Part shown: one piece after another, positions 1 to 64,000 of the stretch
How positions within the stretch are numbered: the first letter of the stretch is position 1
How the letters are laid out: every line of letters starts with the position of its first letter
Source of the DNA: an uncultured Oscillibacter sp.
GTDB taxonomy: Bacteria; Bacillota; Clostridia; Oscillospirales; Oscillospiraceae
DNA length: 64,000 bases
Assembly: GCA_945868085.1 (NCBI GenBank)
Contig: CAMBKF010000003.1
Location: 33,119-97,118, forward strand
Direction of reading: 5' to 3'
The notes under the pieces: model-generated
The model's input: only the letters and a program-made list of their open reading frames with translations
Database searches by the model: none
Told to the model about the DNA's origin: nothing
Made by a program: the position numbers and the translations under genes

Positions 1-1097
1 TCATCGCCTGCTCCCACCTGGGCAAGCCCGAGCCGGTGTTTGACAAGTGGGTGAAAAAGCAGCTGGAGAAGGGCAAGGATCCCGCCGAGCTGACGGAGGA
101 GGCCTGGAAAAAGTCCCTGCAGAAGCTGACCCTGGCCCCTGTGGCGGAGCGCCTGTCCCAGCTGCTGGGCCAGGAAGTGCTCTTTGCCCATGACGTGGTG
201 GGCCAGGACGCCGCCGCCAAGGCCGCTGCTCTGCAGCCGGGCCAGGTCCTGCTGCTGGAGAACACACGCTTTGAAAAGGGCGAGACCAAGAACGACCCGG
301 AGTTTGCCAAAAAACTGGCCTCCTTTGCGGATATTTATGTGTCCGACGCTTTTGGCGCCGTACACCGGGCCCATGCCTCCACCGCAGGTGTGGCGGCCTA
401 TCTGCCCGCCGTGTCCGGCTTCCTGATCGAAAAGGAGCTGCGGGTCATGGGCGGCGCGCTGGAAAATCCCAAGCGGCCCCTGGTGGCCATTCTGGGCGGC
501 AGCAAGGTCTCCTCCAAGATCGGCGTTATCAATAACCTGCTGGAGATCGCCGACACCATTATCATCGGCGGCGGCATGGCCTATACCTTCTCCGCTGCCC
601 AGGGCGGCAGGATCGGCGACTCCCTGCTGGAGAGCGACTGGATGGATTATGCCAATGAAATGGTGAAAAAGGCGGCGGACAAGGGCGTGAAGCTGCTGCT
701 GCCCGTGGATACCGTCATCGCCGACCGCTTTGCCCCGGACGCCAACACCGCCGTTGTGAAGGCCGGGGAGATCCCCGACGGATGGGAGGGCCTGGACATC
801 GGGCCGGAGACCGTGAAGCTCTACTGCGCCGCTGTGGCGGATGCCGGCACTGTGATCTGGAACGGGCCTATGGGTGTGTTTGAGTTTGACAAGTTTGCCG
901 TGGGCACCCGGGCCGTGGCCGAGGCGCTGAGCAAGACGGACGCCATCACCATCGTGGGCGGCGGCGACAGCGCGGCGGCTGTGGAGCAGCTGGGTTATGC
1001 CGACAAGATGACCCATATCTCCACCGGCGGCGGCGCTTCTCTGGAGTTCCTGGAGGGTAAGGAGCTGCCGGGCGTGGCGTGCCTGCTGGACAAGTAA
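1..1097 (+). CDS. pgk: phosphoglycerate kinase (5' truncated by window edge)
   Basis: Frame opens at base 3 ([11 protein letters not shown]...); [78 protein letters not shown] motifs. Confidence 0.97.
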
Positions 1098-1306
1098 GCA
1101 AACCGCCGGTTCCGACCCTGTTGCGGTGCCCAAAATTTCTGCGCTGCCTTACGGCGGACGCTGGAAATTTTGACCGCGGCCACTCGTTCGCCGCGCTGCA
1201 TCCGCCACTGGCGGCGCGCGGCTCTCTCCCCACCGGCGGCGGCGCTTCCCTGGAGTTCCTGGAAGGTAAGGAGCTGCCGGGCGTGGCGTGCCTGCTGGAT
1301 AAGTAA
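1022..1306 (+). repeat. 76-bp direct duplication of the pgk 3' end (1022-1097 and 1231-1306) flanking a palindromic insertion
   Basis: Copies differ at 3 positions, all synonymous; both encode [24 protein letters not shown]-stop. Confidence 0.93.
1110..1226 (-). repeat. Dispersed palindromic repeat (copy 1)
   Basis: Reverse complement nearly identical to 23703-23775 (gagtggccgcggtcaaaattt..agcgtccgccgtaaggc.gcgcagaaattttgggcaccgcaaca). Confidence 0.9.
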
Positions 1307-1363
1307 ATCCGCATAAATTCTAAAATCAATATCAATAATGTGTAGGAGTTAAATGAGAAAATT

Positions 1364-2137
1364 ATGAATCGCAGATATCGCAAGACCATCATCGCCGGCA
1401 ACTGGAAGATGAACAAGACCGCCTCCGAGACCAAGAAATTCGCCGAAGAACTCAAGCGCCTGCTGCCCCGCACCAAGTGGTGCGACGTGGTGGTGTGCGT
1501 GCCCGCCGTGAATATCCCCGCTGCCATGAAGGCCTTCAAAGATCTGCGGGTGTCTGTGGGCGCACAGAATGTGTTCTATGAAAAGAGCGGCGCCTACACC
1601 GGCGAGGTGTCGGCGGATATGCTGAAGGATCTGGGTGTAAAATATGTTATCATCGGCCACTCCGAGCGCCGGCAGTATTTCGGCGAGACCGACTTCACCG
1701 TGAATAAAAAGGTCATTGCGGCGCTGGAGGCGGGCCTGCACCCCATCATCTGCGTGGGCGAGACCCTGGACCAGCGGGAGCTGGGCGTGACCATGGAGCT
1801 CATCGCCCTGCAGCTCAAGTCCGCCCTGGCCGGCGTGCCGGCGGAAAAGGCCCGCAAGTGCGTCATCGCCTATGAGCCCGTGTGGGCTATCGGCACCGGC
1901 AAGACCGCCACCGCCCAGCAGGCGGCAGAGGTCTGCACCTTCATCCGCAGCACCATCCGCCACCTGTACGGCGCGCGCATCGCCCGCTCCGTCACGGTGC
2001 AGTACGGCGGCTCCATGAAGCCCGCCAACGCCGCCGAGCTGCTGGCGCAGCCGGATATCGACGGTGGCCTCATCGGCGGCGCGGCCCTGGACGCGGGCCA
2101 GTTTGTTGACATCATCAATGCAGCCAATCAGGACTGA
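1364..2137 (+). CDS. tpiA: triosephosphate isomerase
   Basis: [53 protein letters not shown]. Confidence 0.97.
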
Positions 2138-2163
2138 GCGCTGAAATAAAGTGAGGGATCGTT

Positions 2164-3678
2164 ATGATGAATAAAACACCCACTGTACTGGTGATCATGG
2201 ACGGCTTCGGCATGGGCACCCCCGGCCCCGGCAACGCCGTATCCCTGGCCAATACCCCGGTGCTGGACCGGCTGTTCGCCGAAAATGCCAACACAACCCT
2301 CTCTGCCTCCGGGCTGGACGTGGGTCTGCCCGCCGGGCAGATGGGCAACAGCGAGGTGGGCCACACCAACATCGGCGGCGGCCGGGTGGTGTTCCAGGAC
2401 CTGCCCAGGATCAGCCGCGCCATTGAAACCGGCGAATTTTTCAAGAATCCCGCCTACAACAAGGCCATGGACGACTGCCTGGAAAAGGGCAGCAGTCTGC
2501 ACCTGTACGGCCTGCTCTCCAACGGCGGCGTACACTCCACGGTGGAGCACCTGTGGGCCCTGCTGCAGATGGCCAAGGACAAGGGCCTGGAGAAGGTCTA
2601 CATCCACGCCTTCCTGGACGGCCGTGATGTGTCCCCCACCAGCGGCAAGGATTTCGTGGCCCAGTGCGAGGAAAAGTGCCGCCAGATCGGCGTAGGCAAG
2701 ATCGCCACCGTTATGGGCCGCTACTACGCCATGGACCGCGACAAGCGCTGGGAGCGGCTGCAGATGGCCTACGACGCCATGGTCTACGGCGAGGGCGTGC
2801 AGAACACCGATCCTGTGGACGCTGTAGCCAAGAGCTATGAAAACGGCATCACGGACGAGTTTGTGGAGCCCGTGGTCTGCGACGGCGAGGGCACTATTTC
2901 CGACAACGACAGCATCATTTTCTTCAACTACCGGCCCGACCGGGCCCGGGAGATCACCCGGGCCATTGTGGACCCGGAGTTTGACGGGTTCCGGCGGGAG
3001 TTTTTCCCCACCACCTATGTCTGCAACACGGAGTACGATGCCTCCATGCCCAACGTGCTGGTGGCCTGGCCCCGGATCGCCGTGAAAAACGGCCTGGGCG
3101 AGTATCTCAGCTCCCTGGGCATGACCCAGCTGCGCATTGCCGAAACGGAGAAGTATGCACATGTGACCTTCTTCTTCAACGGCGGCGTGGAGAAGCAGTA
3201 TCCCGGCGAGGACCGGGTGCTGGTGGCGTCCCCCAAGGTGGCCACCTATGACCTGCAGCCGGAGATGAGCGCCTACGAGGTGTGCGACAAGTGTGTGGAG
3301 CGCATCAGGAGCGGCGAATACGACGTGGTGATCCTGAACTTTGCCAACTGCGACATGGTGGGCCACACCGGCGTGCTCTCCGCCGCCATCAAGGCCGTGG
3401 AGACCGTGGACGAATGTGTGGGCAAAGTGGTGGATGCCACATTGGAGATGGGCGGCATCGCCATGATCACCGCCGACCACGGAAATGCCGAGGTCATGGT
3501 CCAGCCCGACGGCAGCCCCATGACGGCCCATACCACCAACCCGGTGCCCTTCATCCTCTGCGGAGCCGGCAGCGAGCTGCGGCCCGGCCGCCTGGCGGAT
3601 ATTGCCCCCACCATCCTGGATGTGATGGGCCTGGCCTGCCCGCCGGAGATGGACGGCAAAACCCTTATCCTGCGCTGA
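2164..3678 (+). CDS. gpmI: 2,3-bisphosphoglycerate-independent phosphoglycerate mutase
   Basis: VLVIMDGFGMGTPGPGNAVSLA, GQMGNSEVGHTNIGGGR, HAFLDGRDVSPTSG, ITADHGNAE. Confidence 0.97.
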   Translation: MMNKTPTVLVIMDGFGMGTPGPGNAVSLANTPVLDRLFAENANTTLSASGLDVGLPAGQMGNSEVGHTNIGGGRVVFQDLPRISRAIETGEFFKNPAYNKAMDDCLEKGSSLHLYGLLSNGGVHSTVEHLWALLQMAKDKGLEKVYIHAFLDGRDVSPTSGKDFVAQCEEKCRQIGVGKIATVMGRYYAMDRDKRWERLQMAYDAMVYGEGVQNTDPVDAVAKSYENGITDEFVEPVVCDGEGTISDNDSIIFFNYRPDRAREITRAIVDPEFDGFRREFFPTTYVCNTEYDASMPNVLVAWPRIAVKNGLGEYLSSLGMTQLRIAETEKYAHVTFFFNGGVEKQYPGEDRVLVASPKVATYDLQPEMSAYEVCDKCVERIRSGEYDVVILNFANCDMVGHTGVLSAAIKAVETVDECVGKVVDATLEMGGIAMITADHGNAEVMVQPDGSPMTAHTTNPVPFILCGAGSELRPGRLADIAPTILDVMGLACPPEMDGKTLILR

Positions 3679-3693
3679 ATGAATTAAATGTTT

Positions 3694-3738
3694 AAAAAGC
3701 TCACTGCCTGCGCATACTGCAGGCAGTGAGCTTTTTTT
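3694..3738 (+). terminator. Rho-independent terminator after gpmI
   Basis: agctcactgcctg-cgcatactg-caggcagtgagct then T7. Confidence 0.9.
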
Positions 3739-3812
3739 CTGCTTAATTCGGCGGCCGCAGGCCGGATCAGCTGCGGTGTGCGGCCGGTGGCCGCAGGAAA
3801 GGTGTTTTTGTT

Positions 3813-4463
3813 ATGAGTCGGATGAATCACGATAAATCCAGGAGCTTTTTCGGCGGCCGGGGCTTCTACATAGCCCTGGTGCTATGCCTGGCGGCCATCG
3901 GTGTGGCCGGCTATTTCGTCCTGGTGCAGCAGGCGAAGGTGGCGGAGGAGGGTAAGGACAAGCCCGCCGTCCGCCAGGAGACGGTGGAGAATGTGCAGCA
4001 GGCACAGGCCCCGGACCCGGAGCCTGTGCAGGAGACCCTGGAGCCGGAGGAGCTGCTGCCCCAGGTCTGCTCCCCCCTGGACGGCACCACGGTGACGGTG
4101 TTCAGCATGACGGAGCTGATGTATGACGAGACCATGGCCGACTGGCGCACCCACGACGGCGTGGACATCAAGGCCGGGGAGGGCGACGCGGTGAAGACCG
4201 CCGCCGCCGGCACGGTGAAGGAGGTGCGCTATGACGACCTCATGGGCGTCACGGTGGTTATCTCCCACGCGGACGGATACGAGACCCAGTACAGCAGCCT
4301 GCAGCAGGAGCCGCCGGTGGAGCAGGGCAAGACCGTCAAGGCCGGGGACATCATCGGCCTGGTAGGCTCCACCGCCGCCGCGGAGGGCGATGTGGGCCCA
4401 CACCTGCATTTCTCCGTCAGCAAGGGCGGGAAAGTGGTGGACCCGCAGGAGTATGTGAAATAA
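3813..4463 (+). CDS. M23 family metallopeptidase, membrane-anchored (SpoIIQ-like architecture)
   Basis: N-terminal TM, HDGVDIKAGEGDAVKTAAAGTV, GPHLHFSV. Confidence 0.85.
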   Translation: MSRMNHDKSRSFFGGRGFYIALVLCLAAIGVAGYFVLVQQAKVAEEGKDKPAVRQETVENVQQAQAPDPEPVQETLEPEELLPQVCSPLDGTTVTVFSMTELMYDETMADWRTHDGVDIKAGEGDAVKTAAAGTVKEVRYDDLMGVTVVISHADGYETQYSSLQQEPPVEQGKTVKAGDIIGLVGSTAAAEGDVGPHLHFSVSKGGKVVDPQEYVK

Positions 4464-4465
4464 AG

Positions 4466-4540
4466 AACCCGCAGAGATGCGTTCATCTCTGCGGGCAGGG
4501 CGCCGAAAAAATTTTTCGGCGCCCTGCCCGCGTTTTTTTA
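4466..4540 (+). terminator. Tandem hairpins with T-run after the M23 gene
   Basis: cccgcagagatg..catctctgcggg then gggcgccgaaaaaatttttcggcgccc and T7. Confidence 0.8.
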
Positions 4541-4645
4541 ATCTTTTTCAAAAATAAAAAAACGGTTGATTTAAATGGCGAGGGACACCCTTTTGGGTTT
4601 CCCTCACACACGCTTCCCCATCTTTATCGTATATTTCCGATTTTT

Positions 4646-4694
4646 AAGACAATTTGCCCGCAGAGGTGAAAACCAACTCTGCGGGCAAATGTGT
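4646..4694 (-). terminator. Hairpin downstream of the minus-strand uridine-kinase-like gene
   Basis: tttgcccgcagag..ctctgcgggcaaa. Confidence 0.6.
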
Positions 4695-4711
4695 TTTAAG
4701 GGAACTGCCGC

Positions 4712-5644
4712 TCAATACTGGAAGCAGCTGCCGCCTACAAACTCCCGGACGATGGAGTTCAGGGGCACATAGGGGGTGTGCAGGGGCGGCACGCTCTCCA
4801 CCGCCTTCATCAGGTCCGTGAGGCCGTACTGGCTGATGAACTCCGGGGTCAGCTCCTCCCGGAACCGGGGGATCTCCTCCAGGTACTTGGCCAGGATGCA
4901 GGGCTCATAGTCGTGGAAGGTGTCGATATGGATGGCGGCGTTGGGCTTATAGGGCTGGATATACTGCACCTCGCCCCGGTCCACGCTCTGGGCCTTGCGC
5001 ACGGTGTCCTGCAGGGAGTGGCCCCGGGTCTTGTAATCCCGGATCATACGGCGCACCACCCGCAGCTGCTCGGGCCGGACGATCTTGTCGTCATTGGTGA
5101 TGATGCGGGTCCGGGGGGCCACATAGATGCCGTTGGCCTCGCTGCGGAGCCGGTCAAAGATCAGGGGATTGAGCATGTGGATGCCCTCGGCAATGATGAT
5201 GGCGTCCTTGTCGCCCTGCATCTTGCGCCAGCCGCCTGTGTTGCCGGTGACAAAGTCGTACCAGGGCACCTCCACCTCCTGGCCGTCTGCCAGGCGATGG
5301 ATGCAGTCCACCAGCAGATCCCGGTTCACGCAGTAGGGGCTCTCCCAGTCCGTGGCCTCCGGCGGGCGCTGATCCAGGGGCAGGAAGAAATTGTCCATGC
5401 TCAGCATGCACACCTTCACACCCAGGTTCTCCAGGTACTGCTGCAGGCGCATGGCCGTGGTGGTCTTGCCGGAGCCGGAGGGGCCGGTGAGGGCCACGAT
5501 GGGCTTTTTATCCTTGCCGGCCAGAATGGTGGCGGCGGCGGAGCTGATCTTATCGTGAAAGACCTCCTCGCACCGGAGGACGAACTGCTCCTCGTTGCGC
5601 ATGGCGAGATTGATGTTTTCCAAATCGATGACACGCATAAACAA
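4712..5644 (-). CDS. uridine kinase-like nucleoside kinase (P-loop)
   Basis: [46 protein letters not shown]. Confidence 0.85.
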
Positions 5645-5838
5645 ATACTCCTTTCGGACAGGTATACATAAAACATGCTGCTATTATAGCAGAATCGGAA
5701 CGCAGGTGCAACCTTGAGGTTTCCGAGGCGGAATTATGGATGAAAACGATAGAACAGGTCATTCTATGCGGTAAATCTATTTTACATTCCGGGGATTTGT
5801 GCTATTCTTACGGTAGAACAACGATGGGAGACGATGCC

Positions 5839-6867
5839 ATGGAACAGAGCAAACTCTTTTGCAAGGGCGGCGGCTGCACCGCCAAGCTGGGGGCCGGGGT
5901 GCTGAGCCGGGTGCTGGAGCGGCTGCCGAAATTTCCGGCGGACGAGAACCTGCTCATCGGCTTTGACAGCAAGGATGACGCCGCCGTGTATAAGCTCACC
6001 GATGACGTGGCGGTGGTGCAGACCCTGGACTTTTTCCCGCCCATGGTGGACGATCCCTACACCTTCGGGCAGATCGCGGCCACCAACGCCCTCAGCGACG
6101 TATGGGCCATGGGCGGTGAGGTGAAAACGGCGCTGAACATTGTGTGCTTTCCGGAAAAGTCGGACCTGAATATCCTGGGCGAGATGATGCGCGGCGGCGC
6201 AGAAAAGGTGGCCGAGGCCGGGGGCACCCTGGTAGGCGGCCACTCCATTGCCGACAGCGATGTGAAGTACGGCCTGTCCGTCATGGGTACGGTGCATCCG
6301 GACCGTATCTATGCCAACAACACCCCCCAAAAGGGCGACAAGCTGGTGCTGACCAAGCGGCTGGGTGTGGGTATCCTCTGCACGGCCAATCGGGTGGGGG
6401 AGGCCAGCCAGGAAGCCATGCGGGCCGCTATTGAGTCCATGACCACCCTGAATAAGTATGCCGCCGACTGCTGCCGGAAATACGACGTACACGCCTGCAC
6501 GGATGTGACGGGCTTCAGCTTCCTGGGCCACCTGCACGAGATGCTGGATGGGGCCCACAGCTGCCGCATTGAGGCCGGGGCGGTGCCGGTGTTCGCCGAG
6601 GCTTTGCACCACGCGGATGAATTCCTGCTGACCGCGGCGGGGCAGCGTAACCGCAACCACACGGGCCCCTTTGTGCGCTTTGAGAACGTACCTTTTGCTA
6701 TGGAGGAGGTGCTGTTCGACCCTCAGACCTCTGGCGGGCTGCTGGTGGCGCTGCCCGGCGAACAGACGGCGGCCCTGGTGGAGGACCTGCGGCGCATCGG
6801 CGCCCCGGCGGCCATGGTGGGCGAAGTGACGGACAGCGAGGACATTGAAATTCGCGTGGTTGGATAA
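5839..6867 (+). CDS. selD: selenide, water dikinase
   Basis: [66 protein letters not shown]; best SD before 5839. Confidence 0.93.
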
Positions 6868-6894
6868 CAATAATTGTATTAGGAGGACATAAAA

Positions 6895-7509
6895 ATGCGG
6901 AAAGTGAACGCTATGGGCGATACCTGCCCCATCCCTGTGGTAAAGACAAAGGACGCCATCCGCCAGCTGGGCGCAGACGGCGGCGTGGTGGAGACCCTGG
7001 TGGACAACGAGATCGCCGTGCAGAACCTGACCAAGATGGCGAATCAGAAGGGCTACGGCGTAGAGAGCGAGAAGCTGGGGGAGAACGAGTACCGGGTGAC
7101 CATGACCGTGGGCGCCGGGGCCGACCTGCCCGCCGAGAACGAGGAGACCGTGTGCGTGGTCCCCGCCGGGCAGAAGAATACCGTTGTGGTGGTCAGTGCC
7201 GACCACATGGGTGAGGGCGAAGGAGAGCTGGGCAAGAACCTGCTGAAGGCGTTTCTCTATGCGCTGAGCCAGCAGGAGACTTTGCCCAAGACCATCCTGT
7301 TTTATAACGGCGGCGCGTTCCTCACCTGTGAGGGGTCTCTGTCCCTGGAGGACCTGAAATCTATGGCGGAGCGGGGCGTGGAGATCCTCACCTGCGGCAC
7401 CTGCCTGAATTTCTACGGCCTCACCGAGAAGCTGGCCGTGGGCGGCGTGACCAATATGTACGACATCGTGGAAAAGCAGATGGCTGCGGACCTCATTGTG
7501 AGGCCCTGA
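6895..7509 (+). CDS. yedF: sulfurtransferase-like selenium metabolism protein YedF (TusA/SirA-like N-terminus plus DsrE-like domain)
   Basis: VNAMGDTCPIPVVKTKDAI; ILTCGTCLNFYGLTEKLAVGGVTNMYDIVEK; directly after selD. Confidence 0.88.
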   Translation: MRKVNAMGDTCPIPVVKTKDAIRQLGADGGVVETLVDNEIAVQNLTKMANQKGYGVESEKLGENEYRVTMTVGAGADLPAENEETVCVVPAGQKNTVVVVSADHMGEGEGELGKNLLKAFLYALSQQETLPKTILFYNGGAFLTCEGSLSLEDLKSMAERGVEILTCGTCLNFYGLTEKLAVGGVTNMYDIVEKQMAADLIVRP

Positions 7510-7510
7510 T

Positions 7511-7747
7511 ATGCTGCAGAAGAAACTGTGCCTGGTGGTGACCTTTGACGCCACCGCTGCAGCCATGGCGGCGGAAAAATACTGCCTGGAAAAGGGCGTT
7601 CCCGGGCGGCTGATCCCGGTACCCCGGGAGATCACCGCCGGGTGCGGTCTGGCCTGGAAGGCGGAGGTGGGGCAGGAGAAAGCCGTCACCGCTGCCCTGC
7701 AGGAGGCGGGTATCGCATACAGCGGGGTGCATCAGGTGGTGATTTGA
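7511..7747 (+). CDS. DUF3343 domain-containing protein
   Basis: LVVTFDATAAAMAAEKYCLEKGVPGRLIPVPREITAGCGLAWK; typical selD-yedF neighbour. Confidence 0.85.
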   Translation: MLQKKLCLVVTFDATAAAMAAEKYCLEKGVPGRLIPVPREITAGCGLAWKAEVGQEKAVTAALQEAGIAYSGVHQVVI

Positions 7748-7799
7748 GACGCGGCCACGACCTTGCAGATGCATTTAAGAAGTGCGGTGCAAGCCCGGT

Positions 7800-7945
7800 T
7801 CGGGTCGTCCGGGAGGCCGACCCCTACATACCGCTTGTCGGTAGAACCCCGTAGGGGGCGGCGTCCTCGACGCCCCGTGTGCCCTGCCGGGGTACGGTGA
7901 ATCACGGCGGCGGGGTGAGGGCACCCCGCCCTACGCAATGACAGG
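7800..7945. repeat. Palindromic repeat mosaic (same family as 20.1, 23.9 and 25.3 kb)
   Basis: gggtcgtccgggaggccgacccctac, gtagaaccccgtagggg, ggcggggtgagggcaccccgccctacgcaatgacagg. Confidence 0.85.
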
Positions 7946-8015
7946 TTTTTGTGATAAAAGTCCCGGATCGGCGGCGGTCCGGGACTTTTTGCGGCAAAAA
8001 GGGGTGAATTGATGC

Positions 8016-8044
8016 TTTACAGCGGGGGTAGTTTCGGCTATAAT
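8016..8044 (+). promoter_or_regulatory. sigma-A type promoter of prfB
   Basis: TTTACA - 17 nt - TATAAT. Confidence 0.65.
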
Positions 8045-8082
8045 AGAAAGGCTAAGGAAAATTATCAAAGGAGAAATTGACC

Positions 8083-9207
8083 ATGGCTGTCATTGAATAC
8101 GATGCTTACAAGCAGAAGCTGCTGGCCCTGGAGCCCACGCTGAAGGAGCTGGAGCAGGCACTGAATATTGAGTCCGCCCGGAAGGAGCTGGCCGAGCTGC
8201 AGATCGAGACAGAACAGGAGGGCTTTTGGAACGACGTGGAGCGCAGCCAGCGCATCGCCCAAAAGATCAAGCGGCTGGAGAATAAGATCAAGAAGTACGA
8301 CCACCTGGTCTCCGACTGGGAGGATACCCTGACCCTGTGCGAAATGGCCCAGGAGGAGGACGACGCCAGTCAGCTGGACGAAGTGGCCTCCGGCTATGAG
8401 ACCCTGGAAAAGGAGGTCAGCGACCGGCGCCTGGCGGCCCTGCTCACCGGGGAATATGACGCCAACAACGCCATCCTCACCTTCCACGCCGGCGCCGGCG
8501 GCACCGAGGCCCAGGACTGGACGGAGATGCTCTACCGCATGTATACCCGCTGGGCCGAGCGCCACGGCTTTACCTATCAGCTGCTGGACTACGAGGACGG
8601 CGACGAGGCGGGCATCAAGTCCGCGTCCATCCTCATCGAGGGGGACAACGCCTACGGCTACCTCAAGAGCGAGAACGGCGTACACCGCCTGGTGCGGGTG
8701 AGCCCCTTTGATGCCAATGCCCGGCGGCAGACCAGCTTCTCGGCCCTGGAGGTCATGCCGGAGATCGAGGACGACGGCGAGATCGAGATTCGTCCGGAGG
8801 AGATCGAAATGCAGGTGTTCCGCTCCAGCGGCGCCGGCGGCCAGCACATCAACAAGACGTCCTCTGCCGTGCGGCTCATCCACATCCCCACGGGAGTGGT
8901 GGTATCCTGCCAGACGGAGCGCAGCCAGTTCCAGAACCGGGACAACTGTATGAAGATGCTCCGGGCCAAGCTGGCGGAGATGAAGGCCCAGCAGCACGCA
9001 GAGAAGATCTCCGACATCAAGGGCGTGCAGATGAAGATCGAGTGGGGCAGCCAGATCCGCTCCTATGTGTTCATGCCCTACACCCTGGTGAAGGACACCC
9101 GGACGGGGTATGAGACCGGCAACATCCAGAACGTGATGGACGGCGACATCGACGGATTCATCAACGCCTACCTCACCGCCTCCGCCAACGGGACGCTGAA
9201 AAAGTAA
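8083..9207 (+). CDS. prfB: peptide chain release factor 2
   Basis: AGAGGTEAQDWTEMLYRMYTRWAE, RSSGAGGQHINKTSSAVRLIHIPTG. Confidence 0.95.
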   Translation: MAVIEYDAYKQKLLALEPTLKELEQALNIESARKELAELQIETEQEGFWNDVERSQRIAQKIKRLENKIKKYDHLVSDWEDTLTLCEMAQEEDDASQLDEVASGYETLEKEVSDRRLAALLTGEYDANNAILTFHAGAGGTEAQDWTEMLYRMYTRWAERHGFTYQLLDYEDGDEAGIKSASILIEGDNAYGYLKSENGVHRLVRVSPFDANARRQTSFSALEVMPEIEDDGEIEIRPEEIEMQVFRSSGAGGQHINKTSSAVRLIHIPTGVVVSCQTERSQFQNRDNCMKMLRAKLAEMKAQQHAEKISDIKGVQMKIEWGSQIRSYVFMPYTLVKDTRTGYETGNIQNVMDGDIDGFINAYLTASANGTLKK

Positions 9208-9216
9208 AAAGAGAAC

Positions 9217-9262
9217 ACAAAGCACGCTCCCTATGGCCGCAGCCATAGGGAGCGTGTTTTTG
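9217..9262 (+). terminator. Terminator after prfB
   Basis: cacgctccctatgg-ccgcag-ccatagggagcgtg tttttg. Confidence 0.85.
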
Positions 9263-9280
9263 TATGCTTCCCGGCGGCTG

Positions 9281-9700
9281 CTAATCTGTGGCCTGCAGCT
9301 TGCGGCAGATGCGCAGCAGGGCATCGGCATCCTCCGGGCCGAGCTTTTCCCGCAGCCGGGCCTGGGCATCCTCCCACAGGGCAACGCCGTGGGCCAGGAC
9401 GGATCGGCCTCTCTCCGTCAGAGTGAAGGTCCGGCCGGAGCCGTTGGTGAGGGCCACCAGGCCCTTGCTCTCCAGTTTTTTCACGTTGCGCACCATAGTG
9501 GTGCGGTCCAGCCCCACCCGCTGGGCCCACTGGGTGAGGTTGGCCTTTTCCATGCGGGATAGGTTGATGAGCAGATAGTACTGGGGAACGGACAGGCCCG
9601 ACGGGGCCAGCATTTTGTCATAGTACGCCGTGGCCCACAGGGCGCCCCGGCGCAGATTGGTGCAGTAACAGGGGCTTTCGTACATGGATGCCCTCCTCAC
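9281..9700 (-). CDS. MarR family transcriptional regulator
   Basis: LTQWAQRVGLDRTTMVRNVKKLESKGLVALTNGSGRTFTLTERGRSVL. Confidence 0.88.
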   Translation of the reverse strand: MRRASMYESPCYCTNLRRGALWATAYYDKMLAPSGLSVPQYYLLINLSRMEKANLTQWAQRVGLDRTTMVRNVKKLESKGLVALTNGSGRTFTLTERGRSVLAHGVALWEDAQARLREKLGPEDADALLRICRKLQATD

Positions 9701-10245
9701 TTGTGGAAAATGCCCCGGTCAAAGAAGATGTTCTTGCCGGAGATAGACAGGGGGATGCCCAGCCACACCACATCGGGGTCAAAATCCATCTCTGCAACCG
9801 TTTTGCCGATGGAATACATAATGCGGCAGTCCACCATGTCCGCCGAGGCGATGTTCACGGCGGAGGAAACGGCGATGCCCAGGTCTACATAGGCAAAGGC
9901 GCAGTTGCCGCCGGCCTTGCGGCAGCCGTCGCAGCCCCCGTGGCCGCAGTAGCCGCAGTGGGGCACGCCCCGCTGCTTCCTGTCCGCGCCGATGAGCACC
10001 ACCGCCAGGGACTTGCGCACGCAGGCGGCGTCCCGGCCGTACCAGGTGGGCATCTCGTCTCCCATTTCCCGCAGACCGACTTCCTCCATCCTGCGGGCCA
10101 GGGCCTCCTTGTCGTCCCCGGTCAGCACATAGGTGTGCAGCGTGTCCTTCCCGTGGCCCTTGGGGGCGGTGCGGGCCGCGGCGCACATCCGGGCAGCCGT
10201 CTGCATGGCCGCCTGCAGCTCCATAGCTTCTCTGTCATAGCGCAT
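9697..10245 (-). CDS. DUF2148/ferredoxin domain-containing protein
   Basis: CAAARTAPKGHGKD, PHCGYCGHGGCDGCRKAGGNCAFAYVDLGIAVSSAV. Confidence 0.8.
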   Translation of the reverse strand: MRYDREAMELQAAMQTAARMCAAARTAPKGHGKDTLHTYVLTGDDKEALARRMEEVGLREMGDEMPTWYGRDAACVRKSLAVVLIGADRKQRGVPHCGYCGHGGCDGCRKAGGNCAFAYVDLGIAVSSAVNIASADMVDCRIMYSIGKTVAEMDFDPDVVWLGIPLSISGKNIFFDRGIFHK

Positions 10246-10657
10246 GATATGTCCCTCCTTGTAATATGGTGTGTATATACACTGTGCATATCCACACCAT
10301 ACCGCGACAGATATAAAATGTCAATAGTGCGCGAAAAAATTTGAGCGGACCTTGATGAATCTGCTTACCCTGTGACGCCAAATGGGCGAGCGATCTCCGG
10401 AGGAATCCGCACAAAAAAATGCTGAATTTTGGCGATACGGAAAAAAGTTTTGCGCCAAAAACGGGATAGCGGGGGAGTGTTTAACAGACTGCACGGCAAA
10501 AAATGGCAAAAAACTATGCAAACAGACAAAAAGTCTGTAAGCCAAACTAAAAATTTGTAAACGTCGTGTAAAGATGTTATAATAAAAGCACGTTTTCGCG
10601 GCTTGTTGTGGCCACGGAGAGACACCGTAACACATTGTATCACAAAGGAGAGCACTC

Positions 10658-12088
10658 ATGGAAAAACTTTTTCACCTGAAGGAGAACGGCACCTCCGTAA
10701 AAACGGAGATCATTGCCGGTCTGACCACCTTCATGACCATGGCGTACATCATCGCCCTGAACCCCAACCTGCTGACAAATTTTGACACCGGCTCCGCCCT
10801 GTGGAAGGCCGTATTCGTGGCCACCTGCCTGGCCTCCGCCGTGGGCACCACCTGCATGGCCTTCCTGGCCAACAAGCCCTTTGTCATGGCCCCGGGCATG
10901 GGCCTGAACAGCTTTTTTGCCGTCATCTGCGGCAACATCGCCGCCATGCTGAAGACCGACTACACCTCCGCCTTCCAGGCCACCCTGTGCATCATTCTGG
11001 TGGAGGGCATCGTGTTCCTGCTGCTGAGCGTGTTCAACATTCGGGATAAGATCGTCACCGCCATCCCTCTGGGCGTGCGCCTGGGTATCGGCCCGGCCAT
11101 CGGCCTGATGCTCATGAACATCGGCTTCGGCTCCAACGCCGGCGTCTATGCCGAGGGCAACGACTACACCTCCCCCTTCTATGTCATGCGTGACTTCTTT
11201 GGCGCCATGACCCCCAGCACCATTCAGGGTCACATGGGCAAGGAGTACAGCCAGATGGTGCTGTCCGTTATTACCATGTTTGTGGGCCTGTTTGTCATCG
11301 TGCTGCTGTCCAAGAAGGGCAAAAAGTCCGCCGTGCTGGTGGGCATGCTCACCGGCTCCGTGATCTACTGGGCGGGAGACGCCATCTTCCTGCACAACAA
11401 TCCCTTTGCCTCCCTGAAGGGCGCCAGCTTCCTGCCCAACTTCAAAGACATGGCCGAGGTCACTCTCTTTAAGTTCGATTTCCACGATTTCTTTGAGATC
11501 GGCTGGTTCACCGCCATTACCCTCATCATCACCTTCTGCATGATCGACATGTTCGATACCATCGGCACCCTGGTGGGCACCGCTTCCCGGGCCGGCATGA
11601 CCGATAAGGACGGCAACATGCCCAAGATGAAGGAAGCCCTTACTGCCGACGCCGTGGGCACTGTGTGCGGCGCCTGCTGCGGCACCTCCACCGTCACCAC
11701 CTTCGTGGAGTCCGCCTCCGGTGTGGAGGCCGGCGGCCGCACGGGTCTCACCTCCCTCACCGCTGCGTTCATGTTCCTGGTGTGCCTGTTCATCTCTCCC
11801 GTAGTGGCCATCATTCCCGCTGCTGCTACCTCCAGCGCCCTGATCTATGTGGGTATCCTGATGCTCCAGGGCCTGAAGAACATCAACTTCGACGACATCG
11901 ACCAGATCGTGCCGGTGTTCATCATGCTGCTGGCTATCCCCATCTCCGGGTCCATCGGCCACGGCATCGGCCTGGCCATGATCTCCCACATGGTCATCAA
12001 GGTTTTCTCCGGCCACGCCAAGGAAGTCTCCGTGCTGACCTATGTCATCGCGGCCCTGTTCCTGGTGAAGTTCTTCGTGGTGGTGTAA
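10658..12088 (+). CDS. NCS2 family (purine-type) permease
   Basis: GLTTFMTMAYIIALNPNLL, MAPGMGLNSFFA, CMIDMFDTIGTLVGTASRAGM, CGTSTVTTFVESASGVEAGGRTGLT. Confidence 0.93.
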   Translation: MEKLFHLKENGTSVKTEIIAGLTTFMTMAYIIALNPNLLTNFDTGSALWKAVFVATCLASAVGTTCMAFLANKPFVMAPGMGLNSFFAVICGNIAAMLKTDYTSAFQATLCIILVEGIVFLLLSVFNIRDKIVTAIPLGVRLGIGPAIGLMLMNIGFGSNAGVYAEGNDYTSPFYVMRDFFGAMTPSTIQGHMGKEYSQMVLSVITMFVGLFVIVLLSKKGKKSAVLVGMLTGSVIYWAGDAIFLHNNPFASLKGASFLPNFKDMAEVTLFKFDFHDFFEIGWFTAITLIITFCMIDMFDTIGTLVGTASRAGMTDKDGNMPKMKEALTADAVGTVCGACCGTSTVTTFVESASGVEAGGRTGLTSLTAAFMFLVCLFISPVVAIIPAAATSSALIYVGILMLQGLKNINFDDIDQIVPVFIMLLAIPISGSIGHGIGLAMISHMVIKVFSGHAKEVSVLTYVIAALFLVKFFVVV

Positions 12089-12112
12089 AAACCGGGCGAA
12101 GCCCCCTGCATA

Positions 12113-12160
12113 TCAAAAAAATAACGGACAGCGTTTGCGCGCTGCCCGTTATTTTTATTG
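12113..12160. terminator. Bidirectional terminator between the permease and LysR genes
   Basis: aaaataacgg(a)cagcg..cgctg(c)ccgttattttt. Confidence 0.8.
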
Positions 12161-13039
12161 TGCCGACTCGGTGCGTGTCAGCATCCGCACGGCGTACTTC
12201 AGGAATATTTTCACCGCCGGGGAGGCATCCGCCTTGGAGTGCAGGGCCACGCCCATGGTGATCTGGGAGGGAGGATCCAGGGGGAGCTTCACAATATTGC
12301 AGATATGCCCCTCGGTGATGAGCTGATTCATAACGCTGATGCCCAGGCTCTGCTCCACCATGGACATGGCGGAAAAGCTCTCCATGGTGGTAAAGCGAAT
12401 TTTGGGCACGATGCCGTTGCGCTGGAACAGAGCCTCCACGTCGTCGTCGCAGCCCAGGGCGGGCATGATGAAATCGTCCTTCTCGCAGTCCTTCAGCGGG
12501 TAGGCAGACGCCCCGGCCAGGGGATGATCCGGCGGCAGCAGGGCCAGCATGGGATCCTCCGCCAGGGGGATCCACTCGTAGGGCATGCCCTCCTGGTAGC
12601 TGAAAAAGCCGATGTCCGCCGTGCGGTCGTCCAGCCAGCCGGATACCTCCTGCCAGATGCCCTCCATGAGCCGGATGGACACATGGGGGTAGTCCTGCTG
12701 AAAGGCCCGGATCACCGCCGGCAGCCAGTGGGTGGCGATGCTGGAATAGGCGGCGATGGTCACGCTGCCGATGAGCAGGCCGTTGATCTCTGTGGCCAGC
12801 TCAAAAAGCCGATCCTCCTGGCGCAGGAATTCCCGCACCGTGGGCAGGAGCAGCTGTCCGTTTTCCGTCAGGCTCACGCCCTTGGTGCTGCGGCGAAACA
12901 CGGAGAAGCCCAGCTCGTTTTCAAAGGCCGTCACCAGCTGGTTCACTCCCGAGGGCGTGTAGCGCAGCACCTCCGCTGCCCGGGAAAAGCTCCCTGTTTC
13001 CGCCGCCGCCAGGACGGCCCGGCACCGGGCTGTTTCCAT
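12155..13039 (-). CDS. LysR family transcriptional regulator
   Basis: AAAETGSFSRAAEVLRYTPSGVNQLVTAFENELGFSVFRRSTKGVSLTENG. Confidence 0.92.
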   Translation of the reverse strand: METARCRAVLAAAETGSFSRAAEVLRYTPSGVNQLVTAFENELGFSVFRRSTKGVSLTENGQLLLPTVREFLRQEDRLFELATEINGLLIGSVTIAAYSSIATHWLPAVIRAFQQDYPHVSIRLMEGIWQEVSGWLDDRTADIGFFSYQEGMPYEWIPLAEDPMLALLPPDHPLAGASAYPLKDCEKDDFIMPALGCDDDVEALFQRNGIVPKIRFTTMESFSAMSMVEQSLGISVMNQLITEGHICNIVKLPLDPPSQITMGVALHSKADASPAVKIFLKYAVRMLTRTESAQ

Positions 13040-13183
13040 AAAATGCCCCTCCTTTTTGCTGTTAGCAACACTGATATGAGATGTAATGTTCTGTAGCTTT
13101 ACTTTTCTTGTTATTTATTCTACTATATGACCATAGAAACCGCAAGACCCCAAAAACAAAAAATCTTTAAGGAGGAATCTACC

Positions 13184-13408
13184 ATGAAAAACATCTACAC
13201 TTACATTTCTGTCGCCGTTGTGACCCTTGTGATGATGGTGGCGTCCGCCTTTCTGATGACGGCCGCCGACGCACCTGTTCGTGAAGCGGGCGGCTATGTC
13301 ACCCTGATCTTCGGCGCCATCGCCGCCTGGGCCACTGCCAAAGCACTGCTGGCCGAGCGGGACAACGAGGAGCGCCGCACACACGATCACGCGCACAGCC
13401 ACGCCTGA
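13184..13408 (+). CDS. small membrane protein, unknown function
   Basis: RBS aaggagg then ATG at 13184; two hydrophobic segments, His-rich tail. Confidence 0.6.
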   Translation: MKNIYTYISVAVVTLVMMVASAFLMTAADAPVREAGGYVTLIFGAIAAWATAKALLAERDNEERRTHDHAHSHA

Positions 13409-13463
13409 TCGTTTTCCAGCTAACACAGAGCGGCTACGCCAGACTCTTTCTTCCTCTCTCCAT

Positions 13464-13502
13464 AAAGAAAAAGACGCCTGCACAGGCGTCTTTTTCTTTT
13501 AT
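13464..13502. terminator. Terminator
   Basis: aaaaagacgcctg-caca-ggcgtcttttt. Confidence 0.8.
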
Positions 13503-13504
13503 TA

Positions 13505-14053
13505 TCAGGGGGCAGGGGGCTGCTCCGGGGCGGCATCCGCCGAGGCTGTGTCGGCGGGAGCGGCGTCGGTAGAGGCTGTTTCCGCCGGGGCGGCGGGTTC
13601 GGCCGCTGCGTGCATCTCTCCTGCCGTGGCGGAGGCCATGGTGGACATGGCTTCTGCCCGGCCGGCTTCATAGGCGTCGGCCTTAGCCTTTTCCATTTCC
13701 TGCTGGCGGGCGTTTTCGGCCCGGATGGCCTCCTTCTGCTCCGAGCGGCGGGCGGAGAACCGGAGAAATGCCCGGAAGCTCAGGTAGATCAGCAGCGCCG
13801 CCATCAGCGCCAGGCCGATCCAGCCGGGGACGCGAATGTGCCAGAAGCTGCGCACGGCGAAGTATTCCCGCACCAGGCCCTGGTAGTACAGCACCACGCC
13901 CAGGGCGATGCAGATCAAACTGCCGATAAGGGACAGCACGGCCCGGAACCTGGCCTTACCCTTGCAGATGAAGAACCGGATCACCAAAGCGATGGCCAGC
14001 AGGAACAGCGCCGGGGACTGGCAGCACAGAATATATCCGAAAGTGTGGTTCAT
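13505..14053 (-). CDS. hypothetical membrane protein with Ala/Pro-rich tail
   Basis: Three predicted TM segments then an A/E/P-rich C-terminus. Confidence 0.65.
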   Translation of the reverse strand: MNHTFGYILCCQSPALFLLAIALVIRFFICKGKARFRAVLSLIGSLICIALGVVLYYQGLVREYFAVRSFWHIRVPGWIGLALMAALLIYLSFRAFLRFSARRSEQKEAIRAENARQQEMEKAKADAYEAGRAEAMSTMASATAGEMHAAAEPAAPAETASTDAAPADTASADAAPEQPPAP

Positions 14054-14068
14054 ATGACGCTCCTATTC

Positions 14069-15442
14069 TCACAGGGCGCTCTTGCCCCGGACGATGTACT
14101 GGCCTTCCTGCTCGCCGATGACCTGGCCGTTTTCCACCATGAGCTTGCCCCGCAGCCACACCTGGCTGATGGAGCCGCGGGTCACAAAACCCTCATAGGG
14201 GGTGTAGCCGGCCCGGCTGACCATGTCCTCGGCCCGGAGAATGTGGTCGGCCTGAGGGTCATAGACCACGATGTCCGCATCCGCACCCGGGGCGATGACG
14301 CCCTTGCGGGGGAACATGCCGTAGAGCTTGGCGGGATTTTCCGACAGGGCCTTGCACATGGTGGCCAGGGAAATCTTCCGGGTGGCTACACCGAAGGAGT
14401 ACACCAGCTCGCCTCGGGCCTCCACCCCGGGCAGGCCACCGGGAATCTTGGTAAAGTCGCCCCGGCCGGCGTCCTTCTGCGCCAGGGTAAAGGCGCAGTG
14501 ATCGGTGGAGATGGTCTGGATGTCGCCCTTGCGCAGGCCGGCCCACAGGGCCCGGCAGTCCTCTGCCTTGCGGATGGGAGGGGCACAGACGTAGCGGGCG
14601 GCCTGGGAATAGTCCTCGTTATAATACACGCTGTCATCCAGCACCAGGTACTGGGGGCAGGTCTCCACATACACCTTCTGCCCCCGGCGGCGGGCGGCGG
14701 TGACCTCCGCCAATGTGGCGGCATTGGTCAGGTGGACGATGACCACAGGGATGTCCACCGCCTGAGCGATGCGCAGCAGGCGGCTCACGGCCTCGGCCTC
14801 CAGAAAGTCGGGCCGGGTCTCGGGATGGGAGGAAACGCCCATTTCCCCGGCGGCCTTCTTCTCCTCGATGAGGGCGTTGATGACGCCGCTGTTTTCACAG
14901 TGGACGCCGCAGATGCCGCCCTTCTCCTTCAGCTTTTTCAGGGCCTTGTACATGGCCTCGTCCCCGATCATCATGGCCGGGTAGGTCATATACATCTTGA
15001 AGGAGGAGATGCCGGCGGCGTACATGTCGTCGATCTCCTTTTCGATCTCCTCGTTCCAGTCGTCAATGGTCATGTGGAAGCCGTAATCGCACCAGCACTT
15101 GCCGTCGGCCTTCTTGTGCCACAGGTCCAGGCCGTAGTGGAGAGATTCGCCCTTGTTGGGGCAGGCGAAATCCACAATGGTGGTGGTGCCGCCCCGGATG
15201 GCGGACTTGGTGCCGGAGTCAAAATCGTCAATGGTGGTGGTGTTGCACACGTCCAGGTCAAAGTGGGTGTGGGCATCGATAAACCCGGGCATGAGCAGCT
15301 TGCCGGTGACATCGATGGTCCGGGCCAGGGGATCGGAGAGATTGCGGCCCACCTGGAGGATCTTCTCATTTTCTACCAGCACGTCGGCCCGGCGGGTGCC
15401 CCGGCCGGAGACTACGGTGCCGTTTTTGAACAGATATTTCAT
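14069..15442 (-). CDS. hydA: dihydropyrimidinase/hydantoinase
   Basis: MKYLFKNGTVVSGRGTRRADVLVENEKI, LMPGFIDAHTHFDL, ISSFKMYMTYPAMM, STDHCAF. Confidence 0.92.
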   Translation of the reverse strand: MKYLFKNGTVVSGRGTRRADVLVENEKILQVGRNLSDPLARTIDVTGKLLMPGFIDAHTHFDLDVCNTTTIDDFDSGTKSAIRGGTTTIVDFACPNKGESLHYGLDLWHKKADGKCWCDYGFHMTIDDWNEEIEKEIDDMYAAGISSFKMYMTYPAMMIGDEAMYKALKKLKEKGGICGVHCENSGVINALIEEKKAAGEMGVSSHPETRPDFLEAEAVSRLLRIAQAVDIPVVIVHLTNAATLAEVTAARRRGQKVYVETCPQYLVLDDSVYYNEDYSQAARYVCAPPIRKAEDCRALWAGLRKGDIQTISTDHCAFTLAQKDAGRGDFTKIPGGLPGVEARGELVYSFGVATRKISLATMCKALSENPAKLYGMFPRKGVIAPGADADIVVYDPQADHILRAEDMVSRAGYTPYEGFVTRGSISQVWLRGKLMVENGQVIGEQEGQYIVRGKSAL

Positions 15443-15607
15443 GACAGTACCCCCTATTTGAAATGTAAAATTGAACCGTAAAATGCGGAGGGACGGCGCC
15501 CTCAACTATGATCTTGCCCTCATTATAGCATACCCGGGAAAAATGTCCATAAAAATTGATAATGGGAAGAAAATATGCTATACTGCGAAAAAATGGAGGG
15601 ATGAATC

Positions 15608-16159
15608 ATGCAGGATCTGACGGAAAAAACGCTGCAAAGCCATGAAGTTTATAACGGGCGCATCATCCGGGTGCGCAATGACGAGGTGCTGCTGCCAAAC
15701 GGCGGGCATGGGCAGCGGGAGGTAGTGGACCACCCCGGCGGCGTGGGGATATTGGCCTTTGACGACCAGGGCCGGGTGGCCCTGGTGCGGCAGTTCCGCT
15801 ATGCCGTGGGTGAGCACCTGTGGGAGATCCCGGCGGGAAAGCGGGAGAAGGGGGAGGAACCCTTCGTGACGGCGCAGAGAGAACTGAACGAGGAGGTGGG
15901 CGCCGCGGCGGCCCGATGGACGGAGCTGGGGAGCATCATCGCCTCCCCCGGCTGCTATGCCGAGGTGCTGTACCTGTACATGGCGGAGGGGCTGACCTTT
16001 TCCCGGCAGCATCTGGATGAGGACGAGTTTCTGGAGGTGCAGTTTTTCCCCTTTGCGGAAGTGGTGGAAAAGTGCATGAAGGGGGAGATACGGGACGGAA
16101 AGACCGTGACGGCGGTGCTGAAGGCCAGACTCCTGCAAGAAAAGGCTTGCACTTTATGA
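15608..16159 (+). CDS. NUDIX hydrolase (ADP-ribose pyrophosphatase type)
   Basis: EIPAGKREKGEEPFVTAQRELNEEVGAAA Nudix box; SPGCYAEVLYLYMAEGL. Confidence 0.9.
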   Translation: MQDLTEKTLQSHEVYNGRIIRVRNDEVLLPNGGHGQREVVDHPGGVGILAFDDQGRVALVRQFRYAVGEHLWEIPAGKREKGEEPFVTAQRELNEEVGAAAARWTELGSIIASPGCYAEVLYLYMAEGLTFSRQHLDEDEFLEVQFFPFAEVVEKCMKGEIRDGKTVTAVLKARLLQEKACTL

Positions 16160-16214
16160 ACATTTCCGCTACACTGGAGGAAATGACGGCCCCAGGCCGA
16201 GAGGAGAATTTCGT

Positions 16215-16484
16215 ATGAGTAAACTGCAAAAAATCGCCGCGGTGTTCCTGGTCATTGCTGCCGCCAGCTGGGTGCTGCACAAGACGAATACGTTCTATGT
16301 TCCCGGCCTCACATCGCTGACCCTGTGCGTGGCCATGTGCGCGGAGGGATCGGATATGCTCAAGGGGACGGGGAAAAAGAAAAATACCTCCCGCCGTTTT
16401 GCCGCTATCCTGGTGCTGGCCTTTGGCCTGTTCAACCTTGTGTATGGCGGCTTTGAGATCTACGACTACGTGATCCGGCTGTGA
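16215..16484 (+). CDS. small membrane protein, unknown
   Basis: RBS plus two TM segments. Confidence 0.55.
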   Translation: MSKLQKIAAVFLVIAAASWVLHKTNTFYVPGLTSLTLCVAMCAEGSDMLKGTGKKKNTSRRFAAILVLAFGLFNLVYGGFEIYDYVIRL

Positions 16485-16561
16485 AATAATGAACAGGGAG
16501 GTGCGGCCGGGGCTGCATCTCCTTTTTATGACTGCAAACAGAACCGAGGAGGGAGAAACCC

Positions 16562-17089
16562 ATGGAAGTGACTATCCGCAAGGCGCAGGAGAAGGACCTG
16601 GCGGCCGTGGAGAGGATCTACGACGACATCCACACGGAGGAAGAAGCGGGACGGGCCTGCATCGGATGGGAGCGGGGGATCTACCCTACCCGGCGGACAG
16701 CGGAGGATGCCCTGAGCCGGGACGACCTGTTTGTGGAGGAGACAGAAGGGCGCATCGTGGGCACCGGCATCATCAACCGGGTGCAGGTGGACGTGTATGC
16801 GGAGGTCAACTGGCTGTATCCGGCATCGGATGAGCAGGTGATGGTGCTGCATACGCTGGTCATTGACCCGGCCGAAAAGGGAAAGGGATTCGGACAGGAA
16901 TTTGTGGCGTTTTACGAGGAGTACGCGGCCCGGAGTGGCTGCACCTGCCTGCGCATGGACACCAACGCCAGGAACATGGGCGCCCGGCGGCTGTATAACC
17001 ACCTGGGATACCGGGAGGCGGGGATCGTGCCCTGCGTGTTCAACGGCCTGTCAGGGGTGGATCTGGTGATGCTGGAGAAGAAACTGTAA
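16562..17089 (+). CDS. GNAT family N-acetyltransferase
   Basis: LHTLVIDPAEKGKGFGQEFVAFYEEYA...NMGARRLYNHLGYREAG. Confidence 0.88.
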   Translation: MEVTIRKAQEKDLAAVERIYDDIHTEEEAGRACIGWERGIYPTRRTAEDALSRDDLFVEETEGRIVGTGIINRVQVDVYAEVNWLYPASDEQVMVLHTLVIDPAEKGKGFGQEFVAFYEEYAARSGCTCLRMDTNARNMGARRLYNHLGYREAGIVPCVFNGLSGVDLVMLEKKL

Positions 17090-17123
17090 ACGCCAAGAAA
17101 GGGAAAATGAGCGGATGACACAA

Positions 17124-17166
17124 ATAGCGCATATGCGAAGCGAATTTCGCATATGCGCTATTTTTC
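17124..17166. terminator. Hairpin terminator
   Basis: aaatagcgcatatgcgaa gcg aatttcgcatatgcgctattttt. Confidence 0.8.
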
Positions 17167-17271
17167 GGCTTCAAATTGAAAAAGAAACAAAATGGTGCGC
17201 AATATGCACAGAAAAAGAGGGGGAGGGAGAGAGGAAAAATTGAAGATAAAACAAATTGAGAAAAACCGGGT

Positions 17272-17300
17272 TGACAGGCGGGAGAAGGAGTGTTATAGTC
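17272..17300 (+). promoter_or_regulatory. Near-consensus sigma-A promoter
   Basis: TTGACA - 17 nt - TATAGT before a small ORF. Confidence 0.7.
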
Positions 17301-17323
17301 CCAATCATCACAAGAAAGGAGAC

Positions 17324-17539
17324 ATGGCCATGAGAGCTTATGATGCCGCCGGGCGAAACGGGACCGCTGCAGCACAGGATGCCTGTGCCGTGTCTTCCTG
17401 CAAAAAAATAACCGCTATTCTGATTATGGACGCCGCTATTGCTGCGTCCATTTTTGCGCTGGGCCTGATTATTCGAATTGAAAATAAAACGGAATACAGC
17501 CGAAAAACGACAAGCGGTTTTGCATACGGGGCGGCCTGA
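17324..17539 (+). CDS. 71-aa single-TM protein, unknown
   Basis: SD gaaagga then ATG; ITAILIMDAAIAASIFALGLIIRI; own promoter and terminator. Confidence 0.55.
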   Translation: MAMRAYDAAGRNGTAAAQDACAVSSCKKITAILIMDAAIAASIFALGLIIRIENKTEYSRKTTSGFAYGAA

Positions 17540-17560
17540 GACACAGGCGGCACGGAAAAC

Positions 17561-17606
17561 GCAAAAGCGGCTTCGCCGGATTCGGCGAAGCCGCTTTCAT
17601 TTTTAG
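17561..17606 (+). terminator. Terminator after the 71-aa ORF
   Basis: aaaagcggcttcgcc-ggatt-cggcgaagccgctttc attttt. Confidence 0.85.
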
Positions 17607-17658
17607 GACGACATGCCTGCGGGAGCGGGATGCCAATAGATACAAGGAGGATCAGAAT

Positions 17659-18021
17659 ATGCCTATCATTCATGTAAGCGTAACGGGAAAGCAGGAGACC
17701 CAGAAAAAGCGGGACTTTATGGAGTTTGCCGCCAATAGCATCTGCAGCCACACCAGCACGCTGCCGAAGAACATTTATGTGTATTTCCACGAGATGGAGC
17801 CGGAGAACGTGCGCAAGACGGCGCCCACGGTGCTCATCGACTGGACCATGATCCCGGACCGCACCAACGAGGCCAAGAAGGCCATCATGGGCGAGCTGAC
17901 CGATGAGCTGGCCAAGCTCACCGGGGAGAATCGGAGCGAGATCGTGATCATCTTCAACGACATTCCCCTACCCAACGCCATGCTGGGCGGGATCACCCGG
18001 GCAGACAACTACAACTGGTAA
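17659..18021 (+). CDS. tautomerase/MIF-like family protein
   Basis: MPIIHVSVTGKQE..., VLIDWTMIPDRTNEAKKAIMGELTDELAKLTG. Confidence 0.7.
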   Translation: MPIIHVSVTGKQETQKKRDFMEFAANSICSHTSTLPKNIYVYFHEMEPENVRKTAPTVLIDWTMIPDRTNEAKKAIMGELTDELAKLTGENRSEIVIIFNDIPLPNAMLGGITRADNYNW

Positions 18022-18032
18022 AAAAATACAGA

Positions 18033-18072
18033 AAATCCCCTTCCGCTTGGGTGGAAGGGGATTTTTTTGTAC
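18033..18072 (+). terminator. Terminator
   Basis: aaatcccctt(ccgcttgggtgg)aaggggattttttt. Confidence 0.85.
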
Positions 18073-18167
18073 TGAAAAATGGACCGGTTGTGGAGAAAAG
18101 GGCAACAAAAAGGCAAGATATGCCGGGAAAACAGAGGGAGGTAGAAAAATAAAAGGGGGATTTTTAC

Positions 18168-18332
18168 ATGGAGGAAAAGGAATGGGTGCGCTGCGACCGC
18201 TGCGACGGAGAGATCTATGAGGGCGCGGAATACTATCAGATCAACGGCGAGTGCGTGTGCAGGGAGTGCCTGGAGGAATTTGCGGGACACTGGTTTGCGC
18301 CCTTTCGGCTGATCGCCGGGGAGGAGCTATGA
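18168..18332 (+). CDS. 54-aa CxxC...CxxC zinc-ribbon-like protein, first gene of phage cassette
   Basis: MEEKEWVRCDRCDGEIYEGAEYYQINGECVCRECLEEF; stop overlaps the next start (18329). Not in the supplied ORF track. Confidence 0.6.
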   Translation: MEEKEWVRCDRCDGEIYEGAEYYQINGECVCRECLEEFAGHWFAPFRLIAGEEL

Positions 18333-18700
18333 AAGGAAGGGGAGAAAGCTTCTGGCAGGAGGTGCGCCGGGCCTATGAAAACGGGGAGGGCAGCTATCAG
18401 ACCCTGGCGGACCGGTTCGGCGTGAGTCGGGGGGCTATGGCGAGCCACGGCAGGATCGAGGGATGGAACAGAGAGAAGCGGGAGACCACAGATCTGCGGG
18501 AGATGACGGGGAAGCTTTCCCGGGCAGCCATGCGGGAGATCGGACGGCTGGAGGAGGGCGAGGCGGATGTGAAGACTATCCGGGAGCTGACGGCCCTGCT
18601 GAAGGAGCTGAACCAGCTGATGAAAAGCGCCGCCGAGGAAAACGGAGAGAGCACCGTGCGGGTGCAGTGGGAGGAGGACGCGGAGCAGTGGAGCGAATAG
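18329..18700 (+). CDS. phage terminase small subunit-like HTH protein
   Basis: SYQTLADRFGVSRGAMASHGRIEGWNREK then coiled region; directly upstream of TerL. Confidence 0.75.
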   Translation: MKGRGESFWQEVRRAYENGEGSYQTLADRFGVSRGAMASHGRIEGWNREKRETTDLREMTGKLSRAAMREIGRLEEGEADVKTIRELTALLKELNQLMKSAAEENGESTVRVQWEEDAEQWSE

Positions 18701-20055
18701 AGACATTGCACTTGTCGCCGCCCAATGAAAAGCAGAAGCTGTTTTTGCAGTGCCGGAAAAAATACATCGCCTTCGGCGGCGCACGGGGCGGCGGGAAAAG
18801 CTGGGCCGTGCGCACCAAGGCGAAGCTCATGGCCCTGCGCTATCCGGGGATCCGGATGCTGCTGGTGCGGCGGACCTATCAGGAGCTGGAGAACAACCAC
18901 ATTCGGTTCCTGCGGCGGGAGCTGGCAGGGATCGCCGGCTACCGGGCTACGGCCAGGCAGTTCATATTTGCCAACGGCAGCGTGCTGGATTTCGGCTACT
19001 GCGCCTGCGACGGGGACCTGGACCGGTACCAGGGGGCGGAGTATGACGTGATCTTTCTGGACGAGGCCACCCAGCTGCGGGAGGAGTGGATGCGGCAGTT
19101 TGCGGCGTGCGTGCGGGGAGTAAACGACTTCCCTAAGCGCATTTACTACACCTGCAACCCCGGGGGACCGGGGCACGGGTACATCAAACGGCTGTTTATC
19201 GACAAACGCTATCTGCCGGGGGAAAACCCGGAGGACTATGAGTTTATCCCAGCCCGGGTGACGGACAACCGGGCGCTGCTGAAAAAACAGCCGGAGTATC
19301 TGCAGCAGCTGCAGGCACTGCCGGACAAGCTCCGGGCGGCCTGGCTGGAGGGGAAATGGGACATCTTTCAGGGGCAGTTCTTCCAGGAGTTTACCGACGA
19401 CCCGGAGCACTACCGGGACAGACGGTTTACCCATGTCATCGAGCCCTTTGACATCCCCAGGGAGTGGAGGATCTACCGCAGCTACGATTTCGGCTACGCC
19501 AAGCCCTTCTCCTGCGGCTGGTGGGCGGTGGACTTTGACGGGTGTATTTACCGCATCCTGGAGCTGTACGGCTGCACGGAGAATCCCGACGAGGGGGTGC
19601 GGTGGACCCCGGAGAAGCAATTTGCCAAGATCCGGGAGATCGAGCAGACCCACCCGTGGCTGAAGGGACGGAGCATTGACGGGGTGGCCGACCCGGCTAT
19701 CTGGGACACCAGCCGGGGAGAGAGCATCTATGAGACGGCCCTGCGGCACCGGATCTACTTTACAAAGGGCGACAACCGGCGGATCCCGGGATGGATGCAG
19801 ATGCACTACCGAATGGCTTTCGACGAGGAGGGATATCCGCAGATGTATGTATTCAAGGGGTGCAGGGCGTTTATCCGGACGATCCCGGAGCTGCGGTTTT
19901 CGGACACGGAGCCGGAGGACCTGGACACCCGGCAGGAGGACCACGCGGCGGACGAGAGCCGATATTTCTGTATGTCGCGGCCCATTCGGCCGGTGCGCCG
20001 GGGAGAGGAGCTGGCGCTGGGGGATGATCCGTTGAATATGAGGAACGGACGATGA
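18688..20055 (+). CDS. terL: phage terminase large subunit
   Basis: YIAFGGARGGGKSWAVRTKA Walker A, YDVIFLDEATQL Walker B, YRSYDFGYAKPFSCGWWAVD nuclease domain; likely GTG start at 18688. Confidence 0.93.
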   Translation: MERIETLHLSPPNEKQKLFLQCRKKYIAFGGARGGGKSWAVRTKAKLMALRYPGIRMLLVRRTYQELENNHIRFLRRELAGIAGYRATARQFIFANGSVLDFGYCACDGDLDRYQGAEYDVIFLDEATQLREEWMRQFAACVRGVNDFPKRIYYTCNPGGPGHGYIKRLFIDKRYLPGENPEDYEFIPARVTDNRALLKKQPEYLQQLQALPDKLRAAWLEGKWDIFQGQFFQEFTDDPEHYRDRRFTHVIEPFDIPREWRIYRSYDFGYAKPFSCGWWAVDFDGCIYRILELYGCTENPDEGVRWTPEKQFAKIREIEQTHPWLKGRSIDGVADPAIWDTSRGESIYETALRHRIYFTKGDNRRIPGWMQMHYRMAFDEEGYPQMYVFKGCRAFIRTIPELRFSDTEPEDLDTRQEDHAADESRYFCMSRPIRPVRRGEELALGDDPLNMRNGR

Positions 20056-20067
20056 ATAGAGAGATGT

Positions 20068-20110
20068 GGATTGCGGGACCTGTGATATCAGCCACAGGTC
20101 CCGCAATGAC
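20068..20110. repeat. Palindromic repeat, ggattgc...gcaatgac type
   Basis: ggattgcgggacctgtgatatcagccacaggtcccgcaatgac. Confidence 0.85.
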
Positions 20111-20460
20111 GTTTTTTGCATGAGGTGCGGCGGTTATCGAGCGGGCGGGGTAGAACCCCGCCCCTACGCAGGACATGGAGTGCGGTGGGGCGGGCCGATG
20201 CTCACATCGGCCCCTACGAAACGGAACGAGGAGTGCGGTGCAGAGATATTACGGATCGCCGAGGCCAGCGTGCGCGCCGGCCTCGCAATGACAGGCTTTG
20301 GCAAGGGGCGCGGCGGCTGCCGAGCGGCGGGACACATGGGCCCCGCCCTACAGAGCCATTTGTGGGGCAGGGCATGCGCACCTCGCCGGAGGGACGGTGG
20401 TTGTCGGCGGCGGGCTGGGGGCAGCCCGCCCTGCGCATAGTGGGGAGATGCCACGACGGG
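20110..20460. repeat. Palindromic repeat mosaic between terL and portal
   Basis: gggcggggtagaaccccgcccctacg (20143), gggcgggccgatgctcacatcggcccctacg, ggatcgccgaggccagcgtgcgcgccggcctcgcaatgacagg, ggcgggctgggggcagcccgccctgcgc. Confidence 0.88.
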
Positions 20461-20575
20461 CGGGGCGCAAAAAATTTTTCACAATTTTTGCATTGTTGCA
20501 TGGGAAAGGGCAACAGGGAGGGCAACGGAACGGGGGCGGGAGGGCACAGGTGAGAACAAAAAGGAGGGGTATGGC

Positions 20576-22468
20576 ATGGAGCCTATGACTTTGCAGAAAC
20601 CGAAGATCGGTGCGGAGGAGGTGCGCCGGGCGGCGCAGATCCTGAAGAAATACAAGCAGGGAAAGGCGCACCTGGAGAGCCGCATCATCGACAACGAGCA
20701 GTTCTGGAAAATGCGGCACTGGCAGCAGATGGAGAAAAACGGGCAGGGAGGCAATCCTGGCGACCCGCAGCCGGCCAGCGCGTGGCTGGTGAACTGCATC
20801 CTGTCCAAGCACGCGGACGCCATGGACTGCTATCCGGAGCCCACGGTGCTGCCCCGGGAGGAGGGGGACCGGGCGGAGGCATCCAAGCTGACGAAAATTT
20901 TGCCGGTAGTACTGAAGCAGAATCAGTTCAAGCGGACCTATTCGGACGCCTGGTGGTACAAGCTGAAAAGCGGGTGCGCCGCCTACGGCGTTTTCTGGGA
21001 CGCGGGAAAACTGGGCGGGCTGGGGGACATTTCCATCCGCAGAATGGACCTGCTGAACCTGTTCTGGGAGCCGGGAGTCCGGGACATCCAGGATTCGGAA
21101 AATTTCTTTTCCACGGAGCTTGTCAGCAATGCCCAGCTCCTGCGCAGTTATCCGCAGCTGGAGGGAAAGCTGGGAGGCGGCAGCTTCACAGTGAGCCGGT
21201 TCCTCTATGACGACACGGTGGATACCTCCGACAAGTCCCTGGTGGTGGACTGGTACTACCACACCATGGACGGGGGACGGAAGGTGCTGCAGTACTGCAA
21301 ATTCGTGGGGGAGACGGTGCTCTACGCCACGGAAAACGACTGGCAGACGCCCACGGAGCAGCGGGTGACCGGCGTGGACGAGAACGGCGAGCCCGTCCTG
21401 GAGGAGGTGCCGGTGGGCCTGCCTATGTGCAGGCGGGGCTGGTACGACCACGGGAAGTACCCGTTTGTGTTCGACGTGCTGTTCCCCGAGGAGGGGACGC
21501 CCTGCGGGTATGGATATATCGACCTGTGCAAGTCACCCCAGAAGCAGATCGACCTCATGAGCCAGGCCATCCTCAAGAACACCCTGGCGGCGGCGACGCC
21601 GAGATTTTTCATCCGGGCGGACGGCGCGGTGAATGAAAACGAGTACGCCGACTGGACCAAGCCCTTCGTTCACACCAACGGAAACCTGGGCAGCGACTCC
21701 ATCGCGCCCATCCACACGGCGGGGCTGGACAGCGTGTATGTGGCGATCCTCCAGAGCAAGATCGCCGAGATGAAGGAGACGGCGGGCAACCGCGATGTGG
21801 CCAACGGCGGCACCGCCTCCGGCGTGACGGCGGCCACGGCCATCGCGGCATTGCAGGAGGCCGGCGGAAAGCTGTCCCGAAACATGATCGACGACGGGTA
21901 CGAGGCGTTTTCCGATGTGGTGACGCTGTGTATTGAGCTGATCCGGCAGTTTTATGGGCTGCCCAGGCAGTTCCGCCTGCTGGGGGGCGAATTTGCCAGC
22001 TATGACAACGCGGGGCTGCAGCCGGTGGCTATGAGCGACGGCGTGGAGACCTCCTACCGGGTGCCGGTGTTTGACCTGGAAATTTCCGCCCAGCAGGAAA
22101 ATCCCTACAAGACTATGGAGTACAACCAGTTTGCCCTGCAGCTGTTCCAGATGGGGTTCTTCCGGGAGGACATGGCCCCCCAGGCCCTGCGGTGCCTGGA
22201 GCTGATGGACTTTAAGAACAAAGACATGGTGATGGCCATGATACAGAACGGGCAGACCCAGCAGAGGGAGATCCAGCAGCTGCGCCAGCGGCTGATGCAG
22301 GCGGCGGCTGTGGTGGACCAGGTGAAAGGGACCCATCTGGCCCAGCAGCTGGCCCAGGAGTACGCCGCGGCACAGAAGGACGCCAAGGGCAGCGCCTGGC
22401 AGGCCGGAAAGCTCAGCTCCGTGGAGCGCACCAGGCGCGGCACCCGGGAGGCGGTGCGGCCCAAATGA
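20576..22468 (+). CDS. phage portal protein
   Basis: Position after TerL; AWLVNCILSKHADAMDCYPEPTVLPREEGDRAEASKLTKILPVVLKQN; long C-terminal helical/Q-rich region. Confidence 0.85.
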   Translation: MEPMTLQKPKIGAEEVRRAAQILKKYKQGKAHLESRIIDNEQFWKMRHWQQMEKNGQGGNPGDPQPASAWLVNCILSKHADAMDCYPEPTVLPREEGDRAEASKLTKILPVVLKQNQFKRTYSDAWWYKLKSGCAAYGVFWDAGKLGGLGDISIRRMDLLNLFWEPGVRDIQDSENFFSTELVSNAQLLRSYPQLEGKLGGGSFTVSRFLYDDTVDTSDKSLVVDWYYHTMDGGRKVLQYCKFVGETVLYATENDWQTPTEQRVTGVDENGEPVLEEVPVGLPMCRRGWYDHGKYPFVFDVLFPEEGTPCGYGYIDLCKSPQKQIDLMSQAILKNTLAAATPRFFIRADGAVNENEYADWTKPFVHTNGNLGSDSIAPIHTAGLDSVYVAILQSKIAEMKETAGNRDVANGGTASGVTAATAIAALQEAGGKLSRNMIDDGYEAFSDVVTLCIELIRQFYGLPRQFRLLGGEFASYDNAGLQPVAMSDGVETSYRVPVFDLEISAQQENPYKTMEYNQFALQLFQMGFFREDMAPQALRCLELMDFKNKDMVMAMIQNGQTQQREIQQLRQRLMQAAAVVDQVKGTHLAQQLAQEYAAAQKDAKGSAWQAGKLSSVERTRRGTREAVRPK

Positions 22469-22743
22469 TCCGGGTGACGGCGGAGCCGGGACGGCTGACC
22501 CTGGAGGGGCACGCGGACTATGCCCCGGCGGGGAAGGACATCGTGTGCGCGGCGGTATCGGCCCTGGTACTGGCCCTGGCGGAGCGGCTGCAGGAGAAAA
22601 ACCTGGTAAAGGAGCTCATTATGCGGCCGGGGTATGTGCGCATCGCCATGCGGGGCGCGGACAGGGAGGCGGAACTGGTGAAATGCGGGCTGCGGCAGCT
22701 GGAGAGGCGGTTTCCCCGGTGCGTGGAGGTGAATGAAAAATAG
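22465..22743 (+). CDS. ribosomal-processing cysteine protease Prp family, phage-cassette encoded
   Basis: LTLEGHADYAPAGKDIVCAAVSALVLALAE (GHA...G.DIVCAAVS catalytic motifs); overlaps the portal stop. Confidence 0.9.
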   Translation: MIRVTAEPGRLTLEGHADYAPAGKDIVCAAVSALVLALAERLQEKNLVKELIMRPGYVRIAMRGADREAELVKCGLRQLERRFPRCVEVNEK

Positions 22744-22886
22744 GCGGCGCGCAAAAAAACCTCGCAGAGTTCGCGTCCGCAGACGCGAAAAAGTTCAAAG
22801 GAATTTTCGACAGGTCCAGATGGCCATTTCTCCCGGCGAGGGAGTGATGATACGGGTCGTGGCCTACCACGGGAAAGGATGAGACC

Positions 22887-23474
22887 ATGGAAATGGAAGA
22901 AAATCAGGCACAGCTTTGTGAAGCATCGGGCGATACGGCTCCCGACGCCGGGGGGCAGGAGGACTTCGAATCTTTGATCCGGGGCAGGTACAAGGAGGAG
23001 TTTGATGCCAGGGTGCGCAAGATCCTGGACGGACGGCTGCGGGGCATGCGGCAGGAGAATCAGCGGCTGAAGGAACAGAAGGAGATGCTGGAGCAGGCGC
23101 GGAAAGCGGAGGCGGCGGAGCGCATTGACCGGCTGCGCAGGCAGGAGGGAGAGCTGAAGCGGCTGTATCCGGACTTTGACTGGCAGAAGGAGATGCGCAG
23201 CGAGGGCTTCGGGCGGCTGATCCTGGCTGGGGTGGAGCCCCGGACGGCCTATGAGACGGTACATGGCCGGGAGCTGATGAAAAAGGCCATGCGCTACGCT
23301 GCGGGACGTACCCGCAGGCAGGTGGCCGGGAGCCTGGCCAGCGGCATGAGCCGGGTGGCGGAAAACGGCGGCAGGAGCATTGCCGTGACGGCCAGCGACC
23401 CCCGAGGACTGACCAGCGAGGATCTGGCGGACATCCGCCGGCGTGTACTGGACGGGGAGAAGATCCGATTCTGA
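22887..23474 (+). CDS. phage scaffold-like protein
   Basis: Acidic, coiled-coil protein between protease and MCP; position typical of scaffold. Confidence 0.7.
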   Translation: MEMEENQAQLCEASGDTAPDAGGQEDFESLIRGRYKEEFDARVRKILDGRLRGMRQENQRLKEQKEMLEQARKAEAAERIDRLRRQEGELKRLYPDFDWQKEMRSEGFGRLILAGVEPRTAYETVHGRELMKKAMRYAAGRTRRQVAGSLASGMSRVAENGGRSIAVTASDPRGLTSEDLADIRRRVLDGEKIRF

Positions 23475-23514
23475 CGGAGAGCGCTGGGGGAGATTTTGAC
23501 CTTTGGGGACGGGC

Positions 23515-23660
23515 GCGGGCGCGGAGCGCCCTTGCAATGACACCACTTACAGGAAATGTCGAGCGAGGGGAGTGCGGATTGCCACACCAGTGACGTCGGT
23601 CACTGGTTCGCAATGACAGGGTTTTTGCAAGGGATGCGGTGGAGGTCCGGCGGCGGGGTG
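23515..23660. repeat. ggattgc...gcaatgaca palindromic repeat region
   Basis: gcggattgccacaccagtgacgtcggtcactggttcgcaatgacagg. Confidence 0.85.
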
Positions 23661-23785
23661 AGGGGAGCGAATCGAGCGCTGCCGGTGGCAGAAAAAGCGA
23701 GATGAGCGAGTGGCCGCGGTCAAAATTTTAAGCGTCCGCCGTAAGGCGGCGCAGAAATTTTGGGCACCGCAACAGAACCGCCCTA
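23655..23785 (+). repeat. Dispersed palindromic repeat (copy 2 of the pgk-linked element)
   Basis: gagtggccgcggtcaaaattttaagcgtccgccgtaaggcggcgcagaaattttgggcaccgcaaca. Confidence 0.9.
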
Positions 23786-23859
23786 CGCAAGCACAAGAGC
23801 TGCGGTACAGACCCGGCGGACGGGCAGAGGCGTCAGCTTCTACGGATGCGCTGCAAGGA

Positions 23860-23960
23860 GTGCGTAAGGGAGGGGCTCTGCCCCTCTCGCGGGCGGGGTA
23901 GAACCCCGCCCCTACGGAAGCATTGCAAGAGGTGCGGCGGCTGATGGCGGGGCATCCTCG
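23860..23960. repeat. Palindromic repeats
   Basis: gaggggctctgcccctc and gggcggggtagaaccccgcccctacg (23891). Confidence 0.88.
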
Positions 23961-24043
23961 TGACGACAGGGCTTTGCAAGGGACGAAATCTTCAGAGCGC
24001 GGGAGAAAGTGAAAAATTTTTATTGAAGAAAGGAAAGATGACT

Positions 24044-25261
24044 ATGGAACTGAACTATCAGATGTTTGCAGACGCGAACACCCAGACTACCGGCGGCCTG
24101 TCCGCCGAGATGAAGACCTATTACGGCATGGAGCTGCTGGAAAATGCCAAGCCCCAGCTGGTACACAACCAGTTTGCCGCCACCAAGCCCCTGCCTGTGG
24201 GCGGCGGCAAGACCGTGGAGTGGCGTAAGTTCGGCGCCTTTGACAAGGCACTGACACCTCTGACCGAGGGCGTGACCCCCGACGGCAGCGGCATCTCCGT
24301 CAGCTACATCACCAAGGAGCTGGCCCAGTACGGCGACTACACCACCGTGTCCGACATGCTGGACCTGACCGCCATCGACGACGTGGTGCTGGAGATCACC
24401 GACCGCCACGGCAACAACATGGGCCTGACCCTGGACACCGTGACCCGCAATGAGATCCAGCAGGGCAACCAGGTGATCTATGCGCCGGTGCTGGGCGAGG
24501 GCGGCAAGCAGACCGCCGTGACCAGCCGCGCGGCCCTGACTCCCGCCTGCAAGATGACCAGCGAGCTGGTGGCCAAGGCCGCCACCCAGCTGAAGAAGAT
24601 GAACGCGCCGACCTTTGACGGCAAGTATGTGTGCATCATCCACCCCTCCGTGGCCTTTGACCTGCGCCAGGACGAGGCGTGGATCGCCGCCCATCAGTAT
24701 GCCGCCGCCACGGAGCTGTTCTCGGGCGAAATTGGCGAGCTGCACGGCGTGCGCTTCGTGGAGACCACCGAGGCCAAGATCTTCTGCGGCGCCGACCTGG
24801 CATCCAACGCCCGTAATCTGGCGGTGAAGGGCGCAGTGACGAACAACGCCACCGTGGCCTTTGACGGCGGCACCGTGGCAGCCGGCAGCCTGGCCGGCCG
24901 CTATGTGATCATCGGCGGCAAGCGCCACAAGGTGCTCAGCAACACCACCGGCTCCATGACCCTGGCGGAGGCCATTACCGCCGATGACGACGCCGTTATT
25001 TATCCCGGCGAGGGCGGCGCTGAGGGCTGCGCCGTGTATGGCTGCCTGTTCGTGGGCAAGGGCGCATACGGCGTGGTGGATCTCAGCGAGGGTACCGAGG
25101 TCATCGTGAAGCCCCGGGGCTCTTCCGGCACCGCCGATCCCCTGGATCAGCGCTCCAGCGTGGGCTGGAAGGGCATTCACGCCGCCGCTATCCTGTACGA
25201 CGAGTACATGGTGCGCGTGGAGTGCGGCTCCTCCTACTCCAAGGAGGACAAGGCCAACTGA
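24044..25261 (+). CDS. phage major capsid protein
   Basis: MELNYQMFADANTQTTGGLSAEMKTYYGMELLENAKPQLVHNQFAATKPLPVGGGKTVEWRKFGAFDKALTPLTEGVTPDG; N4-gp56-like pattern; start at 24038 or 24044. Confidence 0.9.
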   Translation: MELNYQMFADANTQTTGGLSAEMKTYYGMELLENAKPQLVHNQFAATKPLPVGGGKTVEWRKFGAFDKALTPLTEGVTPDGSGISVSYITKELAQYGDYTTVSDMLDLTAIDDVVLEITDRHGNNMGLTLDTVTRNEIQQGNQVIYAPVLGEGGKQTAVTSRAALTPACKMTSELVAKAATQLKKMNAPTFDGKYVCIIHPSVAFDLRQDEAWIAAHQYAAATELFSGEIGELHGVRFVETTEAKIFCGADLASNARNLAVKGAVTNNATVAFDGGTVAAGSLAGRYVIIGGKRHKVLSNTTGSMTLAEAITADDDAVIYPGEGGAEGCAVYGCLFVGKGAYGVVDLSEGTEVIVKPRGSSGTADPLDQRSSVGWKGIHAAAILYDEYMVRVECGSSYSKEDKAN

Positions 25262-25300
25262 GCGGTTTGTGGGGGCGGGAGGAAATTTTGCCGGCTTGAG

Positions 25301-25445
25301 GGTCGGGCGGGGTAGAACCCCGCCCCTACGGAGTATCAAGTAGTTTGGTACGGTGGGACGATGTGGGCATCGTCCCCTACGAGATGTTTTGCGGGGCGGG
25401 GTGCATGTGCACTGCGGCGGGGTGAGGGCACCCCGCCCTACGGGC
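25301..25445. repeat. Palindromic repeat mosaic downstream of MCP
   Basis: gggcggggtagaaccccgcccctacg; gggacgatgtgggcatcgtcccctacg; ggcggggtgagggcaccccgccctacg. Confidence 0.9.
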
Positions 25446-25500
25446 AGCAAGGAGACCGGTATAAGGCCGGCGGCGGAGCGGATAAGAAAGGAGTTTTTTC

Positions 25501-25704
25501 ATGAAAGAGGAAATGTGCAAGGTTTATCTGCCCAGGGGCAGAAAGAACGAGGAGAATTTTGTGATCGTGTCCGTGAACGGACGCAGCTACAAGATCATGA
25601 AGGGCGTGGAGGTGGAGGTGCCCGCGTGCGTGGCGGAGGTGCTGGAGAACAGCCGCATGATGGCTGACGCCGCCCGGCGCTATGTGGACACCATGGCCAA
25701 CTGA
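25501..25704 (+). CDS. small phage structural-region protein, unknown
   Basis: RBS aaaggag; 67 aa ORF after MCP. Confidence 0.65.
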   Translation: MKEEMCKVYLPRGRKNEENFVIVSVNGRSYKIMKGVEVEVPACVAEVLENSRMMADAARRYVDTMAN

Positions 25705-25717
25705 GAAGGAGGACACT

Positions 25718-26089
25718 ATGGGCAAAATGACGGCGGGACAGGTGCTGACCCAGGTGGACAGCCTCCTGCCCAACGCATACACCCGGGAGGAGAAGCTCCG
25801 GTGGCTGCTGCAGGCGGAGGGCACCCTCATCCGGGAGGTGCTGCAGCCGGTGGACCGGGAGACATCCGTGCCGGAAAAGCTGGAGGAGAGCACCGTGCTG
25901 ACGGCCGGGACGCCCTATGACGGGCTGTACGGCCTGTATGTGCAGGCGCAGATCCACTACGCCGACGGCGACATGGTGCGCTGGAACAACGCCATGACCC
26001 TGTGGAACCGGGGCGTGGAGACTCTGCAGGCGGAGACGCTGCGGAAAACGGGTGGGACGCAGGCGGCGAAATGCCTGCGCCTTTGCTGA
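25718..26089 (+). CDS. putative head-tail adaptor protein
   Basis: RBS aaggagg; QVLTQVDSLLPNAYTREEKLRWLLQAEGTLIREVL; position. Confidence 0.6.
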   Translation: MGKMTAGQVLTQVDSLLPNAYTREEKLRWLLQAEGTLIREVLQPVDRETSVPEKLEESTVLTAGTPYDGLYGLYVQAQIHYADGDMVRWNNAMTLWNRGVETLQAETLRKTGGTQAAKCLRLC

Positions 26090-26104
26090 AAGGGGGCGAA
26101 GGGG

Positions 26105-27823
26105 ATGTTCTTTCCGATGCTGAAAAAGACGGGACTGGAAAGGGTGACGGTGACGGATCTTCCGGGCCTTGACCGCAGGGAAACGGCTAAGATCGGTGGA
26201 TTCCGGGAGATGCGGAACCTGTGCGGGGAGGGATACCCCGCCCTGCGGACCCGGCCGGCAAGGGGGCTGGCCGCCACGGTGACCAAGCCCGGCGGCCTGA
26301 CGGCAAAGGACGCCCTGATCTGGGTGGACGGCACGCGCATCCGCGTAAACGGCGAGGCGGTGGGCCCGGTGCTGACGGAGGGAGAAAAGGATTTGATCAG
26401 CATGGGGGCGTATCTGATCGTTTTTCCCGACAAGGTGTATCTCAACACCAAGGATCTGACGGACTACGGCAGCCTGGAGTGCGAAAGGACTGCCTCGGCG
26501 GGGGTGGCCATCAGCCTGTGCGACGCGGAGGGCACAACCTACAGCGACGTGGTCCAGAGCGCCGGAGCGCCGGAGGACCCGGAGGAGGGGGCGCTGTGGA
26601 TGGATGTATCCGGCTCGGAGCCGGTGCTGCGGCAGTACGGGCAGGATTGCTGGACGGCCCTGCAGAACGTGTGCGTGAAGCTGCAGGCGACCCTGCTGGG
26701 AAAGGGATTTGCCGCCGGGGACGGCGTGACGGTCTCCGGCTGTGCCGCGGCAAGGCTCAACGGGGAGAAGGTCCTGCAGGCGACAGGGGAGAATTGGGTG
26801 GTCTTTCCCGGGATCGTGGCGGGGAATACCTCCCAAAAGACGGCGGTGACCATCAGCCGCACCGTGCCGGAGATGGACTTTGTAGTGCAGAGCGGCAACC
26901 GGCTGTGGGGGTGCCGGTACGGCATGACGGACGGCGAGGCCGTGAATGAGATCTACGCCAGCAAGCTGGGGGACTTTAAGAACTGGAGATGCTTTGAAGG
27001 ACTGTCCACGGACAGCTACGCCGCGGCCAGAGGCTCCGATGGGGCATTTACCGGAGCGGTGAGCTATCTGGGAAACCCCATCTTCTTCAAGGAGCGCTGC
27101 ATGGAGCGGGTGTACGCCGGAAGCCAGGGGGCTCATCAGATCGTGACCACGGAATGCAGCGGCGTGCAGAAGGGCAGCGCCAAAAGCCTGCAGGTGGTGG
27201 GCGGCGTGCTGTACTACCTGTCCGGCGAGGGCGTGCAGGCCTTTGACGGGAGTTTGCCGGTGACGGTATCCCAGACCTTGGGCGAGAAACGATACAGCGC
27301 GGGCGTTGGCGGCGTGTGGCGGGAGAAATACTATCTCTCGGCACTGGACGAGGACGGCGCGGCTTCCCTGCTGGTATACGACAGCGAGAGAAAGCTGTGG
27401 CACCGGGAGGACGAGCTGCGGGCGGTAGGTTTTGCCTGCAAGGGCGGAGAGCTTTACTGCCTGAGCGCGGACGGAAAGCTGCTGAGCATGCACGGCGAGA
27501 GCGGCGAAAAGGAAACGGGCTTTACCTGGCTGGCGGAGACCGGGGAACTGGGACTGCAGACCCCGGAGCGCAAGCGGATGACGCGGCTGCTGCTGGCGCT
27601 GCGGCCCGAGCAGGGGGCGACGGTGGCGGCATGGGTCAGCTATGACCGGGGAGCCACCTGGCAAAAGCAGGGGCAGATCACCGGCAGCGGCGACATACGG
27701 GAGCAGCTGGTGGCCATACGGCCCAGGCAGTGCCGGGCCATGCGGCTGAAGCTGACCGGCAGCGGCCAATGCGTCATTTTTGCCGCCACGGCCCTATACG
27801 AGAGAGGAAGTGACCGGCTGTGA
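26105..27823 (+). CDS. phage structural protein, putative beta-propeller tail nozzle/stabilization protein
   Basis: GAVSYLGNPIFFKERCMERVYAGSQGAHQIV..., YLSALDEDGAASLLVYDSERKLWHRED, LYCLSADGKLL: repeated beta-blade-like units. Confidence 0.6.
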   Translation: MFFPMLKKTGLERVTVTDLPGLDRRETAKIGGFREMRNLCGEGYPALRTRPARGLAATVTKPGGLTAKDALIWVDGTRIRVNGEAVGPVLTEGEKDLISMGAYLIVFPDKVYLNTKDLTDYGSLECERTASAGVAISLCDAEGTTYSDVVQSAGAPEDPEEGALWMDVSGSEPVLRQYGQDCWTALQNVCVKLQATLLGKGFAAGDGVTVSGCAAARLNGEKVLQATGENWVVFPGIVAGNTSQKTAVTISRTVPEMDFVVQSGNRLWGCRYGMTDGEAVNEIYASKLGDFKNWRCFEGLSTDSYAAARGSDGAFTGAVSYLGNPIFFKERCMERVYAGSQGAHQIVTTECSGVQKGSAKSLQVVGGVLYYLSGEGVQAFDGSLPVTVSQTLGEKRYSAGVGGVWREKYYLSALDEDGAASLLVYDSERKLWHREDELRAVGFACKGGELYCLSADGKLLSMHGESGEKETGFTWLAETGELGLQTPERKRMTRLLLALRPEQGATVAAWVSYDRGATWQKQGQITGSGDIREQLVAIRPRQCRAMRLKLTGSGQCVIFAATALYERGSDRL

Positions 27824-28584
27824 GCGTGATGGAGATGCCCGCCGCCCCTGCGGGAACGCTGGCGCAGCAGGTGCAGCAGCAGTACACCTATTTATTTCGG
27901 CTGGCGCAGGCGCTGAACCGGGCCATGGAGCAGGTGGAGGGCACTGCCGGGGCGCAAGTGGTGCAGGCGCAGCGGGCGAAGGCCAGCAGCCGGGAGGCCC
28001 GGGAGGAACGGGCGCGCCAGGCGGCGACGCTGAAGAGCCTCATCATCAAGTCGGCGGACGTGGTGCGGCAGGAGATGGAGCAGCTGGCCACGGAGCTGAA
28101 GGGGAGCTATGTGGCACAATCGGAATTCGGCGACTATTTGGAGAGAATCAGCCAGCGGATCGAGGCGGACCCCAGCCAGCTGAGCCAGTATTTTAAGTTT
28201 GCCTCGGACATCCGGGCGGATGTGGACCGGGTGGGGGTGGACTTTGCCTCCTACAAGACCGACGTGGAGGGGTACATCCGCCAGGGCATTGTGGGCTATG
28301 ACGGCACCGTGCCCATTATCGGCATCGCCATCGGCCAGGACATCCGCACCAGTCAGACCGGTGTGGAGACGGAGCAGGGCGTGTACGACGTCATCGACAA
28401 GAGCAGCAATATGTCCGTGTGGACCACGGAGAAGCTGTCGTTCTACATCGGCGGGCAGGAGACGGCGTATTTTTCCAACGGCAAGCTCACCGTGGCCCAG
28501 ATCGCTGCGGACCGCATCACCGGCGCGGGGAAATGGGACGTGAGCTTCACCAGCGGGGTGAAATTCAAATGGATCGGAGGATGA
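27820..28584 (+). CDS. phage minor structural protein (coiled-coil N-terminus, tail-associated C-terminus)
   Basis: GTG start overlapping previous stop; KLSFYIGGQETAYFSNGKLTVAQIAADRIT resembles prophage tail proteins. Confidence 0.65.
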   Translation: MSVMEMPAAPAGTLAQQVQQQYTYLFRLAQALNRAMEQVEGTAGAQVVQAQRAKASSREAREERARQAATLKSLIIKSADVVRQEMEQLATELKGSYVAQSEFGDYLERISQRIEADPSQLSQYFKFASDIRADVDRVGVDFASYKTDVEGYIRQGIVGYDGTVPIIGIAIGQDIRTSQTGVETEQGVYDVIDKSSNMSVWTTEKLSFYIGGQETAYFSNGKLTVAQIAADRITGAGKWDVSFTSGVKFKWIGG

Positions 28585-28588
28585 GGAA

Positions 28589-30526
28589 ATGGCCACCAGC
28601 GGCGTTATCAGTACAAATGTGAAATATGGCTCATGCTTTTGGGTAAAATGGGCCATCTCCGGCAGCCAGAGCATCGCCGACAACAAGACCACCATCGCCT
28701 GGTCCTGCGGCCTGACCCCGGGGGAACAGTATTACACCAACGCCATCAAGATGTCGGAGGTGACGATTGCCGGCGTGAAGGTATACGCCGGCGGCACCTA
28801 CTCCAACATTACGGACTACGAGGACCGCACCTTCGCCTCGGGAACGCTGGAGCTGAGCCACAACGCAGACGGCACCAAGAGCTTTACCGTGGCGGCCTTT
28901 TCCGGATGGCTGTACGGCAACGGCGATTACACCGCCGCCGCCAAGAGCTACACCCTGCCCACCATACCCCGGGCCACCACACCCAATATCGGGCCGGTGA
29001 CCATCGGCGGCAAGGCGACCATCAGCCTGCCCCGGGCGTCTACGGCCTTTACCCATACGCTGAGCTACAGCTTTGGCAGCGCGTCGGGGACCATTGCCAC
29101 CAAGGCGGGGAGCAGCTATACCTGGACCGTGCCGGAGAGCCTGGCGACGCAGATCACAAGCAAGCTCAGCGGCACCGGGACCCTGACCTGCAAGACCTAC
29201 AAGGGCAGCACGCTCATCGGCACGAAGTCGGTATCCTTCAAGGCGACGGTGCCGGGCAGCATGAAACCCACTTTGACCACGGGCTGGGCTACAGTGACCT
29301 ACGACAACAGCGGCACCAAGGCCAGCACCATTGCGGCGTGGGTGCAGGGCTACTCCAAGGCCAAGGCCACCTTCAGCAGCGGCAAGGTCACCTGCAAGCA
29401 GGGGGCCACGGTGAAGGGATACTCCATCACCTATCTGGGTAAGACCGTGTCGGTCAGCCCGTACCGGACGGGGACCATCACGGCTACCTCCGCCAAGGTG
29501 CGCTGCACGGTGACGGACAGCCGGGGACTTGCGGCCTATGAGGACTTTTCCATTACGCTGCTGGCCTACGCCAGGCCGGCGCTGAACGGGGTGAAACTGT
29601 ACCGCTCGGACGCCGAGGGCAAGGCGGCGGACAGCGGCACGCACATCGCGGGCATCGCCACGGCGAAGTATTCGGCCCTGGGCGGGAAGAACGCGGTGAC
29701 CATCAAGGGCTACTGGAAAAGTGTGGGCGGCAGCTACGGCAGCGGCGTGACCATGCAGGCCGGGACGGCGAAGGTCATCAGCGGCAGCACGGAGCTCAGT
29801 ACGGAGAAAAGCTATACGGCAAAGATCATCGCCACCGACAGCCTGGGGAACACCGCCTCCTACGAGGCGACCATCCCCACGGAGAAGGTGGCCTTTCACC
29901 TGAAGGCGGGGGGAGACGGCGCCGCCTTCGGCAAGATGGCGGAAAAGTCCAAGGCGGTGGAGCTGGCGCCGGACTGGGCGCTCCACGCGGGGCGAATGCT
30001 CTACATGGGTGGCAGCAAGGCGACGAACACGGAGAAGGACATATACTTTCAGACCATGGACGGGGCCACCTACCCCCACAACGTGGGCGTTTTTGGCGGC
30101 AATGGGGAATCCACGGCGGCCTGGGGCGTCTACGACTCCAAAAACAGCCGCAGCGTGATCCGCTACGACGATGTGGCGGGGACGTTGACGCTGCTGGGCC
30201 AGGGCCTGGGGCCGGTGAACCTGACGGTCAGCGCGTCCGGATCGAGTTTAAAGAGCTTCAGCGCCACGGCCCTGCACTCTGCCATGCTGGGAATTGGTTT
30301 TTTGCGGGTGTCGGGAGAGACTAATGCTGCGCTAACGGCGGATACGACATACGACATTGCCAGCATAGGCGAGCACATCCCCACGGCCACCTATGCCCTG
30401 AGCGTGTACTGCCAGAAATCCCTGGATGCGCGGCTGACCACCTCCGGGGTCATACAGATCCGGCCCAAAGAGGCCATTGCCGCAGGGTACGGCATTTACA
30501 TCGCCGGAATGTGGATCGCAAAATGA
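28589..30526 (+). CDS. DUF859 family phage minor structural protein (putative adhesin)
   Basis: MATSGVISTNVKYGSCFWVKWAISGSQSIADNKTTIAWSCGLTPG...; S/T/G-rich beta repeats. Confidence 0.75.
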   Translation: MATSGVISTNVKYGSCFWVKWAISGSQSIADNKTTIAWSCGLTPGEQYYTNAIKMSEVTIAGVKVYAGGTYSNITDYEDRTFASGTLELSHNADGTKSFTVAAFSGWLYGNGDYTAAAKSYTLPTIPRATTPNIGPVTIGGKATISLPRASTAFTHTLSYSFGSASGTIATKAGSSYTWTVPESLATQITSKLSGTGTLTCKTYKGSTLIGTKSVSFKATVPGSMKPTLTTGWATVTYDNSGTKASTIAAWVQGYSKAKATFSSGKVTCKQGATVKGYSITYLGKTVSVSPYRTGTITATSAKVRCTVTDSRGLAAYEDFSITLLAYARPALNGVKLYRSDAEGKAADSGTHIAGIATAKYSALGGKNAVTIKGYWKSVGGSYGSGVTMQAGTAKVISGSTELSTEKSYTAKIIATDSLGNTASYEATIPTEKVAFHLKAGGDGAAFGKMAEKSKAVELAPDWALHAGRMLYMGGSKATNTEKDIYFQTMDGATYPHNVGVFGGNGESTAAWGVYDSKNSRSVIRYDDVAGTLTLLGQGLGPVNLTVSASGSSLKSFSATALHSAMLGIGFLRVSGETNAALTADTTYDIASIGEHIPTATYALSVYCQKSLDARLTTSGVIQIRPKEAIAAGYGIYIAGMWIAK

Positions 30527-30554
30527 GGAGAATGAAACAAAAGGAGGCTGAATT

Positions 30555-31664
30555 ATGGCGAGAAAACTTTGGCGGGGCAACACGGGCAGCTCCGTGGTGG
30601 AGCTGCAGCAGAAACTGAATCAGAACGGATACCACCTGGATGAGGACGGCGTGTTCGGCAGCAACACCTACAAGGCTGTGGTGGATTACCAGAAAAAGAA
30701 CAAGCTGCTGGTGGACGGCGTGGTGGGCGACGAGACCTGGGGGAGCCTGAACAAGGCACAGCAGCAGGCCGCCGCGCCCGCAAAGCCCACCACGGGCAAG
30801 GACGTGATGAAGGGCGTGTCGGACGAGACCTACAATAAGCTGCACCAGCTGGAGCAGGGGTATGTGCCGTCGGACGAGGTGAAGGCGGCGCAGGAGATGC
30901 GCAGAAGCATGGAGGCGCTGCAGCCGGGGGAATACAAGTCCTCCTTTGAGGATGAGCTGTCACAGCTCTATGAGCAGATCGCCCAGCGCAAGCCGTTTGC
31001 CTATGACCCGCAGACAGACGCACAGTACAAAAACTACGCGTATCAGTATGCTCGGAAGGGGCGGGACGCCATGGAGGACACCATGGGCACCGCTGCCGGA
31101 CTGACGGGCGGTTATGCCTCCAGCTACGCCCAGACGGCGTCCCAGCAGGCCTATGACCGCTATATGCAGGAGCTGGCGGGGCTGATGCCGGAGCTGGAAA
31201 GCAGCGCCCGGCAGCGGGATCAGGATCAGCGCAACTGGCTGACGCAGCGGTACGAGCAGGTGAGCGAGCAGGAGCAGGCGGCCTACAAGCGCTATCAGCA
31301 GGAGCAGGCGGACTGGCAGGAGAGCTACGACCGGGCCGGCAAGGAGGCGGACGCCCTGCGGGAGCAGGAGTATGCCGACTACAAGCTGATGCTGCAGCAC
31401 TACACGAGCAAGGCCAACGCGGAGCAGAAGGCCTCCGGCGATGTCCGGGCCAATTCCGGCGCCGCGGCAAAGACGGAAAAGAAAACGACCCTCAGCTCTA
31501 CGGCCATGGAGAGCCTGCAGCGGGCCATGGGAAACTATCTCAAGGGCGGAAAGACCCAGGAGGCTGCGGCCCTGGCACAGCAGTATGGCAGCCGCATGAC
31601 GGCCATGCAGAAAAAGCGGCTGAAGAAGCTGTTTGGCACATACGGCACGAATTTGGCCATATGA
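30555..31664 (+). CDS. peptidoglycan-binding domain protein with long coiled-coil/Q-rich region
   Basis: VVELQQKLNQNGYHLDEDGVFGSNTYKAVVDYQKKNKLLVDGVVGDETWGSL; GTAAGLTGGYASSYAQTASQQAYDRYMQEL. Confidence 0.8.
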   Translation: MARKLWRGNTGSSVVELQQKLNQNGYHLDEDGVFGSNTYKAVVDYQKKNKLLVDGVVGDETWGSLNKAQQQAAAPAKPTTGKDVMKGVSDETYNKLHQLEQGYVPSDEVKAAQEMRRSMEALQPGEYKSSFEDELSQLYEQIAQRKPFAYDPQTDAQYKNYAYQYARKGRDAMEDTMGTAAGLTGGYASSYAQTASQQAYDRYMQELAGLMPELESSARQRDQDQRNWLTQRYEQVSEQEQAAYKRYQQEQADWQESYDRAGKEADALREQEYADYKLMLQHYTSKANAEQKASGDVRANSGAAAKTEKKTTLSSTAMESLQRAMGNYLKGGKTQEAAALAQQYGSRMTAMQKKRLKKLFGTYGTNLAI

Positions 31665-31667
31665 GAA

Positions 31668-31710
31668 AAGCACCCCCTTCCTGCTCTTGGGAAGGGGCGC
31701 TTTTTATGAA
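31668..31710 (+). terminator. Terminator at the end of the phage cassette
   Basis: agc(a)ccccttcc-tgctctt-gggaaggggcgcttttt. Confidence 0.75.
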
Positions 31711-31731
31711 GCGGGCTGGATGGCAGGGGGC

Positions 31732-31759
31732 TTGACAGGGAAACGGTTTTTGCTACAAT
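31732..31759 (+). promoter_or_regulatory. sigma-A type promoter
   Basis: TTGACA - 16 nt - TACAAT. Confidence 0.6.
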
Positions 31760-31787
31760 AGGAGCAGAACTGGGAAAGGAACGGTGT

Positions 31788-32798
31788 ATGGACGGATTTT
31801 ACTACAAAGGACTGAACCGGGAGGAAAAGTCCGCCTATGAGCAGATGCGGGCGGGATTTGAGAGCCTTGCACCCGCCATCCGGGTGACGCGGCTGGAGCC
31901 GGCGCGGCTGGCGGAGGTCTACCTGCGGCTGAAGCTGGATACGCCGCTGCTGTTTTATGTGACGGGGTACAGCTACCGGTTTTATCCCGGGGCGGGACAT
32001 GTGGAGCTGCTGCCGGAATACCTGTTTGACAGGGGGAAGATCCGCACCAATCAGCAGGCCATAGCCGCCCGCATAGAGCGGCTCACCCGGCCCCTGCGGG
32101 GAAAAAGCCAGCTGGAAAAGGAGATGGCCATCCACGACTTCATACTGGACGGCGTCCGCTATGACAAGCTGAAGAAATCCTATTCCCATGAGATCATCGG
32201 CCCCCTGACCCAGGGGGTGGGCGTGTGCGAGGGCATCGCCAAAACGGTGAAGGTGCTGTGTGACGCAGCGGGGGTGGAGTGCATCATCGCCCTCAGCGAG
32301 GCAAACCCGGAAAGAGGTGTACGCTACCGCCATACCTGGAATGTACTCACAATAGACGGAAAGCGATACCATATGGATGCCACCTTTGATAACTCCCTGC
32401 AGCGAGGCGTCCATCGGTATGACTACTTCAACCTGGATGACAGGCACATTTTCCTGGATCATGAGGCGCTGGTGCTGCCGGTGCCGGAATGCACGGAGGA
32501 CAAGGGGTATTATTACCGCTCTGTTTCCCTGACGAAAACGGAGGACGTGGCAAACCGCGTGCGCCAGGCGCTGCGAAAAAAGCAGAAGCAGTTTGTGTTC
32601 CACTGGCGTGGCGGCGGGCTGAACCGGGAGATCCTGAACGAGATTCTAGAGAAGGCTGCGGAGGAGGCAGGTAAGAAGGGCCTGCAGGTGAGCTGCGCTG
32701 TGAATGTGCGCCAGGCGGTGATCCAGCTGGATTTCGGCACGGCCCGGGAGACGGAGCTGCAGCAGCCGGACGAGGGGCAGGAGGACGCAGAGACATGA
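31788..32798 (+). CDS. transglutaminase-like domain protein
   Basis: GVCEGIAKTVKVLCDAAGVECIIAL...YRHTWNVLTIDGKRYHMDATFD (Cys-His-Asp). Confidence 0.85.
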   Translation: MDGFYYKGLNREEKSAYEQMRAGFESLAPAIRVTRLEPARLAEVYLRLKLDTPLLFYVTGYSYRFYPGAGHVELLPEYLFDRGKIRTNQQAIAARIERLTRPLRGKSQLEKEMAIHDFILDGVRYDKLKKSYSHEIIGPLTQGVGVCEGIAKTVKVLCDAAGVECIIALSEANPERGVRYRHTWNVLTIDGKRYHMDATFDNSLQRGVHRYDYFNLDDRHIFLDHEALVLPVPECTEDKGYYYRSVSLTKTEDVANRVRQALRKKQKQFVFHWRGGGLNREILNEILEKAAEEAGKKGLQVSCAVNVRQAVIQLDFGTARETELQQPDEGQEDAET

Positions 32799-32860
32799 CG
32801 GATGCCCACCTGTGAGACGGGAAATGGGCCCTGGGGCTCATAGAATAAGGAGGATTTGTG

Positions 32861-33451
32861 ATGGCAAAGAAGGCGGGGCGGAACACAAAGGCGCGGATCG
32901 TGGCGGCGGCGTGGAAGATGTTTTACGAGCAGGGGTATGAGGACACCACGGTGGAGGACATCGTGTTTGAATCCGAGACCTCCAAGGGGTCGTTTTACCA
33001 TTACTTTGACGGCAAGGACGCGCTGCTGGGATCCCTGTCGGTGCTGTTTGACGAAAAGTACGAGGAGCTGCGGCCCCAGCTGGATCCGGAGGCGGACGCG
33101 GTGGACACACTAGCGTTCCTGAATCGGGAGGTATTCGGCATGATCGACAACAGCGTGTCCATGGAGCTGCTGGCAAGGCTGCTGTCCTCCCAGCTGGTGA
33201 CCCGGGGTGAAAAGCATCTGCTGGACCGGAGCCGCACCTATTTTAAGCTGCTCTATCAGATCATCCGAACGGGTCAAAGCCGGGGCCAGCTGCGCACGGA
33301 CATGACTGCCAATGAGATCGTGAAGGCTTACGCCATGTTTGAGCGAGGACTGATGTATGACTGGTGCCTCAGCGGCGGCGAATACGCCCTGAGCCGGTAC
33401 AGCGCCCTGATGATGCCGATGTTTTTGCAGGGATTCCGGGTGACCGAGTGA
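32861..33451 (+). CDS. TetR/AcrR family transcriptional regulator
   Basis: NTKARIVAAAWKMFYEQGYEDTTVEDIVFESETSKGSFYHYFDGKDALL. Confidence 0.92.
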   Translation: MAKKAGRNTKARIVAAAWKMFYEQGYEDTTVEDIVFESETSKGSFYHYFDGKDALLGSLSVLFDEKYEELRPQLDPEADAVDTLAFLNREVFGMIDNSVSMELLARLLSSQLVTRGEKHLLDRSRTYFKLLYQIIRTGQSRGQLRTDMTANEIVKAYAMFERGLMYDWCLSGGEYALSRYSALMMPMFLQGFRVTE

Positions 33452-33531
33452 ATTCTTAGAAATATTTTTTTCGAACTTGCTGCGGTATTGAAAATGGTCC
33501 ATAAAAAAATATATATAAAATAAGAAGATTT

Positions 33532-33583
33532 TTGACTTTATACAGAACGATGTATAGAATTCATTCTATACATCGTTCTGTAT
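33532..33583 (+). promoter_or_regulatory. putP promoter overlapped by a perfect 44-bp palindrome (double TetR-type operator)
   Basis: TTGACT-17-TAGAAT; ATACAGAACGATGTATAGAAT-tc-ATTCTATACATCGTTCTGTAT. Confidence 0.8.
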
Positions 33584-33650
33584 TTCGTTCTTGTTATGTT
33601 TGTGTTATACTTGCCTGCGTTAAGCTAAGAATACGTTAGGAGTAAAAGCT

Positions 33651-35108
33651 ATGATAATCAGCGAAGTTATTGTATTTGTGGTCTATTTGATCTTTATGCT
33701 GTCCATCGGCGTGTATTTCTTTATTAAGAACCGCAATGGCGGCGAGAAGACTTACTTCCTGGGCGGCCGTCAGATGGGTCCCTGGGTCACGGCCCTGTCT
33801 GCAGGCGCCTCCGACATGAGCGCCTGGGTGCTCATGGGCCTGCCTACCTCCATCTACGCCCTGGGCGTGGGACAGGTGTGGATCTCCGTGGGCCTGGCCA
33901 TCGGCTACACCATTAGTTGGATCGTGGAGGCGCCCCGGCTGCGGCGGTTCTCCATTGTGGCCAATGACTCCATTACCATCCCCCAGTACCTGACCAACCG
34001 GTTCCTGTCCAAGTCCAAGGCCCTGCAGATCATCTGCGCGGTGATCTTCCTGGTGGCTTACACCGTGTATGCCGCCTCCAGCGTGAAGGCCTGCGGTACC
34101 CTCTTCAACACCGTCATCGGTATGGATGAGACGGCGGCTATGTACCTGGCTTCCATTATTATCATTGCCTATACCTTCCTGGGCGGCTTTTCCGCCGTGT
34201 GCTGGACGGACTTTTTCCAGGGTATGCTGATGCTGGGTGCGCTGCTCATCGCCCCGATCTTTGCCCTGTTTATGCTCCAGGGCGCGGGTGTGCATCCTGT
34301 GGATACCCCCAACTATTTCAATGCCTTCGGCAACTGGAAGGATGTTGTGTCCGGCCTGGGCTGGGGCCTTGGCTACTTCGGCATGCCCCATATCATCATC
34401 CGCTTCATGTCCCTGGAATCCCAGAAGAGCCTGAAGAAGTCCGCCAAGATCGGCATTACCTGGACGGTGCTGATCGTTATCTTTGCTGCCGCGGTGGGTA
34501 TCATCGGCCGCCTGTTCCTGGGCTATGATGAGTCCATCAACGGCCACTCCCTGGTGTTCATCACCATGGTGCGCAAGATCTTCCCGGGCGTGATCTCCGG
34601 CCTGCTGCTGTCGGCTGTGCTGGCGGCATCTATGTCCACGGCGGATTCTCAGCTGCTCATGGCTGCCAGTGCCTTTGCCAGCGATGTGTATAAGCCCGTG
34701 TTCCGCAAGGGCAAGGCCAGCGACAAGGAGATGATGTGGGCGGGCCGTATCGTGGTTCTGATCATTGCTGTGGTGGCGCTGCTCATCGCCTCCGACCCCA
34801 AATCCGGCAGCATCATGTCCCTGGTGTCCAACGCGTGGGGCGTGTTCGGCGCGGCCTTCGGCCCGGCCATTATGCTGAGCCTGTTCTGGAAGCGGTTCAC
34901 CTTTGCTGGTGCTGTGGCCGGCATCGTTGTGGGTGCGGCTGTGGATGGCCTGTGGCTGGCCTTCCTGTCCGGCACGGGCATCTATGAGATCATCCCCGCC
35001 TTTGCTGCCAGCATGCTCGCCGCCGTCGTGGCTTCCCTGCTGAGCAAGAAGCCCGGCAAGGACGTAGAGGAGCTGTTCGACAAGGCTGCGAAGTTTGAGG
35101 AAGAATAA
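33651..35108 (+). CDS. putP: sodium/proline symporter (SSS family)
   Basis: YFLGGRQMGPWVTALSAGASDMSAWVLMGLPTSIYALG, STADSQLLMAASAFASDVYK. Confidence 0.93.
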   Translation: MIISEVIVFVVYLIFMLSIGVYFFIKNRNGGEKTYFLGGRQMGPWVTALSAGASDMSAWVLMGLPTSIYALGVGQVWISVGLAIGYTISWIVEAPRLRRFSIVANDSITIPQYLTNRFLSKSKALQIICAVIFLVAYTVYAASSVKACGTLFNTVIGMDETAAMYLASIIIIAYTFLGGFSAVCWTDFFQGMLMLGALLIAPIFALFMLQGAGVHPVDTPNYFNAFGNWKDVVSGLGWGLGYFGMPHIIIRFMSLESQKSLKKSAKIGITWTVLIVIFAAAVGIIGRLFLGYDESINGHSLVFITMVRKIFPGVISGLLLSAVLAASMSTADSQLLMAASAFASDVYKPVFRKGKASDKEMMWAGRIVVLIIAVVALLIASDPKSGSIMSLVSNAWGVFGAAFGPAIMLSLFWKRFTFAGAVAGIVVGAAVDGLWLAFLSGTGIYEIIPAFAASMLAAVVASLLSKKPGKDVEELFDKAAKFEEE

Positions 35109-35120
35109 GTTGTTATAAAA

Positions 35121-35152
35121 AATGCCGCGGCTCTGCCGCGGCATTTTCTTGC
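35121..35152 (+). terminator. Terminator after putP
   Basis: aaaatgccgcgg-ctct-gccgcggcatttt. Confidence 0.85.
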
Positions 35153-35252
35153 GGGAAATGGCGAAAAAAATGACAGGCAGATACACAATTTCGCTGTAGA
35201 CATTTTCGCCAAAACAGCTATAATAGGTAAAAAAGCATAAGGAGGACGCCAT

Positions 35253-35966
35253 ATGTACTATCAGATAGCGCCGGAAGTGTTTGAAAAGCTGCCTGCGACC
35301 TGCTTTGGCGCTGTGGCGGTGCGGGGACTGGATAATAGCCGGACCATCCCGGAGCTGGAGGAACTGCTGCAGAAGAATATCCGGGACTGTGAGGCCTATT
35401 TCGCGGACAAAAAACCCAAGGAGACGGCGGACATTCTGCCCTATCGGGAGGCTTTTCGCGCCCTGGGCATCAACCCCAATAAATATCTGTGCTCCATTGA
35501 GGCACTGCTGACCCGTATCGCCAAGGGAAAGGGCTTTCCCTGCATTAATGCGGCGGTGGATCTGGGCAACGCCATCTCCATCGGGCATCGACTGCCCATC
35601 GGCGCCCATGACATCGACTCCCTGGAGGGCGGCCTGGAGGTGCGGCCTGCCCGGCCGGGTGATACCTTTGTGGCCTTCGGCGAAACGGAGGAGGAGAGCC
35701 CCGACCAGGGGGAGATCGTCTATGCCTCCGGCCGCCAGGTGCGCACCCGGCGGTGGACCTGGCGGCAGAGTGAGCGGGGCAAGATCACCCGGGAGACCAC
35801 GGCCATCCTATACCCAATCGACGGCTTCACCGACGTGAATGAGAGCGAAGTACGAGCGGCCACGGAGGAGTTCGTCACGCTGCTGCGCAGATTTTTCGGC
35901 GCGGATGTGGAGATCGAGACCGGTTTCGTGGACAGGGATCACCCGCGGTTTGATTTTTTCGGGTAA
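35253..35966 (+). CDS. B3/B4 tRNA-binding domain protein (PheT-like domain)
   Basis: PYREAFRALGINPNKYLCSIEALLTRIAKGKGFPCINAAVDLGNAISIGHRLPIGAHDID. Confidence 0.88.
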   Translation: MYYQIAPEVFEKLPATCFGAVAVRGLDNSRTIPELEELLQKNIRDCEAYFADKKPKETADILPYREAFRALGINPNKYLCSIEALLTRIAKGKGFPCINAAVDLGNAISIGHRLPIGAHDIDSLEGGLEVRPARPGDTFVAFGETEEESPDQGEIVYASGRQVRTRRWTWRQSERGKITRETTAILYPIDGFTDVNESEVRAATEEFVTLLRRFFGADVEIETGFVDRDHPRFDFFG

Positions 35967-35978
35967 ACATATTCTGCA

Positions 35979-36018
35979 TAAAAAAGCAAGCGGCTCCCGG
36001 GCGGGAGCCGCTTATTTT
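35979..36018. terminator. Hairpin terminator
   Basis: aagcggctcccgggcgggagccgctt. Confidence 0.8.
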
Positions 36019-36034
36019 GCGCACAAATTGAACT

Positions 36035-36682
36035 TCAGGTTGGGAGGCCCAGCTCAGAGGGAAGGTAGCAGCGGTGCCAAAGACCGGAATAGTAGAGGTA
36101 CATATGACCATCCAGCAGGCCGTAGTCGCCGCCGACACACTCGGGAACGGTGGATTGATGGCCCACCACGGGCGGGTGGTCGCCGGGCAGGTAGGAGGTG
36201 ATCTGTCCCTGGACTTCAACATCCCGGACATCTGCCACCTCATCCCGGCAGTAGTACACCTGGCCGTCGGTGTTGATGATAAAGGTGTAGGGCTCGTAGG
36301 ATCCGGAGGCGGAGATGTGGCCGGTGCAGGGATCCGTGTCCTCCATAGGCGTGCATAGATGCCAGGTGCGGCTGCTGTATATGTACATTTGGCCGCCAAA
36401 AGTGCCGAAAGGTTTGTTGATGCAGGCGGGGTTATTGGACTGGCCGTCGGCCTTGGGGAGATGGTCCTCCGCCACGCAGGCGGTGACCCAGCCCAGAACC
36501 TCCACCTCGTCCAGGGGGACTTCCTGGTCGGAAAAGCTGTAAAGCCGACTGTCAATGCGCACGGCGTAGGTGCGGCAGCAGTCACGGCCAACGTCACGGC
36601 CGTAGGGGGCGGCCAGCCATTTGCAGCCCGTCAGGGTCAGCAGCAGGCACAGGGCCAGGAGGGTCCTTCCGGCGTTTTTCAT
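36035..36682 (-). CDS. hypothetical lipoprotein
   Basis: MKNAGRTLLALCLLLTLTGCKW lipobox. Confidence 0.7.
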   Translation of the reverse strand: MKNAGRTLLALCLLLTLTGCKWLAAPYGRDVGRDCCRTYAVRIDSRLYSFSDQEVPLDEVEVLGWVTACVAEDHLPKADGQSNNPACINKPFGTFGGQMYIYSSRTWHLCTPMEDTDPCTGHISASGSYEPYTFIINTDGQVYYCRDEVADVRDVEVQGQITSYLPGDHPPVVGHQSTVPECVGGDYGLLDGHMYLYYSGLWHRCYLPSELGLPT

Positions 36683-36799
36683 GAGAGTCTCCTTTCGGTG
36701 ATTTGGATGGCTGATTTTTCCTATTTAACTATATTATACACAGAAAGGACATGCTTTTGAGAAGCTTTTTGGCAATTTCGGCATTTTTATAGATATACA

Positions 36800-36868
36800 C
36801 AAAAACCCTTGCCGTGATTCAACAAAATGACGGGATGATCGTCACCGGTGAATACACGGCAAGGGAAT
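36800..36868 (-). terminator. Large-loop hairpin downstream of the FMN oxidoreductase
   Basis: cccttgccgtg...cacggcaaggg with long loop then TTTTTG on the minus strand. Confidence 0.55.
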
Positions 36869-36879
36869 TGCGTTTTAAC

Positions 36880-37899
36880 TTACGGACGGAAGACCTGGTC
36901 GCGGCCGATCTCCTCCAGGCTGTGTACGCCGCACATCTGCATGGCGTCCTTCAGCTCGCTCTGCAGCTTGTTCACATACACCTGCACGCCCTCGGCGCCG
37001 CCGCCGTAGACCATGGTGACAAAGGGACGGCCGATAAGCACGCCGTCCGCGCCCAGGGCCAGGGCCTTGAACACGTCCAGACCCGTGCGGATGCCGCCGT
37101 CCACAAAGATCTTAATGCGGCCGCCCACGGCATCGGCGATGCTCGGCAGCACCTCGGCTGTGGCGGGGCACTGGTCCAGCACCCGGCCGCCGTGGTTGGA
37201 TACCACGATGCCGGCAGCGCCGGCCTCCATAGCCTTGCGGGCCCCGGCGGGGGTCATGATGCCCTTGAGGATAAAGGGCTTTTTGGCAAACTCGATGATC
37301 TCCCGCAGCTCGGCAACGGTTTTGCTGCCGGCGGGGGGCATGCGGTTCTGCAGGAAGGGCAGACCTGCCCCGTCGATGTCCATGGCCACGGCCACGGGAT
37401 CGGCCTTGCGCACGGCCTCCAGCTTTTCAAACACGGTGTCCTTGTCCCAGGGCTTCACCGTGGGCACGCCCAGGCCGCCGGCGGACCGGATGGCTGCCAG
37501 GGCACCCGCCATCACGCCGGCGTCGATACCGTCTCCGGTGCAGGCCAGGATGCCGGCATCCCGGCAGGCGGACACCAGGAGATCGTTGTAGGTGGCGTCG
37601 TCGTATTTGTCACCGTAGTGCATCTTCATGGCACCCACGGGGGCGGCCAGCACCGGCAGGCGCAGCTTGGCGCCGAAAAAGTCAAAGGTAGTGTCGGCAG
37701 GGCGGTTTTCGCAGATGGTGTCCATCTGTACGCAGATCTCCTGCCACTTCTGGTAGTTGCGCTGGAAGGTCACGCCCAGGCCCTTGGAACCGGGACCGGG
37801 GACGGTGTTGCCGCAGGCCCGGCCGTTGCACACGGGGCAGGCCTTGCAGTAGGGCCCCATGCAGGTGCGGGCCGTCTGCAGAATTTCATTGTAATCCAT
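36880..37899 (-). CDS. FMN-dependent alpha-hydroxy-acid oxidizing protein
   Basis: PVLAAPVGAMKMHYG, AGIVVSNHGGRVLDQCPATAEVLPSI, IFVDGGIRTGLDVFKALALGADGVLIGRPF. Confidence 0.9.
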   Translation of the reverse strand: MDYNEILQTARTCMGPYCKACPVCNGRACGNTVPGPGSKGLGVTFQRNYQKWQEICVQMDTICENRPADTTFDFFGAKLRLPVLAAPVGAMKMHYGDKYDDATYNDLLVSACRDAGILACTGDGIDAGVMAGALAAIRSAGGLGVPTVKPWDKDTVFEKLEAVRKADPVAVAMDIDGAGLPFLQNRMPPAGSKTVAELREIIEFAKKPFILKGIMTPAGARKAMEAGAAGIVVSNHGGRVLDQCPATAEVLPSIADAVGGRIKIFVDGGIRTGLDVFKALALGADGVLIGRPFVTMVYGGGAEGVQVYVNKLQSELKDAMQMCGVHSLEEIGRDQVFRP

Positions 37900-38030
37900 T
37901 GTATCGCTCCTTTGCCGCTTGATATGGCCTTATTGTAACGCCGCCGGCGGCAAAATGCAACGAAAAACATGGGGTATGAAACCGGCATTTTATGCGTAAA
38001 ATTATACAAAATGACAAAGGAGGCATAGGC

Positions 38031-38561
38031 ATGAAGGACACGCGCTGGCGCACCTGGGAGATCATCGGCCTGCTATGGACACTGGCGGCGGGGAATCTGC
38101 TGCATTTTGTATACGATTGGACAGGAAAGAGCGTAGCAGCTGCGCTGTTTTCGGCGGTGAATGAGTCCACCTGGGAGCATATGAAGCTCCTGGCAGTGCC
38201 GTGGATCCTGTTTTCCCTGGTGGAATACATTGCCCTGCGCTCCGGCGGCATCGCTGGGCCCCGGGCGGCGGGCCTGCTGGTGGGGCTGGTAGCGATCCCG
38301 CTGCTGTTTTACGGCTACAAGGGCGTTGTGGGACGGGGGAATATGATCGTGGACATCCTCATTTTTCAGGTGGCGGTGCTGCTGGCCTTCTGGGTGAGCT
38401 GGACATTGCAGAAGCGGCGGCAGCTCAGCGGCGCGGGCTGGACAGTGCTGGGCCTGCTGGTGCTGCTGGGGGTATGGGCGCTGTTCCTGCTGTTCACCTT
38501 CCGGGCGCCGGACCTGGCGGTGTTCGTCGATCCCCTGACGGGGACCAGGGGCATCGGCTGA
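38031..38561 (+). CDS. membrane protein (DUF6512-like)
   Basis: NLLHFVYDWTGKSVAAALFSAVNESTWEHMKLL; multiple TMs. Confidence 0.7.
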   Translation: MKDTRWRTWEIIGLLWTLAAGNLLHFVYDWTGKSVAAALFSAVNESTWEHMKLLAVPWILFSLVEYIALRSGGIAGPRAAGLLVGLVAIPLLFYGYKGVVGRGNMIVDILIFQVAVLLAFWVSWTLQKRRQLSGAGWTVLGLLVLLGVWALFLLFTFRAPDLAVFVDPLTGTRGIG

Positions 38562-38569
38562 CCGAAAAA

Positions 38570-38628
38570 TGAAAAACCGCGGCAAAGGCCGCCCCTGTCC
38601 GGGGCGGCCTTTGCCGGTTATGCGGAAC
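38570..38628 (+). terminator. Hairpin terminator
   Basis: ggcaaaggccgcccctgtccggggcggcctttgcc. Confidence 0.75.
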
Positions 38629-38678
38629 GCTGCGCGGATGGCCGCGCTGCCGGGCCGGAACGCACTGAAGCGGGCGGC

Positions 38679-40004
38679 CTAGATCAGCCGGAACTGTGTC
38701 CACTTCTGCGATTTCAATCTCCACAGGAAGATGGCCCCCCGGAACACCAGGTCGATGCTCATGCCGATGGCCACGCCGATAACGCCCCAGCCCAGCCACA
38801 GGCCAAACAGGGCCGAGAAGAAAAGCCGTGCCGCAATAGTCAGGGTGATGGAGACGATCATGGTGAATTTTACGTCCCCGGCGGCCCGGAGGCCGTTGCC
38901 CAGGGACCCGGCGAAGGGATAAGCCAGGCCGTTGAAGATGTTGTTGATGAGCACCAGCCAGATCACCAGCTCCTTGGCCTCCGGAGAAATGGCAGAGTAG
39001 CGGACGATCAGCGGCGTGATGGCGAAGATCAGGGTGTTCCACAGGATGGACAGCACCAGGGTGATCCTATTGAGCTTCTTAAAATAGAAGTTGGCGGCGT
39101 CAATATCCCGGGCACCCATGCACTGGCCGATGACGGTGGTGTAGACCGGCGCCATGGCAAGGCCCATGATGGATGCCAGGGACCAGATGCTCTGGGCCAC
39201 ACCGTTGGCGGCGATCTGATAGGTGCCGAACAGGGCCACCATGCTGGATAGGGCCACCTTCACCAGCTGGTGTACGCCGTTTTCCACGCCGTTGGGCAGG
39301 GCAATGCCCATGACCTTGCTGAGAAGACCGCCGTCCCAGGCCAATACATCCCGGAGCCGATACCGCACCGGGTTTTTCTTGTGGAAGCAGTAGGCCGTGA
39401 CCGCCGCGGCGGACAGTGCCCGGGAGATCAGCGACGGCCATGCAACGCCCGCCGCCCCCAGATGCAACACAAAAACGCCCACGCAGTTGCCGGCCACATT
39501 GATGACGTTGGCAATGATGGAGACATTCATGGTCACGTTGGTTTTGCCGATGCTGCGGCACAGGGCCGCCCCGGCGTCATAGATGGCCAAAAAGGGCAGC
39601 GACAGGGTCGTGATCCACAGATAGGATTCGCAGGCCGCCATGACGTCCCCTTCGATCTTGCCGAACAGCAGCCGCAGCAGCTGGGTGTGAAACACCAGGA
39701 TCAGCGCCGCCATGGCAGCCGAGATAACAACGGAGATCATCAGCAGCTGCCCTGCCGAACGGGAGGCCGCTTTTTCATTTCTGCTGCCGATGTACTGGCT
39801 GATAATGACCGCTCCGCCGGAGGACAGGGCCGTGAACAGGAAGATCAGCACCGTGTTGAAGGACGTGACCAGCGACACGCCGGATACATCCGCCTCGCTG
39901 GAAAAGCTCACCACAAACGTGTCCGCAATGCCCACGAACATCAGCAAAAACTGCTCGATAAACAGCGGAATGATCAGATTCCGCAGGTCCTTATTGGTAA
40001 ACAT
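38679..40004 (-). CDS. MATE family efflux transporter
   Basis: LRNLIIPLFIEQFLLMFVGIADTFVVSFSSEADVSGVSLVTSFN. Confidence 0.9.
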   Translation of the reverse strand: MFTNKDLRNLIIPLFIEQFLLMFVGIADTFVVSFSSEADVSGVSLVTSFNTVLIFLFTALSSGGAVIISQYIGSRNEKAASRSAGQLLMISVVISAAMAALILVFHTQLLRLLFGKIEGDVMAACESYLWITTLSLPFLAIYDAGAALCRSIGKTNVTMNVSIIANVINVAGNCVGVFVLHLGAAGVAWPSLISRALSAAAVTAYCFHKKNPVRYRLRDVLAWDGGLLSKVMGIALPNGVENGVHQLVKVALSSMVALFGTYQIAANGVAQSIWSLASIMGLAMAPVYTTVIGQCMGARDIDAANFYFKKLNRITLVLSILWNTLIFAITPLIVRYSAISPEAKELVIWLVLINNIFNGLAYPFAGSLGNGLRAAGDVKFTMIVSITLTIAARLFFSALFGLWLGWGVIGVAIGMSIDLVFRGAIFLWRLKSQKWTQFRLI

Positions 40005-40005
40005 C

Positions 40006-40566
40006 TCACGCCTCGTATTCCCGGACAAAAGCCTCTTTGCAGTCCGCCAGCATTCCTTCGACCTTTTCCATGTTCCAGTCGCAGAAGTTCGTTGCGATCA
40101 TGGCGGCAATGCCGTGGGCATGCATCCACAGCTGATCGTGCAGGCGGTCCGCTTTTTCGTGGTCCATGTGGTAGCTGCTCATCAGCTCTCCGATGGCCCC
40201 CCCGATCATAGGCAGCAGCGCCTGCTTGATCTCCGCAAAGGCGTTTTGCCGCATGAACAGGAAGCGGAACAGCCGGGGCTCCTCCTTGGCAAAGCGGATA
40301 TAGGTCATGCTGTAGAGCCGGACAACGCCGTCGCTGCGCATGTATCGCTCGAATTCCGCCACTGCCAGGGGCGTCAGCTCCCCCCGCAGCTCCTCCATCC
40401 CGGAAAAGGACAGGTAAATGGGCTGGGTGGAGCAGCCCAGAGCTTTGGAAAGCTGCTTGATATTCACGGCTTCGTAGCCCTGCTCCCGCAGCAGCTTCAG
40501 AGCGGCTGATAAGATCTTTTCCTTTGGTACTTGTTTTTTCGCAGGCATAGGCTTCCCTCGAATCAT
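40006..40566 (-). CDS. TetR family transcriptional regulator
   Basis: KEKILSAALKLLREQGYEAVNIKQLSKALGCSTQPIYLSFSGMEELR. Confidence 0.88.
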   Translation of the reverse strand: MIRGKPMPAKKQVPKEKILSAALKLLREQGYEAVNIKQLSKALGCSTQPIYLSFSGMEELRGELTPLAVAEFERYMRSDGVVRLYSMTYIRFAKEEPRLFRFLFMRQNAFAEIKQALLPMIGGAIGELMSSYHMDHEKADRLHDQLWMHAHGIAAMIATNFCDWNMEKVEGMLADCKEAFVREYEA

Positions 40567-40751
40567 AAATTATATTATCAATAACCGCATTTATTTTATT
40601 CTCTCGGAGCCTTTCTGTCAATAGGGATCCCACACAAACCCGATTTAGGCAGACCGACAGTGGGGAAGTTGAGACCGCCTGTTTTTTCTTGACCCCGCCG
40701 GGGGAATACTGTATAATGTAAGCAATCAGCCCAAACGGGGGAGGCAAAGCC

Positions 40752-41465
40752 ATGAAAAAAGTGATCGTGCATAAGTCTGCCGCACCCATTTACATTGCGG
40801 CGGCGGCCTGGGGCATTTACGCCCTGGTGTTCCCGCTGTATCGGGTGGGGCATTTTGTCATTGCGGCGGCAGTGTCCCTGGCGGCGTATTTTGTCGGCCG
40901 CTGTTTCTTCAAGGATGTGAAGGAGGAGGTCGAGGTGGAGCCGGAGCCCGTCCGCACCGGCAACGGGGAGCTGGACAAGATGATCGCCGATGGCCAACTG
41001 GCACTGAAGGAAATGCGCCGGCTGGACGACAATATAAAGGACGAGGTCATCAGCGGCCAGATCCGCAAGCTGGAGGAGCTGTCGGGCAAGATCTTCGATC
41101 AGGTGCAGCAAAGGCCTGAGAAGCTGCCCCAGATCCGCAAGTTTATGAATTACTACCTGCCCACCACGTTGAAGCTGCTCAACGCCTATGACCGCATGGG
41201 TGCCCAGGGCGTCTCCGGCGGCAATATCGGCGCCACTATGGAGCGGGTGGAGAATATCATGGGCACCATCGTCACCGCCTTTGAAAAGCAGCTGGATGCC
41301 CTGTTCGGTGCGGAAGCACTGGATATCTCCACGGACATCACCGTGCTGGAGAACATGATGGCCCGGGAGGGGCTGAAGGAGGACGCGGTACACAGCGCCG
41401 TGCAGCAGGAAAAACCGAAAGACAATGAGGAGCCGTCCGACGGCGGCATCCAACTGGAATTATAA
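40752..41465 (+). CDS. 5-bromo-4-chloroindolyl phosphate hydrolysis (XpaC) family protein
   Basis: KLPQIRKFMNYYLPTTLKLLNAYDRM; directly upstream of TelA homolog. Confidence 0.82.
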   Translation: MKKVIVHKSAAPIYIAAAAWGIYALVFPLYRVGHFVIAAAVSLAAYFVGRCFFKDVKEEVEVEPEPVRTGNGELDKMIADGQLALKEMRRLDDNIKDEVISGQIRKLEELSGKIFDQVQQRPEKLPQIRKFMNYYLPTTLKLLNAYDRMGAQGVSGGNIGATMERVENIMGTIVTAFEKQLDALFGAEALDISTDITVLENMMAREGLKEDAVHSAVQQEKPKDNEEPSDGGIQLEL

Positions 41466-41483
41466 GAAAGAGAGGAACACACT

Positions 41484-42644
41484 ATGAGCGAGAATATGAC
41501 CCCTGAACTGACCCTGAACCCCACGGAGACCGAGACCGCCGTTCCCGAGCTGACCCTGGATCCCACGGCCGTGGCCGAGGCCCCGCAGGAAAAGCCCGTG
41601 GAGCCGGTGCAGCTGGATGACAAGCTCCTCACCGAGCAGGAGAAGAAGGCGGTGGAGGAGTTCTCCAAGAAGATCGACATCAAGGACACCAACCTGGTCC
41701 TGCAGTACGGCGCCGCCGCCCAAAAGAGCGTGGCGGGCTTTTCCGAGAATGCCCTGAGCAATGTGCGCAGCAAGGACCTGGGTGAGGTGGGTGCCGACCT
41801 CAGCGAACTGGTGGTGCAGCTGAAGGGCTTCGGCGCCGGCGAGGAGAAGAAGGGCCTGGCGGGCCTGTTCCATAAGGCCGGCAATAAGATCGAGAGCATG
41901 AAGGCCCAGTACGGCAAGGTAGAGGCCAATGTGGACCGCATTGCCCAGTCCCTGGAGAAGCATCAGATCACGCTGATGAAGGACATTGCCATGTTCGATC
42001 AGATGTATGAGCTGAACCTGAAGTACTACAAGGAACTGACCATGTATATCCTGGCCGGCAAGAAGCGGCTGGAGGAGGTCCGTGCCGGCGAGCTGGAGGA
42101 GCTGCGCGCCAAGGCGGAGAAGACCGGCCTTGCCGAGGATGCCCAGGCCTATAACGACATGGTGAACCTGTGCAATCGCTTTGAAAAGAAGCTCCACGAC
42201 CTGGAGCTGACCCGGATGATCTCCGTGCAGATGGGCCCCCAGACCCGCCTGCTGCAGAATAACGACACCCAGATGGTGGAGAAGATCCAGTCCTCCCTGG
42301 TGAACACCATCCCCCTGTGGAAGAGCCAGATGGTGCTGGCCCTGGGCATGGAGCACGGCCGCCAGGCTACCGCCGCTCAGAACGCCGTCACCGAGATGAC
42401 CAACGAGCTGCTCAAGAAGAACGCCGATACCCTGAAGATGGGCACCATCGCCACCGCCAAGGAGTCCGAGCGCTCCATCGTGGACATCGAAACCCTGCAG
42501 CACACCAACCAGCAGCTCATCTCCACCCTGGACGAGGTGCTGGCCATCCAGCAGGAGGGCGCCGCCAAGCGCAAGGCCGCCGAGGCCGAGCTGGGCCGCA
42601 TCGAGGGCGAGCTGAAGCAGAAGCTCATGGAGCTGCACAAGTAA
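41484..42644 (+). CDS. toxic anion resistance protein, TelA family
   Basis: RMISVQMGPQTRLLQNNDTQMVEKIQSSLVNTIPLWKSQMVLALGMEHGRQA. Confidence 0.92.
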   Translation: MSENMTPELTLNPTETETAVPELTLDPTAVAEAPQEKPVEPVQLDDKLLTEQEKKAVEEFSKKIDIKDTNLVLQYGAAAQKSVAGFSENALSNVRSKDLGEVGADLSELVVQLKGFGAGEEKKGLAGLFHKAGNKIESMKAQYGKVEANVDRIAQSLEKHQITLMKDIAMFDQMYELNLKYYKELTMYILAGKKRLEEVRAGELEELRAKAEKTGLAEDAQAYNDMVNLCNRFEKKLHDLELTRMISVQMGPQTRLLQNNDTQMVEKIQSSLVNTIPLWKSQMVLALGMEHGRQATAAQNAVTEMTNELLKKNADTLKMGTIATAKESERSIVDIETLQHTNQQLISTLDEVLAIQQEGAAKRKAAEAELGRIEGELKQKLMELHK

Positions 42645-42669
42645 GATCCTCCGTGAAAGGAGCGGAAAC

Positions 42670-43164
42670 ATGAAGGTATTCAAGAGCCGGGGCTTTGCTC
42701 TGGTGGTGCTGGTGCTGGTGATCGTGGCCGGGTCTGTGTACGGCCTCAGCCGCAAGCCTATTGCGGTGGAGTATCATCAGTGGATCGCCGACGACGCGGG
42801 CCTGCTGACCCAGGAGACCCGGCAGACGCTGGAGGAATATAACGACCAGTGGAATAATAAGTATACCGCCGTGGTAGCCGTTGCCACCGTGGACAGTACC
42901 CATGGCCGCAGCGTGGAGAAGTATGCCGCCCAGTTGGGCAAGGCCTGGGGCCTGGGGCAGAACGACATGCTGTTGCTCATGGTGAAAGGGGACCATTATT
43001 ATGTTCTCCTGGAGGACAGTGTGAACACCGCTGCCACCGACACGCAGCTGAGCAAGCTGAAGACCGCTGTGGAAACGGATTATTACAAGAATGACTATGA
43101 CCGGGCGGCCCTGAGCTTTTTCCGGGCGGCGGACGTGGTCTACGCCCAGATCTTCCAAAGATAA
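42670..43164 (+). CDS. TPM domain-containing protein
   Basis: VEYHQWIADDAGLLTQETRQTLEEYNDQWNNKYTAVVAVATV. Confidence 0.75.
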   Translation: MKVFKSRGFALVVLVLVIVAGSVYGLSRKPIAVEYHQWIADDAGLLTQETRQTLEEYNDQWNNKYTAVVAVATVDSTHGRSVEKYAAQLGKAWGLGQNDMLLLMVKGDHYYVLLEDSVNTAATDTQLSKLKTAVETDYYKNDYDRAALSFFRAADVVYAQIFQR

Positions 43165-43175
43165 AGGGATACATA

Positions 43176-43221
43176 AAAAATTAGTCCTGCACCATATTGG
43201 TACAGGACTAATTTCGTTTTG
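43176..43221. terminator. Bidirectional terminator
   Basis: aaattagtcctg(c/t)acca-tatt-ggtacaggactaattt. Confidence 0.85.
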
Positions 43222-43242
43222 TAAGCTGTCTGCGTTATGCCG

Positions 43243-43995
43243 TCACTCCTCCTCCGGTTCCTCAAACTGCCGGGAGGCGTATTCGTTGCGGAACTCCATG
43301 GGGGTCATGCCGTATTTTTTCCGGAAAACGCTGGAGAAGTACCGGGGGTCGGCAATGCCCACCAGGGTGGATACGTCCCGCACCTTGTAGTGGACATCCA
43401 TGAGGTATTCCCGGGCCTTTTCCAGCCGCACCTCGGTGATGTAGTCCGACAGGCGCATGCCGGTGTTCTTTTTGAACAGGTCCGACAGGTAGTTGGGGGA
43501 GATGTAGAGGGCGGCGGCCATGTCCCGCAGGGTGAACCGGTCCCGGTAATGCAGGTCCACATACTCCTTGGCCCGGAGGATGATGAGGTTGTTGGTGGGC
43601 TTTTGGAAGGCGGCCGTGTGCTTTTTCCGGGGGGTGTCCGCCTCGATCTGCTCCAGGGCGGCGGTGATCTCGTCCGGGGAGGTGGGCTTCATGAGATACT
43701 TTTTCACGCCCAGGTCAATGGCCCGCTGGGCGTACTCGAATTTCCCGTAGCCGGTGAGGATGATGAACACCACCTGGGGGCAGGCGCTACGCATCTGCTC
43801 GATCATGTCCAGCCCCGTCAGTCCCGGCATGTGGATGTCGGTGATGACCACATCCGCCTCATTGTCCCGCAGAAAAGCGATGGCGCTCTCGGCGTCGGCG
43901 AAGGACTGGGGCACATACCAGCCCGGGTGCATCTCCACGATCTTGCACAGGCCCTTGCGGATCTTGGGCTCGTCATCCACGATCAGTATTTTCAT
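43243..43995 (-). CDS. AraC-type DNA-binding response regulator
   Basis: MKILIVDDEPKIRKGLCKIVEM; NYLSDLFKKNTGMRLSDYITEVRLEKAREYL. Confidence 0.93.
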   Translation of the reverse strand: MKILIVDDEPKIRKGLCKIVEMHPGWYVPQSFADAESAIAFLRDNEADVVITDIHMPGLTGLDMIEQMRSACPQVVFIILTGYGKFEYAQRAIDLGVKKYLMKPTSPDEITAALEQIEADTPRKKHTAAFQKPTNNLIILRAKEYVDLHYRDRFTLRDMAAALYISPNYLSDLFKKNTGMRLSDYITEVRLEKAREYLMDVHYKVRDVSTLVGIADPRYFSSVFRKKYGMTPMEFRNEYASRQFEEPEEE

Positions 43996-45704
43996 GAATT
44001 CGTCCTCCTTCCCTGCATAGGCAGCAGTAAGCGCACGGTGGTGCCCTGGCCGGGGCTGCTGTCCACGGAGAAACGGCACTGGCCGTCAAAGTGGAGCTGC
44101 AGCCGCCGGGCCACATTGCGCATGCCGATGCTGCCGCCCTCCTGGCCGCCGGAGAGCAGCTGCCTTAGCTGCTGCAGCTGCTCCGGCCCCATGCCGTCGC
44201 CGTTATCCTGCACCGACAGCACCAGGCGGCTGCCCTCCTGCCGGGTGCGCACGGTGATCCGCCCGCTGCGGCCGGAGGGGAGGATGCCGTGGATAATGGC
44301 GTTTTCAATGAGCGGCTGCAGGATCAGCCGGGGAATGAGAAAGTCCTCCAGATCCGATGGCAGGTCCAGCTCGTAGAGCAGGCGGTCCTCCAGCCGGTTT
44401 TTCTGAATTTTCAGATAGTCCAGCGCGTTGCGGTACTCCATGTGCAGCGGCACCAGGGCGGAGCTGGTGTCCATGCTGTACTGCATGAGCTTGCCCAGGG
44501 AGACCACCACGGAGCTGATGTCCATTTCGTCCCGGTCAATGAGCATCCAGTTGATGGAGTCCAGGGTGTTATATAGGAAATGGGGGTTGATCTGCGCCTG
44601 CAGGGCCTCGATCTCGGCGTTTTTCTGGGCCAGCTTCTCCTCGTAGACCCGGTTCACCAGGGTGTGGATGCGGCCCATCATGTAGTTGAAGGATTCCGTC
44701 AGCTCTCCGATCTCGTCCCGGCCCTCCACGCCCAGGCTCACGTTCAGGTGCTTGTACTGCACGGTTTTCATGGCGCTGTTCAGCCGGTCCAGGGGCCTTG
44801 TGATGGAGCGGGACAGGAACCGCAGCAGGATGTAGGCGGCCACGGCGCACAGGATCACCAGCAAAATGATGTAGTCCCGCAGCGCGGCCGCGCCGGGGAA
44901 CAGATTGCTCTCCTCCACAAAGGAGCAGGTGTACCAGCCCACCAGGCCGTTATACTGGGTGCTGCAGTAATAGGATAGGCCGTCCTGACTAAAGGAAAAG
45001 GATCGGTTGCCGGCCCGGTACTGGGCCACGATCTGCTCCAAAAGCTCCGGGGAGACGGAGCCGGTTTGATACATGGGCTGGAAGGAGCGATCCAGCAGGA
45101 CGGAGACCTGCCGGTTCAGGGTTTTCTGCTTGCTTAGGAGCATGTTGCCCATGGTGTAGGGGTCTATGCGCAGCAGGAGCATGCCCCGGCCCTGGCCGTC
45201 GTCGGTCTGCAGCTCCCGGGCCAGGAGGATGGTGTCTCCGCTTTCGGGATAGGTCAGCATGTCGGACCACACTACCTTGCCCGGGTGGGCCTGGGCCTGG
45301 ACGGTGAGGGAATCAATGACCTGGCCGGACAGGGGCAGGGAGGGGTCTGAGCGGTATACAGGCTGGCCTTCCCAGATCACGGTGACGGCCTGTACCTCCT
45401 GAAACGGCGCCACCAGCCCCTGGCAGATGTCCCGCAGCTGGGAGACCGGCAGCTCCAGCGCGTCTGCCGACAGCAGGCCCCCGGCAATGGCCTCCACCGA
45501 GGAGATGATCTGCCGGGACCGGGTGGTGAGGCTGATGTCCATGCGGTTCACCGCGTCGTACAGGCTCAGCTTGCTGCTGCTGCGGGCGGTGTCCTTGGCG
45601 CGGGTGTAGGACATGGCGCCGATAAGTATGCTGATGAGCAGCAGGGGAATGCCGCAGATCAGCGTGACCTTTTTCCAGAACTTCATATCCTTGAAAAACC
45701 GCAT
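43992..45704 (-). CDS. sensor histidine kinase (YesM-like)
   Basis: HAMP; QINPHFLYNTLDSINWM; GSIGMRNVARRLQLHF. Confidence 0.93.
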   Translation of the reverse strand: MRFFKDMKFWKKVTLICGIPLLLISILIGAMSYTRAKDTARSSSKLSLYDAVNRMDISLTTRSRQIISSVEAIAGGLLSADALELPVSQLRDICQGLVAPFQEVQAVTVIWEGQPVYRSDPSLPLSGQVIDSLTVQAQAHPGKVVWSDMLTYPESGDTILLARELQTDDGQGRGMLLLRIDPYTMGNMLLSKQKTLNRQVSVLLDRSFQPMYQTGSVSPELLEQIVAQYRAGNRSFSFSQDGLSYYCSTQYNGLVGWYTCSFVEESNLFPGAAALRDYIILLVILCAVAAYILLRFLSRSITRPLDRLNSAMKTVQYKHLNVSLGVEGRDEIGELTESFNYMMGRIHTLVNRVYEEKLAQKNAEIEALQAQINPHFLYNTLDSINWMLIDRDEMDISSVVVSLGKLMQYSMDTSSALVPLHMEYRNALDYLKIQKNRLEDRLLYELDLPSDLEDFLIPRLILQPLIENAIIHGILPSGRSGRITVRTRQEGSRLVLSVQDNGDGMGPEQLQQLRQLLSGGQEGGSIGMRNVARRLQLHFDGQCRFSVDSSPGQGTTVRLLLPMQGRRTNS

Positions 45705-45816
45705 GGTGCTCCTCCTCCCATCATCGGGCGCACGGGTATATTACCCTATTATACCATGCCGTCGCAACTTTTCCACCATTCCACGGAAAAATACGGAAAA
45801 CGGCATCCGCCGGGCC

Positions 45817-46689
45817 TTATGCCTTGGCGGCCAGCAGATACCGGACGCCCTCTGGGGCGGCCATGGGATGCTCCGGATCCAGGCGGTTGTGCCGGGCGAA
45901 AAACAGCCGGGTCATGTCCTCGGGGGAAAGATGCTCCCGGACGCTAAATCCGCAGGCGGCCAGGAGAGCCTCCATTTCCTCCGGCGTGTAGCGTCCGCGC
46001 ATGGGCTCTCCGGCCTCCCGGGCCAGGTCCTGCTGGGTGCGGCCGGCCTGGCCCTCCGCCACGGGATAATCCAGACACAGGGCCGAGCCTGCCGCCATAA
46101 TGTGCCCGGCGGCCGTGAGCAGGGCCGTCAGCTCCTCCCGGCGCAGGTAATAGCTGAGACCCAAAAGACTGCCGAAGGCCCGCTCCTCCGGCCGATAGCC
46201 GCCCTGCAGGAGCCGGTCCGCCCAGGCGGGATCGGCCAGGTCGCAGGGAATGTATACGGCCCGGGAGGAGAGCCCGGCCCGGTCTATGCGCAGGCGCTTG
46301 TCCTGCAGTAGAGCCGGCAGGTCCAGCTCAAATACGGTCAGGTCCTTGTCCCGGCTCCGGAGGGAAAAGGTGTCGTACCCGGCGGCAAACAGCACATACT
46401 GCCGGCAGCCCCGCCGGACTTCCTCTGCCAGCCGGCTTTCGCAGAAGGCGCTCCGGGCCAGGACCGGCGGGGCCAGCTGCCCGTCCACAATGAGACGCAG
46501 CCCCTCCTGGGGCGGGCAGGAAAGGCCGGAGAGGAAGTAGTCCATCCCCTCGGTCATGCTCCGGGCGATCTCCCTGTAGTCCGGGCCCAGGAGCGGCCGG
46601 GCGGCGGGATCGTCGAACACGGGATGAGGGTTTTCCATGCTGTGATAGGCTCTGGCAAAGCAGCTGACTTTGGCGGTGATGTTGTCCAT
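45817..46689 (-). CDS. class I SAM-dependent methyltransferase (Ppm1/LCMT-like)
   Basis: RQYVLFAAGYDTFSLRSRDKDLTVFELDLPALLQDK. Confidence 0.85.
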   Translation of the reverse strand: MDNITAKVSCFARAYHSMENPHPVFDDPAARPLLGPDYREIARSMTEGMDYFLSGLSCPPQEGLRLIVDGQLAPPVLARSAFCESRLAEEVRRGCRQYVLFAAGYDTFSLRSRDKDLTVFELDLPALLQDKRLRIDRAGLSSRAVYIPCDLADPAWADRLLQGGYRPEERAFGSLLGLSYYLRREELTALLTAAGHIMAAGSALCLDYPVAEGQAGRTQQDLAREAGEPMRGRYTPEEMEALLAACGFSVREHLSPEDMTRLFFARHNRLDPEHPMAAPEGVRYLLAAKA

Positions 46690-46851
46690 AGGGGACCTCC
46701 TTTAGGTGTGGTGTATACTTATTACACCCGCGGCGGTGAAAGTACAAGACTTGATTTTTTCCCCCAAATGTGGTAATATAACAATAGAAAAAGAGCAAAT
46801 TCCGCAGAAACCAGCACAGGGCCGCCGTGAGCGTCCCTGTGCTGGTTTATT

Positions 46852-49008
46852 TCATGCCTCCATATGCCGGCCCAAAAAGGCCGCCACGGTCTGGGCCAGT
46901 TTGTATTCGCTCTCACCGGGGAACTGCCCATCTCCGGCGGCGAACAGCACCAATCCCAGCACATCCCCCTGGCAGAGGATGGGGGCGGCGGTGAGGGCGA
47001 CAAGGTGGGCGCCGCCCTCGCATACAGGCAGGGCGGCATCGTCTTTGGCCCGCTGGTAAACGCTGCGGCCCTCCATAAGCTGCTCCATCTGCGGGGAGAG
47101 GTTGTGGCCGATGAGTTCCCGCTTGTCGGGGCCTGCGGTGGCGATGACGCTGTCCCGGTCGGTAATGGCGGCGGTAAAGTCGGAGGAGTGGGCCAGGGTG
47201 TCGCAGAACTGGGCGGCAAAATCCTCCAGCCCGCCGATGAGGGAATACTTCTTGAAAATGACCTCTCCGTCCCGGGTGGTGAAGATCTCCAGCGGGTCGC
47301 CGTCATTGATAACATTGACATCGAAAACCTTGTCCGCACGGTTTCTTGCGGACTGAATGACGGTTTTTAAGCTATTTTCGATGCCTGAATTAAAATTTGC
47401 GGCGTCCTCCAATGTTCCGCACCGGAGAAGAGCGTCAATATCTCTCTGCAGCTTGATTTCCAAATGATCTTCAAAGACCAGTACACGGTCAATGATCAGT
47501 TCCAGATCGTTGCGGTCGAGCTTCTCTTTGTTGAGGATATCGGCAAAGACATCCAGCGCCGTCTTGGCGGCACGGTTGACCTGGATGACGGTGTTGCGCT
47601 TATCGGAGAGCAGATCGATCTGATGGTTCAGACCGTCGATTTTTTTCTGCAATTCGTCCTCCAACTCGTCGTAGGTGGCTTCGATCTCAGCCTCCCTTTC
47701 CGGCTTTTTCATGATCTCCCGGATGCGCTGGCGCTTGGTGACCTTCATTTCCTCCACCAGCTCGTCCAGCACCTGGGCCAGATGGTCGGCGGACTGCTCG
47801 GTTTCGGCAATGTCGTCATTCTCATGGGCAAGATCGCGGTTAAGCTGTTCAATCATGGCAGCAGAGTTTTCCATCAGCTTCTGCACATAGCTTTTCAGCA
47901 GATCGTCCAGCCTGTCCACACGGATGTGATGGCTGGTGCAGCCTTTGAGCCCTCTGCGATGATAGGTGCCGCAGGTGTAAGCAGGCTTCAGATCGCTGCG
48001 GCTCATGGCGAACATGGGACTTCCGCAATCGCCGCATTCCAGAAAACCGGAATACACATTATCGTTGATTTTGACACCACGATAGTTGGAACGAGTACGC
48101 TTTTCCCGCAGCGCGCGGGTGGTGGCAAAGGTGCGGTAGTCGATGATGGGCTGATGGTGGTTCTCAATGACGATCTGCTCACCATCGTCCCGGCGCACAT
48201 CCTTGCCGTTGATCTTGGCACGGGTATACTTGCCCTGCCGAAGCGTTCCAATATAGAAATCGTTGTCCAGAATCCCCTGCACGGTGACAATGGCCCACGC
48301 CGCCTTGACCTGACGCTTGTATTCCTGACCGTCAGCCTCCTTGCGCATCTGCTCGGACATACGAGGAGTCGGAATGCCCTGATCGGTCAGATAGTTTGCG
48401 ATCTTCTTATAACCCCAGCCGTCTTTGTTGTAGAGTTCAAAAATCTTGCGGACAATCTCTGCTTCCGTGGGGACGATCTCAAATTCCCTGCGTTTGTTGA
48501 TGATATAGCCATAGGGAGCGGCACACAGCCATTCGCCGTCCGCCTGACGGCGACGGATGACATTGCGCACTTTTTTGGATGTGTCGGTAACGGGCATCTC
48601 ATTGATGAGGAACTGAAACTGGATTTTCAGCCAGTCATCATCATTAGGGAAATCGATCCCGTCACCAATGGAGATAATGCGTACTCCGGCATCACGAAGG
48701 TCTTCCAATTCCACAAGGCCACGGCTGTTGCGGCGGGAGAAGCGGGAAAAGTCTTTTACAATCAGAATGTCGTATTTGTGAGACATCAGTCCCCGGCGCA
48801 TTTCCTGATAGCCCTCACGCTGTTCAAAGGTGTAGCCGGAACGGTCACGGTCCTCAAAAAAGGTCAGGGAGCTGCCGGGAAATCGGGTTTTTACGAAGTC
48901 CTGAATGATAGCTTTCTGGTTTTCAATGGAGACATTATCCCGATCAAGCTCGTCATCCACGGAAATACGGGCATAGCCCGCGATGTCAAAAATCTCGGTC
49001 ATAGTCAT
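46852..49008 (-). CDS. large serine recombinase fused in frame to the SpoVT C-terminal region
   Basis: N-term AGYARISVDDELDRDNVSIENQK, VKDFSRFSRRNSRGL, recombinase zinc domain; from NDGDPLEIFTTRDGEVIFKKYSLIGGLEDFA onward matches recalled SpoVT (REGDPLEIFxDRDGEVIxKKYSPI...). Confidence 0.92.
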   Translation of the reverse strand: MTMTEIFDIAGYARISVDDELDRDNVSIENQKAIIQDFVKTRFPGSSLTFFEDRDRSGYTFEQREGYQEMRRGLMSHKYDILIVKDFSRFSRRNSRGLVELEDLRDAGVRIISIGDGIDFPNDDDWLKIQFQFLINEMPVTDTSKKVRNVIRRRQADGEWLCAAPYGYIINKRREFEIVPTEAEIVRKIFELYNKDGWGYKKIANYLTDQGIPTPRMSEQMRKEADGQEYKRQVKAAWAIVTVQGILDNDFYIGTLRQGKYTRAKINGKDVRRDDGEQIVIENHHQPIIDYRTFATTRALREKRTRSNYRGVKINDNVYSGFLECGDCGSPMFAMSRSDLKPAYTCGTYHRRGLKGCTSHHIRVDRLDDLLKSYVQKLMENSAAMIEQLNRDLAHENDDIAETEQSADHLAQVLDELVEEMKVTKRQRIREIMKKPEREAEIEATYDELEDELQKKIDGLNHQIDLLSDKRNTVIQVNRAAKTALDVFADILNKEKLDRNDLELIIDRVLVFEDHLEIKLQRDIDALLRCGTLEDAANFNSGIENSLKTVIQSARNRADKVFDVNVINDGDPLEIFTTRDGEVIFKKYSLIGGLEDFAAQFCDTLAHSSDFTAAITDRDSVIATAGPDKRELIGHNLSPQMEQLMEGRSVYQRAKDDAALPVCEGGAHLVALTAAPILCQGDVLGLVLFAAGDGQFPGESEYKLAQTVAAFLGRHMEA

Positions 49009-50021
49009 TCCCCTTTGAGATATTTCGCGGTCTGACGGTCAAACTCGGAGATATATTCCGCATCCTGTTTCTTGCGGAATTCCGAATAAATCCCGCTGAC
49101 CTTTTTGACCGCCGCGTCGTGAGAAATGGATCCCTTGCCGTCCAGCACATTCCGGCGGTTGTTCTGCAAAAAGCGATCTGTCTCGTTGAGCCAGTCCTGC
49201 ATGGACATGAGCTGCTCGTCCTCCGCCATCAGCTCGGCGTAGTCGATGAACATGGTGACCAGGCGGTTCAGACGGGAGATCTCTTTTTCGTTCAGGTAGT
49301 TCTTTGCCACCAGCGTGTCGCTTTTCAGAATTTTTCCATCGGGCGCACCCTTCCAGGTGGTCAGACCCATGGTGGGGCTGTCCAGGGTGGCACGTTCCGC
49401 GATCAGTTCCGCCGCCGTCTTTCCTGTTACGGCAAAGTGCAGCTTGTTCTGCACAAACGCATAGAAGGCTTTCGTGGTGTCGCTGTTCTTGTCGTAATCG
49501 TAGCTGCACTGCTCAAACACATCAGCAATCTTCTGGTAAGCCCGGCGCTCGCTGGCACGGATCTCACGAATGCGCTCCAGCAGCTCATCGAAGTAATCCT
49601 TGCCGAAGGGGCGGCCATTCTTCATCATTTCATCGTTGAGGACAAAGCCCTTCTGGATATATTCTTTCAGCGTCTTAGTGGCCCATTGGCGGAAGCGAGT
49701 AGCTTTCTTGGAGTTTACACGATAGCCTACGGCGATGATGGCATCAAGATTGTAATGGTCAATCGTTCTGTTTACGGTTCTTGTGCCCTCTTTTCGAACT
49801 ACCGAGAATTTCTCGGTAGTTGCGTTTTGCTCCAGTTCGCCCTCTGCGTAGATGTTTTTCAGATGAAGAGAGACATTATCAGTAGTACAGCCGAACAGCT
49901 CTGCCATACCGCTTTGCGTCAGCCAAAAGTTCTCATTATAAAACACCACATTGACGAATTCCTTTTCCGTATCGTTCTGATACAGCAGAATGTCGCCGTT
50001 TTTCATGATTTCGTTGCTCAT
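49005..50021 (-). CDS. RhuM family protein
   Basis: NFWLTQSGMAELFGCTTDNVSLHLKNIYAEGEL, TVNRTIDHYNLDAIIAVGYRVNSKKATRFRQWATKTLKEYIQKGF; ATGA overlap with the recombinase start. Confidence 0.9.
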   Translation of the reverse strand: MSNEIMKNGDILLYQNDTEKEFVNVVFYNENFWLTQSGMAELFGCTTDNVSLHLKNIYAEGELEQNATTEKFSVVRKEGTRTVNRTIDHYNLDAIIAVGYRVNSKKATRFRQWATKTLKEYIQKGFVLNDEMMKNGRPFGKDYFDELLERIREIRASERRAYQKIADVFEQCSYDYDKNSDTTKAFYAFVQNKLHFAVTGKTAAELIAERATLDSPTMGLTTWKGAPDGKILKSDTLVAKNYLNEKEISRLNRLVTMFIDYAELMAEDEQLMSMQDWLNETDRFLQNNRRNVLDGKGSISHDAAVKKVSGIYSEFRKKQDAEYISEFDRQTAKYLKGE

Positions 50022-50150
50022 AGATACCCTCCTTGCGAAGTTATCTCTTTAATTTTCTTGTTTGCAGATAACATTGTATCATATGATTGTGAACAGTTCA
50101 AGATAAAGAGAGAAAAATGGCGGAAGAGATTCCTCCCTCCCGCCTGTATC

Positions 50151-50414
50151 TCATCGTCCGGCTGCTGCCGTGCGCTGTTTCTTCTCCCGCTGAACCTCCA
50201 GTTCGGCGCAGCGGCGTTTATTATAAGCAAGTAAATCCAGTGTGCCCTGATACAGATCCTTTTCGCCGGATTCAAATACAGCCACCAGATACTTTTTCTT
50301 CTTATACTTGTCATAGATGTCTTTCAGCCCCTCACGCAGAGCGAGGTCTTTCTTTTCGGCGTTTGTCAGCCAGATTTCGACCAACTGCCTGTCATCTCTG
50401 ACGTTCATCTCCAA
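50151..50414 (-). CDS. small mobile-element protein, unknown
   Basis: 87-aa ORF between RhuM and Mob genes. Confidence 0.55.
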   Translation of the reverse strand: MEMNVRDDRQLVEIWLTNAEKKDLALREGLKDIYDKYKKKKYLVAVFESGEKDLYQGTLDLLAYNKRRCAELEVQREKKQRTAAAGR

Positions 50415-50448
50415 ACAACATCACACTCCTTCATTGGTTTTATTTTCC

Positions 50449-51396
50449 TCATCTTTCCTGCGGTTTATGCGCGATTACCTTTTTTGCCGCCTGTAGAATT
50501 TCCGGCGGCAGAACTTCCACGGTGCAGCGAAGCTCGTCCAGTTCGTTGAGCTTGCGCTGCGTCTCCAGTTTCTTTTGGATGCTTTCCCTGGATGCGGAAG
50601 AAAGTTTCTTTTCCAGTTCAGCATTTTCCTCGGTCAGCTCTTTGTACGTCTTGTCGTACTTTTTCAGCTTCGTCCGCATGACCTCCACGCCGGGGATGTA
50701 CTTGTCCAGCAGCGCTTCCAGTTCTTCTGCCTTGGCCTTTTTGTTGAACGGATTGCTGTCGTTCAGAATCGCCATGATCTGATCCTTCATTCGGTTCAGA
50801 TGTACAGCCTCTTTGAACAGCCTCGGCGGGATGTGGGTACGTCCGGTTTCGCTGGCACTTTCGCCACGTTCCAGATCGGGATACTTCTTGACCATGTGCT
50901 TCCAGAACTCGTCCTGCCACCAGGTCAGCTTTTTCTTGTTGCCCACGATCTCCTTGGCACTTAGCCGTTTGTCCTCCGTCAACGGGATAAAACAAAGGTG
51001 CATATGGGGTGTTTTCTCGTCCATATGCACCACGGCAGATATGATCGTCTCTTTCGACTGATATTTTTGAATGAAGCTCAGTGCTTCGGTGAAATAGGCT
51101 TTGACTTCGGCTTTCTTTTTGCCCTTGAAAAACTCCGGGCTGGCAGTAACCAGAGCCTCCACCACCCGAACACTGTCGGAACGGGTACGGCAGCCTGCCT
51201 CGGCGATCTGCTTTTCGGCCTCCGCACGGTATTTCCGTTCCGGTGTTACCAGATGGAAGTTGAGATGGCTGCGGGATGTATCCACATCGGGATTGCTGGC
51301 GTATTTCTCTTTCGTGCGCTCGTTGTGGGATTCAATGTGACCGATTTCCGGCCCCTTATACTTGGCAAAGCGGAGAATGGCGTACTGTGCTTTCAT
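50449..51396 (-). CDS. MobV/Pre family relaxase
   Basis: YAILRFAKYKGPEIGHIESHNERTKEKYASNPDVD; VVHMDEKTPHMHLCFIPLTEDKRLSAKEI. Confidence 0.9.
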   Translation of the reverse strand: MKAQYAILRFAKYKGPEIGHIESHNERTKEKYASNPDVDTSRSHLNFHLVTPERKYRAEAEKQIAEAGCRTRSDSVRVVEALVTASPEFFKGKKKAEVKAYFTEALSFIQKYQSKETIISAVVHMDEKTPHMHLCFIPLTEDKRLSAKEIVGNKKKLTWWQDEFWKHMVKKYPDLERGESASETGRTHIPPRLFKEAVHLNRMKDQIMAILNDSNPFNKKAKAEELEALLDKYIPGVEVMRTKLKKYDKTYKELTEENAELEKKLSSASRESIQKKLETQRKLNELDELRCTVEVLPPEILQAAKKVIAHKPQER

Positions 51397-51608
51397 TACT
51401 TGCTCCTCCTCTGCCACACGATGTCATATCCAAGCACATCGGCCAGCTCCACGACTTCCTTGTATCGGATGCTCTCCCGCTGCAGCTTGGCGGAAAGATT
51501 GGAAACGCTGTCGCTCCAATCATATTCATCGGCCAGCCTGTCCACCAGCTCCTGCATGGTGAAACCGGCACGGATAATCTGTGCCTTGATCTCGTTTCTG
51601 ATATTCAT
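51396..51608 (-). CDS. HTH-type regulator
   Basis: MNIRNEIKAQIIRAGFTMQELVDRLADEYDWSDSVSNLSAKLQRESIRYKEVVELADVLGYDI; stop/start overlap with relaxase. Confidence 0.75.
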   Translation of the reverse strand: MNIRNEIKAQIIRAGFTMQELVDRLADEYDWSDSVSNLSAKLQRESIRYKEVVELADVLGYDIVWQRRSK

Positions 51609-51885
51609 ATTCTTCCTCCTGACTTTTAGTAATGAAAACAGCGAAGCCGATGCACGCTTTGGCAAACCAGCTTCGCTGTGTGGTGAACTGTTCGGTTGTT
51701 TGCTAATTCGCTCAGATTTGGCGGCATGATGTTTTGTCCACAAGTGGGCATATCGGACTTTACGAAACCGTGTGGCATTTCATAAAACCGTGCAGATGCA
51801 CACTTTTCAGGAACGCCGGTGCTCGATTCGGAGAAGCGCGATTCCGTGAAATCATTTCGCTCTGCAGAAAAAATCTTTCCTGTTT

Positions 51886-52092
51886 TCATCTGTCTTGAAG
51901 ATACCCCTGCTTTTTCAGCTCCTTCAGATCAAGAATCACGTCTTCTGTGGGTTGCTTGGCAAGGCAGCCGAGAGTATAAATGTCGTAGGTGTCATCGATC
52001 AGAAGCAGCGTCATCAATAGTTTCTGACTTCCGGTCAGGTCGCTGTCATAGATATGAAACAGCGGCAGTTCCTTGTAATACGGTTTCTTCAT
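51886..52092 (-). CDS. small protein, possible winged-helix
   Basis: 68-aa ORF with RBS upstream. Confidence 0.5.
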   Translation of the reverse strand: MKKPYYKELPLFHIYDSDLTGSQKLLMTLLLIDDTYDIYTLGCLAKQPTEDVILDLKELKKQGYLQDR

Positions 52093-52198
52093 TAAATTCC
52101 CCCTTTAGTCATTGAATTTGAAAATATCCATCCCATCCACCCATCTATCCCACGTGGTATGCTTGGGATGGATGGGATGGTGCTTTTTCTGCTTGATC

Positions 52199-53509
52199 TC
52201 ATAAAATAGGCGGTGTCACCAAAGCTTCGATACCCCAGAAGCCGTTGACACGTTTGCCGAGGCGGTTGGTAATGTGGTTGTCATGCTCGATACCAAATTC
52301 ATCTGCGTGCTTTTTCAGTGTCATGCCCACTGTCCGCACCGCCAGCGGCTTATAGGTGTTGTCATTGCACCACATGGTATAAATGGCGTAAAGGTCAGCG
52401 GAAGTGATAGTGCTTTCGGCTTTCAGTCGGATGTATCCCTCCGAGCGCATGAACAGCAGCACATTATCCGCCTCTCGCTTGGCTTCTACACGGTTATCCT
52501 TAGTACGGTCACTTTCAGTGAAGCGGTAGTTGTTTCCGATCAGCCTTTTCAGACCTTCTAGGCACCAGAGGAAGATACCCTCGATCTCGGCACAGAGCTT
52601 GTCCGCAAGAAAAGGATCGTCCTCACGGTCAAGAGGCTTCCTCTTCACCGACAAAATCAGCTGTCTGCGGTAGAAACCGTCCGAATGATCGTAAAGCGAT
52701 TCCAGATCGCCGTTGGAAAAGGCCAGAAAGCGGACATACATTTCTCCCTGATAGCTCTGCTCTCCCTTTCGCTCCAAATCCATGGGCATTTCGGCGGTGA
52801 TAAGAGACTTCAGATAGTGAGTGGATTTTAACGCCTCCATTTTCATGTCATCGTCCACCATCAGAAGCTGATGCTCCAGATCGGCTCTGGCGAAGGGGCT
52901 GCGCTCCACCTTGGCAATACTGCCGTTTTTCAGGTTGTCGCCCAGCATCTTCTGCATCACCACACCAATGCGGCTTTTGCCCTCGCCGCCGTTGCCCTTC
53001 AGCAGCATCATGGTCTGCCCTCTATTGGTGGGGATCAGGCAGTAGCCCAGGTACTCCTGCAGGGTCAGGATATCCTCATCCTCCAGAAGTTCCGATAAAA
53101 AATGCAGCCATGTTACAGGCTGCGGAGCGTTGGCCTTATAGTTGACCGGCAGACGGTTGCGGCAGAACTCCTTGCTTTCGGTGAACTCGCCGTTCAGGAA
53201 CAGCGTGCCGTTGGCAACATGAAGTCGATCTTCGTGTACCGGCAGATTGGGAACATAGGCTTCCAGTTTGAGCATTTCCAGAAGTCCCGATGCCCGTTTG
53301 GCGAGGCCACAGTTGAGATAGGGTCGGAGCATTTCATAGATTTCCTTGCGGACACTTTCTTCGTCGGTGATACGACCTTCCTTGGTGAAGAAGCAGCCGC
53401 CCACACGCACCATCGGATGCTGCTGCAAAAAGTCCTCGCAGAACCCGACTTCGTTTACCGATTTGCCGTCATACCAAAAAGGCCTTTCAGCGGTTTCAGA
53501 TTTGCTCAT
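52199..53509 (-). CDS. phage/plasmid primase-helicase (P4/D5-like C-terminal)
   Basis: MMLLKGNGGEGKSRIGVVMQKMLGDN Walker A, HQLLMVDDDMKMEALKSTHYLKSLITAEMPMDLERKGEQSYQG. Confidence 0.88.
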   Translation of the reverse strand: MSKSETAERPFWYDGKSVNEVGFCEDFLQQHPMVRVGGCFFTKEGRITDEESVRKEIYEMLRPYLNCGLAKRASGLLEMLKLEAYVPNLPVHEDRLHVANGTLFLNGEFTESKEFCRNRLPVNYKANAPQPVTWLHFLSELLEDEDILTLQEYLGYCLIPTNRGQTMMLLKGNGGEGKSRIGVVMQKMLGDNLKNGSIAKVERSPFARADLEHQLLMVDDDMKMEALKSTHYLKSLITAEMPMDLERKGEQSYQGEMYVRFLAFSNGDLESLYDHSDGFYRRQLILSVKRKPLDREDDPFLADKLCAEIEGIFLWCLEGLKRLIGNNYRFTESDRTKDNRVEAKREADNVLLFMRSEGYIRLKAESTITSADLYAIYTMWCNDNTYKPLAVRTVGMTLKKHADEFGIEHDNHITNRLGKRVNGFWGIEALVTPPIL

Positions 53510-54116
53510 TTGACTCCTCCTTGATTCGTTTTACCCGCTCCTGCAGGTAGGTGATTTGGCCGTCTTTCAATAAATTCTTTATCACATCCTCTCTTTCTTC
53601 CGACGTTCCTTCTGTCAGCAGCTCCACCGAAAACTTGACATATTCAAGCATATGGCAGGCTTCTGCGAACCGTGGATCTGGTTCGGCGTCCGGTGACTGC
53701 GGTGCGCAGTCTGTCATCCAGCCTTCGAGAATGCGCAGATAATCACTCAACACCCGAAAGCACAACCGCTCGTTCTCAGCCTGTGTCCTGTGTCGGTTCA
53801 GCTTGGCAAGTACGGACGGCTTCCCGGTTTGAATGCCGAAGTCGGCACTTAACTTTTGCGCGGCCTCCAAAGCGGTGATTCCGAACAACCTGGATGTGAA
53901 TTCGATCACATCTCCTTTGGCACCGCAGCCGAAGCAGTAGAAGTAGTCCTCATTTAGCTTCATGCTGGGGTGTCCGTCATCATGGAATGGACAGCAAACC
54001 ATACCGTTTCGGCTGATGCTCAGCCCGAAGTGTTCTGCTGCCATCCTCGGCGTGACCGTGGATTTGACAGCTTCAAAAATTGTCATAGGCATTTCTCCTT
54101 TCGATTTTTCCGACAA
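53496..54116 (-). CDS. CHC2 zinc-finger DNA primase
   Basis: AAEHFGLSISRNGMVCCPFHDDGHPSMKLNEDYFYCFGCGAKGDVIEFTSRLFG. Confidence 0.9.
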   Translation of the reverse strand: MSEKSKGEMPMTIFEAVKSTVTPRMAAEHFGLSISRNGMVCCPFHDDGHPSMKLNEDYFYCFGCGAKGDVIEFTSRLFGITALEAAQKLSADFGIQTGKPSVLAKLNRHRTQAENERLCFRVLSDYLRILEGWMTDCAPQSPDAEPDPRFAEACHMLEYVKFSVELLTEGTSEEREDVIKNLLKDGQITYLQERVKRIKEESNEQI

Positions 54117-54239
54117 AGTTTCTTTGTCAACTGAATATACGGAGAAATAGTCTTAGACCATAAAAATCAGGCAGATGTGCAAGAAAACAAAAAAGCCCTC
54201 CCGAATTCTTGCAAAAATGCAAGCCGGAAGGGCGGATTC

Positions 54240-54482
54240 ATAAAAATGTGATGTGTAGGAGCAAAACGCGCTATAATAATGTGATATTACTGCTTGCCAA
54301 ATTTGAAAGTTCACCTTGTGAGTGAATATTCATCCTGATAGAGTGAAAATCCGGAAAGGAATCAATAAAAATGTGATTCCGTTATCATAACAGCCAATTT
54401 TTTTGTGATACCGTTGCTATTTCGGCCTGAGGAGCGTATAATAATAGTGTGAAATCAAACGCAAGATCTCCAAGAAAAGTGT
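54240..54482 (+). repeat. Iterated AAAAATGTGAT/TATAATAAT(A)GTGTGA motifs upstream of the DUF4143 ATPase
   Basis: Motif instances near 54242, 54274, 54367, 54403, 54438 and 54474. Confidence 0.6.
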
Positions 54483-54496
54483 GACGGAGGGATTCT

Positions 54497-55834
54497 ATGG
54501 AACGACTGATCCTGGAACGACTGCTGGAATGGAAAAACTCACCTTACCGCAAGCCACTGATTCTCAAAGGAGTACGGCAGGTAGGCAAGACGTGGATTCT
54601 CAAGGAATTCGGCAGACGTTATTATGATAATACAGCCTATTTTAACTTCGATGAACACGAGGAGTATAAGCAGTTCTTTGAAACGACCAAGGACGTTGAC
54701 CGGCTTCTGCAAAATCTGATGCTGGCCAGCGGACAGAAGATCACACCGGAAAAGACACTCATCATTTTTGACGAAGTGCAGGACTGCCCGAAAGTCATCA
54801 ACTCCATGAAATATTTCTGCGAAAATGCGCCGCAGTATCACATTGCCTGCGCCGGTTCGCTGCTGGGCATTGCCCTGGCAAAGCCGTCCTCTTTCCCGGT
54901 TGGTAAGGTCAACTTCATGCAGATCGATCCCATGACGTTTACGGAGTTTTTGCTGTCCAACGGGGATGAGAATCTCGCAAAATATCTGGATGCTGTGGAT
55001 ACGCTTGAACCGCTCCCGGATGCTTTTTTCAATCCGCTGTATGAGAAGCTCAAAATGTACTATGTCACGGGTGGAATGCCGGAATCTGTGCTCATGTGGA
55101 CGCAGGCGCGCGACGTGGAGGCCATGCAGGAGGCTCTGTCCGGAATTATCGGCGCATATGAGCGCGACTTTGCCAAACATCCGAATGTCAGCGAATTCCC
55201 GAAAATCTCAATGATCTGGAAGTCTGTTCCGTCGCAGCTTGCCCGGGAAAATAAAAAGTTTATCTATAAGGTCGTCAAAGAGGGCGCGCGGGCGCGTGAG
55301 TATGAGGATGCGCTGCAATGGCTGGTGGATGCCCGGCTTGTCCACAAGGTATACCGCAGCACCGCGCCGGGACTTCCGATGTCGGCCTATGACGATCTGT
55401 CGGCGTTCAAAATCTATCTGGTGGATGTGGGATTGCTCCGCCGTCTGGCGCAGCTTGCACCGACTGCTTTTGGTGAGGGCAATCGTCTGTTTACCGAGTT
55501 CAAAGGAGCGTTGACAGAAAACTATGTGCTGCAAACGCTCATCACACAATTTGAGGTGATGCCCCGTTATTGGAGCCAGAACAATCCTCCCTATGAGGTC
55601 GATTTCCTGATTCAGCGCGAAAATGATATTTTCCCGGTGGAGGTCAAGGCAGAAGCCAATACCACCAGCCGGAGTCTGCGAAAATTCAAAGAGCTGTTCC
55701 CGGGGCAGGTAAAGCTCCGCGTGCGCTTCTCCCTGGACAATCTGAAGCTGGATGATGATGTGCTGAACATTCCGCTGTTCATGGCAGATCAGGCAGACCG
55801 GCTGATCGGGCTGGCGCTGGAGAAGAGGGGGTAA
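54497..55834 (+). CDS. ATP-binding protein (AAA_14 plus DUF4143)
   Basis: PLILKGVRQVGKTWILKEFG, LIIFDEVQDCPKVINSMKYF, ENYVLQTLI...YWSQNNPPYEVDFLIQRENDIFPVEVKA. Confidence 0.9.
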   Translation: MERLILERLLEWKNSPYRKPLILKGVRQVGKTWILKEFGRRYYDNTAYFNFDEHEEYKQFFETTKDVDRLLQNLMLASGQKITPEKTLIIFDEVQDCPKVINSMKYFCENAPQYHIACAGSLLGIALAKPSSFPVGKVNFMQIDPMTFTEFLLSNGDENLAKYLDAVDTLEPLPDAFFNPLYEKLKMYYVTGGMPESVLMWTQARDVEAMQEALSGIIGAYERDFAKHPNVSEFPKISMIWKSVPSQLARENKKFIYKVVKEGARAREYEDALQWLVDARLVHKVYRSTAPGLPMSAYDDLSAFKIYLVDVGLLRRLAQLAPTAFGEGNRLFTEFKGALTENYVLQTLITQFEVMPRYWSQNNPPYEVDFLIQRENDIFPVEVKAEANTTSRSLRKFKELFPGQVKLRVRFSLDNLKLDDDVLNIPLFMADQADRLIGLALEKRG

Positions 55835-55847
55835 AGGAGAGTATACT

Positions 55848-56678
55848 ATGGCCATCAGTAAAAAACTTGAAATTATATATCACAATGGTCAGCCGGATGG
55901 TATTCGTTCTATCCGCCGTCACCTGTCTACAATGACTACCTATGTCATCCCTCGTCCGTTGCTTTCAGAAGCCAAGAAACTGACAGGTATCAATCGTCCA
56001 GGCATCTATTATCTGATCAGCGAAACGGATGATAACAAGATTGCCCAGATCTATGTTGGGCAGACCCGAAACGGAGTCAGCAGATTGGATGACCACAATC
56101 GTTCAAAAGATTTCTGGAACAAAGCAATCATGTTCCTTGCTGACAACAAGACCTTTTCTCTGGACATGATCAGCGGTCTTGAGGCTTTTGCCATCGGTAA
56201 GGCAATTGAAGCGAAGCGCTACAAAGTTGAAAACACGGTGAATCCCAAATACGAGATTGATGAATATGATCTTCCTTTGATTGAGGAAGTGTATGAAGAA
56301 ATCAAATTCATCATGGCAACCCAGGGGTATAAAATGGAGAACTCCAAAACAACTCTGAATGAAGCCAACACATTGCATACGACCCGAAATGGCGTCCAGG
56401 CACTTGGCGTCTATGATGGTGAGAAATTTGAAGTCCTTGAAGGGTCAGAAATTGATATGAGCCGCAAGTGCCACTCCGACAATATTGAGAAGCTTCGGCA
56501 AACCGCCATTGAAAACGGGAACATAGTTTGCAGCGGGGATAAACATATCCTGAATGTTTCTGTTCCGTTTACTTCTCCCAGCTCGGCAGCAATGTTTGTG
56601 CTTGGTGGAAGCACCAACGGATGGATCGAATGGAAAAACAAAGACGGCAAAACGCTTGATGAAATGTACCGAAAATAA
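55848..56678 (+). CDS. GIY-YIG nuclease plus DUF4357 domain protein
   Basis: RPGIYYLISETDDNKIAQIYVGQTRNGVSRLDDH; C-term FTSPSSAAMFVLGGSTNGWIEWKNKDGKTLDE. Confidence 0.88.
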   Translation: MAISKKLEIIYHNGQPDGIRSIRRHLSTMTTYVIPRPLLSEAKKLTGINRPGIYYLISETDDNKIAQIYVGQTRNGVSRLDDHNRSKDFWNKAIMFLADNKTFSLDMISGLEAFAIGKAIEAKRYKVENTVNPKYEIDEYDLPLIEEVYEEIKFIMATQGYKMENSKTTLNEANTLHTTRNGVQALGVYDGEKFEVLEGSEIDMSRKCHSDNIEKLRQTAIENGNIVCSGDKHILNVSVPFTSPSSAAMFVLGGSTNGWIEWKNKDGKTLDEMYRK

Positions 56679-56719
56679 CAGCGGTTAATCCAATGCTGAA
56701 AAGCGAGGAGGTGTGGTGA

Positions 56720-57526
56720 ATGAGCAACGAGAGTGTATATCTTCCCGGTAATATCCGTGACCGCATACAGGACTTGATGAAATCACACAAGGTCACACAG
56801 GCTGAACTTGCCACACGGATAGGTTGTTCGGAAAGTGCGCTGAGCCGTTTCATCAGCGGCAAGACGGACAAGCTGGGCGATGAAAATATTATTCGCATTG
56901 CCCGTGTGTTCAATGTCTCCACCGATTTTCTGCTTGGCGAGGTCGATATTCCCGACCGTCTGAATTACGATATTTCCGAGCTTGGCCTGTCGGTACAGGC
57001 AGCGAGAAATCTGTACACCCATAAGGTGAATCCGCAGGTGGTCAATGCGCTGCTTGAAAATCCGGAATTTTCCAACACCACAAATCTGATCTCCGGTTAC
57101 TTAGATGACGAACTCGCCAAAGGCTTTGCGGCACAAAACCAACTGTACGCAACAGTCGCCGGTATGCTGAGGGGCCAGCCTGACGCTGTCGATGACATAA
57201 AGAAATTGCAGACCCCAGTATATCAGGCAGACTTGACGGCGATCCAGCGGTCATTTATGGCTGCGGTTCAGGCAGTCAAGAAAGAGATCGGCAATGATCT
57301 GTCTGCCACCCGTGAACTGACATCACAGGCGGTGAAAAAGATTTATGCCGAACTGACAAAGGGGCAGAAAAAGCCAAGCCGCAAAATTACCCCGGAGCAA
57401 ATCGGAGAGGCGGTGGCACAATCTGTTTCCCATTTGCCCGGCATTGATACAGAAGCGGTCAAGCGGATGTTCCTTGCAATGACCGGTACGGTAAAGAACA
57501 ATGAAAAGAGATCCAATGACCAATGA
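56720..57526 (+). CDS. XRE-type helix-turn-helix protein
   Basis: IQDLMKSHKVTQAELATRIGCSESALSRFISGKTDKLGDENIIRIARVFNVSTDFLLGE. Confidence 0.88.
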   Translation: MSNESVYLPGNIRDRIQDLMKSHKVTQAELATRIGCSESALSRFISGKTDKLGDENIIRIARVFNVSTDFLLGEVDIPDRLNYDISELGLSVQAARNLYTHKVNPQVVNALLENPEFSNTTNLISGYLDDELAKGFAAQNQLYATVAGMLRGQPDAVDDIKKLQTPVYQADLTAIQRSFMAAVQAVKKEIGNDLSATRELTSQAVKKIYAELTKGQKKPSRKITPEQIGEAVAQSVSHLPGIDTEAVKRMFLAMTGTVKNNEKRSNDQ

Positions 57527-58145
57527 ACAGCTCTGTGCGTTGGCCAAGCAGGCCGATGCTGATGCACAGAATCTGTTGATTGAAAACAATCTTCGATTCA
57601 TCAAAAAGACGGCGTACGAGGTGTGGAGTGCACAAGCCGAGCTGAACCGATCTCTGCAAATCTCACTTGACGATCTTGTGCAGGAAGGCTCGTTGGGGTT
57701 GTTCGGCTGCATCGACAGCTACAATCCCGACAGCGGGAATCTGTTCCTGACTTACGCTGCTCCTGCGATACGGAACGCCATGATCGACTACATCCGTTCG
57801 CAGAATGTGTCTTTCGAGGCAAAGCATTTGAACGACATCGTTTCGCTGGATGATTTCGCAAAAGACGAGGTTCGGAGCAAGCATAATTTTATTGCTGATC
57901 CCACCAAGCAAACGCCGGAACAAATCTATCTGGCACAGGAACGGATTGATGATCTCCATCACGCTTTGTACATGATTGAGGACAGAGAGGAACAGTATCT
58001 GCGTTACCGCTTTGGATTTGACGAAGACACGGAGCATCCGCTGATGGAAACAGCGAAGCATTTTCATTTGTCTGAAAGCCGAGCGAAAAAGACGGAGGCT
58101 CTTGCTCTGGATAACGTGTGGTTGGAACTGCCATGGTGGTATTAA
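57501..58145 (+). CDS. sigma-70 family RNA polymerase sigma factor (element-borne)
   Basis: LLIENNLRFIKKTAYEVWS...DLVQEGSLGLFGCIDSYNPDSGNLFLTYAAPAIRNAMIDYIR. Confidence 0.88.
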   Translation: MKRDPMTNEQLCALAKQADADAQNLLIENNLRFIKKTAYEVWSAQAELNRSLQISLDDLVQEGSLGLFGCIDSYNPDSGNLFLTYAAPAIRNAMIDYIRSQNVSFEAKHLNDIVSLDDFAKDEVRSKHNFIADPTKQTPEQIYLAQERIDDLHHALYMIEDREEQYLRYRFGFDEDTEHPLMETAKHFHLSESRAKKTEALALDNVWLELPWWY

Positions 58146-58674
58146 GGTACGGGGACGCGTCGCTGCGGCGGGCTTTATATACCTCTTGCTCCCCCGGTGA
58201 TGCAGCACAGCTTCGGTCGCAGACCTACGCTTTGCCGCACCACCTACACCCGAACAGTCGGATTTTGCTCATGGCAAATTCCTGGTTTTGTGTCCGTTCC
58301 TGCCACAAAATCCGCCTGTTCTGCTGCCACAGGAAACGGTCTGTCCGGCGTGGGACAGCCCCTTTCCGGCGTCAGCGGTCGCAAAAGGTATAACACACTA
58401 GACTTTGCCGAGCAAAATCGTGTGCCAACAGAGTGCTGCTCGCCCCTATTGGAAACCCAGAGCCAAAGGGATTGCATCCCTCTGGACACCTGCAATTTTC
58501 TTCACACGATGGTACCCAAACTGTAAAAATGCAGTTTGCCACCGGTGCGAAGAAAATGCAAAAGGAAGCATCTGCGCCAGGATCGCGAAAGCGCAAATCT
58601 TTCTTCTTGTGCTGATAATCTGAAACTAAATATGGCGCGATTTCAAATTATCAGCATCTGCTGCGGCAGAGAAT

Positions 58675-60201
58675 ATGAAAACGACCTTGGAGGATTTTGA
58701 TATGATTACAGGCGAAATGAAAAATAAAGTTGATTCCATTTGGGATACGATATGGACAGGCGGTATCACAAGCCCCATTACTGTTCTGGAGCAGATCACC
58801 TACCTGATGTTCATGAAGCTGTTGGATGATAATCAGTTGAAGGCTGAAGCCAATGCCAACCTGCTTGGCGTTCCGCTGAAGAACAAAGTATTTCAGGACG
58901 GCATGTGTGTGATCAGCGAGAATCCCCGGGTGGAAACGGAATACAAAAATCTCCGTTGGAATGTATTCCATAACTTTGAACCCGGCGAAATGCTGACCAA
59001 TATCCAGACCTATGTGTTCCCGTTCATCAAGACCATCGGCGAAGGCAAGGACACCGCTTTCAGCCGCTACATGAATGACACTGTGTTCCTGATTCCCACA
59101 GCAAAAGTGCTCGCCAAGGTTGTGGATGGCATTGACGCCATGGACATGAATAACAAGGACATCATGGGCGATGTCTATGAGTATCTGCTAGGGAAAATTG
59201 CCGCTGCCGGTGAGAACGGCCAGTTCCGCACCCCTCGCCATATCATCAATATGATGGTGGAACTGATGCAGCCCACGCTCAAGGATTCCATCCTTGACCC
59301 TGCTATGGGCTCTGCCGGTTTTCTGTTGTCCAGTGCAGCCTATATCAACGAGCATCAGAAAAAGGAACTGATGAAAACCGAGAATATGCGCTATTTCAAA
59401 TCCGGCCTGTTCTCCGGTTTCGACACTGACCAATCCATGCTGCGGATTGGCGCAATGAACATGATGCTCCACGGTGTGGAAGATCCGCACATCACCTATC
59501 AAGATTCCCTATCCTGCGAGAACACCGAACGGGATCAGTATTCTCTCATCATGGCGAACCCGCCCTTTACCGGCAGCGTCTTCCAGGAGGAAATCAGCAA
59601 AGACCTGCTGGGACTGTGTAAGACAAGGAAAACCGAGCTGCTCTTTGTTGCTCTGTTTACGAAGATGCTGAAGGTTGGTGGTCGCTGCGCCTGCATCGTC
59701 CCCGATGGCGTGCTCTTTGGTTCCTCCAAGGCACATCAGGCAATCCGGCGTGAATTGGTGGATAATCAACAGTTGCAGGCTGTGATTTCCATGCCTTCCG
59801 GTGTATTCAAGCCTTATGCGGGAGTGTCCACGGCGATTTTGGTTTTCACCAAGACCAATGCTGGCGGTACGGAGAAGGTCTGGTTCTATGACATGAAGGC
59901 CGACGGCTACAGTCTGGATGATAAGCGCTCTGAAATCAAAGAGAATGATATTCCGGATATCATTGCCCGGTTCCATAATCGTGAGGCAGAGGCCGACCGG
60001 GAGCGTACCGAGCAGAGCTTCTTCGTGCCGAAGCAGGAAATCGTAGATAATGGGTACGATCTTTCCATTAACAAGTACAAGAAGGTCGAGTACAAAGCGG
60101 TTGAGTATCCATCCACGCTTGAAATCATGACCAATCTGCGTGAATTGGAGATGCAAATCGGTCAAACGATGGACGAGCTTGAAAAACTGTTAGGACTATA
60201 A
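58675..60201 (+). CDS. hsdM: type I restriction-modification system methyltransferase subunit
   Basis: GQFRTPRHIINMMVELMQPTLKDSILDPAMGSAGFL, LIMANPPFTGSVFQEE (NPPF). Confidence 0.94.
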   Translation: MKTTLEDFDMITGEMKNKVDSIWDTIWTGGITSPITVLEQITYLMFMKLLDDNQLKAEANANLLGVPLKNKVFQDGMCVISENPRVETEYKNLRWNVFHNFEPGEMLTNIQTYVFPFIKTIGEGKDTAFSRYMNDTVFLIPTAKVLAKVVDGIDAMDMNNKDIMGDVYEYLLGKIAAAGENGQFRTPRHIINMMVELMQPTLKDSILDPAMGSAGFLLSSAAYINEHQKKELMKTENMRYFKSGLFSGFDTDQSMLRIGAMNMMLHGVEDPHITYQDSLSCENTERDQYSLIMANPPFTGSVFQEEISKDLLGLCKTRKTELLFVALFTKMLKVGGRCACIVPDGVLFGSSKAHQAIRRELVDNQQLQAVISMPSGVFKPYAGVSTAILVFTKTNAGGTEKVWFYDMKADGYSLDDKRSEIKENDIPDIIARFHNREAEADRERTEQSFFVPKQEIVDNGYDLSINKYKKVEYKAVEYPSTLEIMTNLRELEMQIGQTMDELEKLLGL

Positions 60202-60218
60202 ATTCGGATTAGTAATAT

Positions 60219-60246
60219 ATAAGCGAAGGTGTTACAGCCTTCGCTT
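60219..60246 (+). terminator. Hairpin after hsdM
   Basis: gcgaagg-tgttacag-ccttcgc tttt. Confidence 0.65.
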
Positions 60247-60448
60247 TTCCTTTATGATGAAGGTGATTGGCTGACGGAATTTCCGATTGGGACCCCACGC
60301 CCGCCGACAAATGTGTCAGCCAGCCTTCATCATTCTGCATTCGATTCAGCAAGTTGGGACAAATTATTGCTCCCGTTTCACGGACTAATCTGATTGAATC
60401 TTGAAGTGCTGGAACCAATCGTATCTCAACTTACGAAGGAGGAGTTTC

Positions 60449-61174
60449 ATGATCGCAGTTGGAATCGACATATCCAAAGCCAAGAGCACCGTTGCGGTGA
60501 TTGATTCAGACGGTACAGTTCTGGCAAGTCCATTCACAATGGCTCATACGCAGCCGGAGATGGATGCTTTCGTGACATATCTGAAGGGACTTGGAGAACC
60601 CACAACCATTCTCATGGAGTATACTGGCCACTACCATTATCCGGTGCTCAAGAAGCTTCAAGACGAGGGATTTCCCGTTTGCATCGTTAATCCATACCAG
60701 ATGAAAAAATACGGGGATGTCGAGATTCATAAGGCGAAGACGGACAAGAAGGATGCGCTTCGGATAGCGGCCTATGCACTTGAAAAATCCTACAAACTCG
60801 TACCGTATAGCTCAATGGAGCAAAAGTATGAGGACTTGAAATTCCTTTCCCGCCAATACAACCAACGTATCTCTTATGTTGCAAAGCTGAAGGTTCAGCT
60901 CATATCTCTGTTGGATCAAACGATGCCTGGAATTACAAAAATACTGCCATTGAACAGCAGAAGTCCCGAAAAATGTGCGTTGCTGCTCTTTATCAAACGA
61001 TTCAAGTCCTTTGATGAGATTCAGCGAATTGGAAAGGCTCGGTTCCTGGCGTCCTATGATGTCTTAGCGAAAAAGGCCTTAGAACGCAGCGCATCCAGCA
61101 AGGGCCTCAGTATCTACGAACTCGCTGTTGACAGCATTATCGCCTTTGATGCTGGCGAGAAAAAGTTTCCGTAA
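60449..61174 (+). pseudogene. IS110 family transposase, N-terminal part only
   Basis: MIAVGIDISKAKSTVAVIDSDG, MEYTGHYHYPVLKKL, KTDKKDALRIAAYA (DEDD domain); C-terminal Tnp_20 domain absent. Confidence 0.88.
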
Positions 61175-61354
61175 GCCTCTTTTGAACCACTCGCCCAGCG
61201 AGTGGTTTTCGGTATGCAAAAAAAGAGCTGCCACGGCAGCTCTTTTTTGCGGTGAAAATTGAATTGTCGGAAATGAAGCGCTTCCTTCCGGCGGTTTTCC
61301 CTGCTCACAGTATTTCCTCATCGTCCCATTTGCCCTCTGCAAGACCGATACGGG

Positions 61355-61552
61355 GGTGCGGACAAAATCTTGGACTATGCAGATAGGCCGAGTTTTTGTC
61401 TATACTCCAGCGGACTAAGTCCACCAAGAGAAATCTTAATTCGCTTTTCCCGATACCAAACCATATAATCTTCGACTGTATGAATGAACTCCTCTATTGA
61501 AACGTTTAGCCATGAAACCCCATAAAACATCTCGTTCTTCATTCGCCCAAAG
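61355..61552 (-). pseudogene. IS3 family transposase C-terminal remnant
   Basis: minus strand FFGRMKNEMFYGVSWLNVSIEEFIHTVEDYMVWYREKRIKISLGGLSPLEYRQKLGLSA. Confidence 0.87.
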
Positions 61553-62664
61553 AAACACTGAATGAACTGCTGGAGCAGGAAGCGGAGAAACTGACCCAGG
61601 CTGCCCGTTACGAGCGGAATGAGGCCCGCCAGGGCTACCGCAGCGGCCACTATGACCGGAACCTTACCACTACCTCGGGAGACGTGACGCTCCATGTTCC
61701 TCGCCTTAAGGGCGTCTCTTTCGAGACCGCTATCATCGAGCGGTATCGCCGCAGGGAAAGCAGCGTAGAAGAAGCCCTCATCGAGATGTACCTTGCCGGC
61801 GTCTCCGTACGCCGTGTGGAGGACATTACCGAGGCCCTGTGGGGCAGCAAAGTATCTCCAGCCACCATCAGTGAACTGAACAAGAAGGCCTATGTCCACA
61901 TTGAGGATTGGCGTAACCGTCCTTTGCAGGGCGGCAAGTATCCGTATGTCTATGTGGACGGCATCTACCTGCGGCGCAACTGGGGCGGAGAGTACGAAAA
62001 TGTTGCAATTCTGGTGGCAATCGCGGTAAACGAGGATGGATACCGCGAGGTTTTGGGCGCGGCCGAGGGCATGAAAGAGGACAAGGCCAGCTGGGTGAAT
62101 TTCTTTCAGTGGCTCAAAAGCAGAGGATTGGACGGCGTAAAGCTCATTGTTGGCGATAAGTGTCTGGGGATGCTGGAAGCCGTAGGAGAAGTATTTCCTG
62201 ATGCCAAATACCAGCGCTGTACAGTGCATTTTTACCGCAATATATTTTCCGTCGTTCCTCGATCTAAGGTAAAGCTGGTGGCTAAGATGCTCAAGGCAAT
62301 CCATGCTCAGGAGAGCAAAAAAGCCTCCCGCGAGAAAGCCAAAGCTGTGGTTGCAGAACTGAGAGCGATGAAGCTGAAGGAGGCCGCCAAGAAGGTGGAG
62401 GACGGTGTTGAGGAAACGCTGACCTACTGCGACTTTCCCAGCGAGCACTGGACCCGGATCCGCACCAACAATGTGATTGAACGGTTGAACCGTGAGATCC
62501 GCCGCAGGACCCGGGTGGTGGGGACCTTCCCGGACGGCAACTCCGCTCTGATGCTGGTCTGCGCCCGGCTGCGCCATGTGGCTGGCACCCAGTGGGGCAA
62601 CAAAAAGTACATGAATATGAAGCACTTAGAGGCGACTCCGGAAGACGCCTCTATTGCCGGCTGA
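61552..62664 (+). mobile_element. IS256 family transposase, probably 5' truncated
   Basis: NELLEQEAEKLTQAARYERNEARQGYRSGHYDRNL..., GVSVRRVEDITEALWG, YVYVDGIYLRRNWGG, NVIERLNREIRRRTRVVGTFPDGNSALML. Confidence 0.9.
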
Positions 62665-62666
62665 AT

Positions 62667-63998
62667 TCATTCAGCCAGAGTCTGCAAATGAATTTGCGCA
62701 TAACTCTTGACAGTACCGTTTCTCCAGTTCCCCATGGGCTGAGGATTTGCCCAGGTAGAGCGCATAAGCCAACGGGGAAGCTTGCCTAGGAACAGTGCCA
62801 GCGCCAGCAGGTCGGCACTGCCGCCGGGACTGAGCCACCGGTCGATGAGCGCCTCGTCCAGCGCCTGTGTCAGCGCGACGCGCTGCTCCGGCGGAGCCTG
62901 CAGGATGGCGGCGGCTTGCTGTTTCACAAAGGCTGCGCCATCTGCGCCCCCGCGATGATAGAGATTGGAGTCCTCTGTATGCGCCATCAGCCATAAAAGT
63001 ACGGTCAGAGGATCGCTGTGTTTCAGCAGCGCGGCGGCCTCGCGTACTGTGGGGAAGCCCGCCATTGCCTCGGCTCGTGCCCCGCCCACCTGATATCGTT
63101 CGGCTACCGCTGTACCATTGGTATGCTTCGGTGGTGCCAGTTGTGCGGTAATAGCGGCAGCGTGGGAAAAAACATCCCCGCCCGTACTTAACGAGCGGCC
63201 CAGTGCCGAAAGCAGCACGGAAAAAGAAAACAAAGCCCCTTTATGGGTGTTGACACCGCCGGTAGCGCGGAACATGACGGCTTCCGCTTTTATGCCCAGC
63301 GCTTGTAGTTGTGCAGCGTCTGCGCCCATCAGTCCCAGCATTGTCAATTGTCGGAAATACGGCGTCAATACGTCAATGCTGCGCAGGAACAGCGGCAGAT
63401 CCATGTCGCTGTGCGCACCGGTATTGCGCTGATCCACCAGCCCCGGTTTAGGCGTCAGGCGCACCTCCTGCTCCAGCGCTTTTGCTGCGAGGGATGCAAG
63501 ATATCCGGCGGCGAAGTCCGTCAATATTTCAACGGTGCGGGCGATGATGGCCTCCAGACCGTGGGCGCGACTGCGGGAACAGGCCGTTACCGGCGCCCCG
63601 CAGATGAGACAGGTGCGCTGGCAGGGACGAGACAGCTTCTTACCATCCACGTCCAGCACATCGAGATCATACAGCCGTCCCACGGGTGCGGCAGTTTCCA
63701 ACGCTAAACATGCGGCCTTCAATTCCGTCGCCGGACGGTCATAGACCAGCAGCGCTTCACAGCCGGTATGGGGATAGATAACCTCCGCAGTGATGGGCTG
63801 TCCGAGGGCGGCGCACAACTCTTTCAGTCCGGCGTCAAAGGCCAGTTCAACCAAAGGCGTGCGTTTTACCGGACCGGCGATATTCATGGTAAAGGACACC
63901 AGCGGCAGGTGATGTACGTTTAGCAGTCGTTGTTGGGACGCTGCGCGGGTATCACGGGCGCAGAGGATCTCCTCCAAAGTGACGTTGACAATAGACAT
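62667..63998 (-). CDS. citXG: CitX-CitG fusion (apo-citrate lyase phosphoribosyl-dephospho-CoA transferase / triphosphoribosyl-dephospho-CoA synthase), C-terminus probably altered by IS256
   Basis: VTLEEILCARDTRAASQQRLL (CitX start); LTPKPGLVDQRNTGAHSDMDLPLFLRSI, ATGGVNTHKGALFSFSVLLSALG (CitG). Confidence 0.88.
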   Translation of the reverse strand: MSIVNVTLEEILCARDTRAASQQRLLNVHHLPLVSFTMNIAGPVKRTPLVELAFDAGLKELCAALGQPITAEVIYPHTGCEALLVYDRPATELKAACLALETAAPVGRLYDLDVLDVDGKKLSRPCQRTCLICGAPVTACSRSRAHGLEAIIARTVEILTDFAAGYLASLAAKALEQEVRLTPKPGLVDQRNTGAHSDMDLPLFLRSIDVLTPYFRQLTMLGLMGADAAQLQALGIKAEAVMFRATGGVNTHKGALFSFSVLLSALGRSLSTGGDVFSHAAAITAQLAPPKHTNGTAVAERYQVGGARAEAMAGFPTVREAAALLKHSDPLTVLLWLMAHTEDSNLYHRGGADGAAFVKQQAAAILQAPPEQRVALTQALDEALIDRWLSPGGSADLLALALFLGKLPRWLMRSTWANPQPMGNWRNGTVKSYAQIHLQTLAE

Positions 63999-64000
63999 AG

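Follow-up and report, generated by a model that had tools for sequence, protein, structure and literature searches.

In Staphylococcus aureus, the host protease Prp cleaves ribosomal protein L27 as well as the capsid and scaffold proteins of phage 80alpha (PMC9405229, PMC5744158), and Prp has been proposed as an antibiotic target (PMC9405229). Streptococcus phage Cp-1 is reported to encode a capsid protease of MEROPS clan CR, with removal of ~40 residues (cited in PMC9405229). FpGTA of Faecalibacterium is a podovirus-like, GTA-like element encoded by a ~10 kb chromosomal operon that is near-ubiquitous in its genus; the operon comprises TerS, TerL, portal, scaffold and capsid and has no replication genes, and GTA-like packaging is reported in Oscillospiraceae too (PMC12946183).

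The window analyzed here (the whole 64,000-nucleotide stretch, from an uncultured Oscillibacter sp.) contains a ~13 kb chromosomal, P22-like virion cluster, referred to below as the block, with a Prp gene of its own. Like the S. aureus/80alpha system, it combines a protease of the same family, with the same catalytic residues, and an LQxF/A-type site at the capsid N-terminus (slash, predicted cut). 80alpha has no protease of its own and borrows that of its host, whereas this virion cluster encodes one, and the sites of some relatives have drifted to F/D or F/G. 80alpha posed a puzzle in relying on an essential ribosome protease that is not its own; here this gives way to a self-contained, widely spread enzyme–substrate pair.

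The other systems differ in further respects. Cp-1 shares a phage-encoded protease of the same clan as Prp, reported to trim the capsid, but is a phi29-like phage, unlike the P22-like block. Its orf13, taken as the protease in this analysis, gave a weak PF04327 match (E = 0.0024, below the cut-off) and has a GHG...C motif, and the Cp-1 capsid has no LQxFA within its N-terminal 40 residues. The P22-like Bacillus megaterium podoviruses Page, Pony, and Pascal have a related capsid family (~35% identity), but are complete phages, and no match to the cassette Prp was found in them at the limit used. FpGTA and the block, likened by description only, have a similar gene set and hosts whose order is related by name; no protease is mentioned for FpGTA (PMC12946183), whereas the block has Prp. 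The spacing of the FpGTA capsid (RCH50849.1) and portal (RCH50851.1) accessions suggests a single gene between them, and hence no Prp there.

Gene content and inheritance of the block

All features described here lie on the plus strand. The block opens with a TerS-like small terminase (18329..18700), a short HTH-type protein directly before TerL that is 32-56% identical to the ORF at the same position in relatives and gave no match in a Pfam search. The large terminase TerL (PF03237/PF04466, phrog_979) is listed at 18463..20055, its true start probably being near 18.7 kb. It is followed by a P22-like portal protein (20576..22468; PF16510, E = 1.6e-25; phrog_156), the cassette Prp, a scaffold-like protein, the major capsid protein (MCP), a small conserved cluster protein (25501..25704; phrog_15239), a conserved cluster protein (25718..26089; phrog_12105), an internal-virion/tail-like protein (26105..27823; phrog_511), a conserved cluster protein recognized by comparison with relatives (27820..28584), a DUF859 phage structural protein (28589..30526; PF05895, E = 2.9e-48), and, as the last gene, a peptidoglycan-binding, endolysin-like protein (30555..31664; PF01471, PHROG endolysins). 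Comparison with the flanks of relatives shows that the host genes on both sides are common to other species: a NUDIX gene upstream (15608..16159) and a downstream stretch (31788..35108) of transglutaminase (31788-32798), TetR (32858-33451), and sodium:solute symporter (33651-35108) genes.

Searches of the block and its flanks in the window found no integrase or replication genes in the block, and no integrase and lysogeny module beside the virion genes in the flanks examined. The nearest integrase on the window contig is ~40 kb off, and among relatives only one (G008) has an integrase within ~8 kb. In comparison with genome G018, dN/dS was 0.07-0.22 for TerL, portal, Prp, scaffold, and MCP, with dS like that of the host Prp, indicating that the block genes are maintained by purifying selection. 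The dN/dS >1 obtained for rpoB most likely arose artefactually from reading an antisense frame and was set aside; for this gene, only nucleotide distances were used.

The host flanks are shared in about ten species, marking a common chromosomal site, and every genome of genus g83 has one copy of the block. Block distances correlate with host distances, but the clusters fall into two types, certain copies have moved, and certain genomes have none; for the cassette Prp gene, the correlation with host distances, with host prp as the reference, is not significant (p = 0.09). Some copies sit elsewhere in the chromosome, and a capsid match was absent in 6 of 31 other genus genomes, including G010 (97% complete).

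The virion genes are of the short-tailed phage type, Page and other phages have related capsids, some copies lie at different sites, and the window has long intergenic gaps with repeats, as might be expected if the block were what is left of an ordinary, never domesticated P22-like prophage. This reading, which concerns the block and not the Prp–capsid pairing, is possible but somewhat doubtful, as the reading frames are intact and under purifying selection, the host flanks are common to so many species, integrase and lysogeny genes are missing from the block, and all g83 genomes have a single copy. The block is probably a domesticated, perhaps largely vertically inherited virion locus and a candidate GTA-like element. 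For gut Oscillospiraceae, it is a specific candidate for the locus behind DNA packaging.

The cassette Prp and the capsid leader

The cassette Prp gene (22465..22743) encodes 92 aa, with a start overlapping the stop codon of the portal gene, and sits between the portal and scaffold genes, not between rplU and rpmA. A Pfam profile search matched it to PF04327 (E = 1e-13, 51.8 bits; cut-off 27), and its PHROG match is phrog_4478 'peptidase'. GHADYAPAGKDIVCAAVSAL, quoted in the preliminary description, was found in the protein. Alignment of 13 cassette Prps shows G15, H16, D25, C28, and S32 to be invariant; these correspond to G21, H22, D31, C34, and S38 of the S. aureus enzyme, and the catalytic His and Cys are thus all present together with the supporting Gly, Asp, and Ser. 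A phmmer search against PDB sequences found nothing, but fold comparison of the AlphaFold2 model (pLDDT 91) by Foldseek gave 11 matches with E <0.001, all to solved Prp-family structures (1s12, 2g0i/j, 2idl, 7kld, 7jvs). By Pfam score, predicted fold, and five key residues, the cassette gene is a true Prp, bearing out the hallmarks first noticed in it.

The MCP (24044..25261; PF13252) matches PHROG 1357 'major head protein' (phrog_1357) with E = 6.5e-78. Its best start is 24044, with AGGA ~9 nt upstream, and reads MELNYQMFADANTQT; an alternative ATG 6 nt before 24044 would add MT to the protein. The N-terminus is MELNYQMF/ADANTQT. From comparative alignment, Prp is predicted to cut between Phe8 (24065-24067) and Ala9 (24068-24070), removing the leader MELNYQMF (24044..24067). 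Among 13 aligned genus-level MCPs, leader length and sequence vary, with Q (P3), F (P1), and A (P1') the same throughout, in agreement with the resemblance to the LNLQxFA motif proposed earlier; P4 is Tyr in the window lineage and usually Leu elsewhere. The structure predicted for the capsid protein had low confidence (pLDDT 39) and does not place the leader in the shell.

The scaffold-like protein (22887..23474; phrog_13908, position) has no Prp site in the window, from which capsid-specific processing had been predicted. This stands for the window lineage but does not extend to its relatives, as 16 of the 51 clusters compared carry the site on both capsid and scaffold, with the same P1' class for the two proteins in 14 of these 16.

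The strict site, defined as [LIMYV]Qx[FLMW][AS] within the first 24 residues, occurs at 47 of 1005 ORF starts preceded by a ribosome site in these regions. MCP, scaffold, and L27 account for about 40 of these, and the background is ~0.6% once they are removed. A looser pattern matches 251 of the 1005 starts, a high background, and F/D and F/G sites were called with this looser pattern. The shortness of the motif, the abundance of its loose form at ORF starts, and the dispensability of capsid cleavage in 80alpha (PMC5744158) would suit an LQxFA-like stretch that arose by chance or serves assembly rather than cleavage. We consider this highly improbable, given the rarity of the strict form, its loss jointly with Prp, the presence of the same site with matching P1' residue on the unrelated scaffold, and covariation with the enzyme loop.

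Co-evolution of enzyme and site, and the host Prp

The comparison set comprised 51 related clusters within the order of the host. A Prp-like capsid site was present in 45/45 clusters with a linked Prp vs. 0/6 without (Fisher, 5.6e-8), and the strict site in 34/45 vs. 0/6 (p = 7e-4), values that overstate independence because the clusters are kin. The fairer measures are the genus counts, where co-occurrence is 12 against 4 (p = 5.5e-4), and the cluster tree, which shows joint loss of Prp and site on four branches. Asp replaces Ala after the cut (F/D) in seven clusters, and altered His–Cys spacing in the active-site loop is found in all 7 of these vs. 2 of the 38 others (p = 8e-7). G302 keeps LQFFA on its scaffold though no Prp was found. 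G093 is no site-without-Prp exception, as it has a diverged Prp-like ORF between portal and scaffold, with GHA and CCSIS (PF04327, E = 0.038).

The counts exclude loci with an unreadable portal/Prp position (L148, L152, L153, L176, L063, and others). One of these, L063 (G020), would fit: its capsid lacks a leader, and its 78% complete genome gave a single Prp match.

A second Prp gene in the window's genome lies between rplU and rpmA, where the host Prp had been expected, separate from the cassette copy; E. coli gave no match to Prp. The host L27 is long (MLYIGLQFFA/HKK), and the whole genus retains host Prp and a long L27, so that the MCP of this genome could also be a substrate of the host Prp. 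The host enzyme might then process the MCP as it does in 80alpha (PMC5744158), leaving the cassette Prp as a relic or as an enzyme for another protein. This is unlikely, since the cassette Prp keeps all catalytic residues under purifying selection, the cassette pair is kept in four hosts without host Prp, and cassette sites have diverged to F/D with a changed cassette enzyme while the host L27 site remains F/A. These four hosts (G285, G396, G349, G093) have lost both host Prp and L27 leader, and G048, G081, G337, G380, and G414 have no Prp anywhere and no site.

Hosts without Prp serve as natural experiments for independence from the host enzyme, which they show for the relatives and not for this genome; the suggestion that an own Prp frees the cassette is accordingly borne out among relatives, whereas the genome at hand retains its host Prp. 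The proposed pairing of cassette Prp and MCP N-terminus is upheld by the co-occurrence, the four joint losses, the hosts with no other Prp, and the loop/substrate covariation. With enzyme and capsid cut-site kept, changed, and lost together in the sequences compared, it is very probable that the block processes its own MCP with no need of the host Prp.

We regard as probable a full explanation in which the cluster's own Prp cuts the MCP leader, enzyme and site co-evolve, and the cluster is domesticated, most likely as a GTA-like element. The block would encode a short-tailed, P22-like particle, whose MCP loses its leader to the cassette Prp, as the scaffold may also be cut in many relatives, while the host Prp would serve L27. 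As enzyme and site would co-evolve inside the cluster, particle maturation need not depend on the host Prp. We infer a GTA-like function for the block, and likewise the cleavage itself, its timing, and its purpose. More tentatively, at somewhat less than even confidence, the block may be an Oscillospiraceae GTA that encodes a Prp for its own maturation, which has evolved jointly with the capsid leader and does not rely on the host enzyme that processes L27, and perhaps the operon not found for Oscillospiraceae in a 2026 faecal VLP study.

The Prp–capsid pairing is widespread and apparently not described as such. The ~45 natural enzyme–site pairs, F/D and F/G variants included, constitute a resource for learning Prp specificity. 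In IMG/VR, the same Prp–scaffold–capsid arrangement is present in 58 of 76 loci.

A cluster-encoded Prp and the capsid leader

The open reading frame at 22465-22743 (+) lies between the portal and scaffold genes, its start overlapping the portal stop codon, and matches the Prp protease family (PF04327, 51.8 bits against a cut-off of 27; phrog_4478). This bears out the preliminary description, which had placed a Prp here and whose quoted sequences and coordinates were correct. G15, H16, D25, C28 and S32 are all present and are invariant in an alignment of 13 genus-level cassette Prps; the same five positions are residues of importance in S. aureus Prp (PMC9405229). An AlphaFold2 model of the protein (pLDDT 91) matched only solved Prp-family structures below E 0.001, among them substrate-bound S. 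aureus Prp (7jvs).

The capsid gene (24044-25261, +), P22-like judging from its neighbour genes and PHROG family, has its best start at 24044, with AGGA about 9 nt upstream, giving the N-terminus MELNYQMFADANTQT. Capsid leaders across the genus differ in length and sequence (MYAYYYDLQLFA, MNDHIYDLQLFA, MEKLFDLQVFA and MDNIKHFHLQMFA); an alignment of 13 genus capsid proteins shows no variation in Gln at P3, Phe at P1 or Ala at P1′, and P4 is Tyr in the window lineage. Prp is predicted most likely to cut the capsid protein at F8|A9 in the course of assembly. Of 1005 open reading frame starts in the bacterial regions fetched, 47 had a strict site ([LIMYV]Qx[FLMW][AS] in the first 24 residues), and about 40 of these 47 belong to capsid, scaffold or L27. 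The expectation of capsid-specific processing holds for the window to the extent that its scaffold (22887-23474, +) lacks the site; in many relatives the scaffold is a likely further substrate. For phage 80alpha, uncleavable capsid protein is viable and the scaffold leader is required for assembly (PMC5744158). Host Prp does the processing in 80alpha, whereas the window block encodes its own; a literature search for comparable cases found 80alpha and the Cp-1 protease alone. About 74 residues mid-capsid (roughly 247-322; window 24800-25000) are missing from several close relatives (loci L018-L020 and L022 in genomes G009, G031, G028 and G023) and form an optional insertion domain.

Pairing and covariation of protease and site

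The capsid profile found matches in 58 of the 394 genomes and in 31 of the 168 genera, and many families of the order keep the arrangement terL-portal-Prp-scaffold-MCP together with several genes downstream of it. Among 51 clusters with a readable portal-to-capsid stretch, the capsid site was present in 45/45 with Prp and 0/6 without (Fisher 5.6e-8); four automatic-table entries (L053, L067, L070 and L174) had been set by eye, before counting, to the LQxF[AG] site in their printed N-termini. Because sites with Asp or Gly at P1′ (F|D, F|G) rest on a looser pattern, the strict site was also counted alone (34/45 vs. 0/6, p 7e-4). Since the clusters are related, fairer figures come from the genus-level count (12 vs. 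4, p 5.5e-4) and from a TerL, portal and MCP tree, on which Prp and site each change four times, on identical branches. This co-occurrence and the shared branches support the pairing of cassette Prp with capsid N-terminus originally proposed.

Across 76 IMG/VR loci encoding related Prps (some contigs being near-duplicates), 58 carried the strict site on nearby same-strand open reading frames, typically ~0.35-0.45 kb (scaffold position) or 0.9-1.4 kb (capsid position) downstream of Prp; none carried it on the opposite strand, which has few open reading frames. Several of the site-bearing capsid starts are apparently unrelated to the window capsid family. This distribution suggests that phages of this kind commonly use Prp as a head-maturation protease. 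Four phage contigs (L268, L269, L272 and L285) have a further LQxF[AS] site at a protein start ~3.5 kb after Prp, perhaps that of a tail protein; PMC5744158 mentions the site on a staphylococcal tail protein.

In seven clusters the capsid P1′ residue is Asp (e.g. LNLFD, LSLFD, LTQFD). All seven encode a Prp with a His-to-Cys spacing of 8, 13, 14, 15 or 23 instead of the standard 12, compared with 2/38 F|A and F|G clusters (p 8e-7), and five of the seven also lack the Asp three residues ahead of the Cys; L27 of their hosts is still F|A. The P1′ class is the same on capsid and scaffold in 14 of the 16 clusters with both sites (permutation p 0.001). In S. aureus Prp, the His-Cys stretch contains the flexible substrate-binding loop L2 (PMC9405229), so the covariation of spacing and P1′ has the form that co-evolution of enzyme and substrate would be expected to take.

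Host Prp and its loss

Between rplU and rpmA the window genome has a second, normal Prp (G000:C5:26031-26345), and it encodes an L27 starting MLYIGLQFFA|HKKG; the other genus L27 genes read share the leader ML[YHN]IGLQ[FL]FA|HKK, and a Prp match was found in 32/32 genus genomes searched. Cassette and host Prp, whose alignment had been suggested in the preliminary description, are 26% identical. Overall, its observation is confirmed and its interpretation supported, refined by the scaffold as a likely substrate and by host Prp as a possible second enzyme for the capsid site in this genus.

In four genomes, three of genus g145 (G285, G396 and G349) plus G093, L27 is short (MAHKKG) and rpmA has no host Prp beside it; all four keep the cluster Prp and capsid site, the G093 Prp being strongly diverged. 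In five other genomes (G048, G081, G337, G380 and G414) L27 is likewise short, there is no Prp match, and the capsids start straight at mature-like sequence. These two sequence patterns tell the cassette Prp apart from host Prp as the probable partner of the capsid site. Retention of the pair after host Prp loss, together with joint loss of both, suggests that the leader is costly unless removed, or pointless without the enzyme. An exception is G302 (L177), which lacks Prp and capsid site, yet carries LQFFA on its scaffold (start MKNIYLPIKISLQFFASEE); its genome gave no match to Prp or to L27. The L27 leader has been lost (MAHKKG start) along with the rpmA-adjacent Prp in several genera of the order (L234, L237, L240, L244, L246, L255 and L258-L260), a natural record of losing an otherwise essential protease.

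Inheritance of the virion block

Spanning ~13 kb (18.3-31.7 kb), the block encodes terminase, portal, Prp, scaffold, capsid, internal-virion-like, DUF859 and lysis-like proteins. Capsid matches occur in 24/31 other genus genomes and are of two types, 76-96% and ~50% identical. In about ten species the window-type block adjoins the same host genes, with NUDIX on its upstream side, transglutaminase, TetR and symporter on its downstream side, or both; in others it lies at different chromosomal sites. In comparison with the near species G018, dN/dS values are 0.10 for TerL, 0.16 for portal, 0.22 for Prp, 0.16 for scaffold and 0.07 for MCP, with dS of 0.34-0.63, near the host Prp value of 0.42. Cluster and host rpoB distances are correlated (Mantel r 0.36-0.70, p ≤ 0.04); the correlation of Prp gene with host prp distances was not significant (p 0.09). 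All six genomes of genus g83 carry a copy. The common flanks, dN/dS, rpoB correlation and copies throughout g83 fit a virion locus that has been domesticated and has undergone some exchange or relocation. For Faecalibacterium, a 2026 study described FpGTA, a GTA-like element resembling a podovirus; the study also described GTA-like packaging for Oscillospiraceae, leaving the operon of the latter unreported (PMC12946183), and the block is a natural candidate for it.

The second cluster type (L065 and L138-L144 in G003, G004, G012, G022, G024, G025, G026 and G029) is bordered by conserved flanks of its own in G003, G024 and G026, and both types occur together in G004 and G029. The endolysin-like final gene of the window block (30555-31664) has a peptidoglycan-binding domain and no recognised catalytic domain. 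A 21-base repeat, GGGGTAGAACCCCGCCCCTAC, is present in three exact copies (20147-20167, 23895-23915 and 25309-25329; expected 0), all within the block's long intergenic gaps.

Follow-up and report, generated by a model that had tools for sequence, protein, structure and literature searches.

Large serine recombinases fused in frame to SpoVT point to a family of integrative elements targeting one codon of spoVT in Oscillospirales

Several mobile elements are known to intervene in sporulation genes, namely skin in sigK, SPbeta in spsM and vfbin in spoVFB. A second group of related systems are the integrative mobilisable elements (IMEs) of the Tn4451/TnpX type, which carry a large serine recombinase, a short core and a Mob relaxase and reside in clostridial hosts. 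Further sporulation genes are interrupted by gin (gerE; PMC5595907) and yin (yabG; PMC10747680), and for the known cases of this kind the mother cell is the compartment of action (PMC5595907, PMC4191935, PMC5025042, PMC10747680). SpoVT is a forespore product under sigma-G in B. subtilis and B. cereus, and it is essential in the latter (PMC5061766). Recombination sites inside coding genes have also been described. The 'suicidal' integrases of the SSV type, which a review of archaeal integrases restricts to archaea (PMC8371274), are tyrosine recombinases with the site inside their own gene. In mycobacteriophage BPs attP lies inside the repressor gene and integration alters the C-terminus of the product (PMC4557955). 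Moreover, engineered fusions of integrases with RDFs alter directionality (PMC5737554). Searches of open-access full texts of published papers for spoVT, sporulation-gene insertions and insertion sites brought up no report of an element in spoVT.

The locus described here lies in a window of 64,000 nucleotides, which is the whole stretch of DNA that was analysed. The minus-strand open reading frame at 46852..49008 encodes 718 amino acids and joins a large serine recombinase to the C-terminal half of SpoVT in the same frame, the joint being codon 32 of spoVT. Residues 1 to ~569 constitute a complete large serine recombinase, and the remainder corresponds to SpoVT, beginning at the GDP motif and extending to the C-terminal end. 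Pfam detected the Resolvase, Recombinase and Zn_ribbon_recom domains in the fusion and matched the SpoVT_C model end to end (residues 594-717, E=8e-33). Residues 567-717 were matched by TIGR02851 and aligned with the PDB chain of B. subtilis SpoVT (2w1t), starting at SpoVT residue 28; the reading frame is as the initial annotation described it. The break point interrupts the N-terminal domain, which is of the AbrB type and covers residues 1-53 in 2ro5. Among PDB sequences, the recombinase part matched best to YokA (SprA) of SPbeta (9dxh, E=2e-23) and to a YokA-YotN fusion, and it also matched TnpX (2mhc).

In detail, the C-half of spoVT occupies 46852..47298 on the minus strand. It runs from codon 32, the Asp of GDP, to the stop, comprises the rest of the AbrB domain and the GAF domain (SpoVT_C), as assigned by Pfam, 2w1t and TIGR02851, and is translated as the C-terminal end of the recombinase protein. 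The view that the recombinase takes the host gene as its own 3' end is borne out by this in-frame joint. The recombinase itself (Resolvase, Recombinase and Zn ribbon; 47299..49008, minus strand; Pfam and PDB matches) is present in its integrated form without its own tail; its catalytic domains are whole according to Pfam, and they are of the serine and not the tyrosine type. The attachment site attL spans 47280..47325 (minus strand) and consists of the element arm TGTCAATGTTATCAATGACGG, the crossover CGAC with its GA at 47298-47297, and then spoVT sequence.

As claimed initially, the SpoVT N-terminus is missing from the window. The orphan N-terminus and a matching core were sought throughout the same genome (G000, a 1.96 Mb draft in 60 contigs) and both were found on contig C15. 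There, the N-half (G000:C15:8665..8549, minus strand) reads MKATGIVRRIDDLGRVVIPKEIRRTMRIREGDP, ending in MRIREGDP, and is followed by 27 foreign codons, SQMTLTRWERFCFAMLDLSRRWGLDCT, and a stop; the core is at C15:8572. A second intact spoVT was looked for and none was found in this genome, the sole other match being a short AbrB-like gene on contig C9. The window's contig, C3, runs out within citXG (62667..63998, minus strand) at the very end of the window, citXG being the 3' part of a citrate-lyase operon that crosses the contig end, and C15 opens inside citE/citD (L004:2-614, minus strand). Both contig ends thus fall in a single citrate-lyase operon, which lacks citF at the remaining gap between C3 and C15, and across this gap the minus-strand order is N-half, element and recombinase-C-half, as an insertion requires. 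The element thus extends over 47298..64000 (minus strand) in the window, resumes at base 1 of C15 and runs up to the attR core, beyond which lies the N-half; its size is at least 25 kb. The proposal of an element sitting at one codon of spoVT is upheld, with the N-half at its other end.

The C-half is located at the orthologous spoVT locus, whose conserved neighbours TPM, TelA and 40752 also come after spoVT in G080 and in Vescimonas fastidiosa; in the genome under study TPM and TelA come after spoVT with three extra genes in between. Another genome of the same genus (G036) has an intact spoVT near TelA. The neighbour on the N-side, a YkvI-like transporter, showed no conservation among the genomes compared. 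A draft of 60 contigs with the N-half on a separate contig could suggest an assembly chimera. This reading deserves practically no credence, since dozens of genomes share the fusion, among them the isolates Pseudoflavonifractor sp. An85 and P. capillosus An386a and two genomes assembled as one contig each (G078, halves 40 kb apart; G129, halves 15 kb apart), and these single-contig genomes exclude the assembly error that the initial annotation had named as a possible refutation.

The attachment sites were also rebuilt. Rejoining attL to C15:8572 yields a near-palindromic attP, and attP sites rebuilt in this way from the element ends were palindromic in all 11 genomes having both ends. An example is CCAATGTTATCTGTGACGG-CGAC-CCGTCACAGACAACATTGG, which has GA at its centre and falls within the coding sequence of the recombinase; the attB in spoVT reads CGYATCCGCGAGGG-CGAC-CCGCTGGAGAT. 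Because of the attP symmetry, we infer strand exchange at precisely the GA dinucleotide of the Asp codon in GDP. The recombinase frame crosses attP into ~26 more codons (consensus DPSQTTLxxWQxFCFAMLDLAKRxGW-stop), which after integration stay behind on the SpoVT N-half. Entropies at codon positions 1, 2 and 3 of this tail were 1.14, 0.91 and 1.41, so that variation peaks at the third position and is lowest at the second, and all but one of 89 tails (88 of 89) retain a particular Arg despite changing codons. By eye, a terminator-type hairpin follows the tail in several attR sequences. The frame through attP, the coding-like evolution and the hairpin suggest that the recombinase gene natively ends in this tail. 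Since attP lies inside the recombinase gene, integration swaps the 3' ends of recombinase and spoVT: the recombinase gains the SpoVT GAF domain and the SpoVT N-half gains the ~26-codon tail.

To see the distribution of this arrangement, other genomes were searched for recombinase-SpoVT chimeras. In a first survey of 121 genomes, sixteen additional fusions were found, their frames open over 719-818 amino acids, and orphan N-halves were seen as well. Among 401 genomes of the family, the in-frame fusion was present in 63 (~16%, about one in six), a count made up of 54 cases with checked sequence, G120, and eight cases in which the contig starts 44-181 bp before the junction. One more fusion, in G151, contains stop codons, and G494 is a similarly degenerate case. 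About a dozen additional fusions were found in other families of the same order. Recurrence in 63 of 401 genomes, always at the same codon, rules out a chance fusion. The N-half with its tail was recovered in 40 of 56 fused genomes; it was not found in the other 16, seven of which are at least 97% complete, and for this reason the split of spoVT may be permanent in some hosts. In 13 genomes N-half, element and C-half lie on one contig in the right order, 10-40 kb apart; the only same-contig exception is G031, with the halves in reversed order. When GTDB as a whole was scanned with the right half of attP, 69 loci were obtained, all of them attR in spoVT; named records came from Flavonifractor sp. 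An306, Pseudoflavonifractor sp. An85, P. capillosus An386a and Ruminococcaceae bacterium P7. Intact and interrupted spoVT both occur within one genus.

The divergence of the two fused parts was almost uncorrelated (pairwise identity of recombinase versus SpoVT C-half, Spearman 0.08 over 1326 pairs). For example, G095 and G135 are 94% identical in the recombinase and 51% in SpoVT, and in G181 and G392 the values are 56% and 92%. This indicates that the insertions are independent and argues for a mobile, IME/ICE-like family and not for a skin-like relic; together with the intact genomes of the same genus, it rules out an ancestral element inherited with the host. The near-uncorrelated divergences likewise point to horizontal spread, as is demanded of an IME. 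Altogether, we consider it highly probable that the present element is a member of a site-specific integrative family of ~10-40 kb targeting spoVT codon 32 in Oscillospirales. The TnpX/SprA-type large serine recombinase would recombine the spoVT attB with the palindromic attP, which appears to sit ~26 codons before the recombinase's own stop. The free circle would then encode the recombinase with its native tail, excision is predicted to restore both genes exactly, and mobilisation could occur in trans via the MobV relaxase.

Among the genes of the element, the MobV relaxase speaks for such a mobile family. Next to the recombinase, a RhuM-family protein is encoded at 49005..50021 (minus strand; Pfam PF13310, E=7e-107), its stop overlapping the recombinase start. 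It is followed by a MobV-family relaxase at 50449..51417 (minus strand; Pfam Mob_Pre, and NCBIfam NF041497 above cut-off) and by replication genes at 52199..54116 (minus strand), with a P4-type primase/helicase C-terminal domain at 52199-53509 and a CHC2 zinc-finger primase at 53496-54116. On the plus strand, 54497..60201 holds cargo consisting of an AAA_14/DUF4143 ATPase, a GIY-YIG/DUF4357 protein, an HTH regulator, a sigma-70-like factor and an HsdM methylase, and 60401..62664 holds insertion sequences (IS110-type, 60401-61174; Mutator/IS256-type transposase, 61684-62664). The element also bears the citrate-lyase/TctA operon. Large serine recombinase and MobV relaxase are both in the annotated part; another part of the element falls in the assembly gap and the domain searches covered some of the open reading frames, so a full conjugation system could have escaped notice. 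In a comparison of 13 elements, the recombinase alone was widely shared and the cargo varied. Clustering across elements recovered no conserved RDF, with a crude calling of open reading frames that sometimes assigned the wrong strand. A small TnpW-like open reading frame beside the element's own attR had no relative at other loci.

Like elements of the skin/SPbeta type, the spoVT element encodes its own site-specific serine recombinase and interrupts a sporulation gene at an att core, with one half of the gene at each end of the element; attP and attB can be rebuilt, and exact restoration of the gene is predicted on excision. The recombinase is moreover related to SprA/YokA of SPbeta. The spoVT elements differ in the in-frame joining of recombinase and host gene, in the position of attP within the recombinase's own reading frame, and in that their insertions are independent across dozens of genera. 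A further difference is that skin, SPbeta and gin interrupt mother-cell genes, whereas spoVT, going by B. subtilis and B. cereus, is a forespore gene. With Tn4451/TnpX they share the large serine recombinase (2mhc match), the short core, the Mob relaxase and the clostridial hosts, but the spoVT elements, unlike these, always enter the same codon of one gene. Their features resemble those of both a sporulation-gene-intervening element and an IME, and their membership in the developmental class is putative. SSV-type integrases likewise recombine at a site within their own gene, so that integration cuts it; there, however, the catalytic gene is split, whereas the spoVT element exchanges only the C-terminal tail of a serine recombinase and leaves the catalytic part whole. 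In BPs the affected gene is a repressor, and here it is a recombinase gaining a host domain. Two features set the spoVT elements apart: an attP within a bacterial serine-recombinase gene, and a putative state-dependent C-terminus with a logic akin to the BPs repressor.

What these insertions mean for the host depends on whether SpoVT is restored. A programmed switch, with excision in sporulating cells (in the forespore) restoring SpoVT as in skin/sigK and SPbeta/spsM, would be compatible with a target that is a sporulation regulator dispensable for vegetative growth, with a reading frame that excision would rebuild exactly, and with a recombinase whose top PDB-sequence matches are YokA and YokA-YotN. 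Carriers also keep spoIVA about as often (38 of 40) as non-carriers (34 of 36). In the pair G232/G393, where dS values of 0.53 for the recombinase and 0.59 for SpoVT suggest an inherited insertion, the fused C-half has a dN/dS of 0.14; dN/dS is 0.04 in G135/G195 and G241/G314, where the dS values agree less well. Purifying selection on the C-half could equally serve the recombinase, however, and the insertions are independent rather than ancestral. The 16 carriers of 56 without a detected N-half also count against a switch. Since SpoVT acts in the forespore (PMC5061766), excision there would leave the germ line without the element, barring re-integration. No sporulation promoter was seen upstream of the recombinase: none of 35 upstream regions matched a sigE/F/G consensus, a weak test in which the positive control, the region upstream of spoVT, showed sigG in only 9%. 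Overall, a programmed switch seems unlikely to us.

A plain selfish insertion, with spoVT as a safe harbour and SpoVT function lost or tolerated in carriers, would explain the patchy distribution, the intact relatives of the same genus, the independent insertions, the absence of the N-half from some near-complete genomes and the degenerate copies with stop codons in G151 and G494. Yet B. cereus needs spoVT to complete sporulation (PMC5061766), and nearly all carriers keep the C-half open and the tail under coding constraint. Besides, intact spoVT genes were found beside element remnants, which suggests that SpoVT loss is costly. In V. fastidiosa MM35 (L224, pMM35_01) an orphan N-half with tail, annotated as an AbrB/MazE/SpoVT protein, is followed after 12 kb by an intact spoVT, and a direct repeat of 1.1 kb (93%) is present. 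G080 (L048) has three N-half remnants and then an intact spoVT, and G295 (L252) has an intact spoVT and, 15.7 kb further, an attL-like C-half; direct repeats of flanking sequence accompany the orphan half and the intact gene at all three loci. Selfish insertion is thus a serious candidate with slightly less than an even chance of being correct. The plain disruption offered as one option by the initial annotation undersells the locus, given the retained spoIVA, the purifying selection on the fused C-half and the intact spoVT beside remnants in several lineages.

A further reading, which we regard as quite improbable, is that the tail swap is itself a state switch. The circle-encoded recombinase with its native, probably helical tail would favour integration, and the GAF-bearing form would be kept inactive or made excision-competent by the signal that SpoVT senses, coupling excision and SpoVT to forespore development. 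By analogy, one may speculate on a natural C-terminal partner that changes the directionality of its own recombinase. Because engineered integrase-RDF fusions change directionality (PMC5737554), the natural C-terminal exchange is directly testable. If this state-switch reading were true, a bacterial recombinase would encode directionality by cutting its own gene.

Returning to the integrative family, spoVT represents a new and common target among sporulation-gene-intervening elements, and a target acting in the forespore conflicts with the usual pattern in which such elements are discarded in the mother cell only. The att site inside the recombinase gene provides a bacterial serine-recombinase example of a design that has been ascribed to archaeal tyrosine integrases only (PMC8371274). 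The insertions, in ~16% of the sampled family genomes, also bear on which gut Oscillospirales form functional spores.

Additional observations were made around the attachment sites. An excised attP was found neither among the 401 family genomes, where the single match was an attR, nor at the 69 GTDB loci or in pattern scans of IMG/VR; a fecal virome record (MT839487) ends just at the attP left arm, and a sequence that was attP-like at first (G264:C98) is actually a degenerate end. Contigs of several genomes break at the att core; populations with both excised and integrated forms could explain this, as could a mixture of strains or recombinase sequence present in repeats, and the breaks are not counted as proof of excision. 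At 43 of 86 attR loci, the element carries a 20-bp copy of the attB left half-site (ACCRTGCRYATCCGCGAGGG), located +109 to +120 bp inward of the core and at a fixed distance past the tail stop (own copy at ~L004:8462-8443, minus strand); matches of 17/20 or better were seen at 50% of loci versus 0.2% of shuffles. A corresponding mimic of attB-right within the recombinase gene was tested and was unconvincing.

Other sequences showed related or different arrangements. A human fecal record labelled Bacteriophage sp. (L225, MT836658.1) carries a divergent 716-aa recombinase-SpoVT fusion with a recombinase 53% identical, and in G561 a recombinase with the attP left arm has unrelated end codons, so it is probably inserted elsewhere. 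The N-half motif RRTMRIREG varies to RRRQRRREG in L155 (two tandem copies) and to RRTQRRREG in L186. In the window, a run of phage-like structural open reading frames (terminase-, portal-, capsid- and tail-like by eye) at ~18463-32798 on the plus strand is apparently a separate prophage-like region. Finally, a second element type with tandem serine-recombinase genes (L132, L133, L136, L162 and L201) ends at spoVT codons 11-12 (...TTGACATAAnnGACGACCTG), upstream of the codon-32 insertion, which gives two distinct sites in spoVT; a matching break after MKATGIVRRIDD was seen in G053 (L039).
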